Below, one piece after another: positions 1 to 64,000 of a stretch of 64,000 bases of DNA. Location of the stretch: NCBI GenBank assembly GCA_025766275.1, contig JAFKAC010000024.1, positions 682,001 to 746,000 of the forward strand, read 5' to 3'. Made by a program: the position numbers and the translations under genes. The notes under the pieces are model-generated. The model was given only the letters and a program-made list of their open reading frames with translations, searched no databases and had not been told where the DNA came from. The stretch is from Lactarius indigo. Its lineage: Eukaryota; Basidiomycota; Agaricomycetes; Russulales; Russulaceae. Numbering within the stretch: position 1 is the stretch's first letter; the number at the start of each line of letters is the position of its first letter.

Positions 1-2
1 CC

Positions 3-3000
3 CTCTACCTGTCCACCCTCCTCGTGCCCACGACGCGCCGGTCTACCACAATCCAAGACGAAGCCCCTAATAGGGGAGACGCATTTGTGGTCCAGAACGA
101 CCCCTGTAGCTCGGAAACGAAGCCGATCGACGATCAAACGCGAAAAATGAGCCCTGTAACGAAAAAGGGTCAACACCGGGCACTATCACCTTACCTAGTC
201 GTAAGGGCGGCCGCTTTTAACGAGTGGCGGTCGCTTGTAGACGCCATCGACCCCTGGGAGGCTGGAGACGAGCTACATATCAGAATACCAGGAGGGGAGG
301 CAATCCGAGGAACGAACATAGCCCAACAGTGGGCCATAGAAGCGAATAAAGATAAGGCGAAGCTTACCGAGGATTCGATCCCCGCCGAATACCAACGCCA
401 CATTAAGGTGTTTTCCGAAGCGGAATCTCAACGCTTCCCACCATCACGTGACTGGGATCACGCAATCGAGCTCGCCCCGGACGCGCCTACCACCCTTGAC
501 TGTAAGGTGTATCCCCTAACTAAGGATGAGCGTGGGGCACTGCGAAAATTCTTAGATGAACATCTGGCAAAGCAGTACATTCGCCCATCACACTCCCCCT
601 ATGCCAGCCCCTTTTTCTTTATTAAGAAAAAGGATGGAAAACTACGGCCAGTCCAAGACTATCGACGCCTAAACCAACACACCATTCGCAACACGTACCC
701 TCTTCCCCTCATTAAGACCCTCACAGAGGGCCTCAGAGGCAGCCGCCTCTACACCAAATTCGATATCAGATGGGGGTATAATAACATACAAATTAAGGAA
801 GGCGACGAATGGAAAGCAGCCTTCAAAACAGAGGAAGGACTGTTTGAACCGCGCGTTATGTTTTTTGGGCTAACCAACTCACCCTCGACCTTCCAAGCCA
901 TGATGGACACCATCCTGCGTACCCAGCTAAAGGCAGAGAGCCGCCGCTATGTCTTCGACTATATGGACGACATTCTTATTGCTACCCCAGATGACCTTCC
1001 CCTCCACCGTGCCATTGTCCATGAAGTACTTGACATCTTGGAACATGAGAGTCTCTTCCTCAAACCAGAAAAGTGCACCTTTGAAGCACGACGAGTGGAG
1101 TATCTGGGGCTCATCCTTGAAGGCGACAAAATCGAAGCTGACCCTGCAAAACTTGCCGGACTCAGAGACTGGCCTCGCACCCTTAAAACGGTTAAACAAG
1201 TACGCAGTACCCTAGGCATCTTTGGATACCAGCGACCCTTTATTCCAGGCTTCGCCAATATTGCTCGCCCACTTACTAATCTCCTAAAAAAGGACTGCCC
1301 CTTTATCTGGACACCTGAATGCACGACCGCCATTGATAAACTTGTTACCATCCTCACCAGCGCCCCAGTTCTCTGGCAACCTGACCTAAGCGCTCCCTTT
1401 GAGGTTGAAGTTGATGCTTCTGCCTTTGCCACTGGTGGCATCCTATATCAGCGTGATGCCAACCGTAAACTCCGCCCAGTCGCCTACCACTCCAAAACAT
1501 TTAATGAGGCAGAGCACAACTATGATATCCATGACTGAGAACTCCTTGCGGTTATTACTGCCCTTAAAGAGTGGCGACACTTCCTCCTCGGCTCACCACA
1601 CCCCGTCACTGTTTATACAGATCACGCGAACCTCCAGTACTATAAACAACCTCATAAAATCAACCGACATGTCGCCAGATACATCCCCCTGCTTGGGGAA
1701 TACAATCTTAAACTTGTCCACAAACCTGGCGCCACTAACCGTGCTGATGCTCTCTCTCGTCGGCCCGACCACGATGATGGTTCTACCGACAACCATGACA
1801 TCACTGTCCTTCCCATGCACCTTTTCGCCCATGCTGCCCAGCTTTCCTCTCTTGAACAGGATGTTCGCACCCTCCAACTGTCACATATCTCCACTATTCT
1901 GCGCTGGACAGGCGCTTACGACCTCTCCTTTTCTGATGCTTCCTGGTGGCATAACGGCCGCCTCATGGTCGTGGAAGACCCCGGTCTTCGGAGGGGGGTA
2001 ATTTCCCTTTATCACGACTCCCCTAGCGCTGGCCACCCAGGAATCGCTAACACACACGCCCTGGTTTCATGCGACTACTGGTGGCCAGGAATGCGAAACA
2101 CCATTATAGCCTACGTTAAAGGCTGCGCTGCTTGTCAGGCAAACAAAGCTATTTCCCATCGGCCGCGACCCCCACCTTTTCCAATTACCACCAACCCCTC
2201 AGCACGACCGTTTGAAACAGTGACTATGGACTTTATCACCAAACTCCCCCTCTCTCATGGGTTTGACTCCATATTGACAATTACAGACCACGATTGCACC
2301 AAGGGGACACTGTTCATCCCTTGCAAAGAGTCGATCGATGGCCCCGGAGTAGCAGCACTTTATCACCGACACGTCTACCCCCACTTTGGATTACCCACTC
2401 GCGTTATCACCGACCGAGACCCCCGCTTTGCCTCTGCCTTCTCTCGGCAACTGTGCAAATCCCTGGGAATCACACAGAACATTTCAACTGCTTATCACCC
2501 ACAGACAGACGGACAATCGGAGCGATCCAACCAGTGGTTGGAACAATACCTGCGCTTCTTCTGCAACGGACGACAGACAGATTGGGTAGACTGGCTCCCC
2601 TCTGCCCAGTTTGCGCACAACAGCTGGCCAAATGCCACCACGCGCCGCACCCCATTTGAACTCCTCATGGGACACACCCCTCGCACCCCTGGCACTCATC
2701 TAACCAACCAGGTTGCCCCATCTGTCAACGAGTGACTCACTGCAGTTTCAGACTTACGTGCGCTAGCACAACAGGGCATCAAGGCGGCTCAGGAGATAAC
2801 CACCAAAATCCCTGCGTCCTTTGTTCCCTACAAAGAAGGCGACCTCGTTTGGCTGGAGGTGAAGAATCTCGCCACGTCACACCCCACCGCTAAACTGGCA
2901 CCCAAACGCTATGGCCCATTCCCCATTACTAAGGTCATTTCCCACGTCGTCTATCAGCTGGCACTTCCATCGACATGGAAGATCCATAATGTCTTCCATG

Positions 3001-3284
3001 CATCCCTTCTACTCCCTTACCATGAAACTACCGAGCACGGCCCGAACTTCTTGCGGCCAGCCCCTGACCTTATTGATGGGGAGGAAGAGTATGAGGTCGA
3101 AGAAATTTGCGATTCGCGAAGATGACGCCGCCAACTCCAGTACCTCATTAAGTGGAAAGGATACCCTGACGCAGACAACACTTGGGAACCCCACAGCAAT
3201 GTCCACGCCCCTGACCTTATCCAGGCATTCCATGACATGCATCCAGATGCCATTCGACTTGGTGACGTGGAATTCACCTCTTAG
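3..3284 (+). pseudogene. pol: Element A pol polyprotein, three in-frame TGA stops
   Basis: A single frame carries reverse transcriptase (YMDD near 960-971), RNase H (EVDASAFATGG near 1405-1440), the integrase zinc region (CAACQANK near 2127-2150), the integrase core (VTMDFITK, ITDRDPRFAS, TDGQSERSNQW) and a chromodomain (YLIKWKGYPDADNTW near 3138-3185). It ends at TAG 3282-3284. The frame is cut only by TGA at 1536-1538, 2733-2735 and 3123-3125, with no frameshift. Each sits where related polyproteins usually have arginine, which suggests CGA to TGA by cytosine deamination. As it stands it cannot make a full polyprotein. Confidence 0.9.
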
Positions 3285-3295
3285 AACGGGGGTAA

Positions 3296-3651
3296 TGTCA
3301 TGAATGCCCCATATTTTGCCTCTCCTTCTCTTCTTTTCCATTCTTCCTTCACTTCTTTGCTCTGCTGGCAGTTGTCTTGCTGGCAGTTGTCTTGCTGGCA
3401 TTGTATTGCCTCGCTGGCACCCCTGAACACTAGCTATATAAACCCTGTAGCACACCCTGTATGTCCTTAGCTTTGGCTTCGTCAATACACTGTCTAGTTC
3501 CCTCGACACTCTCCTCTCATCTCTACCACAGCCCTCTTCTCTGAAGCCTTGTTACCTTGAGCTATATCAAGGAACATCCACAGACTTAGGTGCCGTTCTG
3601 CTCAGCAGCGGACCAACTCAGTACCCTTTGCCTAAGGCAGGGCCTGTTACA
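3296..3651 (+). repeat. 3' LTR of element A
   Basis: The LTR begins TGTCATG right after the purine tract AGAACGGGGGTAA and ends CTGTTACA, giving TGT...ACA termini and 356 bp. It contains a TATATAAA box and about 2.3 tandem copies of a 15-bp unit (CTGGCAGTTGTCTTG, 3364-3400). Only one LTR copy is in the window, so the ends are inferred from the terminal motif and polypurine tract rather than a pair comparison. Confidence 0.75.
3435..3479 (+). promoter_or_regulatory. TATA box and predicted RNA 5' end of element A
   Basis: TATATAAA starts at 3435. In elements B, C and D the self-priming sequence starts 33-35 nt after the first T of the TATA box; here position +34 (3469) starts AGCTTTGGCTT (3469-3479), similar in form to the B and C sequences. 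The matching primer-binding site is outside the window, so this is a prediction. Confidence 0.45.
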
Positions 3652-4205
3652 GAACCAACGCACGCCCCGACAGTGGCGTGACACTTGCGATAGTAGATGT
3701 ACTTCGCAGTATTAGATCTGCCATCAGGTAGTGGGATTTGTAGGGGATAGTACTTCGGAGTGCCTAGTGTGTTCGGGAAGAAGGGGGCACCAGGGTCAGT
3801 AGTGTCTTCGGGAGGGGAGTCAGGTCGGTTGTAATCGATGGGGGTGTGGATGCGAACAGGAGTGAATGGCTCAAGTGGTGGAGGCGGCGTGGAGGGTGAG
3901 GAGGATGGTGGCGAGGGTGCCAGTGGTTCGGGTGGGGGAGTGTGCAAACATTGTGGAGGGGGTGTGGGAGAATACTGTCCCTCTTCTGGCGTTGACAGGG
4001 TGAGTTCTCCAGGCTCTCGTTCTGGAGTGTGGGGTATTATGAGGGCGATGTTGGTGGTCGTGGTGATTTGGGGAGATGGTGGTGGTGACAATCGGGGGAT
4101 GTCTGAGAGGTCGATGGTAATGATCCCTCGTTCGAGGGCGGCTTCAAGTTGCGGGTTACTGAGGATGTGGACGGTGGTGGTATCGGAGATCGGTGTGTTG
4201 GACAT
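3652..4205 (-). pseudogene. Element B third ORF, truncated by element A
   Basis: This ORF starts at ATG 4205 (MSNTPISD), overlapping the end of the pol frame in another frame, and is open until it runs into the LTR of A, where it stops at 3618. The product is rich in proline, with an IDLSDIPRLSPPPSP stretch, a long PPP/SPP linker and the motif HTPIDYNR...GAPFFP...AKYIYY. The motif order resembles the first ORF of element D (SPIDYERV, QGPVFPP, HQYISV). No known domain is recognised. An extra ORF after pol is not part of a basic gypsy element. The native 3' end is lost, or lies left of A outside the window. Confidence 0.6.
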
Positions 4206-7200
4206 TGCGGGACTGGGGAAATTCTTTAGGGTGATTGAACTTCTTTGATGCTGTTCGTCCAGCCCCTTTGGCAGATGGGTATTGTCTGTAGTAATCCTTG
4301 ATGGCATCTGCGGCATGGGTCATGTTAGCTGCGGGTTCCCACGTGTTGTCACTTGATGGGAATCCTTTCCACTTTACTAGGTAGTGGAGTTTACGCCCTC
4401 TTCCTCATTCCTGAGTGTCTTCAATTCACTCCACTTCGTATTCTTCTTCTTTGTCGATAAGGTCGGGTGGAGGCTGGGGATAATTGATGCCATGCATCTC
4501 TGTCTCCTTATATGGTGTGAGAAGGTTTGCATGGAATACCGGGTGGATCTTCCATGATACTGGGAGTTCTAGTTCGTAAGAAACATCTGATAGAACCCTC
4601 GTGATTCGGAATGGCCCGTATCTTTTGGGGGCGAGTTTGCTCGTGGGATAGAAGGTACGAAGGTTTGTTCCTTCCAGCCATACTTGGTCTCCTTGCTGAT
4701 AAGGTGTGAATCCCGTCTTTCCTCGTTGGGCCATAAGGCGTTGTGCATGGGTGATGCTGTCTTGCACGTGTTGTCTGAGTATCGCTAGTTCTTCTAGCCG
4801 CTGGTCCACTGTTGGGCTACTTGACGGTTTGGGTGTCCATGTTGTCCATGGTTCCCATCCCATGATGAGTGAGAACGGAGAGTGTTTGGTCGTGGCATTC
4901 GCCCACAAATTGTGCACAAATTGTGCCATAGGTAACAGTTCTGCCCAATTGTCTTGTCGAAGGTTGCACCAATGTCGTAAGTATTGTTCTAGCCACTGGT
5001 TGGTGCGTTCTGATTGTCCATCTGTTTGGGGATGGTACACGGATGACACATTTTGCTGTATTCCCAGGGTCGTACACAATTGTCTCATGAAGGTAGACAT
5101 GAATCTGGGGTCTCGAACGGATATGATCTTTCGGGGTAGGCCATAATGAGGGTATACATGATAGAGATAGAGTTTGGCTACCCCTTCCGCTGTTATGGTT
5201 TCATTACAAGGGATGAATATTGCTGCCTTCGAGCAGTCGTGATCGGTAACTGTGAGGATTGAGTTGAATCCGTTTGATCTCGGCAGTTTGACTATGAAGT
5301 CCATTGCCACTACCTCGAAGGGTTCAGCCGATGGGTCTGTGGTGATGGGGAATAGGTGTGGTTTTTGTCAGTGGGAATTGATCTTGTTGCTTTGGCATAT
5401 GGCGCATCCTTTGACATACGCTTCCACGTCCTTTCGCATATTTGGCCACCAGAAGTCACGTCGTACTAGTTCCAGGGTATTTGAGATTCCTGGGTGTCCT
5501 GTGCTTGGGGTATCGTGGAAAAAGGTGATTACCCCCCGTTTAAGGTCGTTGTTTCCCACAACAACGAGGGCATTGCCTTTCCACCATAAGCCGTCGTGTT
5601 TCTTCAGGTTGTGGGGTTCAACCCATGGGAGAACTGCAGCTTCTTCTATGTTTTGGGCGATTTGAGTCCATATGTCCATGTCGTGCATGGATGTTTGGGT
5701 CACTTGTAGGAACACCTCTTCTGGTAGCACTGTAACGTGGTCGTTATCCATTGTTCCATCATCGTAATCTGGGTGCCTTGATAAGGAGTCTGCCTGAGTA
5801 TTTTTGGTTCCGGGAATGTGTTTGAGTATGAAATTATACTCGGAAAGTTCCTGGAATTCTCGCGCTACTCGGCGACTGATCTTTCGTGGTTCCTTCCAAT
5901 ATTGGAGGTTGGCATGATCTGTGTGAATGATTATCAGATGGGGGGAACCGATAAGATATGTGCGCCACGTTCGTAGAGCTTTGACAATGGCTAGTAATTC
6001 TTTATCGTAAATATCGTAGTTTCATTCGGCTTCGGTTAGTGATTCCGAATAGAACGCCACTGGGTGTAGCTTCTGATCTCCTCCCTTTTGGTTTAGTACT
6101 GCTCCTAGGGTGTAGCTTGAGGTGTCGACTTCTATTTCGAAGGGTTGATCTAGCCTTGGGAATGGGAGTACGGGTTCGGAGCTAATTCGTTCCTTGATGG
6201 TGTCAAATGCCTCTTGTCTAGCCCTCGTCCATTCCCATGGCGTATCCTTCTTTGTGAGATCGTGGAGTGGCCTTGCTATCGTAGAGAACCCCCTTATGAA
6301 GCGTCGATAGAAGTTGCAGAAGCCTAAGAAGGCTCGTACTTCTTTTAGGGATTTTGGTGCCTTCCAATCCCGTACGCCCTGTACTTTCACTGGGTCCATT
6401 TGCAATTTGCCGTGTCTGATGATCAGACCTAGGTATTCTACTTCATAGACTTCGAATATGCATTTTTCCGGCTTGATATATAGGTCGTGTTCGTCACATA
6501 GGTCTAGGACACAGTGCAGGACTTGCCGGTGATGGGTATGATTGTCTGCTGTTGCAATCAGAATATCGTCCATGTAGATGATAACTTCTCCGGTTAACAC
6601 CAGCTCCTGGAATATGGTGTCCATCATGGTCTGAAAAGTGCTGGGGGAATTGGTGAGGCCGAAAAACATCACTCGTGGTTCGAATAATCCTTGATTGGTT
6701 TTGAATGCCGCTTTCCACTCATCGCCCGGTTTAATCCGGACATTGTTGTACCCCCATCGGATATCGAGTTTAGAATAGAGTCGTGCTTCTCAAATCCGAT
6801 CAATAAGTTCTGGGATCAAGGGGAGTGGGTAGTGGTTCTTTACAGTGAGTTCGTTGAGGCGGCGATAATCTTGTACTGGTCATAGTTTCCCATCCTTCTT
6901 CTTGATAAAGAAGAAGGGAGAGGTGTAGGGAGACTTTGAAGGTTGGATATACCTCTTGTCTAGGTGCTCGGTTATGAATTCGGATAGTTTTTCAGTTTCG
7001 GGAATCGTGAGTGGGTATACTTTGCAGTCCATGGTTGCGGGGGTGTTTGGAATGAGATCAATGGCATGGTCCCATGTTCATGACGGAGGAAAGCGTTGGG
7101 AAGCTTCTTTGCTAAAGACTTTGCTGTGCCTGCGATATTCTTCTGGAACAAGTTCTTCGAAGGTTTTCTGTGGCCTCTTGGCTGCCTCCTGCTGCGCAAG

Positions 7201-7448
7201 TTCCGATGCTGTTGTCATTTTTCGTAGTCTGACATGGGGGTCTCCTTCTCATTCTAGTTGTTCCCAAGCCCATTCGTCAAGTTGGTATGTCTCCAATGCC
7301 TTAATGGTGGCTTCCATGGGCATGGCTTCGTCTGACAAATTAAGGCTGGTAATCACCACCGGTTGGAATTCCTCGTCAAGTGTAGCATCTCGCCAATGGA
7401 ACTTCGGTTCAAATGTGGTGAACCAGGGGTATCCCAGAATAACTTCGT
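4156..7448 (-). pseudogene. pol: Element B pol, distal part (protease end to chromodomain)
   Basis: This is the continuation of pol downstream of the C insertion. One frame carries the end of protease (EVILGYPW), reverse transcriptase (MFFGLTNSPSTF, IYMDDILIAT), RNase H (IEVDTSSYTLGAV, DIYDKELLA), integrase (YVKGCAICQSNK, AMDFIVKLP, TDGQSERTNQW) and a chromodomain ([17 protein letters not shown]). It ends at TAA 4156-4158. The frame is broken only by TGA, at 7249, 7078, 6880, 6790, 6022, 5368, 4426 and 4405 (lowest base of each). All eight keep the same frame and fit former CGA codons. Confidence 0.9.
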
Positions 7449-7971
7449 TGTTACGCCATCACGGCGTTAGCTCGACTTGAGCTCTATGAAGGCGGTAACA
7501 ACTTAGCGGATTCCTTGAAGACGCGTAGGTCCAAGCGTAGATCTTAGTGAACACTCGAAGGTGCACTTCAACGGGTTGCGATCTTGTGTCACTACTAAGG
7601 GCAGACTCTTGTCCACAGCTTCGAGAGAGAGAGAGAGAGAGAGAAAGAAGAAACAAGTGACGATTCAAGAAGACCAAGATGGCGTATCTTGGTCTTCGCG
7701 AGACACTATAAATACAAGTCGAGCAGGCTTTCAAGCGCTGCTATGAGTCACAGTAAAGTAAGCGTCCAACGTATCGCACAAGTCGCTCGAACCCTAATAC
7801 TACTACTACTAGTACTAGTGGCGTGATCCTCAGTCAGCAATCGTCTCGCAATCTCCTATCGTACTCGTATCACCTATCGTAAGTCCGCAACTAATCTACC
7901 TTACCGCCGTAGTTGCAACCGGTACAGTAAGGGTCACAGTCCGTATAGTCCGTACGAGTCGAAACGTGACA
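7449..7971 (-). repeat. 3' LTR of element C
   Basis: This copy is 523 bp with TGT...ACA ends, identical to 14787-15309 except for three CpG transitions. It includes a GA-dinucleotide tract (7624-7644), a 12-bp inverted repeat with a 5-nt loop (7669-7697) and a TATTTATA box on the element sense strand (7714-7707). Confidence 0.96.
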
Positions 7972-8000
7972 TCACCCCCTTTTCAGTGTGAGACCCCGAC

Positions 8001-11000
8001 TCACCGAAAGTCTCTTGCCGGCCAACTCTGCTGTTCGTCGGCAATGCGCTCGAGTGCAGTGGCGCGCTCCAACCTATAGATGGAGTCTTGCCGGTCGCTT
8101 TGCGCGCATGCAATCATGTCCCGTAACTGCGCCACTCTGGCTCGGAGTCGCTCCAGCTCAAAGCTGGCCGCGCGGTAGCGCGTGACCTCTGCCGTGAGTG
8201 TCTCGTCGTTGATGCGATTGAGAGCACGGTCCGTAATGCGGTCCGCAGCGAAGATGACGAGGTCTTCGTGGGGGTACGTGGGGCACAGCGCGGCGCTGAC
8301 GTGAGGTTCGGCGTAGAGGGGCTTACCGTATAGGTGGGGCGAGCCTGGTATGACTCCCAGTATAAGGGGGTCCGCTCCTCCAATGAGCTGGACGTGGGAA
8401 GCGTCCCTCTCTACTCCGTCGGGCCCGGTGATGGGGTATGGAATGTGATGGGGTCGTCTATTTGCCCGGAACCCTTCAGGCGCAATAACGTGCGCGGGGT
8501 CGTCAGCGGCGGTGAAGGGACGGTGGTCGGCGGCGCCCGGTACACGCACACGTCCTCGGTACATGGTGGACCCGTCAGAGTTGACGAGCCAGGGTGTGAT
8601 GCTGGGATTAGTAGGGTCGCCTTTCATTCGAAGGAAGGCGTGGCGTGCCGGGTAGTAATCGTCGTCGTCATGGCCAGCCTCAGCAGCCTCCATCGCTGCC
8701 GCCGCTCGCGCATCTCTCTCAGTCGGGCCACGGCTGAGTCTAACTGTTCCTTCTGCCACTCCACCGCTACCCTCCTCCATCCGTCCAACTCGTACTCCAG
8801 GAGAGCTTGAACGCTCGTCGTTGCTCGGGAAAATTCCGCGAACGCCGACGAGGTCGTCGCTTGGGGGGATGGCAGCGATGGGCTCGCGCTCACCGTGTTC
8901 GTTTCGAAAGACGTGGGCGACGGCGGAGTCGTCGTCGGGCTGTTGCGTGGGGTCTGGGAATTGAGCAAGGACGTTTGCCCATTCTTGAGCGGTGATGCGG
9001 CCCTCAGGCTGGCCGACAGGTGTGTACGGGGTGATTTGGGCGTTGGGAATTTCAGTCTCATCGTCTTCGGCGAGGAGAGCCCGAGCGTCTTCTGCAAGGG
9101 AGTCGAGGAGGATCGCTTGGGTGACATGTCGCAGAGGGGAAGTGGGCATAAGAGTGTTGGTAGAACGAAGGAAGAGGGGATGACTCTCCTCGGTACAAAT
9201 CGTCCCTCTTTTAACTATTGTTCCGCGTGCTTGCGCTTCCTGATAAAGGCGAAGCGCTTCCGGCGCGAAAACGTCGTCCTTGTTGACCCACTGATTCTCC
9301 GAGTCCGGGTACCCCTTCCATTTGACGAGGTATTGGAGTTGCCTTCTTCTGCCGAAATGCCGAGTGTCTAGAATGGCCTCGACTTCGTATTCTTCTTCTC
9401 CATCTATCAGCTCAGGTGGCAGTCGCGTGAAGCTTTCTCCATGTAAGGAAGTTTGTTTGTACGGGGTGAGAAGATCGATATGAAACACTGGGTGGATGCT
9501 CCACTGTGTGGGAAGTTCCAATCGATAATTGTAAGGGGACATCACCTGTACCACCCGAAAGGGTCCGTGGCGTCGCGCCGCTAATTTCACTGTAGGCTGA
9601 TTGGTCCGAAGGTGTTTGCCCTCGAGCCACATGAGGTCGTTGACGCTGAACTTGGGCGTATCTTTATTGCGTACCCATGACTCTTGCGCCTTTTTCATGA
9701 GGCGTTGGGCGTTGTCTCTAGCTTCTTTCAGCTGTGTTAGTCGTGCTGTGACCTGAGGAAGAGGGGATGGCTTATCGGTCCAATCCGCTTGTGGGTCATA
9801 TCCCATTAAGAGCTGGAACAGAGACTGTTTCGTGTGCTCGTGTGGCCAGTTGTTGTGCGCGAATTCAGCGATTGGCAGATAAGCGACCCAGTTATCTTGC
9901 TGCTCGTTCACCCAGAAGCGTAGGTATTGTTCCAACCATTGATTGGTCCGTTCGGACTGTCCGTCGGTACATGGGTGGTACGCTGTTGATATATTTTGCT
10001 GGATGCCTAGGACTCGACATATTTCTCTGGTGAATTTTGACGCAAATCATGGATCTCTGTCACTAATACACTTGCGCGGTAGCCCGAAGCGCTTGAATAC
10101 GTGGGCAACGTACAGGGCTGCCGTCTCTTCAGCCGTTATCTCTTCTCGACATGGAATAAAGATTGAGGCTTTGCTACAATCGTGATCCGTGACGGTCAAT
10201 ATGCTGTCGTATCCTTGCGACGGGGGAAGTTTGGTAATGAAGTCCATGGCTATGGTTTGGAAGGGCGTGGCGTCCAATACTGGCGTAATTGGATGTAATG
10301 CTGCTCGTATGGGTCTTGTGTTTACCTTGTTCCGTTGACACTCCGCGCAGCCTTGTACATACTCGTACACGTCCTTTCGCAGTCGCGGCCACCAGTAATG
10401 TTGTTCCAGAATTCGTTGCGTTCGTGTCACTCCAGGATGACCGTGTATTGGCAGGTTGTGATGATCATGTATTAGCACACGGTACGTCGAGGCAGGTCCG
10501 GTTATTACAAACCGACCGTCTTTATACCATTCTCCTTCTATCTTCTTGAGGCGATGGGGATCTACCCACATCTTGATCACTTCGTTGTCTTGTTGGTGAC
10601 ACGGTTGCGATAGGTTTGGGTTTGCAATGAAGGTTCGTGCGGCATTGAGGGTTCTCACAAAGACTTCGGGGGGTAGGACGATGACTTCGCTGTTGTCGCC
10701 TGTCCCTTGGTCGTAGTCTGGTCGTCTTGATAATGCGTCTGCTCTGCCGTTGTTTTTTCCTTTGATGTGGTGAATCTCGAAGTCATATTCGGAGAGTTCA
10801 AGCACTTCCCTTGCGACCCGCCTGCTAATTTTCTGCGGTGACTTCCAATACTGCAGGTTGAGATGGTCTGAATAAATTTTGATTTTGTGTGGGGCTCCTG
10901 CGAGTAGCGGTCTCCAATTTCGCAACGCCTTAACTATTGTGAGTAGTTCTAAGTCGTAAATGTCATAGTTTCGTTCTGCTTCCGAGAGTGTGGCTGAATA

Positions 11001-12740
11001 GTAGCCTATAGGGTGCCGTTTTCCGTCAGACTTTCGCTGTAATAATACTGCGCCCACCGCGTATCCAGAGGCATCGACTTCTAACTTGAATGGGTCTTGG
11101 AGTACCGGGTGTGCCAGCACCGGTTCTTCGGTTACAAGGCGTTTGAGGGTGTTGAAGGCGTCATCCTCGTCTTTGGTCCATCGCCATTCTTCGTCTTTTC
11201 GTGTGAGTTTGGTAAGTGGCTTGGCGTGGGTTGCGAAGCCGTGGATGAAGAGTCGGTAAAAGTTACAAAATCCGAGAAATGATCGGACATCTTTGACTTT
11301 TGTTGGCGTTGGCCAGTCCTTGATGCCTTGAACTTTTACAGGGTCCATTCGGGTCACCCCCCTTTCAAGGATTACCCCCAGGTAATCCATCCGCGGCTGA
11401 TGGAACAGGCACTTCTCGAGTTTGAAGTAGAGGTCGTGTTCTTCCGCGACGCGCAGGACATCGCGGACGGCTTCCACATGGGCTGCTAGATCGTGATCAA
11501 AGTGAGTGGCGATACCAATATCGTCCATGTAGACGCGTATGGTAGTGCCCAGTCGTTCGTGCTTTGCTATTGTGTCGCGATAGATGTGGTTCATCATTGC
11601 CTGGAAAGTGGCGGGGGAGTTAGTGAGTCCGAAGAACATGACCGTGGGCTCGAAGAGGCCGAATTTAGTTTTGAACGCCGCCTTTTCCTGGTCGCCGTCG
11701 CGAATGCGTATGTTATTGTAGCCCCACCGGATGTCGAGTTTCGTATAGATGTGGGCATTGCTGAGGTCAAGGATGAGATCCTGTATTAGCGGTAGCGGGT
11801 ACTGATTTCGAATGGTGTGGGAGTTGATGACCCGGTAGTCCTGTACCGGTCGTAGTTTTCCGTCCTTCTTTTTAATGAAGAAGAAGGAGGATGCGTACGG
11901 GGAGATAGAGGGGCGCAGGTACCCCTGCTTTAGCTTCTCCTCTAGGAATTCTTTGAGTTCGCCTTCCTCTTTTTGAGTCATAGGATAGATCTTGCAGTCG
12001 ATGGCGGCCGGCGCGGATGGTTTGAAGTCTATTGCATGATCCCACGGCCTTGCCAGGGGGAAGCGGTGCGAGGCTTGCTCGTTGAAAAGTTTGGTAAACA
12101 TTGCGTATTCTTGAGGGAGCACTGCTGCCGTTTGTTGTTGTTTCGCCTGTATGGCTAACTCCGTTGAGGTGGTGGCTCTAACGAACGTTTCTTCTTCTAG
12201 TTCCCGTACAATGTCTTCCTTTTCGGCCACAATGAGGGCTCGAGTGGCCGTTGTTGATAGCAACGCTTCGGTAGTTGCTAATACTACTGGCTGCATGTCG
12301 GGGTGTATGGTGGCAGTGGCCCAGCTAATTGTTGGTTCGAAGGCGCTCAGCCATGGATAGCCCAGCACCATGTCTTCGCTTCCAAGGTCAGTAACCAGGA
12401 AGGTCATTTGCTTTATCTGTCCTCGTGTTTTCACCTCTAGGTTAACATAATGAGTGATTAACCCAGCTTTGTTCTCCGTGTTGTCTATATTCCATATCTT
12501 GCGAGGTGTATTTAGCGACTGTGTCTGGATACCAGCTCGTTTTGCCAGGCTAGGTCGGATGAAGTTATCGGTTGCGCCAGAGTCGACTAGCGCATTTGTT
12601 TCAGTCGTTTGGTAATTCGTACGGACAGTTACTGGAATTCGCATAGATCGATAGCGTGTTGTCACAATTACAGAATTACATTGAAGAGCCCTCACCCAGA
12701 CTGACGGGTTCAGGCGTCCTGAAAACCCTCCTTTCCCCAT
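8001..12740 (-). pseudogene. pol: Element C pol with a third-gene-like C-terminal extension, one TGA stop
   Basis: This frame lies -1 relative to gag and overlaps its end. Domains in order: protease (ALVDSGATDNF), reverse transcriptase (RVYMDDIGIA near 11520), RNase H (LEVDASGYAVGAV), integrase zinc region (CAECQRNK), integrase core (AMDFITKLP, CISDRDP, then E in NQWLEQYLRF) and chromodomain (LQYLVKWKGYPDSENQW). One TGA (10047-10049) follows SDRDP, where arginine is usual. After the chromodomain the same frame runs on for about 400 residues with no enzyme motif and ends in a coiled-coil stretch (TDRALNRINDETL, AEVTRYRAASFELERL). That tail resembles the separate third ORF of element E. Confidence 0.9.
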
Positions 12741-14767
12741 AGATCTTGAAGTATAAGATCTTTTACTTCATCCGTACTATTGGCCACTTGTGTGAGCCAC
12801 TCTTTGGCTTGCTCTCCTGCCGTTTTTGTGCTTGCAGCGTTGATTTGGGGTGCGGGCGTCACGCTCGGCGCCGGCGACATATACCCGGGCAGCGACGGCA
12901 CGTACTGCGAGACAGGTCCCTGAGGATATCCCGTAGTTTCGGTCATGCGACTGCTGGATGGGGCAGTCTGCCACTGTTGCTGCGTGCGCGGATATGGACA
13001 GTTTCGTGAGAGGTGGCCGGGAGTATGACAGTTATAGCAGAGGACGTTCCTTAAGTCTCTTCGGGATCCTCCTCTCCCTCGTCCTCGAGCTCCCGGTCCT
13101 CCTCTTGGGGGGAACGGTGGCGTAGGCCAGTCGCGGTGAGGTAGTTTGTTGAAGTCGATGTCTTCGGACCCCGCGAGTCTCACCTTGGCACGGTCAGCTG
13201 AGGTGTCCATTGCCCATGGGTTAGTTTGTGGCAGGTTCTGTGGGAGTGTCCATCCCGCATTGCCGCCTTGCTTCTTTGGCGGCGTCGTCGTGTTTTTGTA
13301 TTCATTGAGTCTTGCCTTGAGGTGTATATAATTCTTCTGCCGTTTGAGGACGGCCCTTTTCCAGTCGTCGAACGTGACGGGGTCGTCGAACTGGAACGCG
13401 TTCTTGAACAATTCCTTGGGCAGCCCCAACGTAAAGAGGTCGATGGTTTGGGGTTTGTTGAGGCGGTAGTGAGCCTTCCGTGCAAGCTGTTCAAAATCAT
13501 TGACGTACTTGTCAATGTCTTCTCCCGCCATTTTGAAGCCTTTTCGTAGTATGGCTTGGGCTTGTTCCCTCTCTAGCGTGTTTTCGAACCTCTGGCTGAA
13601 TCCATCAGCTACGGCGTCCCATAGATTGCGAGTGTAGGGGCTGATCCCTCGTTGTATTTGCCTGTTGAGCCAGTTCAGGAAGGACAGGACCCATTCACTG
13701 ACTGCTCCACCTTTGATGTAGGAAAGAAACAGAAGGCATCTTCTGTAGTCGTTGCGCATGATAGGGGCGTCTAGATTCATGCCCCAGTAGACATGCCACT
13801 GCGTCAAGAATTGATCTACTTTGAGCCTGTCTCCGTCAAAGATGGAAGGTGGCTCGCCGGTTAATTTTTCATTATGATGTCCTCCTCCTCCGGCATCTCC
13901 ACCACCTCCTCCCCCTCCACCGCCTCCTCCACCTCCTGGTGGTCCTGTGGGCGGCATTCTTGGTGGTTCGGTTCTTCGTAGATCAAACGGGATACCTCCC
14001 CCTGGTGGCGGTGGCGGGTCTCCACCCGGCCCTCCTATCCCTGGTGGGAGGTCTAGTGCGGGTTGTCGCCCGGATGGGGGGTCCCCCCTATCTGATCCTA
14101 TCGCCCGAAAGATTGCGGCGTCCTCTGCGGTCATTCGTACTCCGGTTTCCGGGTTGATGGGCATAATGATGTCCCTTGCTTCCTCGCGTATTACCCGCGC
14201 TTCTTCCATCGCGACTTCTTCCATTGCACGTGTTATCGTAGCCATGATTGCTGGGGATCGAATGTGAATTGGCTCTGGTTCGGTAATATGCGCAGACTCA
14301 GCTCTTTCTATCAGGAGGTCTTGTATAGCTCCTCCGCTTGTTTCCATCTGGTTTGGCTCTCGGCCTTCGCTTTCTTCCTGGCTTTGATCTTCTTCTTCTT
14401 CTTCTTCTGAAACCACTTCTCCAGTGGAGTGTTCACGTACTTGTCCGTCAATGGGTCCCCAGTCTGATCGGCTATTGAGCTCTCGTGCGTCGATGTCACA
14501 ACGGTATCTGGGTCCAGCTGGTCGTATGATGTCCCACTGGGAGTCTATAGGGTTCCACGCAACTTCTACCCAACACAAGTGGTCGAAGTTGAACTCAACT
14601 GGGCGAAACCTCGAGGGTCCGTTAAATTCCACAAAGTATCTGGTCTCTTCTTGTCGTTCCCTCCAACTGGCAGCTTGTAAAAAGCGCGTGGGGACGTTCC
14701 GTTCTCCTCTTCTTGGGATCGAGTACGGACGGAAGTTCGTCCACTGGTCTCTTGTTGTTACGGCCAC
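12710..14767 (-). CDS. gag: Element C Gag with CCHC zinc knuckle, GTG start
   Basis: The intact frame is 685 residues. It has a charged N-terminal region, an acidic stretch (SEEEEEEDQSQEE), a glycine/proline-rich linker, the retrotransposon Gag core (about residues 305-430) and one zinc knuckle, CYNCHTPGHLSRNC (C-x2-C-x4-H-x4-C). There is no ATG near the start. An in-frame TAA lies 15-18 nt upstream and the first usable start is GTG at 14767-14765 in the context ACTGTGG. The first internal ATG is only near residue 141, yet the region before it resembles element B Gag (FRPVEF.../YEPIEY...). GUG initiation is therefore inferred. Confidence 0.88.
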   Translation of the reverse strand: MAVTTRDQWTNFRPYSIPRRGERNVPTRFLQAASWRERQEETRYFVEFNGPSRFRPVEFNFDHLCWVEVAWNPIDSQWDIIRPAGPRYRCDIDARELNSRSDWGPIDGQVREHSTGEVVSEEEEEEDQSQEESEGREPNQMETSGGAIQDLLIERAESAHITEPEPIHIRSPAIMATITRAMEEVAMEEARVIREEARDIIMPINPETGVRMTAEDAAIFRAIGSDRGDPPSGRQPALDLPPGIGGPGGDPPPPPGGGIPFDLRRTEPPRMPPTGPPGGGGGGGGGGGGGDAGGGGHHNEKLTGEPPSIFDGDRLKVDQFLTQWHVYWGMNLDAPIMRNDYRRCLLFLSYIKGGAVSEWVLSFLNWLNRQIQRGISPYTRNLWDAVADGFSQRFENTLEREQAQAILRKGFKMAGEDIDKYVNDFEQLARKAHYRLNKPQTIDLFTLGLPKELFKNAFQFDDPVTFDDWKRAVLKRQKNYIHLKARLNEYKNTTTPPKKQGGNAGWTLPQNLPQTNPWAMDTSADRAKVRLAGSEDIDFNKLPHRDWPTPPFPPRGGPGARGRGRGGSRRDLRNVLCYNCHTPGHLSRNCPYPRTQQQWQTAPSSSRMTETTGYPQGPVSQYVPSLPGYMSPAPSVTPAPQINAASTKTAGEQAKEWLTQVANSTDEVKDLILQDLWGKEGFQDA
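12722..12728 (-). other. Programmed -1 frameshift heptamer GGGTTTT (gag to pol, C)
   Basis: On the sense strand the gag codons are GAG GGT TTT CAG and the heptamer G GGT TTT fits X XXY YYZ. A -1 slip reads GGG TTT TCA, exactly the pol frame. The gag stop follows after three more codons. Elements B and D have G GAT TTT at the same place. No downstream pseudoknot was analysed. Confidence 0.75.
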
Positions 14768-14773
14768 AGTGAG

Positions 14774-14784
14774 ATCTTGGTCTT
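14774..14784 (-). other. Self-priming primer-binding site of element C
   Basis: The sense sequence AAGACCAAGAT lies 2 nt inside the 5' LTR boundary. Its exact 11-nt complement ATCTTGGTCTT is in the LTR (15018-15008), 34 nt downstream of the first T of the TATTTATA box, where transcription should start. No tRNA-type TGG follows the LTR. This is the arrangement known for Tf1/sushi elements. Confidence 0.8.
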
Positions 14785-14786
14785 AA

Positions 14787-15309
14787 TGTTACGCCGTCAC
14801 GGCGTTAGCTCGACTTGAGCTCTATGAAGGCGGTAACAACTTAGCGGATTCCTTGAAGACGCGTAGGTCCAAGCGTAGATCTTAGTGAACACTCGAAGGT
14901 GCACTTCAACGGGTTGCGATCTTGTGTCACTACTAAGGGCAGACTCTTGTCCACAGCTTCGAGAGAGAGAGAGAGAGAGAGAAAGAAGAAACAAGTGACG
15001 ATTCAAGAAGACCAAGATGGCGTATCTTGGTCTTCGCGAGACACTATAAATACAAGTCGAGCAGGCTTTCAAGCGCTGCTATGAGTCACAGTAAAGTAAG
15101 CGTCCAACGTATCGCACAAGTCGCTCGAACCCTAATACTACTACTACTAGTACTAGTGGCGTGATCCTCAGTCAGCAATCGTCTCGCAATCTCCTATCGT
15201 ACTCGTATCACCTATCGTAAGTCCGCAACTAATCTACCTTACCGCCGTAGTTGCAACCAGTACAGTAAGGGTCACAGTCCGTATAGTCCGTACGAGTCGA
15301 AATGTGACA
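14787..15309 (-). repeat. 5' LTR of element C
   Basis: This is the 523-bp partner of 7449-7971 with TGT...ACA ends; the target duplication TTCGT follows at 15310-15314. It contains the promoter, hairpin and GA tract described for the element. Confidence 0.96.
15007..15052 (-). promoter_or_regulatory. Element C promoter: TATA box and RNA 5' end hairpin
   Basis: On the sense strand TATTTATA (15052-15045) is followed by a perfect 12-bp inverted repeat, GAAGACCAAGAT / ATCTTGGTCTTC, with a 5-nt loop. The second arm begins at the expected RNA 5' end and provides the 11 nt complementary to the primer-binding site. Confidence 0.65.
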
Positions 15310-15672
15310 TTCGTCGTTTCCAAGGTCCATAATGAGGAATCGAAGATTTTGGGTTTTCCCTCCCGTTTTGACAGTTAGATTGGTGAATGAAGTGATTTCG
15401 CCTCCTTGGTTGTGGGTCCCGTCCACATTCCATATTTTAATAGGTCGTTCCATGGCCAGCCAAGCGATTTTTAATCTTCATAGGAGGTTTGCGCTTATAA
15501 AGTTGTTGGTTGCCCCAGAGTCGACAAGGACATTCCGTTCGGCCATCGCGTGTGCAGATTTGAAAAGTACTGGAATTCGCATAGATCGGAATCTGCTATT
15601 GTACACGCTAAGTTTTAATGCTCTAGCCCAGGCCGCCGGGTTCAAGCGTTCAGAAAATCCTTCTTTTGGCCA
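15310..15672 (-). pseudogene. pol: Element B protease, proximal part before the C insertion
   Basis: The pol frame enters by the -1 shift at 15654-15660 (EGFSERLNPAAWARA, matching C pol GGFSGRLNPSVWVRA) and shows the protease motif LVDSGATNNF. A TGA interrupts it at 15478-15480. It stops at the element C boundary after LGNDE and resumes at 7448 in the same frame. Confidence 0.85.
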
Positions 15673-17321
15673 AACAATTTGTCCACCATCAATTCTCGTA
15701 CTTCTGGGGTTTGTGCGAATAGCGCTGCTACTTGGGCGTCCGCTTGTTCCTCATTAGAAAGGGGGTGTGACGCGGTCATGGAGATAGTGGCAGTTGTAGG
15801 GGCGCTGGTCGTGGGAGCTGCGGTTTCTGTTGCCTTGATGGTGGTGGACTTTTGAGGGCAGTTGCGGGAAATATGCCCTTGGCCTCGGCAACGGAAGCAC
15901 CTCCCTTCTTTTTGCAGCTGCAGTTTTTTGGTATCTGTTAAAGCAGCTCTTGCCCTTGTGCGGCTAACATCCATTGCGTTGGGGTCTCAGTTTTTGTTCA
16001 GCGCCAACAACCATTGGTCATGGGATGCTCCCCCTCGTTTGTTGTTTCCTCCTTTTGTGAGTTTGTCCTTTAAAAGGAGGTATTTGGCTTGTTGCAGTAT
16101 TACAGCTGCTTTCCAGTCATCCCATGTGATTGGGTGATGGAATTTGATTGCATTTACAACAAGGGTGTTGGGAAGTCCCTTCTGGAAGATTTCCAATGTT
16201 GTGGCTTCGTCCTTATTGTACCCTGCTTTGTTAGCGAGGTTTGAGAATTTGGCAATATATGTGTCGATGTCTTCTTTTTCCATTCTGAGGTTTTGAATGG
16301 TGTGTCGGGCTTTTTGTTGTTGTGTGGTATCGGTGTAGGCTTGAATGAATTGTGCTTCGATAGTGTCCCAAAGGTTTTCTTCGTTTAGGGGCACTCCGGC
16401 TACTAGTTGGGCGACAAGCCATTGAATTTGTTCTTCGACCCAGTCGTCCACAAGGGGACCTCGGATGTACGAAAGGAGAGTCATTGCGTGGGAGTACGGG
16501 ACCACCAGTTGTTGTACAGTGGGGTTCATTCCTCGATAGAGGGAGAAGGCGTTGAGAAATGCCCAACTTGATTCCCGATCTCCCATAAACTCTGGCGGAG
16601 CGTTTCCTCCGAGTCTCCCATTAAGGAGGCCTGGGGCCGCTCCTCCTCCTGCAGCTGCGCCTCCACCTCCAGGTGCACCGCCTCTGCCTCCAGGCGCACC
16701 GCCTCCACCTCCAGGCGCACCACCTCCACCTCCAGGCGCACCGCCTCCATGATGGCTTCCTGGGCCTCCTGGAGGGCCGCTTCCGCCTGCTGACGCACTT
16801 CCTCCCATAGGATGTCCTCCACCACTTGGAGCAGCCGCAGAGGAGGACGCTCCTCCACTGGGATGACCGCTTCCTGACTGGGTGAGGGTGGTTGTGAGTT
16901 GGGTTTGGGTGGTGGACATGTTGGCATACGATGCAAAGTCAACTGGTCTGGTAATAGTGGGTGTGAGGGTAGGATCGGGGTTTTCGCTGTCTGAGTTGGG
17001 TTCTGCGACGTCGGAGTCAACGTCAATGCCTTGTATTCGGGTTTTTCCTGGTCTGAGTCCGAGAGACGCAGGTACTGGTTTGATCGAGTACCAAGAGTTC
17101 TTTTTGTCTGAATAGGCGATGTAGGCCCAGACGTGTTGGTCTTCGATATACTCGATGGGTTCGTAGGTATTTTTGTCGGGGTCGAAGATGTAGTAGCCTG
17201 TGTCGTGGGGAGTGTTTCTCCAAGTAGCCGTTCCTTTGATCGAGGATCGGAGGTCGTTGTCAGTGTGTCGTTCCAGGTATTCCTGGACAAACTTGGTTCG
17301 GCTTCGGCTGGTGAGAGCCAC
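15642..17321 (-). pseudogene. gag: Element B Gag with CCHC knuckle, one TGA stop
   Basis: The frame encodes an N-terminal region (TYEPIEYIEDQHVWAYIAY), a glycine/proline-rich repeat linker, the Gag core and, after a TGA at 15987-15989, a zinc knuckle CFRCRGQGHISRNC. The TGA lies before DPNAMDV in an otherwise continuous frame, so it reads as a decayed CGA codon. As in element C there is no ATG for the first roughly 130 codons; the first candidate start is GTG at 17321-17319 in context ACCGTGG, with an in-frame TAA just upstream inside the LTR. Confidence 0.85.
15654..15660 (-). other. Programmed -1 frameshift heptamer GGATTTT (gag to pol, B)
   Basis: The gag reading AAG GAT TTT CTG shifts at G GAT TTT to GGA TTT TCT, the frame that continues as pol. 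The position, four codons before the gag stop, matches element C. Confidence 0.7.
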
Positions 17322-17329
17322 GGTGTAAG

Positions 17330-17340
17330 AGACTAGACTT
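17330..17340 (-). other. Self-priming primer-binding site of element B
   Basis: Sense AAGTCTAGTCT starts 2 nt inside the LTR edge (17343). Its exact 11-nt complement AGACTAGACTT is in the LTR at 17569-17559. The spacing and length are the same as in element C. Confidence 0.78.
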
Positions 17341-17342
17341 AA

Positions 17343-17611
17343 TGTAACGCCACTACAGGGGCGTTAGATACGACCTGTATCAAGTCAGTCAAGTCGCGGT
17401 AGCACAAGCTCTAAGGCGAGGCTTCAGTAGAGTGGTGCACAAGGATCACAAGGACGTTCGTCACTTGGATCGTAGAGGAAGGCTAAGACTCGAAGGTCTA
17501 GCGAGTTCGTGAGACAGGAGAAGGGGCACAAAGGTGTTCGAGTGTAGTATTACACAAGAAGTCTAGTCTACTGTACAAGCTAGGTATGACTAGGGTTAAA
17601 TAGTAGTCGTG
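17343..17611 (-). repeat. 5' LTR of element B, inner part
   Basis: The LTR edge next to gag is TGTAACGCC (plus strand, 17343), resembling the C LTR edge TGTTACGCC. The outer end cannot be fixed. An LTR-like block of opposite orientation starts near 17612, so either the B LTR is truncated there or the true end lies further right. Confidence 0.6.
17559..17602 (-). promoter_or_regulatory. Element B promoter and predicted RNA 5' end
   Basis: Sense TATTTAA (17602-17596) lies 33 nt before AGACTAGACTT (17569-17559), the 11 nt complementary to the primer-binding site. It is followed by CTTG, as in elements C and D. Confidence 0.6.
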
Positions 17612-18341
17612 TGTCACGGACGCTCTATTTTCGCCTTATTTTTCTGTATTTTTACAGATTTATTTGATGAAGATACGAGTCTCCAACGTTGTGTCAAACA
17701 TCCAAAGTCCTTATCATTAGATATGATAAGATGGTTAGTCACGTGATGCCAACATGTGCACCCACAAGCACGTGACCCTGGGATAGTAACTCCCTTATGG
17801 GATGTTACCTCTTTAGGTCACCTTCCTCATTAGTGCAGTAGTTTCTCATTGGACGATAAGCAGGGAAGGTTCTAGATAGTTCTAGACTACGTTGTCATAG
17901 GGTTGTGACTCATAGATAAGGACACGTCATTGTTCTGTCAGCATTAATGACTATGCATCAGTCAGCACAATAGATAATGCTATTATTAGACACGACGCGT
18001 CAGCGTCTGACTCATTACTATTACACGTACCTTTAGTAATAAGGTTCTATAGTAATTCGAACTCAGCTGCAGCATAGTATATAAACCCTCATGTAGCGTC
18101 CTGAGTGGAACCAACTTGTCCTCTTGGTTCTCCACTCAGCATGCCATAGCGTGATCACCAGACCTTTGGGCTTGTATAAAGTCCTCACGTGTGTCTACTC
18201 TCCACTGTGCCTGTACGTTCGGCGCGTGACTTGTCTCCGCGTTAGGCTTGGGTGTGTTCCCAGTTCAGTTCGCTAACCTTCACCTTGGTCTAGTTGTACG
18301 CGATAAGTCATACCGCTACATTGTGTTGTATGACTGTCACA
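17612..18341 (+). repeat. Probable extra LTR (F), plus orientation
   Basis: The block starts TGTCACGG and ends GTCACA, contains TATATAAA (18078) and, at the expected start site, an imperfect inverted repeat (CTGAGTGGAACCAA... TTGGTTCTCCACTCAG). Its size (730 bp) and TATA position resemble the D LTR. There is no partner copy, no matching 5-bp duplication and no fitting primer site after it, so it may be a solo LTR, a fragment, or part of the B LTR. Confidence 0.4.
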
Positions 18342-18582
18342 AACAGATGGCATCATTGCTGAGTCGAGAAACAAAGGGATAGGCATAAAGAGAACAAAGC
18401 GAGGAGATATCAAAGATAAGGGTGAATCACGCAGGGTCGCACGTGAATAGAAGTAAGTCAGACACTAGCACATGTCAAGCTTTATCAGAAGGGAACGTCG
18501 ATAAGCAGGGCGCATGATAGGAATCAGGTAAATGTAAAGTCCACGTGATCATACAGGGCTCGTATGGTGTGGGAAGGGAATA
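18342..18582. other. Unassigned 241 bp between LTR block and element E
   Basis: The stretch is rich in A and G on the plus strand. No open frame, repeat or integrase motif could be recognised; it may be decayed pol of element E. Confidence 0.4.
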
Positions 18583-18837
18583 GTGGTAAGAAAAGAAACG
18601 AGTCCAGGGAAAATCGTAACACCACCACCACCTGACCTGATCAATGGTGAAGAAGAGCAGGAAGTCGAAGCTATTCTGGACATACGACGGCATAAAGGGC
18701 ACAAACTGGAATACCTAATCAAATGGAAGGGATTCCCATCGTCAGAGAATGAGTGGGTCAGAAAAGAGGACATGCACGCTGATGACCTTGTCAAACAGTT
18801 CTATCTTCAAAAACGTACAAATACTAAGACGAACTGA
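18583..18837 (+). pseudogene. pol: Element E chromodomain fragment (3' end of pol)
   Basis: The frame reads [20 protein letters not shown] then [18 protein letters not shown], the typical end of a chromodomain integrase, and stops after KTN. The rest of pol upstream is missing or unrecognisable. It places element E in the same chromodomain group as A-D. Confidence 0.8.
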
Positions 18838-19320
18838 AGAGAACGAACCATTCCCTCTTCCTCCAACAATGTCCTCTCAACCGTCTCAGCTCTTTTCCAG
18901 TTACAGTCACATTGTCCAAGAAGCAGCTGCCATCGCACAGCTGTGGATCGCCATTCGCACTGGAACGCACAATGAAGGAGATATCCCCATGTTGCAACAA
19001 ATTCTTCACCCTAACCTCTTCACTGACTATGTCGAACCACCTCCGCCCACAATCGAAGAGATTCACCAAGACAAGTGGATCAACACCCAGCTCGCAGGAG
19101 AACTCCCGTCTATTTCACCAATCCAATCCCCTCCACGCTCTCTTGTCCCCAATGACCACCCAGGCGACGATTGGCACTTCAATCACCCTGACTGTCACGA
19201 ACCTATAAACCTGGTCGTGACCCAAGGGCGCCTAGGACCGGCCCGCATCGGACCGGTCTTATGTAATCACCTTCCTAAAGGGGAATTCCGAATCGGAGTT
19301 TGAATTCTGCTCTCAAATGA

Positions 19321-19380
19321 TCACGTGATCTGTCACGTGATCTGTCACGTCTCTCAAGCCACGTGTTGTGTACACGTGTA
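19321..19380 (+). promoter_or_regulatory. CACGTG palindrome cluster in the D LTR
   Basis: Within 60 bp there are two ATCACGTGAT/TCACGTGAT-type sites, a further CACGT, CCACGTG and TACACGTGTA. CACGTG is the E-box bound by fungal bHLH factors of the Pho4/Cbf1 type. The cluster is about 270-330 bp upstream of the TATA box and is duplicated in the right LTR. Regulation by such a factor is inference. Confidence 0.45.
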
Positions 19381-19647
19381 CTTATCAACAAGTTGATTGT
19401 TGATCAATCAACGAAGATAATCACCCAAGTCACCACCCCTCGGGGATTCCCGCATTGACTGCGGAATCACGCCATTCTAACGCAAGATTGCGCCATCGAC
19501 TGCGGCGCAGCTGTTCTATGTTTAAACCTCTTCTTATTGGACTCTATTGATAGATGTCTCTAGAATGTTCCTTTGCGCAGTACTGCGCAGCACCCGTGGA
19601 CAGGCCCTAAGCCTGCCCTAAACCTACGCACAGACCACCCCCTGTAG

Positions 19648-19692
19648 TATATAAGCTGGTGCAATTCTACGGACAGTCCCTCAGACTGTCCA
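19648..19692 (+). promoter_or_regulatory. Element D TATA box, RNA start hairpin and priming sequence
   Basis: TATATAA starts at 19648. AGACTGTCCA (19683-19692) starts 35 nt later and is the exact complement of the primer-binding site TGGACAGTCT. An inverted repeat GGACAGTC/GACTGTCC (19671-19678 and 19684-19691) surrounds the predicted start. Confidence 0.65.
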
Positions 19693-19842
19693 CTTGTGAC
19701 ATCCTCCCCTTGCCTCTCAGCTCCTTCGAGTGCCCCACACTTCGTGCGCCACTACTTCTCTTTGAGCCAAGGCCGTAGCCCACGTTTCCTACAATCTTCT
19801 ACACCCTCCGCAGCCCCCAGTCTCCGCCTTCGTCGTGACCCC

Positions 19843-19856
19843 CTGTCGAGTGACAG
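19843..19856 (+). other. GAGT-loop hairpin near the end of the D LTR
   Basis: Perfect 5-bp stem CTGTC/GACAG with loop GAGT, 54 nt before the GTG of the first ORF. It is the shortest of four hairpins in this element with the same C[GAGT]G cap; the others are at 21198, 21260 and 22283. Confidence 0.5.
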
Positions 19857-19870
19857 TGAGTCATCACACT

Positions 19871-19880
19871 TGGACAGTCT
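19871..19880 (+). other. Self-priming primer-binding site of element D
   Basis: TGGACAGTCT lies 2 nt after the LTR end (19868) and is complementary over 10 nt to AGACTGTCCA at the predicted RNA 5' end (19683-19692). It begins TGG like a tRNA-primed site, but the self-complement and 2-nt offset match elements B and C. Confidence 0.7.
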
Positions 19881-19909
19881 AACCAATAGACTGACTCCGG
19901 GCTGCTCCA

Positions 19910-21172
19910 GTGGCTGACTATAACTACGAGTACGACTTCTCGCAGTACGGTCAGTGGGACGGAGATTCCGCCAGCTACCAGTCGGAATTCGACAACCAAG
20001 GTAGCCCCCTCGACTTTTCCCGCGCCTCCCCTGTTCCCTCTACCTCCGCTGTCCGTCTTGACAGCCTCCGCTTCACCGCCCCCTACACCCCCGCCACTTT
20101 CGGTGGTAACGAGCCCTCCGCCCCTGTTGCCCTTGTTCGGGACGCAACCCCCGAACTAATCTACCCTTACGCTCCGGCTGAAGAAGCCACCCCTCGTCCT
20201 TCCCCTCGTCCCCTGTCCCCCAGTGTCGCCCAGTTCTACGAAGAGGTCCTCGAGATCATCGACCTCAACGGGAACGTTGTCCCTTTGTCCCCTGAACCCC
20301 GCACCGAGTCTGCGCCTCCCCTCCGAGTTCCAACCCCCCGCCCCCCTATTTCCCTCCGTGGCTCTCCTTCGCCACCTCCTGCTCTTCCTCCGACTCCTCG
20401 TCGCTCTCCGTCTCCTGTTCCGGTCCCCTCCCGCCTTGCAACCCCCGACTCGCCGATTGACTACGAGCGAGTAGCCGAACAAGGCCCCGTCTTCCCTCCG
20501 GCCCCTCACCCCGAACAAGAAAACCTCCCTCCCCTCGGCCCCACCGCCTACCAGGCCCCCCCTTGCCTCCTTTCCCAAGGAGAACACCCCCACCAGTACA
20601 TCTCCGTCATCACCCCCCAAGGAGAATCTTGGCGGCCCGCTTCCACGACCCTCCGGGAACTAATTAGTAAAGTTCCCCTCGCCACCTCACTCGTTAATTT
20701 TCCCCCGGTCTTTCCTTCTGTTACCCCCTTCCGTCTTCTCCCCCCTCACGTCTACACCCTTTTCCCACGCGTTGTTGACCCCGCTCAACACCCCGACTTC
20801 CCCCCTTTGTACATCTGTTCCAAGGCCATCTACGACCTTCCTTCCCCCGACACCCCCCTTGGGACTATCCGTTACGACTTTAGGGAAGGTCTGCGGCGCG
20901 CCTTTGCCCCCCTTGCTAACATCCACAGGGCAGGGTACATTGACTCTCTAGTAACCCTAGAGATCCAGGACTTCTTGGACGGGAGGATTGTGACCACTTA
21001 CGGACACTTACGTTTTGCTTTTGACGGACAAATCTACGCTTATCACCAGGCCTATTTCTTTGAGGACTTGGTTCGTTCTGCCCCCCACCTTCTTGCTTAT
21101 TGCCTTTCCCCTCGTATCCCTGCCGACCCCTTTAGTTTCATTTCTACTTTCCCTGACGACCAGCCACTTTAG
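19910..21172 (+). CDS. Element D accessory ORF D1, proline-rich, GTG start, upstream of gag
   Basis: The open frame is 420 codons, located where gag would normally begin. An in-frame TGA lies at 19892-19894, and the first candidate start is GTG 19910 (CCAGTGG). There is no ATG codon anywhere in the frame. The N-terminus is tyrosine/acid-rich (DYNYEYDFSQYGQW), followed by a proline/serine-rich linker, the motif TPDSPIDYERV...QGPVFPPAP...HPHQYISV and a hydrophobic/aromatic C-terminal half (YAYHQAYFFEDLV). The PIDY/GP-FP motif order is shared with the third ORF of element B. No known domain is recognised. The length and codon use argue that it is translated, but the start mechanism is unknown. 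Confidence 0.65.
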   Translation: MADYNYEYDFSQYGQWDGDSASYQSEFDNQGSPLDFSRASPVPSTSAVRLDSLRFTAPYTPATFGGNEPSAPVALVRDATPELIYPYAPAEEATPRPSPRPLSPSVAQFYEEVLEIIDLNGNVVPLSPEPRTESAPPLRVPTPRPPISLRGSPSPPPALPPTPRRSPSPVPVPSRLATPDSPIDYERVAEQGPVFPPAPHPEQENLPPLGPTAYQAPPCLLSQGEHPHQYISVITPQGESWRPASTTLRELISKVPLATSLVNFPPVFPSVTPFRLLPPHVYTLFPRVVDPAQHPDFPPLYICSKAIYDLPSPDTPLGTIRYDFREGLRRAFAPLANIHRAGYIDSLVTLEIQDFLDGRIVTTYGHLRFAFDGQIYAYHQAYFFEDLVRSAPHLLAYCLSPRIPADPFSFISTFPDDQPL

Positions 21173-21197
21173 ATAAGTGGTTATATATTTGCCTTGT

Positions 21198-21279
21198 CTT
21201 GAAACGAGTGTTTTAAGTGCAACGCAAGTAAGTAAGTGCTTACTTATTTGGGTTTTGGACTTAAATCGAGTGATTTAAG
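21198..21279 (+). other. Two GAGT-loop hairpins between ORFs D1 and D2
   Basis: The first is CTTGAAAC[GAGT]GTTTTAAG (21198-21217, one G-T pair), the second CTTAAATC[GAGT]GATTTAAG (21260-21279, perfect 8 bp). The second ends on the G of the GTG that opens D2. Between them is a palindrome, AAGTAAGTGCTTACTT. The 106-nt gap between D1 and D2 is mostly occupied by these structures. Confidence 0.6.
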
Positions 21280-22262
21280 TGCCGCCTCCTACTCCATTTA
21301 CCTTCAACTTATCTGAAGAACAAAGGCTCGCGCGAGCCCGAGTTAACTTCGAGTCCCACAGGCAGCGGCAACTAGACCGCTATTACCCCGTCACTTCCAC
21401 TTACGACCTCATCGATAACCCCCGTCTTGACTGTTGGACAGAACCCCCTACCGCCCTACGAACCCTTATCGACCTCTTTGACTTTGGAGAAGTCATCCCT
21501 GAAAGGGTTTACCACGAGTTTATTGACGATCTTTCTGAAGTCGTCAAGGCTGCTGACGAACAACTCCTTTACTGGCACCTTTCAAACTCCGTCTCCGCCA
21601 CCAACCATCCAACAGACCAACTCCTAGTGTGGACCAAGAGCGACTATCTTTGGTTTGTCCACGTTCCCCCTCGTCGTGACCACTACGTCCGGCAACTCGA
21701 AGACGGCTTCTCTCTTCACTTTGTCGACCGACTCCGCCTCACATACCAGGAAATACAGATTTCCTTCCAAGAAATTCGAGTGGTCATTCACCCCGACTCC
21801 GCCCCTCGTCTAGTCATCTCTGATAGTTCGGAACTCACTTACTCCTTCGCCACCTCTGTGTGGGAAACCACCTTGTCAAACCCCGACCGGAACCTTGTCA
21901 ACCCTAGCATCTGGCACTATCCCCCTTCAACCTCTGACGACCCTGAACTAGTGTCAATTCTCAACGCCAGAGAAACCTTCCGGACTCCACCCCTACTCCG
22001 CCGAATTACAGATCGGCTTCCCCCTAGTTCCCCTGAAACCGAAGACGAATCTTCAGACTCCGACGTCTCCCTACATAACGGGGATACCAACCAGCCGCCT
22101 AGTCCTAACGATGGTTGGGGACCAACTCTGACCTCCGGCCCCTGTTGGTGCTCTCAAGAAGTCTGCACCTGCGGTTATCGTCCCGACACCCCCCCGACAC
22201 CCCCCAACGTAGTATTGTGGTCCCCTGGAGTTAACTATCTACCTTATAGAAAAAGGGACTAG
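21279..22262 (+). CDS. Element D accessory ORF D2, no ATG
   Basis: The open frame is 327 codons in a different frame from D1. It has no ATG codon at all; a TAA lies directly before the first GTG (21279). The product has an acidic C-terminal region (PETEDESSDSDVSLH) and a short Cys cluster CWCSQEVCTCGY. No known domain is recognised. The middle part is compact and globular-looking (QLLVWTKSDYLWFVHV). It follows D1 by 106 nt, across two hairpins. Translation might occur by reinitiation or recoding; both are inference. Confidence 0.6.
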   Translation: MPPPTPFTFNLSEEQRLARARVNFESHRQRQLDRYYPVTSTYDLIDNPRLDCWTEPPTALRTLIDLFDFGEVIPERVYHEFIDDLSEVVKAADEQLLYWHLSNSVSATNHPTDQLLVWTKSDYLWFVHVPPRRDHYVRQLEDGFSLHFVDRLRLTYQEIQISFQEIRVVIHPDSAPRLVISDSSELTYSFATSVWETTLSNPDRNLVNPSIWHYPPSTSDDPELVSILNARETFRTPPLLRRITDRLPPSSPETEDESSDSDVSLHNGDTNQPPSPNDGWGPTLTSGPCWCSQEVCTCGYRPDTPPTPPNVVLWSPGVNYLPYRKRD

Positions 22263-22271
22263 ATAGCATAG

Positions 22272-22682
22272 ATTGTCGAGATAAATTTTACGAGTGTAAA
22301 ATTTGACAAATTCCCGAATCAAACCCTGGATCCAATTCATTGGGCAATTAACCTGGCATCCTCACACGTTGCCCAAAGAAGAACTCATCGTCGCTTTCAA
22401 GCAGACGATCGACCCATAGCCTCTACCCCTAGTACCCCTGCTACCCCAAGAAGGGCCCCCAGAACTCGTCGAGCTACCAACACCCAAATTCCCCTTCCGA
22501 GTATTAACCAAGCCGGTCCCAGTGAACCAGTGTACCCTAGTATCCAAGCAACTCCGACTGCAAGACAGCATTCCACAAGCAGCGACGAAGCTCAGTATCT
22601 CGAGACCCAGCCCCGAGAAATCCATTGTCACCTCCCCGAGGCTATCTTAGTAACCAAGAGCCTACCAACCCGAACCCCCTGA
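22272..22682 (+). CDS. Element D accessory ORF D3, short, no ATG
   Basis: After a TAG at 22269-22271 a frame stays open for 136 codons to TGA 22680-22682. It reads KFDKFPNQTLDPIHWAINLA, then a basic threonine/proline-rich stretch (TPATPRRAPRTRRATN) and an ETQPREIHCHLPEA region. It has no ATG, GTG or TTG in the early part, so no start can be assigned. A 9-bp GAGT-loop hairpin lies at its beginning, as in front of D2. Composition suggests coding, but with less certainty than D1 and D2. Confidence 0.4.
   Translation: MVEINFTSVKFDKFPNQTLDPIHWAINLASSHVAQRRTHRRFQADDRPIASTPSTPATPRRAPRTRRATNTQIPLPSINQAGPSEPVYPSIQATPTARQHSTSSDEAQYLETQPREIHCHLPEAILVTKSLPTRTP
22283..22304 (+). other. GAGT-loop hairpin at the start of ORF D3
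   Basis: Perfect 9-bp stem AAATTTTAC/GTAAAATTT around the loop GAGT, 21 nt after the D2 stop. It has the same cap as the hairpins at 19843, 21198 and 21260. Confidence 0.6.
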
Positions 22683-22990
22683 GAACTCGACGTGTTCAGA
22701 AGGCACTGTTCTCTGTTGTACCAAAACCGGCACAATCTTGAAACCCTGTACTTCTCCCAGCCACTTACGCGCATAAGCGAAGTCTCGACAAGCCCCTTGT
22801 ATTTCCAAGACTTCTTGTGGAGAAGCAAGACAACCTTGACCCATTTTGGTATTTGGGAAGAATACCATTGGATCCGTCGTTCACAAAGACCCCATCGACC
22901 GGATAGAGCTATCCTCCTCCCTGCATACAAAGTCTACTACCCCTGGAACCTGGACAGTTGGACTGTCACCCGTCTCACCAGAAGAGGTGA
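22683..22990 (+). other. Region between D3 and gag, possibly decayed coding
   Basis: Short overlapping open stretches occur in two frames. One reads FGKNTIGSVVHKDPIDRIEL and later GTWTVGLSPVSPEEVNE after two stops, which could be remnants of an ORF. No confident gene is assigned. Confidence 0.3.
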
Positions 22991-24538
22991 ATGAACACGC
23001 AACGAACCCTCACAGACGAAGAAAAAGCCCACATCCCAGTATACTTCTTTGACCCCTATTTTTCCCTTACCGACAACCTTTACTACGCTAAGTGGAAAGA
23101 AGAGGATATCTCCAGCCCCACAGGAAAACACCCGTGGACAATAGTTGCTACCCAGCACCAAATCGTTTTTCAGGACCTAAAAGAAGCCTTTCCTGGTATC
23201 GACAAAGTCAAAGACCTAAGCTACAACTCCCTACACGCCACTTTCAAAGGAAAGAACGTCCGTTGGAACTTCGTAAACGAACAGTGGGTCTACCTAAACA
23301 ACAAACCAGTCCACTTCAACACACCTAGCGAATCCGACGATTCAACAAGCGACACAGAGGAAGTATCGCAAATCCTAGACACTACTACCAAGAAACTCTC
23401 CGGTCTACTATCCCAAGTAACCTCCCGGCCCTCGACACCCCAGATTTCCCCTAGTACCCCCGGCCCTAGCCATTTCCCTGTAACAGTTCCACCACAGCGA
23501 CTCCCGTCACCACCCCTGACTGTTCGAGCCTCTTCCTCAGCACCCCCCTTATCCGTTCCTCCTGTACCCACTGCAATGGCAGCCCCTGCACCTGCAAAAA
23601 TCTTAGGCGCAGCGCCAGAACCCTTTAACGGCAAACCGGACCATGCGGAGGCCTTTTGGAACAACCTGGCCAATTACTTCCATCTAAACCAGGATATCTT
23701 TAACTCCGACGACAAAAAGGTATCCACTGCCCTTACCTATTTCAAAGTTGGAACCCCAGCAGGAGAATGGGCTCAAGATAGGCAAAAGAAAGCCTTAAAC
23801 CCAACCGGTGGTGCAGCAATTAGTTTCGGCACCTGGGCACAGTTCAAAACCGACTTCGATGCACACTTCGTTCCTGGTCACACTGCCATGGAATCCACTA
23901 ACAAGATGTATTCTCTGAAAATGGGAACCCGACCTTTCAACGAATGGTTCCAAGAATGGTCAACCCATGCTACACGAAGTGGTGCAAATGAACAAACCAA
24001 GATGTATGCCTTCCGACAAGCTATCCCAACAGCTTTAAATATGAAGCTGCTCGGCATATCCCCCATCCCTACCACCTTCGACACCCTTGTTGAGAAAGCA
24101 AGAGAATTCGATCGCGCCTATCGAATTTATGCTGGGAATGCCATTAACCAGTTTAACAAAACCCATAAGCCCACCACAGGACGAGCTGTCCTCGCAGAAG
24201 ACGATAGCGTTAATGTCAACGCTTCCTCATCTCGCACTACCAAACCAAGGAACAAACTTACCAAGGAAGAGCGAGAGTATCGCTTCAGGAACAAACTCTG
24301 TCTGTACTGTGGCAAACCAGGCCACGTACTTAAAGAATGTCACGCCAAGACGGCAGCCATGAAGGCCAAAGGAGGCCAAACCAACAACGCTAGGGCGCGT
24401 GGCGCCTTTGTTGAGGAACCAAGTCAGGAGGAAGCACCTGCTGACCACCCAGCAAACATTGGAGCGGTATATCGAGAGATACTCCCTTTTGACCCGGACG
24501 CACGTCCGCGTTCGGTGCCTATTAATGAGGATTTTTAG
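22991..24538 (+). CDS. gag: Element D Gag with CCHC zinc knuckle
   Basis: The frame is 515 codons from ATG 22991 (MNTQRTLTDEEK). It has an N-terminal region, a proline/serine-rich linker, the Gag core (EPFNGKPDHAEAFWNNLANY, then MKLLGISPIP) and a knuckle CLYCGKPGHVLKEC. It ends at TAG 24536-24538, inside the frameshift site that feeds pol. No stops or frameshifts interrupt it. Gag packages the element RNA in virus-like particles. Confidence 0.92.
   Translation: MNTQRTLTDEEKAHIPVYFFDPYFSLTDNLYYAKWKEEDISSPTGKHPWTIVATQHQIVFQDLKEAFPGIDKVKDLSYNSLHATFKGKNVRWNFVNEQWVYLNNKPVHFNTPSESDDSTSDTEEVSQILDTTTKKLSGLLSQVTSRPSTPQISPSTPGPSHFPVTVPPQRLPSPPLTVRASSSAPPLSVPPVPTAMAAPAPAKILGAAPEPFNGKPDHAEAFWNNLANYFHLNQDIFNSDDKKVSTALTYFKVGTPAGEWAQDRQKKALNPTGGAAISFGTWAQFKTDFDAHFVPGHTAMESTNKMYSLKMGTRPFNEWFQEWSTHATRSGANEQTKMYAFRQAIPTALNMKLLGISPIPTTFDTLVEKAREFDRAYRIYAGNAINQFNKTHKPTTGRAVLAEDDSVNVNASSSRTTKPRNKLTKEEREYRFRNKLCLYCGKPGHVLKECHAKTAAMKAKGGQTNNARARGAFVEEPSQEEAPADHPANIGAVYREILPFDPDARPRSVPINEDF
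24529..24535 (+). other. Programmed -1 frameshift heptamer GGATTTT (gag to pol, D)
   Basis: The gag codons are GAG GAT TTT TAG. Slipping -1 on G GAT TTT gives GGA TTT TTA, which reads through the gag stop into pol. The pol frame has TAA TGA directly upstream, so it opens only three codons before the gag stop; entry must occur here or by another recoding event. Confidence 0.75.
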
Positions 24539-27500
24539 GCTCTTCCATCGTAGCACTGTCGATTGGAAGTATTCGTGCCAGTAGCGTTGTACACGGCCTT
24601 TCCCTACTAGAGACGCTCGGAGCCGAGCATGTACCTGCAGAAACAATTCGGAATAGGAGAGCTCCTTCAATTGTTCTCAGAGTTACACTAGTAGGAAAGA
24701 AGTCTGGCAAAGAAATCAGTGCCCGTGCCCTGTTGGACAGTGGTGCGGAGGGCATCATCGTGGATGATGGGTTTGCGCGTGCAAACAACCTAACAATGCG
24801 AACACTAATTAAACCCTTACCAGTTAGAAACGTGGATGGGTCTCCCAACAAGACGGGATCTGTTAAGTACACTACGATCCAGAGACTATGGATCAGGACT
24901 TCCGATGACAACTACCACGACGAAACCGTGGAACTCTATGCAACTACCCTAGTGGAGCACGATATAATCTTAGGAACAGATTGGCTCCAAGCACATAATC
25001 CTGAAATCGATTGGCATCAACCAAAGATAGCTTTCACCCGATGCCCAAGAACCTGTACCCTGTCCTCCTCAGCAGTTGTCATCTCTTCAAAAACACCGCA
25101 AACGCGACATACGACTATTAACATCCTCGAACTCGACGCTGACCAAGAAACCTGTCTCCCCATAAATGAAGAAAATAAACCCCTGGAACCTGCCTTCATC
25201 AACGACGCCTGCGAACCCTGGCTGTGGATCCACAGCTTTAGCAAGTATGACCACCTTGCCATCCGAGCAAAAGTAACTACAAGCACCAAGATAGCAGCAC
25301 GCACTGCACCTAAGCCTTCCACCGACCACGTTCCGAGCCACTTCCAACGATACACTAAAGTATTCAGCGAAATCGCGTCCCACCGACTACCCCAACATCA
25401 GCCCTGGGATCACGCAATTGACCTCAAACCAGGAGCCACTATGAAGAATTGTGGCATTTATCGACTTACGCCAAAGGAATCCGATGCCCTCAAGGAATAC
25501 ATCTCTGAACACCTAAAGAAAGGTTACATTCGACCATCTAAGTCACCCATGGCCTCTCCCTTCTTCTTTGTCGACAAGAAGGATGGCAAACTCCGACCTG
25601 TGCAAGACTACCGCGCCCTCAACGACATAACCATTAAGAACGCAGCCCCCCTTCCCCTTATCCCTGAACTCATCGACAAACTCCATGGTGCGCGCTACTT
25701 TACCAAGCTAGATATTCGTTGGGGATACAACAATATCCGCATCCGCGAAGGCGATGAATACAAGGCAGCCTTCAAAACATCCTTAGGACTCTTTGAGCCA
25801 ACCGTAATGACTTTTGGCCTCTGCAATGCCCCTGCCACTTTCCAAACATTCATGAACCAAGTTTTTGAGTCCCTGATTGACGGTGGACACGTAGTAGTCT
25901 ACCTCGATGACATCTTGATCTTTACAGAAGATATCTCCTCACTCACGACATTGACGCACGACGTGCTTCAGCGACTGGAACACCACGACCTCTACCTGAA
26001 ACCTGAAAAATGTACATTTGCACAAACTTCAGTCGAATACCTCGGAATTGTCATTTCCGATGGCCAAGTCTCCATGGATCCTGCAAAGGTTGCAGGTATT
26101 ACTCAATGGCCCACTCCGCGCACTGTCAAACAAGTACAAGCCTTTCTAGGCTTTTGCAACTTCTATCGACGCTTCATTAAAGACTACTCCACGATCGCCC
26201 GACCATTGTTTGACCTAACCAAGAAAGATGTCCCCTTTTCTTGGGATACTGCGGCGGAAACCGCTTTCCGCACCTTGATTAAACGCTTCACCGAGGCCCC
26301 TGTCCTTGCCCTACCTGACCATTCTAAACCCTTCCGCCTCATCACTGATGCAAGTGATTTTGCTACTGGTGCCATCCTGGAACAACCTGATGCCTTGCAA
26401 CATTGGCACCCCGTCGCCTTCCTTTCTAAATCCCTCCTTCCTGCCGAGCGTCACTACGAAATCTGTGACAAGGAACTTCTTGCCATCATCCATGCCTTAC
26501 ATGCTTTCCGCCACTACCTAGAAGGGCGGAACGACGTTACTGAAATCTGGTCCGACCATGGCAACCTTGTCTATTTTACCACGAAACAGAAACTTTCTCG
26601 CCGACAGGCCCGTTGGGCCCTGTTCCTCTCTCGCTTCCAGTTCATCATCATCCACAAACCTGGAACGCAGAATAGATCTGATGCACTGTCTCGGCGTCCA
26701 GATCATAAAAAGGGGATAGCGGATGAAGATGAAAAGCGAGTGCTCCTGGACACCAAATATTTTTCCATTAATGCAGTACAAAGAACTGCAGTAACCGTTC
26801 ACGGTGATACCACCCTCCGACAGCGTATTAAAAACACCCAGACCTATGACAAGGAAGTCAGCATGGCTCTAGAATCCCTCTTAAAGAATGGCCCTCGATC
26901 CCTAGCTAAAGGCCTAGAAGAGTGGAACTTAGAAGACGGCATTATCTTGTTCAAAGGACAAGTCTATGTTCCCAAAGATGACAACCTACGAAGAGACATC
27001 ATTAAGACATACCACGACCACATCGCCACAGGACATCCAGGGCGATGGAAGACCTATGAGTTAATATCCCGAGATTTCTGGTGGCCAGGAATATCAACAT
27101 TCGTTAAAACCTATGTTGATGGTTGCGCCACATGCCAAACCACTAAAATCAAACCACGTACCCAAGTACCCCTACAACCAAATGCAATTCCTGAAGAAAT
27201 ATGGGGAACCATCACAATGGACTTCATCACCGACCTTCCCCTATCCCACAACTACGATTCATTATTTGTAGTGGTCGACCGACTCAGCAAAGCAATAGTC
27301 ATTTCCCCTTGCAACAAAACCATCACTGCAGACGAAACAGCTCAACTCTACCTTGAAAATGTCTGGAGACGTACTGGCCTACCTCGACAAGTCATCTCCG
27401 ACAGAGGCCCCCAATTTGCATCAAAGGTCATGCAAGAAATTTGGAACAAACTTGGAGTCAAATCCACACTATCTACAGCTTTCCACCCACAAACCGATGG

Positions 27501-28299
27501 AGAAACTGAACGTGTCAACCAAGAACTTGAACAATACCTTCGCGTCTTCTGCAACTTCCAACAAGATAACTGGGTGGATCTAATCCCGTTCATGGAATTT
27601 GCACACAATGCCCGACAACACAGCGCAACCCACAAATCACCCTTCGAGGTTTGGTATGGATACAAACCAGAGTTCATTCCCCCTACCCATTTCACCACCA
27701 AAATACCTACAGCTGAGGAAAGATTAAATGCACTAAATCAAATCCGCTCCGAAGTTACCGCAGCCCTTAAGGTAGCAGCGGAAGTCATGAGAATGTCAAA
27801 AACACCCACCCCCTCTCATGAATTCAAGACAGGCGATCTAGTCTGGCTGGAAGGAACCAACATCCATACTACCCACCCCAAAGCTAAGCTCGCCCCACGA
27901 CGCCACGGCCCCTTTAAAGTCCTTTCTACCTGGGGAGTCAATTGCAAGCTCCAACTCCCCAAGACATGGCGCATCCACCCAGTCTTCCACAACTCCTTGA
28001 TCTCTCCATACAAAGAAAACACCACGCATGGCCCTAACTTCACCCGACCACCCCCCGAAATTGTCCAAGGGGAAGACGAACACTATGAAGTCGAAAAAGT
28101 CCTGCAGTCAAAGGTATCGCCTAACAAGAAGGGCATACTTTACTTGATCAAGTGGAAGGGGTATCCCGACTCCGAAAACTCCTGGCTCCCCTCCTCCCAA
28201 ATGACCCATGCGCAAGACCTTATTGGTCAATTTCACAAGGCCAACCCTGGTGCCCCTAAACCAAAGTCAACTAGTGCTAGTGGAATAGCACGACGTTAA
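24529..28299 (+). CDS. pol: Element D Pol, intact protease-RT-RNase H-integrase-chromodomain
   Basis: The frame opens at the shift site and runs uninterrupted to TAA 28297-28299, about 1256 codons. Domains in order: protease (ALLDSGAEG, 24724-24750), reverse transcriptase (DIRWGYNNIRI, VYLDDILIF near 25898-25920), RNase H (LITDASDFATGAIL, DKELLAIIHAL), integrase zinc region (CATCQTTK), integrase core (TMDFITDLP, ISDRGPQFAS, TDGETERVNQELEQY), GPY/F-type HGPFKVLS and a chromodomain (YLIKWKGYPDSENSW). All catalytic aspartates and the integrase glutamate are present. The chromodomain should direct integration to marked chromatin. With LTRs differing by one base this looks like a potentially active copy. 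Confidence 0.95.
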   Translation, partial: GFLGSSIVALSIGSIRASSVVHGLSLLETLGAEHVPAETIRNRRAPSIVLRVTLVGKKSGKEISARALLDSGAEGIIVDDGFARANNLTMRTLIKPLPVRNVDGSPNKTGSVKYTTIQRLWIRTSDDNYHDETVELYATTLVEHDIILGTDWLQAHNPEIDWHQPKIAFTRCPRTCTLSSSAVVISSKTPQTRHTTINILELDADQETCLPINEENKPLEPAFINDACEPWLWIHSFSKYDHLAIRAKVTTSTKIAARTAPKPSTDHVPSHFQRYTKVFSEIASHRLPQHQPWDHAIDLKPGATMKNCGIYRLTPKESDALKEYISEHLKKGYIRPSKSPMASPFFFVDKKDGKLRPVQDYRALNDITIKNAAPLPLIPELIDKLHGARYFTKLDIRWGYNNIRIREGDEYKAAFKTSLGLFEPTVMTFGLCNAPATFQTFMNQVFESLIDGGHVVVYLDDILIFTEDISSLTTLTHDVLQRLEHHDLYLKPEKCTFAQTSVEYLGIVISDGQVSMDPAKVAGITQWPTPRTVKQVQAFLGFCNFYRRFIKDYSTIARPLFDLTKKDVPFSWDTAAETAFRTLIKRFTEAPVLALPDHSKPFRLITDASDFATGAILEQPDALQHWHPVAFLSKSLLPAERHYEICDKELLAIIHALHAFRHYLEGRNDVTEIWSDHGNLVYFTTKQKLSRRQARWALFLSRFQFIIIHKPGTQNRSDALSRRPDHKKGIADEDEKRVLLDTKYFSINAVQRTAVTVHGDTTLRQRIKNTQTYDKEVSMALESLLKNGPRSLAKGLEEWNLEDGIILFKGQVYVPKDDNLRRDIIKTYHDHIATGHPGRWKTYELISRDFWWPGISTFVKTYVDGCATCQTTKIKPRTQVPLQPNAIPEEIWGTITMDFITDLPLSHNYDSLFVVVDRLSKAIVISPCNKTITADETAQLYLENVWRRTGLPRQVISDRGPQFASKVMQEIWNKLGVKSTLSTAFHPQTDGETERVNQELEQYLRVFCNFQQDNWVDLIPFMEFAHNARQHSATHKSPFEVWYGYKPEFIPPTHFTTKIPTAEERLNALNQIRSEVTAALKVAAEVMRMSKTPTPSHEFKTGDLVWLEGTNIHTTHPKAKLAPRRHGPFKVLSTWGVNCKLQLPKTWRIHPVFHNSLISPYKENTTHGPNFTRPPPEIVQGEDEHYEVEKVLQSKVSPNKKGILYLIKWKGYPDSENSWLPSSQMTHAQDLIGQFHKANPGAPKPKSTSASGIARR

Positions 28300-28310
28300 A
28301 AAGGGGATAC

Positions 28311-28986
28311 TGTCACGAACCTATAAACCTGGTCGTGACCCAAGGGCGCCTAGGACCGGCCCGCATCGGACCGGTCTTATGTAATCACCTTCCTAAAGGG
28401 GAATTCCGAATCGGAGTTTGAATTCTGCTCTCAAACGATCACGTGATCTGTCACGTGATCTGTCACGTCTCTCAAGCCACGTGTTGTGTACACGTGTACT
28501 TATCAACAAGTTGATTGTTGATCAATCAACGAAGATAATCACCCAAGTCACCACCCCTCGGGGATTCCCGCATTGACTGCGGAATCACGCCATTCTAACG
28601 CAAGATTGCGCCATCGACTGCGGCGCAGCTGTTCTATGTTTAAACCTCTTCTTATTGGACTCTATTGATAGATGTCTCTAGAATGTTCCTTTGCGCAGTA
28701 CTGCGCAGCACCCGTGGACAGGCCCTAAGCCTGCCCTAAACCTACGCACAGACCACCCCCTGTAGTATATAAGCTGGTGCAATTCTACGGACAGTCCCTC
28801 AGACTGTCCACTTGTGACATCCTCCCCTTGCCTCTCAGCTCCTTCGAGTGCCCCACACTTCGTGCGCCACTACTTCTCTTTGAGCCAAGGCCGTAGCCCA
28901 CGTTTCCTACAATCTTCTACACCCTCCGCAGCCCCCAGTCTCCGCCTTCGTCGTGACCCCCTGTCGAGTGACAGTGAGTCATCACA
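28311..28986 (+). repeat. 3' LTR of element D
   Basis: The partner of 19193-19868, identical except C at 28436. It is preceded by the purine tract AAAAAGGGGATAC and followed by the CTGAC duplication. Confidence 0.97.
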
Positions 28987-29810
28987 CTGACAGCAAGCGC
29001 TTCTATGACTTCAACATATCCACCAGTACCCACCATCCGATATGCGCCAAATATGTCAAATACCAACGATTCGCGCCGTACCCCACCATCTGTGGCACTA
29101 TGGGTGCTAATCAAAATGTCTACGAAGAGTCTCTAAGGGCGGACAACAACAACCGGGGATACCCAGCACTCAAGCCATATCAAATCCGTGTCTTCGACCC
29201 AGACATGACGATGCACACCAACGTTGACCGCGCACTTCACATCATGGACGACTGGCGTGTACAGGCAGAAGTACAGCGCTTCCGGACCATGACGGAGGAC
29301 CTTCAAAGCCAGCACAACATCTTGGACAAGCTCAGAGTAGAAATTGCCAGAACCATGGGAGAGATCAAAGACTCGGTAAGATGTTTAGGCCAGAACAACG
29401 TCTATCACCGCCTCCAGCAAGTCATCCAGAATGAAAGCGACCACCTCATGTGGGTACCCAATGACGAAACTCGGCAACAAGTCCAAGAACACTTCCAACA
29501 AATCGAAGAACAACATGCCGAGTTGCTCTGTCGCTGGTGCCAGCACACCACCCACAACACTGAAGACTGCACCATGTTTGTGCAATGCACTCTTTGCAAG
29601 AGGTACAGTCATGCTGACGTCAAATGTCACCAACCCCATCGCAAATGCCAAGACGAATGCAAGGTACCCTGTACCCATCGTCTTTTCTCTAAACCATGTC
29701 ATTCGTGCCCCTTCAGCGAAGACCCCGCTGATGCCGTCTGTCGTCAGATGCAAGCCCGTGAAGACCGTCTCATTCGACGAACCAACCAACGCACCTAAAG
29801 GAGGGGGTGA

Positions 29811-30268
29811 TGTTACACTACACATCTTCGTCTCTCGTTTCTTCTCGATCTTTCTCCGTACTTCTAAAACATCCTTCCAACTTGTTGACTCACATTTTCT
29901 GTATGATTCGAAGGACGTTCTTGTAGCTTCCATATGACTCCTACCAGTAGTACTTAAGGACTGGTTTCCATGTACTAAGAGCTCTAAGCTCGACTTACTG
30001 TATTCAACTGCAGTAACTTCTCGTATAAACATCTTTTGGCTTCACGAACTCGAACGATCGCTTGTCATTGACTTGCGATTCCCCTCTCATCTTGTGCATC
30101 ATCGCTCCGCCGTCTGGTTGTCGGCATTATCCGAGCTCCGATTCGATCCCCGACTCGAATCCAAACGATACACCTTACTGCGCGTAACATTGAGTCTATT
30201 TGAGGGCCGCATATTTCACAATTACTTCCCGTGGTCCGAGTCTTGTTGTGAACAGAATTACTGTAACA
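29811..30268 (+). repeat. 3' LTR of element E
   Basis: The LTR begins TGTTACAC after a GGAGGGGGTGA purine tract and ends ACTGTAACA, 458 bp, with TATAAA at 30024. There is no second copy in the window. It differs from the LTRs of A-D. Confidence 0.7.
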
Positions 30269-30638
30269 CCCAATTATATCCTAACCTAGACAGATCCATA
30301 ATTCCGAATACATGTAGGCAAGCATGAGGATCATAGGAAAATGTAGGATTTAGGTTTATGGGAAATCACCTAAAAAAGCCTAAAGGGATAGCAAGTGTGC
30401 TGTACGGTATCCTATTGTTTCCCAAGCTAAGGTCAATCAGAAAATAACCAGAATCCTAGGCTTCGTTTTGACATAAGCCGACCTTCCAGCTCTGTGTCAT
30501 ACTAGTACCGCTCAGTAAAAGAAAATCCTGAACGATGTGCATAAACGAAACATGTCAATGCTCGTGCGTGTCGTCATTATCTACAACTACTATTCTCTTA
30601 TCAAACGTATGAGAGATATAATAAGCCCGGGGAGGTGT
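30269..30638. other. Intergenic, no gene seen
   Basis: AT-rich stretch between the LTR of E and the broken decarboxylase gene. No open frame or repeat is supported. Confidence 0.6.
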
Positions 30639-31525
30639 TCATGCAGAGCCGCTAGTGGCGGTGGTAGCGACATTGACTAGCGGAGCGGGAGACCCCTGCC
30701 GCCGCCCGATACCCATGCCCACCCGCTCCAGCGTCTCCAGCGCTGCATGTCCGTTGATCAGCAGGTCTTCGTCCCACTCCACAACATTCTTCTCGAACAC
30801 GCACACGATCGTCGACCATCCTGCAATGACAAATGGAAAGTCAGCATCACGGCCCGGACATCGGTAGCTAGGTCCAGAGGTAGAGGCGGACCCACCGAAC
30901 GCAAAGTAGCCAAACTTCTGTCCGCGCTTCACCAAATCTCCCTCCGAGACAGTCGTCTTGATACTACCCACCATCGTTGCACCGACGCATGCCGCCATCA
31001 CGCGCCCAAACTGCAGGCTATCAATCGGGACAATCTTTCGAGCATTTTCACTATATACGTCCAAAGCCGTCCGGATCGCTTGTGGCTTTATACACCCAAA
31101 TACTCATCAGCTGCATGCGTTTATCGAAGAGGTGCAGTTGTTGCTTACGTTAACGGTGTAGTATTCACCAGCGATGTACGTCATTGGTCCAATGGTCCCA
31201 TCCACTGGCGAGTGAAAACGGTGATAGTCCTGCGGTGCGAGCCGGAAGATCACCAGAGCGCCCCTAGCGTAGCGTTCCACTTGGTCCTTGTACGCGTCTC
31301 CGAGTAACCGTGCAATGGTGAACTCGCGTCCCTTGATCCATAATCTTGTCGCCTCGCTGATTGTCTCGAACGCCATCAATCGACAATCTGCCCTGTCACG
31401 AGTCGGTTCAGGTCTTCGGGCATCTCGACGGGCTTAGCATAGGGCTTCAATTTCCTGAAAAACCCCGTAAGGCAGTTGCCCATGTAGTAGTGAGGGGCAC
31501 AACGTACCGGTAAAAGAATTGGTTT
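30639..31525 (-). pseudogene. psd: Phosphatidylserine decarboxylase, C-terminal part, frameshifted
   Basis: The family makes phosphatidylethanolamine by decarboxylating phosphatidylserine. Exons readable on the minus strand: 31525-31508 (NQFFYR), 31454-31149, 31085 to about 30867, and a last exon from about 30829 to 30639. They give [57 protein letters not shown] and STIVCVFEKNVVEWDEDLL. The Ser-Thr of the usual GGST self-cleavage site is present, but the splice I favour gives GWST. At about 31391-31394 the frame shifts by one lost base: ...NRLVT reads into a stop unless moved to the frame of DCRLMAFE. The N-terminal half is not seen upstream. I read this as a truncated, inactivated copy; a sequencing error at the shift is possible. 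Confidence 0.75.
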
Positions 31526-33479
31526 CTGGAGAGCGAGGTCACTCCAGACGTTTGTCCAAGCGGGAAGAGTCCGCGGACTGTGTGCATGCGTCTTTGGCCG
31601 TGGTGCTAGGGTTGGGCTGGGTGCGCAGGAGCTGCAGGGAGGCGACACACTTGACTGAATTTGCGCGCCTTGGCAGCTTACGCGAAGAACGACGCAGAGA
31701 ACAACACGGAGAAAACGACGTCTCCGCGCTCGGTGATAGATGCACTAACTTACTTGCACTGCTGGACCTACGTACCTTATCTAAGCCTAATTGACCCTCG
31801 CCAGGGCCCGTCTCACTGGGGGTGATGGCGTCGTTTGAACTTCTTCGACTGCCATAGTCAATGTGCTTGACCGTTGAACGTCCTCATGCATGAGTATTCG
31901 TGGGTAGAGGGGGGATACGGGAGTAGGGGAGGAAGGGTTAAGAGCTTAGCAGTCTGGAGCGAAAGGGATTGTGAGAGACCCTAAGACACAATAGGAAGTC
32001 GATCGCGTTGCGAATATGTGGAGAGGGGAGGAGGAACGAAGACGAGTCGAGGAGGAGATCGGTCGAAGTTTCACGGGGACGCGTAAAACCACCCATGCGA
32101 AGTCGGGAAATTACGAGAGCAGTAGAAAAGCTAATAAGGAACTCTTCGAGTTTGGAAACACCTAGCAAAAGTTAATGACGCACTCGCGAAGTTGAGACAG
32201 AGAGTTTTCGTCTTGAGGGAAACGAAAGAGAAATGAACGCGAAGACGATAAGTCGAGTCCCTTTGTTCTAGACCTGAGCTGATGAGCAGTTGATTCACAT
32301 AAGGAGAACACATTAAAACAGGGGAAATCGAGTGTGGAATTGGGCGCGAACACCGAAGCCTTGTATACACCCAGTCAGTACCTAAGGTCAAACGAGTCGA
32401 AATGGGTGAGGAGAAACGTCGGAGCAGGGGGAAAGTAAACAAAAAGTCCATGATAGAGGAAGATTCGACGAACGAAACCACGCTGCCGACGCGAGGCAGG
32501 AAACGCGAGTCCTAAGTAAAATGGGAGTCTGTGAGTGGTACGGCATGGCCAAACGACGGTACTGGTGATGACGACGGCGTGCACTAATAGTACATGGGAA
32601 CGTCAAGAAGAATATGGGCGCATCTGTGCCCGAGATAGAGAGCGCGAGGCTAGCACGATCCGACGAAAGAGAATGTTTGAGGAGACGACAGCACGATGTC
32701 GATCGGCCGAGGGTCTGACGATGGCAGAAGAGATGGGGATACGACGAGGCAAGGGACGGCAAATTCCCAAGCTGATGAGGGAAAGGTGAGCTGAGACGAA
32801 GCGAACTGAGACGAACAAGTCAGTGACATGGAAGAGAGAGTCCGAGGACTGTCCGAGGGTAGCACGCGGCGGTCCGATGGTTCCAAATTGGCCGAAACCT
32901 CGCCGAAACGGGCAGAAATGGTAGATTCTGAGGCGGAGGAAGGCCCTTACACTGTTTCAAATGTTGCTTCGGGTTGGGCGTCCGGTCACACTTCCCCTGG
33001 CTTTGTATCGTTATTGTTAAGATCCCTATAATGGGTTTTTTTTTGAATACCAGTGCAGTAGTTCTATATACGGAAACTACAGACATATAACCCCGGGCAT
33101 AGCATAACCCTATGGCCTCAAGTCCTCGTTATATAGCCACTTCGAAGCTACAATTACCATCAACTTCAAACCTGCCCTGGAGACGAAAGAAAGCGAACTG
33201 AACGGAGAACAACTCAGTGAAGGTCAGTGATTCAGTGAAGGAGGGCCACTAACATTGGCATCTGTCGATCGTTCAATTGATTCCTTGTTAGTGCGGGAGG
33301 TCTTTCTTACACACACCACGGCAACGCTTACGCTTCCAGAGGCGTCGGGGATCTACAAGCACACCGGTATGTTTTTATGCGTCTAGTTACTCCGATACCA
33401 CATCCAAACATCTCCATGAAACCTAGCTCCGAACCCACCTCCTCCAACACCTGAACGATCAGTATCAACACGAATATTA
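31526..33479. other. About 2 kb without a supportable gene
   Basis: The stretch is purine-rich on the plus strand around 31900-32830. Open stretches occur on both strands with no domain, splice pattern or coherent composition. Nothing is recognised. Confidence 0.5.
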
Positions 33480-34913
33480 ATGGGCATTGGGCTCAACGAT
33501 GATATACTCCTCAGTATATTCGACTACTATCGACTGGATGAGGGGGATGCTTGGAATCTTCGGCTTGGGTGGTGCAAGCTCTCTCATGTTTGTCAAAGAT
33601 GGCGTCACCTCATAATATACGAATCAGCATTCCACCTGGGTTTGCGCATTCCATGCACGAACGGCACCCCTATAGTCGACACACTAGACCATTTACCTCC
33701 CCTGCCGGTCTTCGTCAGTTACCGGCATCATACAAATGTGGCCACATGGAAGGGAGACGAGTTAGGAATATACCATGCGCTCCGTTTGCGTAGCCGTGTA
33801 CACCATATTGACCTTCGTCTCCCGCCTTCAATTTTGCATAAATCCCTTACTGTTATAGACGGAGGATACTTCCCAAGACTGGAACGCCTTTATCTCTTGG
33901 CCACAATCGATAAAATCACAACTCTCATATTTCCCCAGACTTTTCTTGCCCCAAATCTACGCCATCTCGTCCTTTCCGGCGTCACCCTTCCAAAAGGATT
34001 GCGGTTTCTCACCTTCGCCGTCTCCCTCGTCACACTCGAGCTCAGGGACATCCGAACTTTCGGTTACCTTTTCCCGAGGCTATTAGTGGCCCGTCTTCGA
34101 TCCCTTCCCCAACTCGAGGGACTCTCCATCTGTTTTTCCGTCCCCATACCCCGTCCCAGCGCTGAGGCGGAACTGTTGACCAAACAAGGAACTCCCGTGA
34201 CACTTCCTAGCCTGAAAATACTCAAGTTCCAAGGAGTTGGCGCTTATCTGGAATGCCTTGTCGCTCAAATTAGGGTCCCTCTTCTGCAGCGACTCGACAT
34301 CGCGTTATTCAATCAAGTCGCCTTCACATTACCACTCCTGTCCCAGTTCGTTATAACAAAACACATCGAACTCGAGTCTGCGAGGATCAACTTTGCGCGC
34401 GATGCGGTTTCCATAATCGTGGACCACCATACGGAATGGAATAGCGGGCTTCTCAATGACGGAAAGTTCACGTTGCGTGTGATATGCAAGCAGTTGGACT
34501 GGCAAGTCAACTCCGCAGCGCAGGTCTGCAGCGCGCTTATGCCTGCGCTGTCAGGTGTACAAGATCTCGCGCTCGACTTTCACGAACAGAAGATGCCGAG
34601 CGAATGGCAGAACGGTGGGATCGACGGGGCGACGTGGCACGAACTTCTCAGACCGTTCATTGGGGTGAAGAGACTCCATATTTACGAATCTCTCTCGGAG
34701 GAGCTTTCTCGTGCGCTGCGGGTGGATAGCATAGGATCAGACCCTGGATTTCTACCCAAATTGCGAGAACTCACAAGCTTTTTCGAGGGGGCGCGTCCAG
34801 ACCGTCTGTTTGACTCGTTCACCGAAGCTCGTCGGGCCGCCGGTCGCCCAGTCTCTGCATCGTTCCCATTATTCCCACCCTCGCACACATCCAGTAGTAA
34901 GGTGAGTGTGTGA
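33480..34913 (+). CDS. F-box protein, mushroom type
   Basis: ATG 33480 opens a 477-codon frame with no internal stop. The N-terminus (residues 5-50) has F-box character: LNDDILLSIFDYYRL, then CKLSHVCQRWRHLI. It is followed by leucine-rich repeat-like segments (LPSLKILKFQGVGAYLECL, LERLYLLATI) as in the large Agaricomycete F-box families. F-box proteins recruit substrates to SCF ubiquitin ligases through Skp1. The unspliced frame ends at TGA 34911-34913, but a good donor (AAG/GTGAGT at 34902) lies just before the stop and an acceptor at 34950 would continue in frame into the next feature. Confidence 0.85.
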   Translation: MGIGLNDDILLSIFDYYRLDEGDAWNLRLGWCKLSHVCQRWRHLIIYESAFHLGLRIPCTNGTPIVDTLDHLPPLPVFVSYRHHTNVATWKGDELGIYHALRLRSRVHHIDLRLPPSILHKSLTVIDGGYFPRLERLYLLATIDKITTLIFPQTFLAPNLRHLVLSGVTLPKGLRFLTFAVSLVTLELRDIRTFGYLFPRLLVARLRSLPQLEGLSICFSVPIPRPSAEAELLTKQGTPVTLPSLKILKFQGVGAYLECLVAQIRVPLLQRLDIALFNQVAFTLPLLSQFVITKHIELESARINFARDAVSIIVDHHTEWNSGLLNDGKFTLRVICKQLDWQVNSAAQVCSALMPALSGVQDLALDFHEQKMPSEWQNGGIDGATWHELLRPFIGVKRLHIYESLSEELSRALRVDSIGSDPGFLPKLRELTSFFEGARPDRLFDSFTEARRAAGRPVSASFPLFPPSHTSSSKVSV

Positions 34914-34950
34914 ACCTGAATCCATCCTCTTGACATGACCTTCGTCTCAG

Positions 34951-35788
34951 AACTTTCTCGTTGACGGGTATATTGCCCAAACCTTTCACAGCCGCCGAGC
35001 TGAGCAATACTTCTTCAACTTACTGAATAGTGACTCCATTCCGCAGATTGAAACTCTGTCTTACCCCGATAGAGAAGGCCATTTCTTCTTTGCCCGTCCT
35101 ACTGATGGTCGATACGCCATAGAGCGACAACCTTTTGACACGTTCTCTCAACCTCTTGACTGCGCTGTCGTACACAGGGGCACTGTGGTCCCCCAGGCAA
35201 TGTGGTCTCCTCGCACCATTAGTGATAGGAGGTGGAACGCTGTAAAGGGGACGTTGCAGATGCCCATTTTCTTCGTGGGTATAGACGGGAGACTTGGTCT
35301 TTCCCTGCAGGCCGCGGCTGCGGGCCGATGCCATGGTCTTCGCAACGCACAGGAATTTGTTCCACTCAAGCAGACCTCGATAACACATATCCGCATTGCC
35401 GTTGGTGTCGTTCTCGTGGTAATATATGTCACTCGCTGAACCTGTTCTCCGTTCAGTGGCCCGGCTACAAAGATTTCAGGCGACAGATCCCGATTCGTGA
35501 AAGTGCAATAACCATTGCCAGATCTGCCCAGCATATTGGGCGATCTGTGGATGCATTTCTCATGGTCAGTCGGGTCTTCTCATCTACTAATGACAACCCC
35601 TGTGCTGAGTTCGTTTTCTCACTCACCAGGCTTGCGAGCCGGACCCTGGCTCTACCGACAGCAGGCGCGAACAGTGGCAGATCGGGCCATCTGGCATCCG
35701 GCGAAGCGACATCATAGTTATTGGAGCAGTTCACGTCTTTGTGGGGAATTGGATGCCAATCTTGCAACTCAATCGTTACATTCCCTGA
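34951..35788 (+). CDS. Agaricomycete-specific protein, possibly spliced to the F-box gene
   Basis: Exons 34951-35400, 35457-35564 and 35630-35788, all joined in phase 0, give 239 codons ending at TGA. The product has segments I recognise from an uncharacterised mushroom family: DGYIAQTFHSRRAEQYFF, VVHRGTVVPQAMWSPRT, PIFFVGIDGRLGLSL, THIRIAWPGYKDFRRQIPI and IIVIGAVHVFVGNWMPIL. No ATG starts this chain: a TGA lies in frame just upstream of the first exon and the acceptor at 34950 needs a donor. The F-box donor at 34902 fits exactly (49-nt intron) and would give one 712-residue fusion. A missed short first exon is the alternative. The function is unknown. Confidence 0.72.
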
Positions 35789-36266
35789 TATCCGTCCTCG
35801 TTCCTACTTAAATGTATCAGGTTTACCCCACGTCAGATGACACAACTGAGCAAGTCGGCGTAGTACATGTACTTGTAGCAGGTACAGCGTCAAAAATACG
35901 CATGGTCACAAGTCGAGTAGATCAACGAAGGAGCGGTCTCGTGCATAGATAGATAGGTCCAAGAAATATTTTGAGTAAGAAAAAAGGAGAGTGAGCGTAG
36001 GCATGAATCGAGAAACGAAACCGAGTAAAGGAGCGTCTGTCTGCTAATATGATATGACCATGCGTATTAGTCCGGGGACATGATATACTGTAACAAGAAA
36101 TTGTAGGCATAGTTACACAAATGTAAGGTTGTGATGAATAGCTTGGAGACTGGGAATGTAATGTTGTGGTTGTGGTGGCCGCCGATGAATGAAGATTCAG
36201 GCGCTGGTGTGTTGGTCGGTCGCAGTATGCGGGAGCGGAAAAAGAAAAGAAGGAAGAGCTAGGCAA
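35789..36266. other. Intergenic between convergent genes, no gene seen
   Basis: The 3' regions of the two convergent genes meet here. No open frame of note and no repeat seen. Confidence 0.6.
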
Positions 36267-39200
36267 CTAGGTTGGCCATCCACGTGCGATACGCGCCGCA
36301 CCACCTCCGACCCTACCCAGGAAATTCCATACCGCCGTTGTGCCTTCACCAGGGAAGCCTTCGCCAGTCGCGTGCATCGTATTAAAGCTCGACCAGGCCG
36401 CGCGGTCGTAGTAAGTCGGTCCACCGGGCACGACATACTGATGAGGCATGAACGGGCTCATCGCGAAGAACACGACCGCGCTCGCGCCGACACACAACAA
36501 CGCGTGTGAGGCAAGCCCGCTCCACGCCAATCTGCCAGCGGCAGTGTTGCCGCCGTACACGTAGGTATTGTAGATGTTGTAAAATCGGTTGCTTTTCTGC
36601 CGTCGGCTGGTGGGAGAGCTGATCGCCACGGCGTCCTCGAGCGCACGGTCGATGACCTTGCACCCAATACCGACCTCAGCTTTCAGCGTGCGCCACTCTT
36701 CGAGCGTTTCGGCCGACACACCCGCGCAGGGCTGCAGAGGGAGCTTAAGGCCGTTGTGCCAACTCCGCAGCGTCTCCACCGCAATACGGAGGTCGCGCCG
36801 CTTTTGTGGATCGGGAATGTGGGAAAAGGAGAGGTCGTCGGTGTCAAGAAGATGCAAGAGGTCGTGGAATGGGATCTCGGAGGTCACTTGGTTATAAGAG
36901 GGAGGAAGGTCTGTTGGGGAGTTGGCCGCGAGGAGATCGAGAGGTGTCGGTTTAGCCTTTGGGGTAGGAGGGAGGACGGTGGAGGACGAAGATGCAAGCG
37001 CCTCATCGTCTTCTTGGGGCGATGGTGAACGAGAAACGGTAGTTTCCTCTGTCTGAATTTCCGCCTCCATCGTGATGCGTGGTGTGGGGGCGTCGGTCTG
37101 TGTCGATATGGAATTCGGCGAGGTGTCGGTCTGCGCGCCGAACGAGGTGGTAAGGATTTTCGGAGGTGGATCCGTTTGAGTTGTTGATATCTTGGCGAAG
37201 AGTTTGAGGTCGTATTGTGTATAGGCATTCGCATACTCCCGGCTGTCCTCCAAAGTGAAAGATTCGATTTTGTTGGCTTTACTCAAGCCACGCTGCATAA
37301 AAAATCAGAAGGAAATAGCGTAGGGTTTGACAATAGGCAATGTACCTTTTTCTTTCGAGTGATAATCGTTTGTACGATGTCCTCGTCGTCGGTATTCTCA
37401 TCTGGGTCCTCGATGCCGAGTTCCTTCAGGGTTGCCGCCGAATCCGCCGCGTCGTCGTCATCGTCGTCGATCCACCCACTGTCGTTCTTCATCTTACTGA
37501 GAAGCTCTGCACCCAAGCTCCTACTGACGCTGCCGGGCGCACTGCTGGCTCCATTAGCACTGGGAGCGTTGCTCGCGAGCGTCGCGCGCAACTCGTCCAT
37601 GTCAAATCGCATGCGGTCGATGGTCTCTTTGAGCATAAGGTTCTCCTGTTTCTGCTCATCCAGGCTCGTTTGTGCTTGCTGAGCGAGAGCCAGATCTTGT
37701 TCGAGCAACACGATTCGTTCTTCGTACGCTTCGTTCTCCTTGAGAAACTTGCTCGTTTCCATCTGCTGGAGCGAAAGACTTTCTCGACAACTCCTGATCT
37801 CTTCATCCTTTCGGCGAAGCGTATTCCGCAAGTCTTCGGACTCGTCTGCGACCACCCATCGAATCAGTACGTCAGATTACGCAAGTCAATGAGACACGTA
37901 CGCAATTGTTCTTGGTATTGCTTTTGTAACGAATTGTACATTGTGCGGGAGTTGTCGAGCGTCTTTTGGACCTTGGCGATCTCACTCTCCAGAGCGGCGA
38001 TCTGGGTCTGGTTCGAGCGCTCTTTGTTCCTCAGCTCCTTCTCTTCACGTTTCGCGGCACTGAGCTCGCTCTTTGCCTCTCCGAGGCGCGCTTCCATCTC
38101 CTCTAGCTCACTCTCGTGGTCCGAAAGTTTGCGTTGAAGCGTACGTTCCGCTTCGACTAGCTTCTTGCCAAGGTCTGCATTGACCCGCTGCAGGGCCTCA
38201 AGACGTTCCAAAGGCTCCATGGAGGCCGTCGAAGATGCGGTAGAGCGATCGAGTACTAGTCCAAGGGACGAGTCGTCGTCAGACTCATCCGAATCCGAAT
38301 CTGACGACATGCGGGGCATGGGGAGACTGGTGACGGTCTTCTCAAAGGCATCGTACATGGCACCTGCGAGGTCAGGCTGAGGAGGTGACATAAAGGGAAA
38401 GGCGGTTTGGGGATTGGACTGTGCTCGGGAGTGGGGGCGGGAGCCGACGGCTCCGAGTGGGGGCGAACTAATCGAACCGTGTGAGCTTGAGGGGGAAATG
38501 GGATTGGAGGGTGCACGCGAACGACCACCTGTAGAGCGGCTGAACACGGTGGGGGACTGCGGGGAAGAATAAGTAAAACAATCAATGTATGCGTGGATAA
38601 AATAGTAAAACGACGCTCTGGGGCGCACGATTCGGAATCGCGCGCGGTATGGGTCGGAACCGAATTCCGTGCCATGCCTCTAGCGTTATATCCACAGAGT
38701 CGCTCGCGAGACAGGCGAAGTTTGCCGATATCAGACTATATGCTAGTCAACCGATTTGAGGGACCAGACTCATGGCCAGCCATCAAGGCGACTATATGCG
38801 TCCGAATACCCCGAGCAGATGACAGTCGGGCAATAATGCTCACCTCAGTGTCGCTCATCGGGCGACCATGGTTACTCGCATCGCTCTTCCTGCGGCCAGG
38901 GGCAGGCGGCCTTCTTGTCCAGCTCGAAGGCGCAACAGGAGCCAGCGGGGCGCTGCGCTGGCGTTTTTGCGCATCGAACGGCGAGTCCTTCGAACCAGGG
39001 GTACGTGGCGTTCCGCCTACACCACGACTTGGAGGCCGACTAGGTGGTCGACTGCCGGGAGATGGCCGGTAATACGTTCCGGTGGAACCGTTACTGGAAG
39101 AGCGCGAGTGCTGACCGTGGGTATCACGTTCGTCAGTGCGACCGCGGTTCCATTCGTCGGCAACGGGCGAAAGTTCCTCAGAGTTATTTTGTTGGCCTGA

Positions 39201-39550
39201 GGACGTGCGCATTGCTACAAGTTGGAGGATGATATCGGGGGTCACCTCGAGACCCGGGGCCTCGTCTACGATTTGCATAAAGGTGGCCTTCTCATCTTTG
39301 GCGAGGAGTTCGACGCCATATTCTTCTTTGTATGTGTCAAAAACGTCGGATAGACACCTAGCGGGAAGAGAGTTCGCGCCTGCCGCGTCGGTGTGGCACT
39401 GGGGATGTTCACGGAAAATGTCATTGAGTTCTTGCTCGATGTCGACAATGGATTGACGGTGTCGACCGAAGTTCTTCATGATTACAGTTATCAAAAAGAC
39501 GCGTCAAAAGACAATGTGGACGTGATTTCTGGACTTACGGGGTCGTCCAT
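36267..39550 (-). CDS. Long coiled-coil protein with C-terminal membrane segment
   Basis: Five exons: 39550-39539, 39473-38844, 38556-37902, 37845-37346 and 37292-36267. The lengths sum to 2823 nt, a 940-residue protein, and every junction keeps frame. The N-terminus (FGRHRQSIVDIEQELND) leads a folded stretch, then a serine/proline/arginine-rich linker (SRPPSRPPSRG), a long heptad region at roughly residues 330-520 (LERLEALQRVNADLGKKLVE, LQKQYQEQLHESEDL), acidic stretches and a hydrophobic segment near residues 860-880 (ASHALLCVGASAVVFFAM), followed by a polar tail of about 60 residues. The architecture suggests a membrane-anchored tether or scaffold. I do not recognise the family. The 287-nt third-exon intron is long for this genome and could hide a small exon. 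Confidence 0.78.
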
Positions 39551-42018
39551 GTTGAAGTTTAAATGCTGGGCTTGTTCGATCCACCACACAAAGCTCAACA
39601 ACCAAAAGTCACAATTCTGGTTCGCGACCAGGTTTGTTTGGTTATGTTTATCGACACATGTATTATGTAATAGGACGACTAGCTCAGTTGAGAGGGTCTA
39701 CTGTACGGACTCGGAACCATTCAACACGACATTGACACACAGAGTTCAACCCGGCCGGGAAGGGGGAAGCCCGTGTGTATCGCGTCACCGACACCAAATT
39801 CCGCAACCAAGGACCGGGGTCATTGGCCGAATGCAGGTGTGCACAGAGCCCAGAGATACTTAGCCACTGAAACGGGTCGGTGTGTAGGACGACAGAGTTC
39901 CGGAAGGTGGCGACCGACACTATCGAAGCACTGCACCACCGCAGCGATCGCTAATGGTGTCTGGCCATAAGGTCACATCGTTCATGAATCAACAAAGGCG
40001 ACGAACATACCGCGCGGACCCAGCGTTCTCAACGATTCCGAGTCACATCCCTTCACGTCTCTCGCGTGCTGTCTGGGTGCTGTGACCCTTTGGCTTTATC
40101 TCGTCGTTGCACTGTCGCGATTTGAGCTTTTCCTTTATCAAAAAATATCACTTGTCGAGATAGTCATTTGCAGATGCTCACCGAAGGCCCAGCGAAGGGA
40201 GTAGACGCAAGGTTTGACGCACGATCTCCATTTCGTAGGGCACTTGGAAATGGGGGAAGGCGCCGCAGCGCTGCATGGCAGCTAGGAGGTGAGTGTGAAG
40301 GGTGCTCACAAGGGACTCCAGGTGCCAATGAGAGACACAGCCTTCTGCGAGTGGCCTTAATCTGGACTTCTCGTCAGTTGCATGTCCGGTGGTCGTACAG
40401 CTGATTAACGGGAGAGAGAACAATCAAGGGTTCATCCGCGTGAACGGGCGGGTGTATTGTTGCTTATATGTGGACGCTCTCGGAGATTCGGACGAGAAGA
40501 TCTTGAAGAAGTAGAAGAGTGGGTTCAAGATCGTAGGTGCCCACGTCGATGCCTTTCAACATCATTTCGACATGAGACGTACAAACTGGACTTCCTGGCC
40601 ACACGATATTCCAGACCATAGGTCCAGAATTCGAAACTGCCGTGGAAACCTGTCTCGTCATTACCTCGACGCAAACTCATGGCCGGCCGGGTCTTAGCTG
40701 TTCCTCATACGCGTGCGTTATTGCATCACTTTCCTTCAGGCACTCTACGCCGATGAGAACATGCCGTAGACACGCCCCTCCGCTCACGTTCGCCTCCTCA
40801 CTCGATCATATCCTGGGGGACATGACATTAGGTTCCAGAACCTCGGAAATAACACTGGCTATAGCTTGTTAGACGTATCTGCCGACGCCTCGTTGGGGCC
40901 AGCGATAAGAGTCGCATTGCATGTATCTTTAGGCGGCATTATTGCTATGACACGACCATCGCTCGCCTCGGCGCTGTCCTTTTCCCATTTCGTGCGGACC
41001 TTGCAACGAGCTGTCTAGATGGGCTATAGGCCAGGTACGCCGCTGCCTCGTAGCCAAGGATTCCAGAAGCGGACAAACACAATTCGAACGATACCCGGAG
41101 TCACTAGATTGTGGTCTGTATTGCATCGGTACGTTATGTTCTGCAAGTCGTTTGCGGTCAAATGATCTTTCCTCATTGAGCCATACAGCAGCCGGCGCTG
41201 CGCTATCCCAGAATAACTTGATGAGACGTCTCTCATATCTATCTCCGTACTTGAAATGCTATACACCTTAACATAAATTCTACTCAGTGATCCGTTATTA
41301 CACCTCTGGCCTCGAGTTGTGGCCGGCTAGTTCTCGCTCCTTGCTGCTAGTTGGGCTCGTTCACTCCGCACAGAACATCCTCTTCCAAATCAATCGGGCT
41401 GCGGATTTAAGTCATCGAGGAACAACCTTGGCATGACAGAGATATAGTAACTGCCATGCGGCGGACCAGCTGACACCGTTTTCGACGTCGTTTATGTTAG
41501 GTCTGGCCTCTTTCCTCGGACTAAACACAGAGTCTGGTGTACGCGTTTAAGTTTGGCAGCTTCTTTGTTCACGAGTTATCAATGCCGTTAATCCGAGATA
41601 TGATTTACTGTCATCGAGCATGACGCTTGTGGCGCTTTGCACATTGACAACCTTCTCACGCGTGGATATTAAGGCTGGCACGAGCTCAGGGTAGCTCGTG
41701 GAGAGACATACGTTAAGGATTAATTTCGTTGTTCTTCTGACAAACCTATCCCACACCACATGACCTCTTTCGTGAACATAGAGTTTGCTTCCGTGAGTAA
41801 TCTTGGTCATTCAGAAGAGGCGTGGCAATCATCGAATCACTCGCACCAGGGTCATCGCGACTGCGAACTCGGATTAGATGGTATTAAATAGTCATTTGCA
41901 TGGACAGCGTTACAGATGTGAGGAATGTAGTTGGTTGTACACAAACGTGAGTGACTTTGTCGAAAAACATGTGATCTCGTCCCACAATCGTGTTTCAGTG
42001 GCCGAGTCGAGGGTGCTA
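39551..42018. other. About 2.5 kb without a supportable gene
   Basis: Only short unrelated open stretches on both strands. One A-box-like tract (near 39680) and one C2H2-like peptide (near 41900-41990) were considered and rejected. It may be decayed repeat DNA. Confidence 0.45.
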
Positions 42019-43377
42019 CTAAGGACGCGATGTGCGGGGCTTACGGCTTGCCTCTTCGCATGCCTTGCTACAGTAACGGCCGAGAGCTTCTTTCATGAAA
42101 CCACGGCACTCTTGACAGGTCGGTCCTAGGCCATCAGGAACCTCATTTCTGTCAGACCTCCGAGTCTTAGGGACCGAGTTGCCTGCAGCGGCGCACTCCC
42201 CGGTACAGGGTTTCTTTCTCGTCCCTCGAGATGACTGGCAATTCTCGCAGAGGTTTGAGGACGCTGTTTTCACAGCGGACTGCCGCGCATTGGTGTGGAC
42301 GGGGGGGCTGGCCGCGGAAGGGTGCGACGAGGGCGGCACAATTTGCTGCCCGGCGTATTGCAAAGCGGGCTGGTGGTAGCCAGGGGTACCAGGCGATACC
42401 GCACCGCGACGGCGTACGTTCAAGTTGCTGCATGATTCACTGCAGAACTCGGAATCAAGACGAGCAGGCATTTTTTGGCAGACCGAACAGCAAGGTGCGT
42501 ATCCAACAGAGATCGCACACCTATAAAAAAAAAAAACATTCAACGACGAACTCTCACTGGAGAACAGAAGGTACATACTTGATGTGCTCTTCACAATACT
42601 CACGTTGCTCGTTTATGTGCTGGTCGAAGATAGCTGGCTTATCACAGTGTGGCATTTTGCATCGAGGCAGATTATACCGGGTAGGATTGGAGCTGTGAGA
42701 TTGCGAAGGAACACGACCTTCGGATGCACATAGTTAGCGTGCATATTTTGAACTGCTAGAGGACATGAAAGGGGAAGAGGCTCACCTCCACTAGTCCTGG
42801 TGGTGGGCGAAGGCTGGAGCTCCGCGGTGACGTAAGGGGGAGGTACGCCGCCCCCTGAGGCGCGGTAGCCTCCCTCTGACCACTGTTGTCTCATCGGTGA
42901 AGCTGAGGTGATCGGAGGGACATGGGTAGCTGGTGGATTCGGAGCATATTGCCCTGAAAACGCGGATGAGCGCAGAGAATGATTAGAAAAATCCAGGCGC
43001 ACCCGAACTCGAAGGGACTGAACTCATGTTACCGGACTGGAGTGAGGTGCCACGGCCGCCGTTACTGGGCGATAGTGCAACATAGGGCCTATTTGACTGC
43101 TGGTAACCTTGAAGATATGGTGCAGCGACGCAATAGTGGGTAAGCGACCCGATGCTACTTCTCATGCAGCGAAAGTACTCACCTATTTGCGGCGGGGGGG
43201 AAGTCACAACTCCCGGAGGAGGGTGACTAGGGGGAGAGTAAACGGATGGGGTGCGGACCATGCCTGGACCCGCAAGATTACTCTCTACCCCCGGCTGGGA
43301 GGGTTGACCCCGCGCCCCTTGGACCGAAGGTGCGTACACTGTACGAGGTGGTGTTAACGAAGGGATAGTCGATGCAT
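42019..43377 (-). CDS. Twin-zinc-module protein, family member 1 (with extra Cys modules)
   Basis: Exon chain: an exon ending at 43183 (start unresolved), 43107-43003, 42953-42786, 42717-42579 and 42520-42019; all phases fit. A proline/serine/glycine-rich N-terminal half is followed by module 1, CKMPHCDKPAIF...REYCEEH (C-x4-C, then YC-x2-H), and module 2, CSVCQKMPARLDSEFCSESC (C-x2-C...FC-x3-C). Two further Cys groups follow: CENCQSSRGTRKKPCTGEC and CQECRGFMKEALGRYCSKAC. These are probably treble-clef-like zinc sites. In many mushroom proteins I recall similar modules ahead of a PARP-like domain, but none is visible here. No ATG could be fixed: the first-exon frame opens after a TGA near 43385, so an upstream exon is likely. 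Confidence 0.72.
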
Positions 43378-43399
43378 AACGTCACGCGCCGTACTTTGT

Positions 43400-46300
43400 C
43401 GTGTGGCACCGTCATGTCCGCGAGCTAGGTGCTGGTGGTAATACCCGTCCTGTGAGTTTGCCATGTCCCGTAGCGTTGTCCTTGTGCTTGGGTGTGCAGT
43501 TCCCGGGGAATCAGCCACGGGAAACTAATCGCTTAAATTCGTTAGTCGAGAGCCATGCATCGTTATCGTGCCATCCTCCGGGGGGGCGTCTCAGGACACA
43601 ACGGATGGAAATCGAAGCCAGGTTTCTCCCAATCAGGCCTTTGGTTAACGCCGCATCAGCGTGTTTTGAAATACTGACCACACACGACTTTGTCTCTAAT
43701 CATGGATTTCACACGCGTTTCGGAGAAGCGTCGGCACATGACAGATGGCACTTGAACGTGTAGACGCTGACTCGGACACCACGGGGCAACTGCGCAACTG
43801 TGCGACAATCGGGGAACACACGAGCTCCGATCTATCGGCGTATGATACAGTCCGCATTTCCCTTGAGCCCGTAATTCATATTTTAACAAAGAACCATACT
43901 CGTATTCCGCAGGGAACGAATTCTGTGTTGGAAGTGCGCCCCAGTCGGGAGCATTTGCGTTTTGATAGATAGTGAATTCCTAAGCGGAACTTGCTTGTAG
44001 CACGCGAGATCCATTGAACCTTACGGTGTAACGCACTTGGTGCTGACCGGCGAACATGTGAATGCGAAGCCTTTCACTTGGAACGTGACATGTATACGCA
44101 CGACCTTGACAGGGGTTTTCACATAACCCTCGCTTGCCTCCACGCCTGCAGAAGTTGAGACGCACGATCGATGTACGCTGACATCATGAACATCGGATAG
44201 CCTTTCGTCTTTTTAGGAGGAATTGAGCAGAGACATGCATAAGCAGACGTGCCAGAGGGTGTGCACTCCTCGGCGCATTGGGTGATGGAAATTACAAACT
44301 GGTCAAAACTCCGACATTACTGAAGAAGTACACCACATCATGATATCCACAGCCGCTCAACGAAGAACCGTGTCTCTCACTTGATCACATCTTCCTCTCT
44401 GCGACAAATACGTCACTGAAAAGGGAAAAGCGTACCGCATGTGAGGATTACCTGCCGGCGGGTATTTTTCTCGAAAGCAGCGTGGGAAACCTGTCGCGTT
44501 ACAGTATTCCGCATCTTCTCTCGCCGGGACATGAACTCGGGTCGCTTTCATCGGATAGTCTTGGACTTCTGAGGACGCATGGAGGCTTGAGTCATAGTCG
44601 GTGTATCGAAATAGTAGGAAGACCTGATGACGAGGGCTGGGTCGGAACAAAGGCGCATTCCATGTGTTCCGGGCTCGAGCCAACAGCTGACTCTGACGCT
44701 GGCACCTTCATGCGGGCTTAATTCTCACCGGCTCACGGAGGTAACAACACGAGGATCCGTAATACAACCACAGCATGATGCCGCGAAGTCCACGAAATCC
44801 GGCACATCTCCTCGGGCACCCGCCTCAGGCACTCGCGAAGGGTTCAACTAAACTTTTGGCACTACCAGTACAACAGTGGAGGCGCGCCACAATCTATTGA
44901 GGTTGTTGAGCGCTTTTGCTGTATTGTACAAACCGTGAGCAAGAGAAGTCCTGACAGCCACGCATCGCGATCCCGAAACCCCGACTGAAGCTACGACGAC
45001 ACCTGTCAAAGGGAAACTTCTTAGCTCGCAAGACAGTCAAAAGGACAGGACTCATGTTCCAAGTGCTGTCCCTTGCCGTTGAAGTCGAAAAAGGGGTGGA
45101 CGATGGGTGAAATGATTCCGCAATGGGACTCCGACAAGGAAGAGGGTCACGGAAACGAGAGAAATTATCGTATGTAGCGGGCCTCACCCCATACACCAGT
45201 ACACCCAAGGAACGAGTGAAGGAAGGCAAGACTTGGAAAGGGATCGATCATCCTCGATACAATCGGAGAACGCAATTTCCGGGCAGACAATTTGGTGTCG
45301 CCCTTGCACCCCGTACGACATCAGGAATGAGCGAGGCGCATCCTAGTGCCCATTGTGGCACCCAGACACCTGTGGCCTGTATATCGTAGTAGGAGATCTG
45401 GCTATCTCTGCCGCACAAAATGAAAATGTCCACGCCTATGGGCGCATCAGTCTCTCCGAAGTCCACGGCCGTGGACGAAGACGCTCTGTGGCCTCCTTCT
45501 GATCTAGAGAGCGGAGAGTAAATCGCGATTGATGGCCTTGCATGTGCGCGGTTCAATACACGTTGAGGTGGTGCGGCGCCTGGAGGGCACAGGCGCAATA
45601 CTGTATCATAGCTCTTCGCCTGAATCCCACTAGCTTCCAAGTTGACACCCCGCCTCGCGCGCCTAAAAGGCGCTTAGTTCGGTCAGCTGTCCAGCAATGC
45701 GGCATCTATTGATGTCGCATCAAAAACACGAAGAGGGCTGCAAGAATTGGTATAAGATGACTGTAAGCGCGATTCGGAACTGCGGCGGAACTGACGTACT
45801 GACGCATGTTCAGCGTCTATAGCAGACAGGTGACGCTCCTCCCAGGAAGATAAGATAAGGAACTAACAGATAAGATGCTTTGCTGGAAAGTCGGGTATGC
45901 GGTGGATTGCCAATTTCAAAAGATACTAGGTCTGTTGCAGGTACGGTACGTGGCTATGCAAAAACGTGACTTTTTGCACGGACTAGATTTGGGATAGTAA
46001 GTTAGGACTCCTCGGATAACACCGCAAAAGCACGAGGGGGGTTAGCATCGCGCTGTTTGGACACTGAACCCTCTTAAGACGACCAAGTCAAGGAGTCGGA
46101 CCGCTCGTCTTGGACTCGCGGAGGTTTCGACACATCTCATACGATGAGATCTGCGTCCAATTCATAGAAATTCGGGCCAAGAGACGACGAGGTCTAAGGG
46201 TTCACATACCGGGAAATTCGCCCCTTAGCCAACTACGTGAAGAAGTTAAAACCAAGGACCGGGATCCTAGCAATGAATCATGGTCGGAAATCCGTACGAT

Positions 46301-46761
46301 TGCCCCCAGGAGATCCGCGACTTACAGCCCGAACCGTGGGACTGTCAACGTTACAATCTCACCTTCGGTTGACGTTGCGGAGATGAACTAGTTCTTCAAT
46401 GGTCAACACGGCGGTCAGGTCGTATCTCGTCGCGTGGCAAAGGCCAAGAAAGTCCAAAGTAGGCCGTTGTTTATCCGTATTTATGTGATTTGAAGCAAAA
46501 CCCAACACAACGAAAAAAGGGACGTGCCTGGCTTGACCCGACATTCGAAACATTCGACCTCAGCTCAAGATTGCAAACGATTCAACGATGATGGCCAACA
46601 ATATCTTCACATTGCAATAAATTTTATTGGGGACCAGAAAGAACATTGGTCCGATGCAAGAACAAAGACGACAATGTGCTACAAAAGCCACTGCAGCCAT
46701 AAACAGGGCCACTACATACGAGCGTTGACATAAAAGTCGATTCAATATGAGAGAACTGGTA
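43400..46761. other. About 3.4 kb without a supportable gene
   Basis: A 130-codon open stretch (45640-45248, minus) is the longest and has no recognisable domain. No clear fourth zinc-module gene or transposon remnant was found between family members 1 and 2. Confidence 0.45.
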
Positions 46762-48024
46762 CTAGTAACTTGGAATCGGGACACCGTGCTTGTTGCAACT
46801 AGGTCCCCCACAATACTTGTGGCCATACTTGCGAGGCCAGACTCCGCAATGTCTACAAGTCTTCTCTATTCTGCGTTCCAGCCCCGCGCTAAGGATAATG
46901 TAAGGGTGGTATGAACAAGGAAAAGCAGCGACGTATGACGTACTATATATGTCGTGGACTGCACCACTCCCAAAATTCACCGGACTGTTGATCAAAGAAC
47001 GTGGGTCGATTGCACTCTGGCAGCCTACAGTTGTATTCTACAAAAATGGTCATTTGAAACGAAAACCACCAACGTTAACAACACTACTCACGACGACCTT
47101 GTGCGGGCCTGTATCCAGGACTCTTTGGTCGATGCTCGTCCATGTTGTCGTATTCAAAAGTGTCCTGATACTGAGACGCTACGCCGCCTTCTTGAGGTTG
47201 AATTGCCCGGTATTGAGAATGAGAAGTAGCGCGCGTCAGGGGAGCAGCAGCGGGTTGATACAATTGATTGCTTGAGCGAGAACCATCCGAGGCGTTCATA
47301 CTGTAGCCGTGGGAAACAACCTGCGACCCAGGATACGAGGCATTGGTCGTGTCATATGACTGTGTGGGAGGGTAATAGGCTGTCGACTGTCCAGTGTAGC
47401 TGTGTTGGGCAGCACTGCCGGCGGTAGGGTAATTGACCGCCGACTGTCCTGTGTGGCTTTGTTGTTGGACAGAGCTGTTAGAGGGAGCGTAAAGCGTTGA
47501 TGACTGTCCGGAGCGGCCGCGTTGCATAGAGCCGCTGGCGGAAGAGTAATGACCTGCTGACTGTCCGGAGGGGGTACGTTGGACAGAACTGCTGGCGGAG
47601 GGATAATGGGTGGTTGCCGACTGCCCCGATGGGCTACGTTGGAGGGAGCCGTTGGTGGGAGACGAATGCGGCTCTGGGAACGCAGGGTTCCCAGTGGCGG
47701 TCGCATAGCCGGCGTAAGGATCGAGGTACCCTTGTTGAGCTTGGGGGGCTCCGGTGTTGTAGGACGGGTATACCGTGACTTTGGAAATCAACACGTCAGT
47801 TCGTTGTTGGGCGGAATTGGGGACGGGGTACCACTTTGTTCTGGATAGTCGCTCCTCGGCGGGACTTGTGGTGGTGAAGTAGAAGTCTGGTATCTTGTCT
47901 GGGAAACAGACTGTCGTTGCTGTTGTTGTCGTTGCTGTTGTTGTTGTTGTTGTTGTTGTTGGGGTACGTTCTGTGCACCTGTCTGCTGCTGAGTGCCGTA
48001 CTGATTGGGGTGGTAGTAGCTCAT
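46762..48024 (-). CDS. Twin-zinc-module protein, family member 2 (Q/S-rich)
   Basis: ATG 48024 has the context CCACCATGAG. Exons 48024-47835, 47778-47092, 47037-46944 and 46888-46762 sum to 1098 nt, 365 residues. The N-terminus is glutamine-rich, encoded by a CAA/CAG microsatellite (about 47920-47965). The middle is a degenerate repeat of SGQS-containing units of about 22 residues (SPSGQS, TPSGQS, RSGQS, HTGQS, YTGQS), suggesting internal duplication. The C-terminus carries module 1, CRLPECNRPTFFDQQ...WEWCSPRH, and module 2, CRHCGVWPRKYGHKYCGGPSC. The zinc-ligand pattern matches its neighbours at 42.0 and 48.9 kb. The low-complexity N-terminal part is probably disordered. The function is unknown. 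Confidence 0.82.
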
Positions 48025-48902
48025 GGTGGAGTGAACAAATAGGATAAGGGGGGGTCCTTGAGTGGTTCTTGCAAGTCTTTATCCATATCGTCCATGGCGG
48101 CGCAACAGTGCCTCGGACAAGCCGCGTTGCGACACCGCACACAAACAGACTCCCACACTAGCAACTATGCTCAAACTGTCAGGTGGTCACAACATCGGCG
48201 GCGGTTCTGCAATCGGAATACCTGATGGATGGACTGATTCCGAAGCATCAAGGTCCAACGTAATTTCCACCCCCCCCCCCCCCGCAATCGTATTGTGGCG
48301 GTTCCTGAAGAGATGAAATCGATGGTAAAAGAAAAACCCCTCTTTCTCACACATGGGGACGGCACGCGCCGAGACTCCATTCGCTCACACCGCGATACCC
48401 ATTGTGCTGTAGGGCTCGTGACGCCCACGTCAGAGTGGTGAGTGCGTGACTATCGCGCGACCCCTCGGGGGCACCGGGCAAAGGTAATAAGCGCCTCGTC
48501 ATTCAAGTGTTCTATTTTGAGCCTCGCATGCCGATAAACTCGAATTGCTTTTTCAAAAAGGCAATAATGCGAGCTCTCGAAGAGCCACTGTAAGTTTTCA
48601 GTTCGTGAGCGTCGTCGGCGATGTTGGTAATGATCTGGAAAAACGGGGGCTTGAACCCGCTTCGGCGTTCACGAGCGATTGGCCCCAGATTGGGATCGTG
48701 AATGAGCGAATCGAATAGTCATATGTGACATCGTCGCCATCGGACTTACACTAGTCGTTGGCCCATCAAGAATCGTGGCATGTAACTGTATGAATGGAAC
48801 CGATAGCGACGTAATAGGTACAATTGCATTATCATATGACGATCTTTGTTTTGCTTGCTATATAGAAGTTACATGTGTTGTTGTTGTTATCTGCGACCAT
48901 TA
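48025..48902. other. Intergenic between family members 3 and 2
   Basis: Upstream region of member 2 and downstream of member 3. It includes a 14-C homopolymer near 48270-48283. No gene is supported. Confidence 0.55.
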
Positions 48903-50127
48903 TTACCGCGACCTGGTTTGGGGTTCCCGTCGAGTCACCTGTACGCCGTAGTAGGACCCTTGGACCTGAAGTGCTTGGCGTTCCTGCTCCTTGCAGACGC
49001 GACCACACACGCGCTCGCCCGAGCGGCGTGGACGCCTCTTGCACATCGTGCAGGGCTTCGCGAATCCCGTTTCTATCGCCTGTCTGCAGATCATTCGCAA
49101 GCTCAATTTCAAAAGAGAGTTTTTTTTTTTCGCCAGAAGCGACACACGCACAATTCATGGCCATGCCCGCAATACTCCATCTGCTCTTGTTCGGTAACAT
49201 TGTAGTACGCCTTGTACTGACAGTTAGGAATGATGCATCTTTGCTGTGTCCCGCCGCTGGGGTTGTTCGCCTCCCGGGTCTGCATCAACTGTGGTGAGGA
49301 CGGACCGTAGTGTTGCGATGAGGCTAACTGCGTCGTGAGCACCATCGTATACAACTGCAACTGAAAGCAGAACAGGCGCACAACGGCGTTGTCGTTCGAC
49401 TGGAGGCTGGGTCGAGGGGGGTAGGCTATAGTCCGCTCCAGGCCGTCGACCGGCGTGTGGATCGGTATGCGAGGGGCGCCGTCCCGCGATGACAGGAGCA
49501 GGGGTCCATCCGGCAGCAGAGAGATGCTGATGATCTGTTGATGGGGGGGTGAACACCACACACCACGGCCGTCTCGCCCGTACGAGTAGTATGACTCACA
49601 ATCCTGCGGCAGACCCGAAATGTTGAGTTGAGGAGAAACGGCGGCAGTCTGAGGCCCAGACTGTTCAAATTTGTGGCCCCGGCGCGTATCACGGGGCGTC
49701 GAACCTGAAGCGCCGCCCCCTGTGAACTGTGGTGCGCCGGCTGCTGTCACGGCGGTAGTACGTGCGGCAGCTTGGACGGGCGCTGGATATGCCGCTGAAA
49801 AGTGGCACCCCCGTTGTCAGCGCGTACGTGAGAGAGAGAGAGACCAGAGTGGGACGACCGACGCACCCGCGTGTCGCTGTGGAGCTTCTGATGCAGCTGC
49901 TATCTGATTTAGCTCGGGGTAGTAGGGACCTGCTGCAACGGGTGCGCCATTCTGTTGGCGACTCCGGAACTGTGATGCTTTTTTTCCAAGTTAGCCCAGC
50001 GTCAGTGTCCTGCCGCTTGCGACGGAGCATGTCCAGTTAACTCACAGGCGACATTATGATCGAAAGAGGCAGCTCCATTCGAAGGAGGATTACCCCATGA
50101 TTGGGTGTAAGGATCGTAACCACTCAT
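48903..50127 (-). CDS. Twin-zinc-module protein, family member 3
   Basis: Exons 50127-50046, 49977-49867, 49794-49600, 49534-49401, 49327-49152 and 49083-48903 sum to 879 nt, 292 residues. The start MSGYDPYTQSW resembles member 2 (MSYYHPNQYG). A glutamine/proline/serine-rich region precedes module 1, CIIPNCQYKAYYN...MEYCGHGH, and module 2, CTMCKRRPRRSGERVCGRVC. The intron 49400-49328 has a weak donor (GTCGAA); an alternative acceptor 33 nt earlier also keeps frame. The order of the two modules and the intron between them are the same as in members 1 and 2. Confidence 0.78.
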
Positions 50128-51354
50128 GGATGACTTCGAAAAGGTGATGGAAGTGGTCGTTGGTTGGTTGGGTCGTACACTCAAGCTGAATACTGCTTTC
50201 TGTCAGGGGAGTAGTGCCAGTGCCAGTGAGAATGAGCTCTGGGCTCGCCAGTGTCTGCAGGGCGCTATTAATGCACGGGACTCTCATGAATTTGTATAAA
50301 TATTTCCACGACATTGCGCCAGTGATCTCGAGCGCTGTATTTCTCCCTTTCGGACCCTCTATCTTTTAGTTATAAAAAAGACAAGTTGGCACTGGTGCAC
50401 AGCAAAAGACGTTATGAAGTTGATACGTGTTCGGCTGCAAAGTGAAAGAGCGACGGCGGCCGGAACCAGACGAATGCGGCAACATGATATGGTTATGGGA
50501 CAGGCGCAATCGACACTGGATGTGCGGTGATCATCATCACGCATCACATCACGGCACGGCACGTTCCATGGCGGCCGCACCGACCAAGGGCGTCAGTTTC
50601 TCGTGCATGGATACGGCGCAAAGCAAAAACCTGCCGACCCGCCAACGAACAACCTCTGGGATCAGTGGCAGATCTCGACTTGAGGACAAGCAAAGGGCGA
50701 CCCAAGACGGAAATGAAACTCAACTGGCGAATTACCTCGTACCCAGCTCCCCGTCCCCCACCGCCTTCGGGGCGCAAAGAAGCACTCATGCTCTTGCCCG
50801 AATAGGGAGGGACTGGGCTGGCGCTGCTGAGCACGAAAACAAAACAAGTGCCGGGCGTAGTTCGTACACCCAACACCTGTAGGACAAGCCAGCCCTGATC
50901 GATCCCGTGGAGAGCGGATCTCCGTACGGCAGAATCTCATCGGGGAATCGCATCGGGCACCGTCCACACACGTCGACTGGGCCTCGCTTCGTCTCTCGGT
51001 GACCGGCCCGAAATTAGCGAGAATTAGTTTTGGTCAGTGCGCGAGTTCGTCGTTCAGTACAGTAACACCCTGCTGCACACATACACACACACGCTCCGAA
51101 ATGGAGAACATCGCCGAGCGCGTCCAAGGAGCCCATGGGAAAGTTCTGCGCTGCCAGAAACTAATGGATAAATCTCGGGCGGTGTACGTACACGCCAATC
51201 ACTGCAGGACATGCGGACATTCTCTTTGGATGCTTCTCCTGTCACAAGGGGGTAGACCGCATCTTGAGCGGTGTGTGATCGTGTGTGTCCTTTTCTAAGG
51301 TAGCCGAGAGGGACCCCCAAACGTCGCATCGCATGTGCCCCCTTCTCCTCCCAC
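50128..51354. other. About 1.2 kb without a supportable gene
   Basis: Contains the upstream region of family member 3 and the 3' flank of ORC1. Open stretches on both strands lack domains and splice support. Confidence 0.5.
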
Positions 51355-54007
51355 CTACGCGGCGAGCATATTCCGCCACTGCTGTCCACCAACCTCACCC
51401 AGTACACGCTCGACCTCTGCCGGCTCCAAATTAAGTACGACACGCCGCGCCCCGCGCGCCTCGGACAACACGACGCGCGCAGCAAGCAACGCGTCGAGCA
51501 CGCCCTCGAGCTCGCGCGGCGCCGGCGCGCTGTCCGCGAACACGCCCGCGTACAGGTGGTGCTGGTGGCGGACGTCCGCCCAGGGGATCTCGTCTATGCC
51601 GGTGCGGCGCACGCACTTGAGGAGCGCGGCGAGCAGGATGCGCTCGTGCAGCGCGAGGGCGCGCAGGAACGCCGCCGTGGGCGAGTTCTGCAGGTCCCGG
51701 ATCACGTCCTTCACGTCGTCCGTGCGCGCTGCGCGCTCGAGCGGCTGCACGAGTTCTACGGTCCGCCTGGGATGATGCACCCCCCCCGTCAGCGGACCGT
51801 ACGATACGGGATAGACGAAGGACACGTACCGGCAGACGTCGAGGACGCGTCGGGCGTCCCCGGAGATGCTCGATACCTTCATCGCTGCGAACTTGACTGC
51901 GTCTGCCGAGAGCACGTCGGTGCTTCCCCCAAGTCGAGCGTGTACGATTTGCTCCAGCTGGGGTGTCGTATAAGGTTGGAAATTGATCCGAACCATGCCT
52001 ACCGACGCTCATCAGCACCCCAGCAGCGAAAAGAAAGTGTGACAAATGGGCTCACCGAGTCGGGAACGAACGCGGCCGGACATGACGCGCTCCGGAAGGT
52101 CCATGGTATTAGCCACGGCGAGGACGACCAGCTTCGAGCCAGCGAGCGTCGGCCAGTTGAAGAAATTATACACCACGTCCTGCTTGGCCGTCATCAACTG
52201 GTCCAATTCATCCATCAGCACGACACTGTATCCGCCCTTGAGCCGACCGACCTGTTCGATAAGGACAAAACGACCGACCAAGCATGACCACCTGGCCCGG
52301 CACTCCGGAACGACCCGAAATGCCGCGACAGGTTCTTCAGAGCTGCCTTTGCACTGAGACGCAGATGTCCGTCGGTCGACGAGTCGTGCCCCGAAATAGC
52401 CTCCCAAAGCAGGCTATAAGCCGCGCTCGGCTCAGGTATCCGCAAACCGTTGATCTCGACATACGTGAAGGGGTTCGTCTCCTACTCGGGGTAAAAAAAA
52501 AAAAAACAAACATCGCGTCAATTCTCCAGCAACAGAGTCATCAAAGAACACACGTTCTGCTCAGCCATGCGTTTCAACTCTCTCACCACCGCATGCACGG
52601 TAGCCGTTTTACCCGTCCCCGGCACGCCCGAGATATCTGTGCCAACAATGAGGGACATGTGCCGCCGCCTTTTTAAAAGAAAAAAACGCAACAAATACAT
52701 CCGCCGCTTCCCTCCTCCAGCAACTCCTCAACCGCGCGCATGACCCGTGCGTATTCTTCAGTCCGACAAGGAAGCGCTTCAGGACGCGCGCCAACATGCA
52801 GCGCATGCATCGCGCGCAACCACGGGTCCGTCTCCGTCGACACCTCGCCAAGCGCGAAAGCGCCGGCCATTTCGGGCGGCGGCGGCGGCGGGATGACAGG
52901 ACGACGACGGTGCGCGCGCGCGCGAATGGCGCGTTTTGAGTGCGGGGTCGGTGCGGCCAGAGCTGCCGGCGCGGTGCGTTTGCGGCGCGGGGTCGTGGGC
53001 GTAGGCGTGGAGGCTGCGGAAGCGGCTCGCCGACGTCTTTTGGAGGGCGTGCGGGGAGTCGCGGTGCGGTCGTCGTCATCGTCGTCGGCTAAAGTACGCG
53101 CGGTGGAATCGACGCCGGAGGATTCGACGTCTCTGTACTCTCCGTCGCTGTCCGTGCCATGTGCCGGATCGGCCCTCCGCCGTTTCACGACGGGCTGGAC
53201 GGCGACCACCCAGGGAGCACCGGAACCCCATTCGACGCCGTCTGCCTGGGCGCGTTCGAGGGACTGTTCTCGGTGGCCGTGCCAGTCTAGTTCGTAGTAC
53301 AGTCCACGTCGAGAGTCCACTGCGTTGACGCAGAAGAACGTGTTCTCTGTCGTGGATGACGGAGCTTTGTATCGAGAAGATGTGGGGGTATGACTTGTCG
53401 TCCGCGTAGATGAGACGGCGCAGTGGGTAAGGACGGCAGAGGTGTGGACGACGGAAGTTGCGTCAAGAGAGAGGTAGATCTCGTTCTGTACAAGGGGGGG
53501 GGGGGGGGGGGGGGGTATTATGGGTCATGTGGATGGCAACAAGGATTTATGGCGTACCGGCAGATGCCCCCTCTTCGCACGCAATTGCGCAAGTTCGGTC
53601 GGGCGAAGGAACCAGTGCACCTTTGCGAGCATCTGGGAATCCGTGACGGGCCTGGATACCTCCCATAGAGCAATTATAATGCCAACGCTTGGCTTGTTAA
53701 CGTTGGTCGCGAGAAGTACAGTGTCTCCGACTGAGAACGCTTCTGAAGCTACACTTCCGACCTTGTCGACACGCGAAGAGCGAGAAAACTGCGCGTAGAA
53801 TGTCGTGGACAAGTCGTCAGTAGACTCCTCATCGTCGATCAGGTCTGTAGAGACGGTGTTGCGGGTATGAAGTGGAGGAGATGACCACTTGTCGTCGCGA
53901 CGTTGCGAGAGAGAAGGCTGGTTGGCGAAAACGGTAGGTTGATGCCGCTTAGACCGTCGAGGCGTCTGTGGTGTTGTCCGACCCTCGAGCTCACCGTTGA
54001 CCGCCAT
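51355..54007 (-). CDS. orc1: Origin recognition complex subunit 1
   Basis: Orc1 is the AAA+ ATPase of the origin recognition complex that loads the MCM helicase. Exons 54007-53558, 53485-52693, 52636-52554, 52481-52279, 52225-52056, 51998-51830 and 51766-51355 sum to 2280 nt, 759 residues, with every junction in frame. An N-terminal BAH domain ([13 protein letters not shown]...VHWFLRP) binds nucleosomes in known Orc1. Then come a basic/acidic linker with KRRRR motifs, Walker [12 protein letters not shown] (about residues 417-427), Walker [11 protein letters not shown] (about 510-519), sensor 1 [11 protein letters not shown], the lid [15 protein letters not shown] and a C-terminal winged-helix region (SLHERI-like [13 protein letters not shown]). 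Codon use is very GC-rich. It lies 133 bp downstream of RNase H1 on the same strand. Confidence 0.93.
53494..53515. repeat. 22-G homopolymer (poly-C on the ORC1 sense strand)
   Basis: A run of 22 G on the plus strand. It lies in ORC1 intron 1, where its complement forms the polypyrimidine tract directly before the CAG acceptor (53487-53486). The length is likely to vary between isolates and to be error-prone in sequencing. Confidence 0.8.
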
Positions 54008-54140
54008 TACTGTCACGCAGTCACAAACGCGACGCGTCTTGTCACGGTCATCGGACGTCCGGGCCGGAAAAGTTTAATACACGGTAGCAAATAAGTTACA
54101 TCTCGTAGATATAAAGTCAATGCTCTGAAAATCCAGGGAG

Positions 54141-55385
54141 TCAACTCGAGTTTTCCTCCAACTCTGCCAGAAGTTGTTCATCATTAAGTATCATATCTGC
54201 GAACATCTGCCAATCAACCACACGGTGACGTGAGTCATCTCCCTTCCCAAGATCTTTGGCGGCGCTCACCGATGCATCCATAGCAGCCTTCTTTCTCTCT
54301 ACTTGGAGCCTCCGCTCGACCCAATTTGCAGTGTTCACCTCGTGTAGAAAGCATCCGCGAACAGCCAGTTTATCTGCGCCCTCATTTCCTACGTCACCTG
54401 CGTGCCCAGGTACATGTCGAAGCTCAACGGCCTGGCCGGCCTTTTCTCTCCAGGAGATCAAGGCTTCCGCGTACAATATGAGCTCCGCGTTTTTGACCGG
54501 CGTCCCCTGGAGTGTACGAAACTTTTTTTTCTCGCGCCACTTGGGAAGCCACTCGTGAATGCCTGCATATCCAATTAGAAAAAGTACGGTGAACCGGTGA
54601 CATAAATAAAATACATCTCATGGCGTATTTTGAGTCACTTTTAATGACGAGGGATGTTGATGTTATTGGGGCGGTCTCCAGAGCACGGATGATGGCCTAC
54701 GTGGACGTACTTCAGAGAAGGATTCAGCAGTGAATATATGAACCAACCGTACAATCAACTCTGCACGGTTGTTGGTCTGCCTACTGCCTGGACAGCGCTC
54801 GGAGATGTTTCTGCACGCGAGACGCGGTTAGTGAACTGGGCGCCTACGACCGAGAGCACACACACCGAGGATCACCAGGGCCCCACCACACGCCGATGCC
54901 ACCAACAGACCCAGCCTGGCCGTTTCTCGAACAAGCGCCGTCTGTGTACACGACGTCCACCGACGACGAGAGCCTGGTGGTTTGCGATGGTCCCGCTGCG
55001 GCGCTCAGCGGTGAATTGGACGGACCGGTGACGGGCGTTGGTGCGATTGTCGATGAGGATTGTGACGCTTTCGTCGGCAAACTCGAATCGACCGAAGCCC
55101 TCGTCTGGCTCAGACTTTCCGCCGGCTCGATATCGGACTCTGTGGGGTCTGGCGTGCCGCCGCGTTCGTTCACAAATGCCTCCGCTTTGTCGAGGCTCCT
55201 CAGTTTCTTAAACACCGCACGAGGATAACCCACCACCCGTTTGCGGCATTCTTCCCTAATCACAGAGAAAAAAGAATCAATGAGATTGCTCTCAGTAGTA
55301 AGGGTGGCGAATGTAACCATGTCTCGTAGATGCCTGGCTCTCTGCCAACTCGGACGGCAAAGTACACTCGGGACGCTTTTGGCAT
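54141..55385 (-). CDS. rnh1: Ribonuclease H1
   Basis: It cleaves the RNA strand of RNA-DNA hybrids. Exons 55385-55318, 55255-54866, 54810-54753, 54696-54615 and 54562-54141 sum to 1020 nt, 339 residues. The N-terminus (VYFAVRVGREPGIYETWEEC, GYPRAVFKKL) is the hybrid-binding domain of eukaryotic RNase H1. A serine/threonine-rich linker leads to the catalytic domain with VVYTDGACSRNG (Asp), NNRAELI (Glu), IKSDSKYAM (Asp) and PGHAGDVGNEGADKLA (His and Asp). All acidic residues are present. About 80 residues follow the catalytic core. The neighbouring ORC1 gene is on the same strand. Confidence 0.94.
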
Positions 55386-56623
55386 TGTGTCAGAGCAGCA
55401 GCGGACTGCGACAACCAAAGGACGAAAGGAGCTGTGGCTGGCGTGAGGGTGGTGGTGCCAGTAAACGTGTAAACGGACTGCTCTGGATCTAGGCAACAAC
55501 ATCCTAGTTAGGGTTTATCGTCATCTCTTGTCCCTTTGTGGCATTTCCTCTCTCTTAGGTAAGCCCTCGGACTCGATGGTGGTGCGGCAAAGAGCCCTGA
55601 AGCTGAAAGTGTATACATCCTCTAGTCTCCTCGACGGACAATCGGGGGCGCTGAAGCTGCGGGCCATTCCTTGATTTCTATAACCTTACCCTTCTTACTT
55701 CTCAACTGTCGCTCGTGCTTTGTTCGGTGCCATCTCTCCCTGTTGGGGTCCAGGGGTCTCAAATATGCCAGAAATCTACTCGACAGGTTCTCCCGCGAGG
55801 ACTGCTTTGTGCAGGCAGAAGGATCTGTACGCTCTATTTTATACTCCGGTCATCTCTCGGTCTTATACTGTCGTTGGGGCGAGCTACTTGAGCCTTTACC
55901 TTTCGTACACCAAAGGGATGCAAGCCGCACCCCACTTGATACTACAGTATTGAGCGTCGCCACCCTCTTCACCGTGCGCCACTCAGCGCCATGGCGATTT
56001 CATAGCGTGGGTCGACGACAATCCGACTGCAGCCGAAATGAATCGTGTACAAGAGGCGCTCTGACTTCTTGAGGGCGGTTATTGTGGACCGACCAACTGC
56101 GTAACGCTGATGAGTGCTCCCATTCGTGTCGTGTCGTGGCGGGGCGGCAGCAGCACTAGATCTTGACCGTAACGCATCCTCACATTCCGGTGCCGCACGC
56201 ACCCAACATCCAGTGGCGGCTCTCCAGAGACCCACTAGGCGAAGCGTTTGCTCTCCGCAAGCACTCTCGGAAACAGGTATGGAAGCTTTCGTTCCGCCTG
56301 GCCCACACGGTGGCACAATTATTACGCATTAACAATTCAAAAACTTCTTTGTTTCGAGAGCGCGGCGGATCTTACCGGTGGAGGAACATAGTGAGGGTCA
56401 ACCGGTCAACTCTCGTCACTGAACGGAATACTCATCACCTCGGTTGTCAGACTATAACCGACATGATCACATCATGACAACGATTCACGACCCCAAAAGC
56501 AATATGGAATTACGGGTATGAGACAATAAAATACACAGCAAAGAATCGGAAGGAAATAAGGCAATAATGTACCGAACCTAGAAGCTATCGAGGACGACGG
56601 TCGCAAGGAACCCATAAGAATGT
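55386..56623. other. About 1.2 kb without a supportable gene
   Basis: Upstream region of RNase H1 and downstream of the HMG-box gene. Open stretches on both strands show no domains. Confidence 0.5.
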
Positions 56624-57126
56624 TCATTCGTCGCTGCCAGGCTCCACCTGGGGGCCCTCGCCCTCGGCGCCCTCAGAATCTTCTGCTGCTGCAGCCTTCT
56701 TTGACCGCTTCGGGGTTTTCTTGGGGGCCTTCTCCTTTGCATCTTGGCCACGTTTGGGATTCTCGGGGGCATCTTTCCACAACGCGCCAATCTAGGTACG
56801 ATCATGAGAGAAGAAGCGGAGAACAAAAGGAGTCGAGACACACATGCTTCATGGCGTCCTTGTTAGTCTTTCCTGGATTCTCTGCCAGGTAGGTCTTCAT
56901 GTGGTCTTTGACAAAAAGGTTGTACGCGGAAGGAGGACGCTTTGGCTTCCCCTCGGCTGCGGAGGGGTATAAGTATATGCGCATGTATACGAACAAGACA
57001 CTGACTATCTTTGGGCTTTGCATTAGCGCGACGGGTTGCGGTCTTGGTTGTGGTTTCTACGGATAGAGTTAGTGATAAGAGTAACAAGTGACACAAAAGG
57101 GACACACCTGTTGCAGTCCTGGCCAT
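56624..57126 (-). CDS. nhp6: HMG-box chromatin protein, NHP6-like
   Basis: Exons 57126-57108, 57056-57006, 56956-56844 and 56791-56624 sum to 351 nt, 116 residues. A basic N-terminal arm precedes one HMG box (KPKRPPSAYNLFVKDHMKTY, NPGKTNKDAMKHIGALWKDA) and a basic then acidic tail (APKKTPKRSKKAAAAEDSEG). Size, single box and the SAYN/W-K-D pattern fit the Nhp6/HMGB group, which bends DNA and assists nucleosome remodelling by FACT. The tail is longer than that of yeast Nhp6. The gene diverges from the secreted glycoprotein gene, sharing a 346-bp upstream region. Confidence 0.9.
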
Positions 57127-57472
57127 GACGAGTGAAAGTGAAGAGGTGGAAAGGGGCCATAGGGAAGACCTTATATTGTAGTCGGGGTCTGAATCCTATA
57201 AGGACGCGTTTGATCAACAGAGCGAGGTCACGTGTGATGGAGTGAGTAGCACTTGGTCCGTGCACGAGGGTCTAAAAATAAACGACGGTAGTTATGTAAT
57301 CATATGAAGCGAAGTTCTTCTCGCAAATAGCCGAGAGACTATATATAACGTTGGCCGTCACCACGTCTTTTTTTTAACTTAACTACCTCGTCGCCGCCTT
57401 GTTGCGCACTCTTCTCTTCTCCTTTACATCCGCCTCTTTCTCTTCTTCCACTGCTTATCCTTGGTCGCCATA
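57127..57472. promoter_or_regulatory. Shared upstream region of two divergent genes
   Basis: 346 bp separate the start codons of the HMG-box gene (-) and the secreted glycoprotein gene (+). TATATATAA at 57340-57348 is 125 nt before the glycoprotein ATG and is followed by a pyrimidine-rich leader. No clear TATA faces the HMG-box gene. Confidence 0.5.
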
Positions 57473-58788
57473 ATGGCCCGCTCCGCTCTTTCTGTTTTCG
57501 TGGCTGTCGCCTCTGCTTCATTAGTTGCCGCCCAGACTCCTCCCACCTTCCCGGCAACGCCTCTCGCCTCTCTAAGTTTCGCATACCCTTCCCAACTCGT
57601 GCGCTCAGCTCTTGTTTTGAAAATTTATCTGCCAAACTAACTGACATTCGTACCTAGCCCTATAAAGCTGTTCCTGATACATACGTTCGCGGGACTCAAA
57701 CCGGCTACAACATCTGCAACTCGACCACCGAGAACCAGCAGTCCCTGTGCCAGACTGCGTTTGTCAACAGTATTTCTGGTGTGTCTGACTTGGCGACGCA
57801 TTTTGTGACCTTGAAGCTAATGTAGCGCTCAGACTTTTGTGTCTTCGCTCCTCCCACTGCCAATTCGACCATCGGTGACACGGAGGGCGAAGAAGTCATC
57901 TGGTGCACTAAGAAGGGTCATGGTGGTCGTTTAATCCCCGACGGAACTATCACCGGAGTTCAAGTCCTCAATAACAACAACTACATGCAAATCGTCGCCT
58001 TTATGAATCAAGTCAACATTGACATCAACAACGACGACTCAGGTGGAGAACTTGACCCTCACGGGCAGGATCTGGTGCGTTGTCTCCTGAGAGCACCAGA
58101 GAGTTGTCCTCTGACCGTTTGTCTTAAAGAATGGAAATCCAATGGGTGGTTTGTTGTATTCGACTCATTTCAGTTCGGACAACACGACTGTTCAGCAGAT
58201 CCATGAGTGGAACATGTTCGTTTCCCAATCAACTTCCTTATCTCGAGCACTAATCCTGCCTTCAGGTTCGTTGGTGGTAACGTCACCGCGCTCAAAGTTT
58301 GCAATCCCTCTGGGTCCAACCCCGCTGGTTTCTGCCAGCACACACTTGATCGTATTGGCATTGCATATAACATGCCTAACAATGCTCAGAACAATATCTT
58401 CGAAGTGTGCGACTCTGATGCTATGGATATCCCCGGCGTCTATACCTTAAATGGACAAACGCTTTCATACTCCCAGCCTGCCGAGTCCCTGGGCCCGATC
58501 TCAACAATGCCTTACACTCCCCGTATCCCTTCCAGCTCCAACTGCCAAACCTTCCAGAGCTCCGCATTATACACAGATCTTGCTTCCGTTTCCGCTCCAA
58601 CCCCAACTGGCGCATCGACTTCTACCCCTACCCCATCAGGGAAGAGCAGCTCTAGTTCGACTGGCACTCGTACTAGCAGCGGTTCCCCCGCCTCGTCTAC
58701 GTCCGGTTCCAATGGCGCTGGTGCAGTCACCGTCTCCCTGTTCTCGAGCATTCTCGGTGTTGCGTTCTCTGTCGCGTTGCTTGCGTAA
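57473..58788 (+). CDS. Secreted, probably GPI-anchored glycoprotein (mushroom family)
   Basis: Exons 57473-57598, 57658-57778, 57833-58074, 58130-58215 and 58266-58788 sum to 1098 nt, 365 residues. A signal peptide (SALSVFVAVASASLVAA) is followed by a Cys-containing domain: DTYVRGTQTGYNICNST, EGEEVIWCTKKGHGGRLIP, SGGELDPHGQDLNGNPMGG and PAESLGPISTMPYTPRIP. A serine/threonine-rich stretch and a C-terminal hydrophobic segment (SLFSSILGVAFSVALLA) fit a GPI signal. From memory, relatives are often labelled 'macrofage activating glycoprotein'; the biochemical role is not established. The fourth intron (58216-58265) is needed to reach HEWNMFVGGNVTALKVC. Confidence 0.85.
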
Positions 58789-59892
58789 ATGGGATATTTG
58801 ACGCTCTTATGATCTGGTATGATGGTCGCGAGTTCGTGGCGTAGTGGAGTGGTTATCAGAGATCCATGGCGATAATGGACGCTCGTTAGTATCAATTTGC
58901 GTATACCGTGCATTTCTTTTTCAGAACCTATTTTTTTTATCATCTATCTTCCGTGTGCGTCAATCTGTGAACCTTGGATTGCGTTTCTCTGCACAGTATT
59001 CGGAAGTATGCGTGTGCGGAAGTGGTTGATCGAATATAGTTTTATTAGCGTGCGACAATGTGGCGGGTTTGTTCGCTCTGGCGCCCTCATGGTCCAACAT
59101 GTACATATACATTTAGGGCTGCGCTCACCACTCACAACCACTTTCATGTAGAACTTTGTCGCCTTCACCTACCACGATGCATACTGGACGCTTGGGCCTG
59201 ATGTGGAAGTGAACAAATGTCAAGAACAAGGATATAGTAAAGCCAAAGCGATTGAGTGGTGTCGTGAAGGGGGCTTTTTTTGCCAATTGATAGTGACAGC
59301 AAGACTAGCGCCCGTCGATCGTTGACACGTTGAAGTGGCAGGTGAGAACTCTATTGCGACTAGCGAGTCCGACTCTCACCACTGCATCTCCCACTCAGAT
59401 GTCTTCTCTTTACAAGAGCGAGCGTGGACCGGCCACAGGTGTGACCGACGGGGAGGTCGTCCTCATGTTCCAATCCGGCATTACAATGAATCCGGTGGGG
59501 AATACAATTCCGAACTTCTCATTGATCTCGGGGAATTCAATCCCGAATTCTCATGAGGATAAAACGGCCCAGGTTGTTGTCGCCTTCCAATTGGCCATGG
59601 TTTGCGCGAGGCACCCCTCGCACCAGCGCTGCTATTTCTAGTCAAGTTTCACCCCCCGAACATTCTTTAGTCCCCCCCATCCCACAAACACCCTTCTTGT
59701 CCTTTCCCCTCGCAAAACTATGGTTGGGGATACCACCATTCATGTTGATATTGAACAAGGTGTTTCACCACCATCTCCGATACAGGGTTCTTATCCCCCC
59801 TTCATCTTCCATATCCCCTTGACAGCCGGGGCTCACGTCTATTTTTGACCACAGTGCCCACACTATCTGCCGCGACAGGGCTTGATGGATCT
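58789..59892. other. About 1.1 kb without a confident gene
   Basis: An 80-codon frame from ATG 59401 (MSSLYKSERGPATGV) could be an upstream exon of the next gene. It contains an imperfect 25-bp direct repeat (GGGGAAT...TTCTCAT near 59500 and 59530). No splice link could be established. Confidence 0.4.
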
Positions 59893-61961
59893 ATGAGTTT
59901 CAGTCCAATCAATTCCCCTCAGTCTGCGCAGACCTCCGACTCTGCCATCGAAGAAAAGTTCTCTCTTGGTGAGCAACGTTTCGCCCCCCCCTTCTGTCAT
60001 GTTTACTCACTGCACACACCAGACGATGGATATGGCAGCCTGAGCGCCCAGACTATCGACCAGGTCATGAGCGGATTTCATCGCAGAGACACAGGTCCTT
60101 TTGGCCAAGCTCAATACGGCGATCCATCAGCCAAGATATGGGGATTGTATCTTTCGTTAGCGGAGAAGTTTGACAAGGAACACGGTGACAGTTGGGCCGG
60201 AAACACGGACGGGGTGTTGGTATTTGTGCGTATACACTCTTGCCATTTTCCACACTGAGGTCGTCGTGCTCAACTTGAAACCTCTACCTTACATAGACCG
60301 GTCTTTTCTCCGCGACGGTGGCTACTTTTATCGTAGCCAGCTATCAAAGCCTGCAGCCCAACTCCAGCGACACCGCCGTCGTCTTACTTTCCCAAATCTC
60401 GCTGCAGCTGTCCGCGCTCGCCAACGGTACTCCCTCCCCACCCCCATTGACCCTACCCGATGCGGCTTCCTTCCAACCGACCCCTTCTGCCGTGCGCGTC
60501 AACACGCTGTGGTTCATCAGTCTTGGCATGAGCACGGCCTGCGCGCTGTGGGCGACCCTCATGCAGCAGTGGACGCGTCGGTACGTGCAAGTCGCCGATC
60601 GGCCATACGCGCAGCCAAAGCGAGCGCGCATCCGTGCGTTCTTCGCCGACGGCGTCGAAAAATTCGCGCTGGGAGCCGCGGTCGAGGTGCTCCCGGTCCT
60701 CCTGCACACGTCCGTGTTGATCTTCTACATCGGGCTCATCGACTTTCTCCTCAACATCAACCATACCGTCGCCTTTATCATGCTCTCCCTCGTCGCGCTC
60801 TGCGTCCTGGTGTACTTCGTGCTGTCCATCATGCCGCTGTTCTACCACAACTCGCCCTACCAGACCCCCGTCTCGTCGCTCTTCTGGTTTTTCCAACAAG
60901 TGGCGCCACTCGTCAAGCTCTGGTTCCACAAGCGCACCGAAGACGTCCAGCGCAGCATGGCCGAGCGTCGCGAGAAGATCGCGATGGGCATGCGTCGTGC
61001 GCTCGAAAAGACAGCTACCGGCCTCTCGTGGGAGTGGGACTCCTTGGCGCTCCGGTGGACGCTGATGTCCCTGGACGAGGACCACGAGCTCGAGGAGTTC
61101 CTCGACGGGCTCCCCGGGCTCTTCCGCACCTCAGCGCACCCGCCCGCTCCGGAGCTCCGCACCGACCTCGAGGAGCCCATCGAGACCGTCGCTGACAAGC
61201 TCCTGGCGACCTGCTCGACCGGCCTGCTCTCCGAGCCCGCGCGGCGCCAGCGACTCACGGTCTCCCTGAGCGCCATCTGGTGCTTCCGCCGGACGATGGA
61301 GCGGCACTACAACGCGGTGCGGGAACAGTGGATGATGCACGGCAAGGGGACGAACGACCCGTGGTGCCCGCTGTCGACCGAGACCTGGGTGATGGCGGCG
61401 AACATGACGACGGACGCGGACCCCGTCACGGCGCTGCGCGCGCATTGCGTGCAGGCGCTGGTCGTGATCATGCGGCGCTATGGACGGTGGCACTGTCCCA
61501 AGTCCGAGTGGTCCGCGCTGCTGCAGCGGCAGCTCGGCGTCTCGGCGCACGTCGTAGAGCGGTTCTTGCATGGGGACTCCCTCCAGCTGGCGGTGGCGGC
61601 GAACCTGCTCTCAAACGCCCTGCCGCTGCTGCGCAAAATGGAGGACGATAGCGGCCCGGCCACGTCGCTCAAGATAGAGGTCAAGGCGATTCTGGATTCG
61701 ATATGCCATGGACTGGACGCGTCGAATGTGTCGGAGGACCTGCGATCCCTCTTCGTTGATTCTAAGGAGGTCTTGGAGGTGTTTCATGTGAATGACCCTG
61801 CGTCGCGAGCTGGACGTAGGCATAGGACAGCGTTTGATACGAAAGGCCCTTGGTCGAAGGTCTTTGCTACTGGTACTACAGAAGACCGCAAGACCCCTGT
61901 GCGATCGCCTACACTTACTCAAACTCGACCTCCTCGACTGTCATGGGCGGCTCATCCTTAA
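59893..61961 (+). CDS. DUF6535-type multi-pass membrane protein
   Basis: Exons 59893-59968, 60023-60225 and 60297-61961 sum to 1944 nt, 647 residues from ATG 59893; an upstream exon is possible. The start of the domain reads IWGLYLSLAEKFDKEHGDSW, DGVLVFTGLFSATVATFIVA, SYQSLQPNSSD and LLSQISLQL, the pattern of the Agaricomycete DUF6535 family. Four hydrophobic segments follow within about residues 94-290 (TLWFISLGMSTACALWATL, VLLHTSVLIFYIGLIDFLL, AFIMLSLVALCVLVYFVL). The C-terminal 350 residues are cytosolic-looking and alpha-helical. The function of the family is unknown. The gene is very GC-rich. Confidence 0.85.
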
Positions 61962-63197
61962 TGATGGCATAGTATAGTCAATGTACCAGTCGTGTATGAT
62001 CATATTCTATGTATGTTGTATCGCGTGAGCTATGGCCCGGGTGTTCGCCTTCACTAGCTTCACTCACCAACCGCTACCAACACCAACTGGCCAAATCGTT
62101 AGGCGTGTCGGTTGTCGACGATCTACATTTTCGAGTGACCGACGAGAGTGAGCTCGTCTATCTACTCACCGACAGCGACGACAACGTCAGGGAGCGACAT
62201 CCTCGAGCCAGACGAGGGGAGCCCGCTCTAGAACGACTATGATCTGCGCCTCCAGCACCCTGGTTCACATTACAGGCGCGCACTGAGATGGTCGCAAAGC
62301 ACCTCGCGCCGCCCGCGGCAAGTTGCGTATACAATAGACTCGGGTATACTCGCCGATCGTAAATCGCGCGCGCGCATAGATCGTCTACCTCGGGACGCTC
62401 GCGGATCTCCCGAGGGGCTCTGTCCGGTTACCGTAACTTCCGTTTCATCCGGTCCGAGCGCCCCAGTGCCCCATCCCCGCCTCGCTAACGACCCGAAGCA
62501 CTTCGCTCGCTTCGGGGTCTGGCACGATGGACGTCCAACGCTTCGCTCTACCCTCGGACTTGTACTAAGGCACGCCAAGTGGCCGGTGCGCGGTACGTCT
62601 AGCAGCCTGGCTGCATGCACTGCAGAGGGCGCGGTTCGAAACAGCTAAGGAAACAGCCTCACCTTAGACAGGGAGGATCGAACCAAGTCACCGTAGGATG
62701 GGATTCCTTAGTCTGTACTATGTGCGTGTTGAAGTAATCGCAATGTGTTGTTGAAGCTACAGAAAACGAAGGATGATTTTTTTGCATTGATATTGATCCG
62801 ATAATACAGGCCCGGCGGTACAGCACAGTAAGTGAAGTCCGCGCGTCCGCTTTCACCCAATAACTGAAGGGAGCCAATTCTGATCTTGGTACAACGCTCT
62901 TCCTCTTTCCATGGATGTCAGGAGGAGAATTCTGTTATAAGCTTATAACATAGTCGCCAGCATTGAATCCTTCATAAACTACACTGGGGTCAACTGCCAC
63001 GTCGGGCCTGTATCTTCCATACGACATAAATATCCTGATGCTTCTCGGGGACCCGCTCGAGCTAATCCTTCGCCCAGCGGGATAATCGCAATATCTCAGG
63101 ATTCACGGCAACTCGAGCCATTGGCCATGAACTAGCCAATAAATAATACCATAATGCATACATGACGGCGTATAACTCGCCCGACCTCTTTGACACG
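61962..63197. other. About 1.2 kb without a supportable gene
   Basis: Intergenic between the 3' ends of two convergent genes. It contains an imperfect inverted repeat (GACCCGAAGC 62490-62499 / GCTTCGGGGTC 62509-62519). No gene seen. Confidence 0.5.
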
Positions 63198-64000
63198 TTA
63201 TTCTGGTGGGTTTGAAGAACCTAGATCAAGTATGTACATTAGTTGCTCAAAGTCAGGCGTCCCAAGACCCGTCACCTATGGTGCCTATGCTCAGAAAACG
63301 GCGAAACTGAATAGACACAAGATTGGCGAGACGCACAGGATCCCATCCCGCAACGGCGGAGAATCCGTTGGTATTGCAACCCGGATTTGAGCCAGACACG
63401 ATATCGTTGAAGCCCTTGAGGCCACCTTCATAAATCCAGGGATTCAGAAAGCCGAGCGGGCGCTTGCCTTGGGAAAGTCGGTAGTCATTAAGTAAGGAGA
63501 TGATTCCGGCCACGATCTGTACATTGGTGGTCGGAAAGACGCTCGAGGATGGGCGGCGCGGAGAGGAAGGAGAGACGCACTGGCGCTGAGCAGCTTGTTC
63601 CTTGCATGATCATTTCCTGCCCTCTGTGGATAAACGGGATTGACACCGCCTGCGCGGAAATATCTGGGATGCCGCGGCCAAAAGGGCTGCACGAGTTACA
63701 ACCCAAGAATAGGTCAGATCAGATCACGGAACCGGACGCACTTGTAAGAGCCAGAATACTTCCGGCCGAGGTCATCGAGGAAGGTGGACACCGCCTGCTG
63801 CTGATACTTCGGGCGCAGAAAGTATTCCGAGAAACCTCCACCGGAGAGGCTGGCTGCGACCTCTGGATCGAAGCTCGTCGTTCCACCAACAGCAGTGACG
63901 TAGGGACCTGCGAAAGTGGGGTTGTGTGAGCTGCCTGTATGCGCGTATTCCCTGCGAGCAGAGAAAAATGGCACACGCACAGGTCGCAGGGAAGACAGGA
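63198..64000 (-). CDS. Sedolisin (peptidase family S53), C-terminal part, runs off the window
   Basis: Sedolisins are acid serine-carboxyl peptidases, in fungi mostly secreted tripeptidyl peptidases. Exons seen on the minus strand: 64000-63981 (VFPATC), 63907-63742, an exon from about 63687 (PFGRGIPDISAQA ... GTSCSAP), one from about 63525 to 63337 (IVAGIISLLND ... SGSNPGC ... VAGWDP) and 63275-63198 (VTGLGTPDFEQL). The catalytic serine motif GTSCSAP and the calcium-site region (FNDIVSGSNPGC...GWDPVTGLGTP) are present. The propeptide, signal peptide and the Glu/Asp of the triad lie beyond the right edge. Confidence 0.9.

What the first reader, a model, noticed from the sequence alone, without database searches (positions are those of the whole stretch)
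14774..19880. Three nested elements show Tf1-type self-priming sites with one shared geometry
In B, C and D the sequence 2 nt inside the 5' LTR is complementary over 11, 11 and 10 nt to LTR sequence starting 33, 34 and 35 nt after the first T of the TATA box (B 17330-17340 with 17559-17569; C 14774-14784 with 15008-15018; D 19871-19880 with 19683-19692). In all three the complementary block is followed by CTTG. Self-priming from the RNA 5' end over 11 nt is established for Tf1 and relatives. Seeing it three times with constant spacing makes chance unlikely and gives a rule for finding such elements.
Basis: partly seen in the sequence, partly recalled or inferred. Interest (0 to 1): 0.8.

Follow-up and report, generated by a model that had tools for sequence, protein, structure and literature searches.

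The report
Self-priming retrotransposon families in one fungus
Several families of jumping genes in this fungal genome carry matching start and priming sites that imply each RNA copy uses its own first 10 to 12 letters as the primer for making DNA, a mechanism already known from fission yeast and here shown to co-evolve across families.

Summary
All three complements are exact at the stated coordinates, 2 nt inside the LTR and 33, 34 and 35 nt after TATA. It is not chance: 26 of 27 leader-bearing B/C-type LTR ends pair over 10-11 nt, while 0 of 42 other LTR flanks reach 9, and the exact B pair occurs 230 times in the genome (control 0). Families not used to set the rule (E, G, A) show it too. 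Primer and PBS covary: 6 of 11 pairs change on both sides. A, B, C and E have a second helix like one duplex of Tf1's 'pretzel' RNA; D and G do not. One family, F, has no such complement and lies outside the RT clade. Best reading: Tf1/sushi-type self-priming, a known mechanism already proposed for the basidiomycete element Tcn1. RNA 5' ends and RNase H cleavage remain untested. Corrections: D is not nested with B and C; CTTG is not invariant; TATA spacing is a consistency check. Unexplained extra: in C and D, U3 holds all or 8 nt of the PBS sequence and would hide the 3' primer copy in a hairpin.

The parts
14774..14784 (-). PBS of element C (AAGACCAAGAT on the element strand), 2 nt after the 5' LTR
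15008..15018 (-). C self-primer block, predicted RNA nt 1-11 (ATCTTGGTCTT)
15046..15052 (-). C TATA-like box
   Evidence: position derived from the 34-nt spacing
15024..15035 (-). U3 arm of C equal to the PBS plus one base; 12-bp hairpin with the primer block
   Evidence: 11-12 nt in 18 of 18 C places
14995..15001 (-). C helix-2 arm in R (+18 to +24, TCGTCAC)
14794..14800 (-). C helix-2 arm near the LTR 3' end (GTGACGG)
14787..15310 (-). C 5' LTR (524 bp)
   Evidence: 99.4% identical to 7449-7972
7449..7972 (-). C 3' LTR; 5-bp target duplication TTCGT
17330..17340 (-). PBS of element B (AAGTCTAGTCT)
17559..17569 (-). B self-primer block (AGACTAGACTT)
17543..17549 (-). B helix-2 arm in R (TACTACA)
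17351..17357 (-). B helix-2 arm near the LTR 3' end (TGTAGTG)
17343..18621 (-). B 5' LTR, split by a solo G-family LTR
   Evidence: compared with the unsplit B 3' LTR in L040
17612..18320 (+). solo LTR of family G, itself a self-priming family
19871..19880 (+). PBS of element D (TGGACAGTCT)
19683..19692 (+). D self-primer block (AGACTGTCCA)
19648..19654 (+). D TATA box (TATATAA), first T 35 nt before the block
19671..19678 (+). U3 arm of D (GGACAGTC), 8-bp hairpin with the primer block
19193..19868 (+). D 5' LTR (676 bp); 3' LTR 28311-28986; target duplication CTGAC
3296..3683 (+). 3' LTR of element A; its 5' LTR and PBS lie left of the window (contig 157, 679458-679845), with a 12-nt complement
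10047..12767 (-). C pol ORF (protease, RT, RNase H, integrase zinc finger)
24529..28299 (+). D pol ORF with SH3_Tf2-1 and chromodomain

Best explanation
B, C and D (and A, E and G in the same genome) are Ty3/gypsy-type LTR elements, C and D shown with chromodomains, that prime reverse transcription with their own RNA 5' end, as Tf1 does. RNA polymerase II starts about 33-35 nt after TATA, so the transcript begins with the 10-12-nt block (first base A in B, C, D, E and G). This 5' end folds back about 190-280 nt onto the PBS just inside the LTR; in A, B, C and E a second helix between R and the LTR 3' end would hold the fold. RNase H of the element's RT then cuts after the paired block, and the freed 3' end primes minus-strand DNA through U5 and R. 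Shown here: the sequence anatomy, its recurrence, covariation and predicted folding. Inferred from Tf1: the RNA 5' end, the cut and the priming. A corollary (inference): plus-strand DNA copies the primer, so each replication round can rewrite the PBS to match R, which would make covariation self-maintaining.
For: Exact complements at the predicted place. Distinct places chosen for an intact PBS (so places with a changed PBS, or with under 320 nt upstream, are left out): block 11/11 in 9 of 10 B (one 10/11), 2 of 2 B-variant, 18 of 19 C, 7 of 8 E (one 10/11); 10/10 in 8 of 8 D and 10 of 10 G; one TATA distance per family, save the odd C place. That place (L068) lies about 30 nt 3' of a B-type LTR match. 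D: 13 of 20 fetched places bear the PBS, all 10/10; the other 7 are followed by other DNA. G: 10 of 12 examined. 230 genome places hold the exact B pair, 0 for the reversed control. Covariation over 12 distinct B/C/E types: 93.9% of cells paired (72.8% shuffled), 30 two-sided cells (11.7), 0 of 500 shuffles each; a B variant has two compensating changes. Cross-family pairing is 6.0-8.3 of 10 against 9.9-10 own. Fold from +1: mean P(primer:PBS) at least 0.86 in 55 of 58 copies, not deduplicated. Helix 2 at a fixed LTR-end segment: A p 0.0065, B 0.04, C 0.013, E 0.001. A shows the complement, examined after the rule was set. B, C, D, E and G share an RT clade; F, one copy without the complement, lies outside.
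Against: No RNA 5' end, RT or RNase H data. Three of 58 folds are weak: 0.52 and 0.68 (C) and 0.45 (the one G copy). Helix 2 is absent in D and G and weak in the one C-subfamily-2 copy (p 0.10); with free choice of segment it is significant only in C and E types (B 0.13), and R of B and C then scores higher with D's LTR end than with their own. No convincing third 'pretzel' duplex. The D PBS starts with TGG like a tRNA site. C subfamily 2 (5 places) and 3 of 12 E places have one or two mismatches between PBS and block, and one C place (L021) has a PBS deletion, read as decay but not dated. In A the match is 12 nt from 1 nt after the LTR, so the 2-nt offset is not strict. Two of the five measures do not exceed shuffles. 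F sits on a long branch whose place the tool calls unsure. No named Tf1/sushi element is in the tree.
Confidence: 0.92

Rival explanations
1. The PBS is for a host tRNA and the LTR complement is a by-product or chance.
For: The D PBS begins TGG, complementary to a CCA end, at the usual distance from the LTR.
Against: A, B, C, E and G PBSs do not begin TGG. A T-arm-shaped pattern that would fit D gives 23 places (control 4); 4 of the 23 were fetched and none is a tRNA by ARAGORN or Rfam; 19 were not examined. tRNA sites would not covary with the LTR.
Confidence: 0.03
2. The complement is a DNA-level inverted repeat (promoter or integration feature) unrelated to priming.
For: C, D and G also have palindromes around the predicted start site.
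Against: One arm sits at the PBS, outside the LTR, and is absent after the 42 other LTR ends; the other sits at the predicted RNA 5' end.
Confidence: 0.04
3. Chance or search bias of a reader scanning for complements.
For: Short complements are easy to find when any offset is allowed.
Against: Fixed offset and TATA distance, recurrence, covariation and hits in families not used to set the rule.
Confidence: 0.01

Closest known systems
Tf1/Tf2 and the Tf1/sushi group of chromoviruses (passages of PMC7175516, PMC4600332 and PMC10085805, of the last also section 28 part 1)
   Same: First 11 nt of Tf1 RNA complementary to the PBS; PBS just after the terminal CA; further duplexes between PBS-adjacent and LTR sequence; Ty3/gypsy pol
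   Different: Primers here are 10-12 nt by family; only one of the two extra Tf1 duplexes is supported, in A, B, C and E; C and D add a U3 hairpin arm
Tcn1 of Cryptococcus neoformans, a basidiomycete (PMC7175516 passage, citing Goodwin and Poulter 2001, not seen)
   Same: Basidiomycete Ty3/gypsy element already proposed to self-prime
   Different: Several families in one genome here, with covariation between families
Plant Tcn1 and TAR lineages (PMC6317226 passages)
   Same: Self-priming predicted from an LTR complement of at least 10 bp starting 0-5 bp after the LTR
   Different: Plants; no start-site or covariation test in the passages read. A related plant element, SM-Tcn1, showed neither tRNA nor self-priming signs (PMC2864245 passage)

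Membership tests
Tf1/sushi self-priming chromoviruses | Ty3/gypsy pol with chromodomain | tested here: met
   Met for C and D: RT, RNase H, integrase parts, SH3_Tf2-1 and Chromo. B: SH3_Tf2-1 but no chromodomain in the pieces scanned. E and G: RT, RNase H and integrase parts, 3' ends not scanned. A: pol not assigned
Tf1/sushi self-priming chromoviruses | PBS just inside the LTR complementary to the LTR at the predicted RNA 5' end | tested here: met
Tf1/sushi self-priming chromoviruses | Primer and PBS covary | tested here: met
   one search counts 12 hand-picked distinct B, C and E types (related to one another; D, G and A left out); the cross table includes D and G
Tf1/sushi self-priming chromoviruses | 'Pretzel' RNA: two more duplexes beside primer:PBS | tested here: inconclusive
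   One duplex supported in A, B, C, E, not D, G; no convincing third (best 4 of 60 shuffles as high for C, 3 of 60 for G)
Tf1/sushi self-priming chromoviruses | RT groups with Tf1/sushi elements | tested here: inconclusive
   B, C, D, E and G in one clade of the 22-row tree, F outside; no named Tf1, sushi, Tcn1 or marY1 sequence in the tree; A not included
Tf1/sushi self-priming chromoviruses | RNA 5' end is the primer and RNase H cuts after nt 11 | not testable with these tools
   needs RNA and enzyme work
tRNA-primed Ty3/gypsy elements | PBS beginning TGG complementary to a tRNA 3' end | tested here: not met
   A, B, C, E and G lack TGG. D has TGG; 4 of 23 candidate places fetched are not tRNAs, 19 not examined, so D alone is not fully settled

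The most novel reading that the evidence does not exclude
In C and D, U3 carries all (C) or 8 nt (D) of the PBS sequence directly upstream of the start site. The genomic RNA has the primer sequence twice, at its 5' end and again in the 3' LTR; only the 3' copy is preceded by U3. The U3 arm would lock that 3' copy into a hairpin, so that the 5' copy alone can reach the PBS: a built-in guard against priming from the wrong copy. Predicted primer accessibility in the 3' context falls to 0.01 (C) and 0.20 (D) against 0.53 and 0.39 with shuffled U3, and in C the arm is 94% conserved against 67-70% for flanks and 84% for the loop. B and E show it weakly or not at all and G exposes the primer in a loop, so it would be a family-level device; a palindromic promoter site explains the same data.
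Probability: 0.15. Interest if true: 0.6.

Novelty: new member of a known kind. Interest (0 to 1): 0.42.

Why it matters
It turns a mechanism known from a few elements into a sequence rule that can be checked by covariation across families in one genome, offers an annotation test for elements without a tRNA-type PBS, and predicts RNA start sites. The U3 hairpin raises a testable question: how an RNA carrying its primer sequence twice avoids using the wrong copy.

Tried and rejected
LTR/PBS module swapping: the window B RT looked only 50% like protein P0016, which I took for the 1188-aa family of this genome; three fetched RT pieces are 89-92% identical to B, so the idea was wrong. Universal U3 hairpin: fails in B, E and G. 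CTTG as part of the rule: fails in E and some C copies. Third pretzel duplex: not convincing. The first free duplex scan over the whole leader gave D 9 of 300 and G 14 of 300 shuffles as good as the best helix and was weaker for the rest; helix 2 came out only after narrowing to R and the LTR end, so its p-values carry some choice. One pattern place (L108) has only 9 of 11 at another position and was not counted in any family. Relatives of C and D pol in viral contigs: none confirmed. Genome-wide count for the C pair, crossed B/C controls and an A pair: not obtained, the tool was unreachable.
Full report
Check. C is a full element, 7449-15310 on the minus strand, with 524-bp LTRs 99.4% alike and target duplication TTCGT. 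D is full, 19193-28986, with duplication CTGAC. B's 5' LTR is 17343-18621 and is split by a solo LTR of another family, G, at 17612-18320; B is interrupted by C, and its 3' LTR lies left of the window. A further element, A, has its 3' LTR at 3296-3683 and its 5' LTR outside. So C is nested in B, while D is a neighbour.

Surroundings. The window lies in an unnamed 90.3-Mb assembly of 291 contigs with 2417 first-look RVT_1 candidates, 150 scored. Named pol relatives of D among the 120 listed include proteins of Lyophyllum, Dentipellis and Trametes, but also Berkeleyomyces, two green algae and, at the top by score, Ambystoma mexicanum; an Agaricomycete host is inference. C and D pols are Ty3/gypsy with chromodomain.

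Recurrence. Searching the C and B LTRs gave 40 and 42 matches, of which 30 each were cut out. Of 72 LTR ends found in these loci, 3 were too short; of the other 69, 27 carry the TTAAG leader and 26 of these pair over 10-11 nt; the miss (L021) has a deletion in the PBS; none of the 42 other flanks passes 8 nt. A leader pattern has 897 genome places (control 8), only the first of which were listed; the listed ones are mostly the B or C PBS, and rarer types were then sought. A pattern for the exact B block and PBS at the right distance gives 230 places, 0 in the control. D: 20 of the 40 LTR places were fetched in part; 13 bear the PBS, all 10/10.

Further families. E (PBS AAGTCGAGCTT) has the block AAGCTCGACTT 35 nt after a degenerate TACTTAA; of 12 E-type places fetched, 9 pair 11/11, one 10/11 and two 9/11. 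G (PBS AGGACAAGTT) has AACTTGTCCT 35 nt after TATATAA; 10 of 12 examined bear it, and 9 of these 10 carry a second block from a duplication of about 67 nt. A, looked at last and in one copy, has TAGCTTTGGCTT complementary over 12 nt to the sequence starting 1 nt after its LTR; the block starts 33 nt after TATATAA. F (one copy, 296-bp LTR) has no such complement, best 8 of 11; its RT is a long branch outside the clade (95/95) holding B, C, D, E and G, a place the tool calls unsure. A was not in the tree.

Covariation. B and a two-copy variant differ by two adjacent changes in the PBS and two matching ones in the block. Over 12 distinct, hand-picked and partly related B/C/E types, 6 of 11 pairs change on both sides, 93.9% of cells pair (72.8% shuffled), covariation score 0.588 (0.173), 0 of 500 shuffles; sliding the partner destroys it. 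Two measures there, pairs with a two-sided change and further pair types, did not exceed shuffles (129 and 195 of 500). One-sided mismatches also occur: all 5 C-subfamily-2 places fetched for their odd PBS differ by one or two bases from the block.

RNA structure. Started at the block, 55 of 58 copies (not deduplicated) fold with mean primer:PBS probability of 0.86 or more; two C copies reach 0.52 and 0.68 and the single G copy 0.45. R +18 to +31 pairs with a segment 8-17 nt before the LTR end in A, B, C and E, each with its own sequence, with compensating changes in C subfamilies. At that fixed segment p is 0.0065 (A, one copy), 0.04 (B), 0.013 (C), 0.10 (one C-subfamily-2 copy), 0.001 (E), 0.98 (D) and 0.43 (G). 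With the segment free and G-U allowed the picture is less clean: B 0.13, C 0.03, E 0.01, and R of B and C pairs better with D's LTR end than with their own. This resembles one of the two extra duplexes of the Tf1 'pretzel' described in PMC10085805 (passages; section 28 part 1).

U3 hairpin. In C (18 of 18 places, 11-12 nt) and D (8 of 8 distinct, 8 nt) the 30 nt upstream of the block hold the block's complement; B has 4-7 nt, its variant 3-4, E 4-6, G 3. Away from the start site, runs of 12 nt do not occur and runs of 8 occur in 0-1.2% of windows. What it does is unknown; see the novel case.

Known or new. PMC7175516 (passages) states that the first 11 bases of Tf1 RNA pair with the PBS with RNase H cleavage between 11 and 12, and that Tcn1 of Cryptococcus was proposed to self-prime while Tcn2-5 may prime in new ways. 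PMC6317226 (passages) predicts self-priming in plant Tcn1 and TAR elements; PMC2864245 (passages) found neither tRNA nor self-priming signs in SM-Tcn1. So the mechanism is known and these are new members. I saw no description of a U3 hairpin over the self-primer in eight full-text searches of the open library (listings) and in passages of six papers; papers under other licences are not held, including two on Tf1 that I asked for, so this is weak evidence of absence.

Noticed in passing
17612-18320: Solo LTR of self-priming family G inside B's 5' LTR, just upstream of B's TATA box; the unsplit site is seen in B's 3' LTR (L040).
   Followed up: yes
19895-22262: D carries two ORFs (425 and 327 aa) between its 5' LTR and gag with no Pfam match at E 0.001.
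   Followed up: no
18619-18834: Chromodomain remnant (Pfam E 3e-14) between B and D, perhaps the 3' end of yet another pol.
   Followed up: partly
L110, L115, L116, L118, L119, L121-L125: Nine of these ten G LTRs carry a duplication of about 67 nt that repeats the self-primer block; L119 lacks it. The first G block sits in the loop of a strong predicted hairpin.
   Followed up: partly
L111, L112 (contig 201): Family F: Ty3/gypsy pol without the LTR complement and without TGG at the usual place after the LTR; priming mode unknown.
   Followed up: partly
17345-17362 and 14789-14803: B and C LTRs, and that of A, end in an inverted repeat (ACGCC...GGCGT) just before the terminal bases; approximate places, read.
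   Followed up: partly
genome-wide: 23 places with a near-identical word (GTTCAAGACGATARAGACTGT type), a dispersed repeat that mimics a tRNA T-arm; no tRNA found in 4 of 4 tested.
   Followed up: partly
60297-61961: ORF with DUF6535, perhaps a host gene.
   Followed up: no
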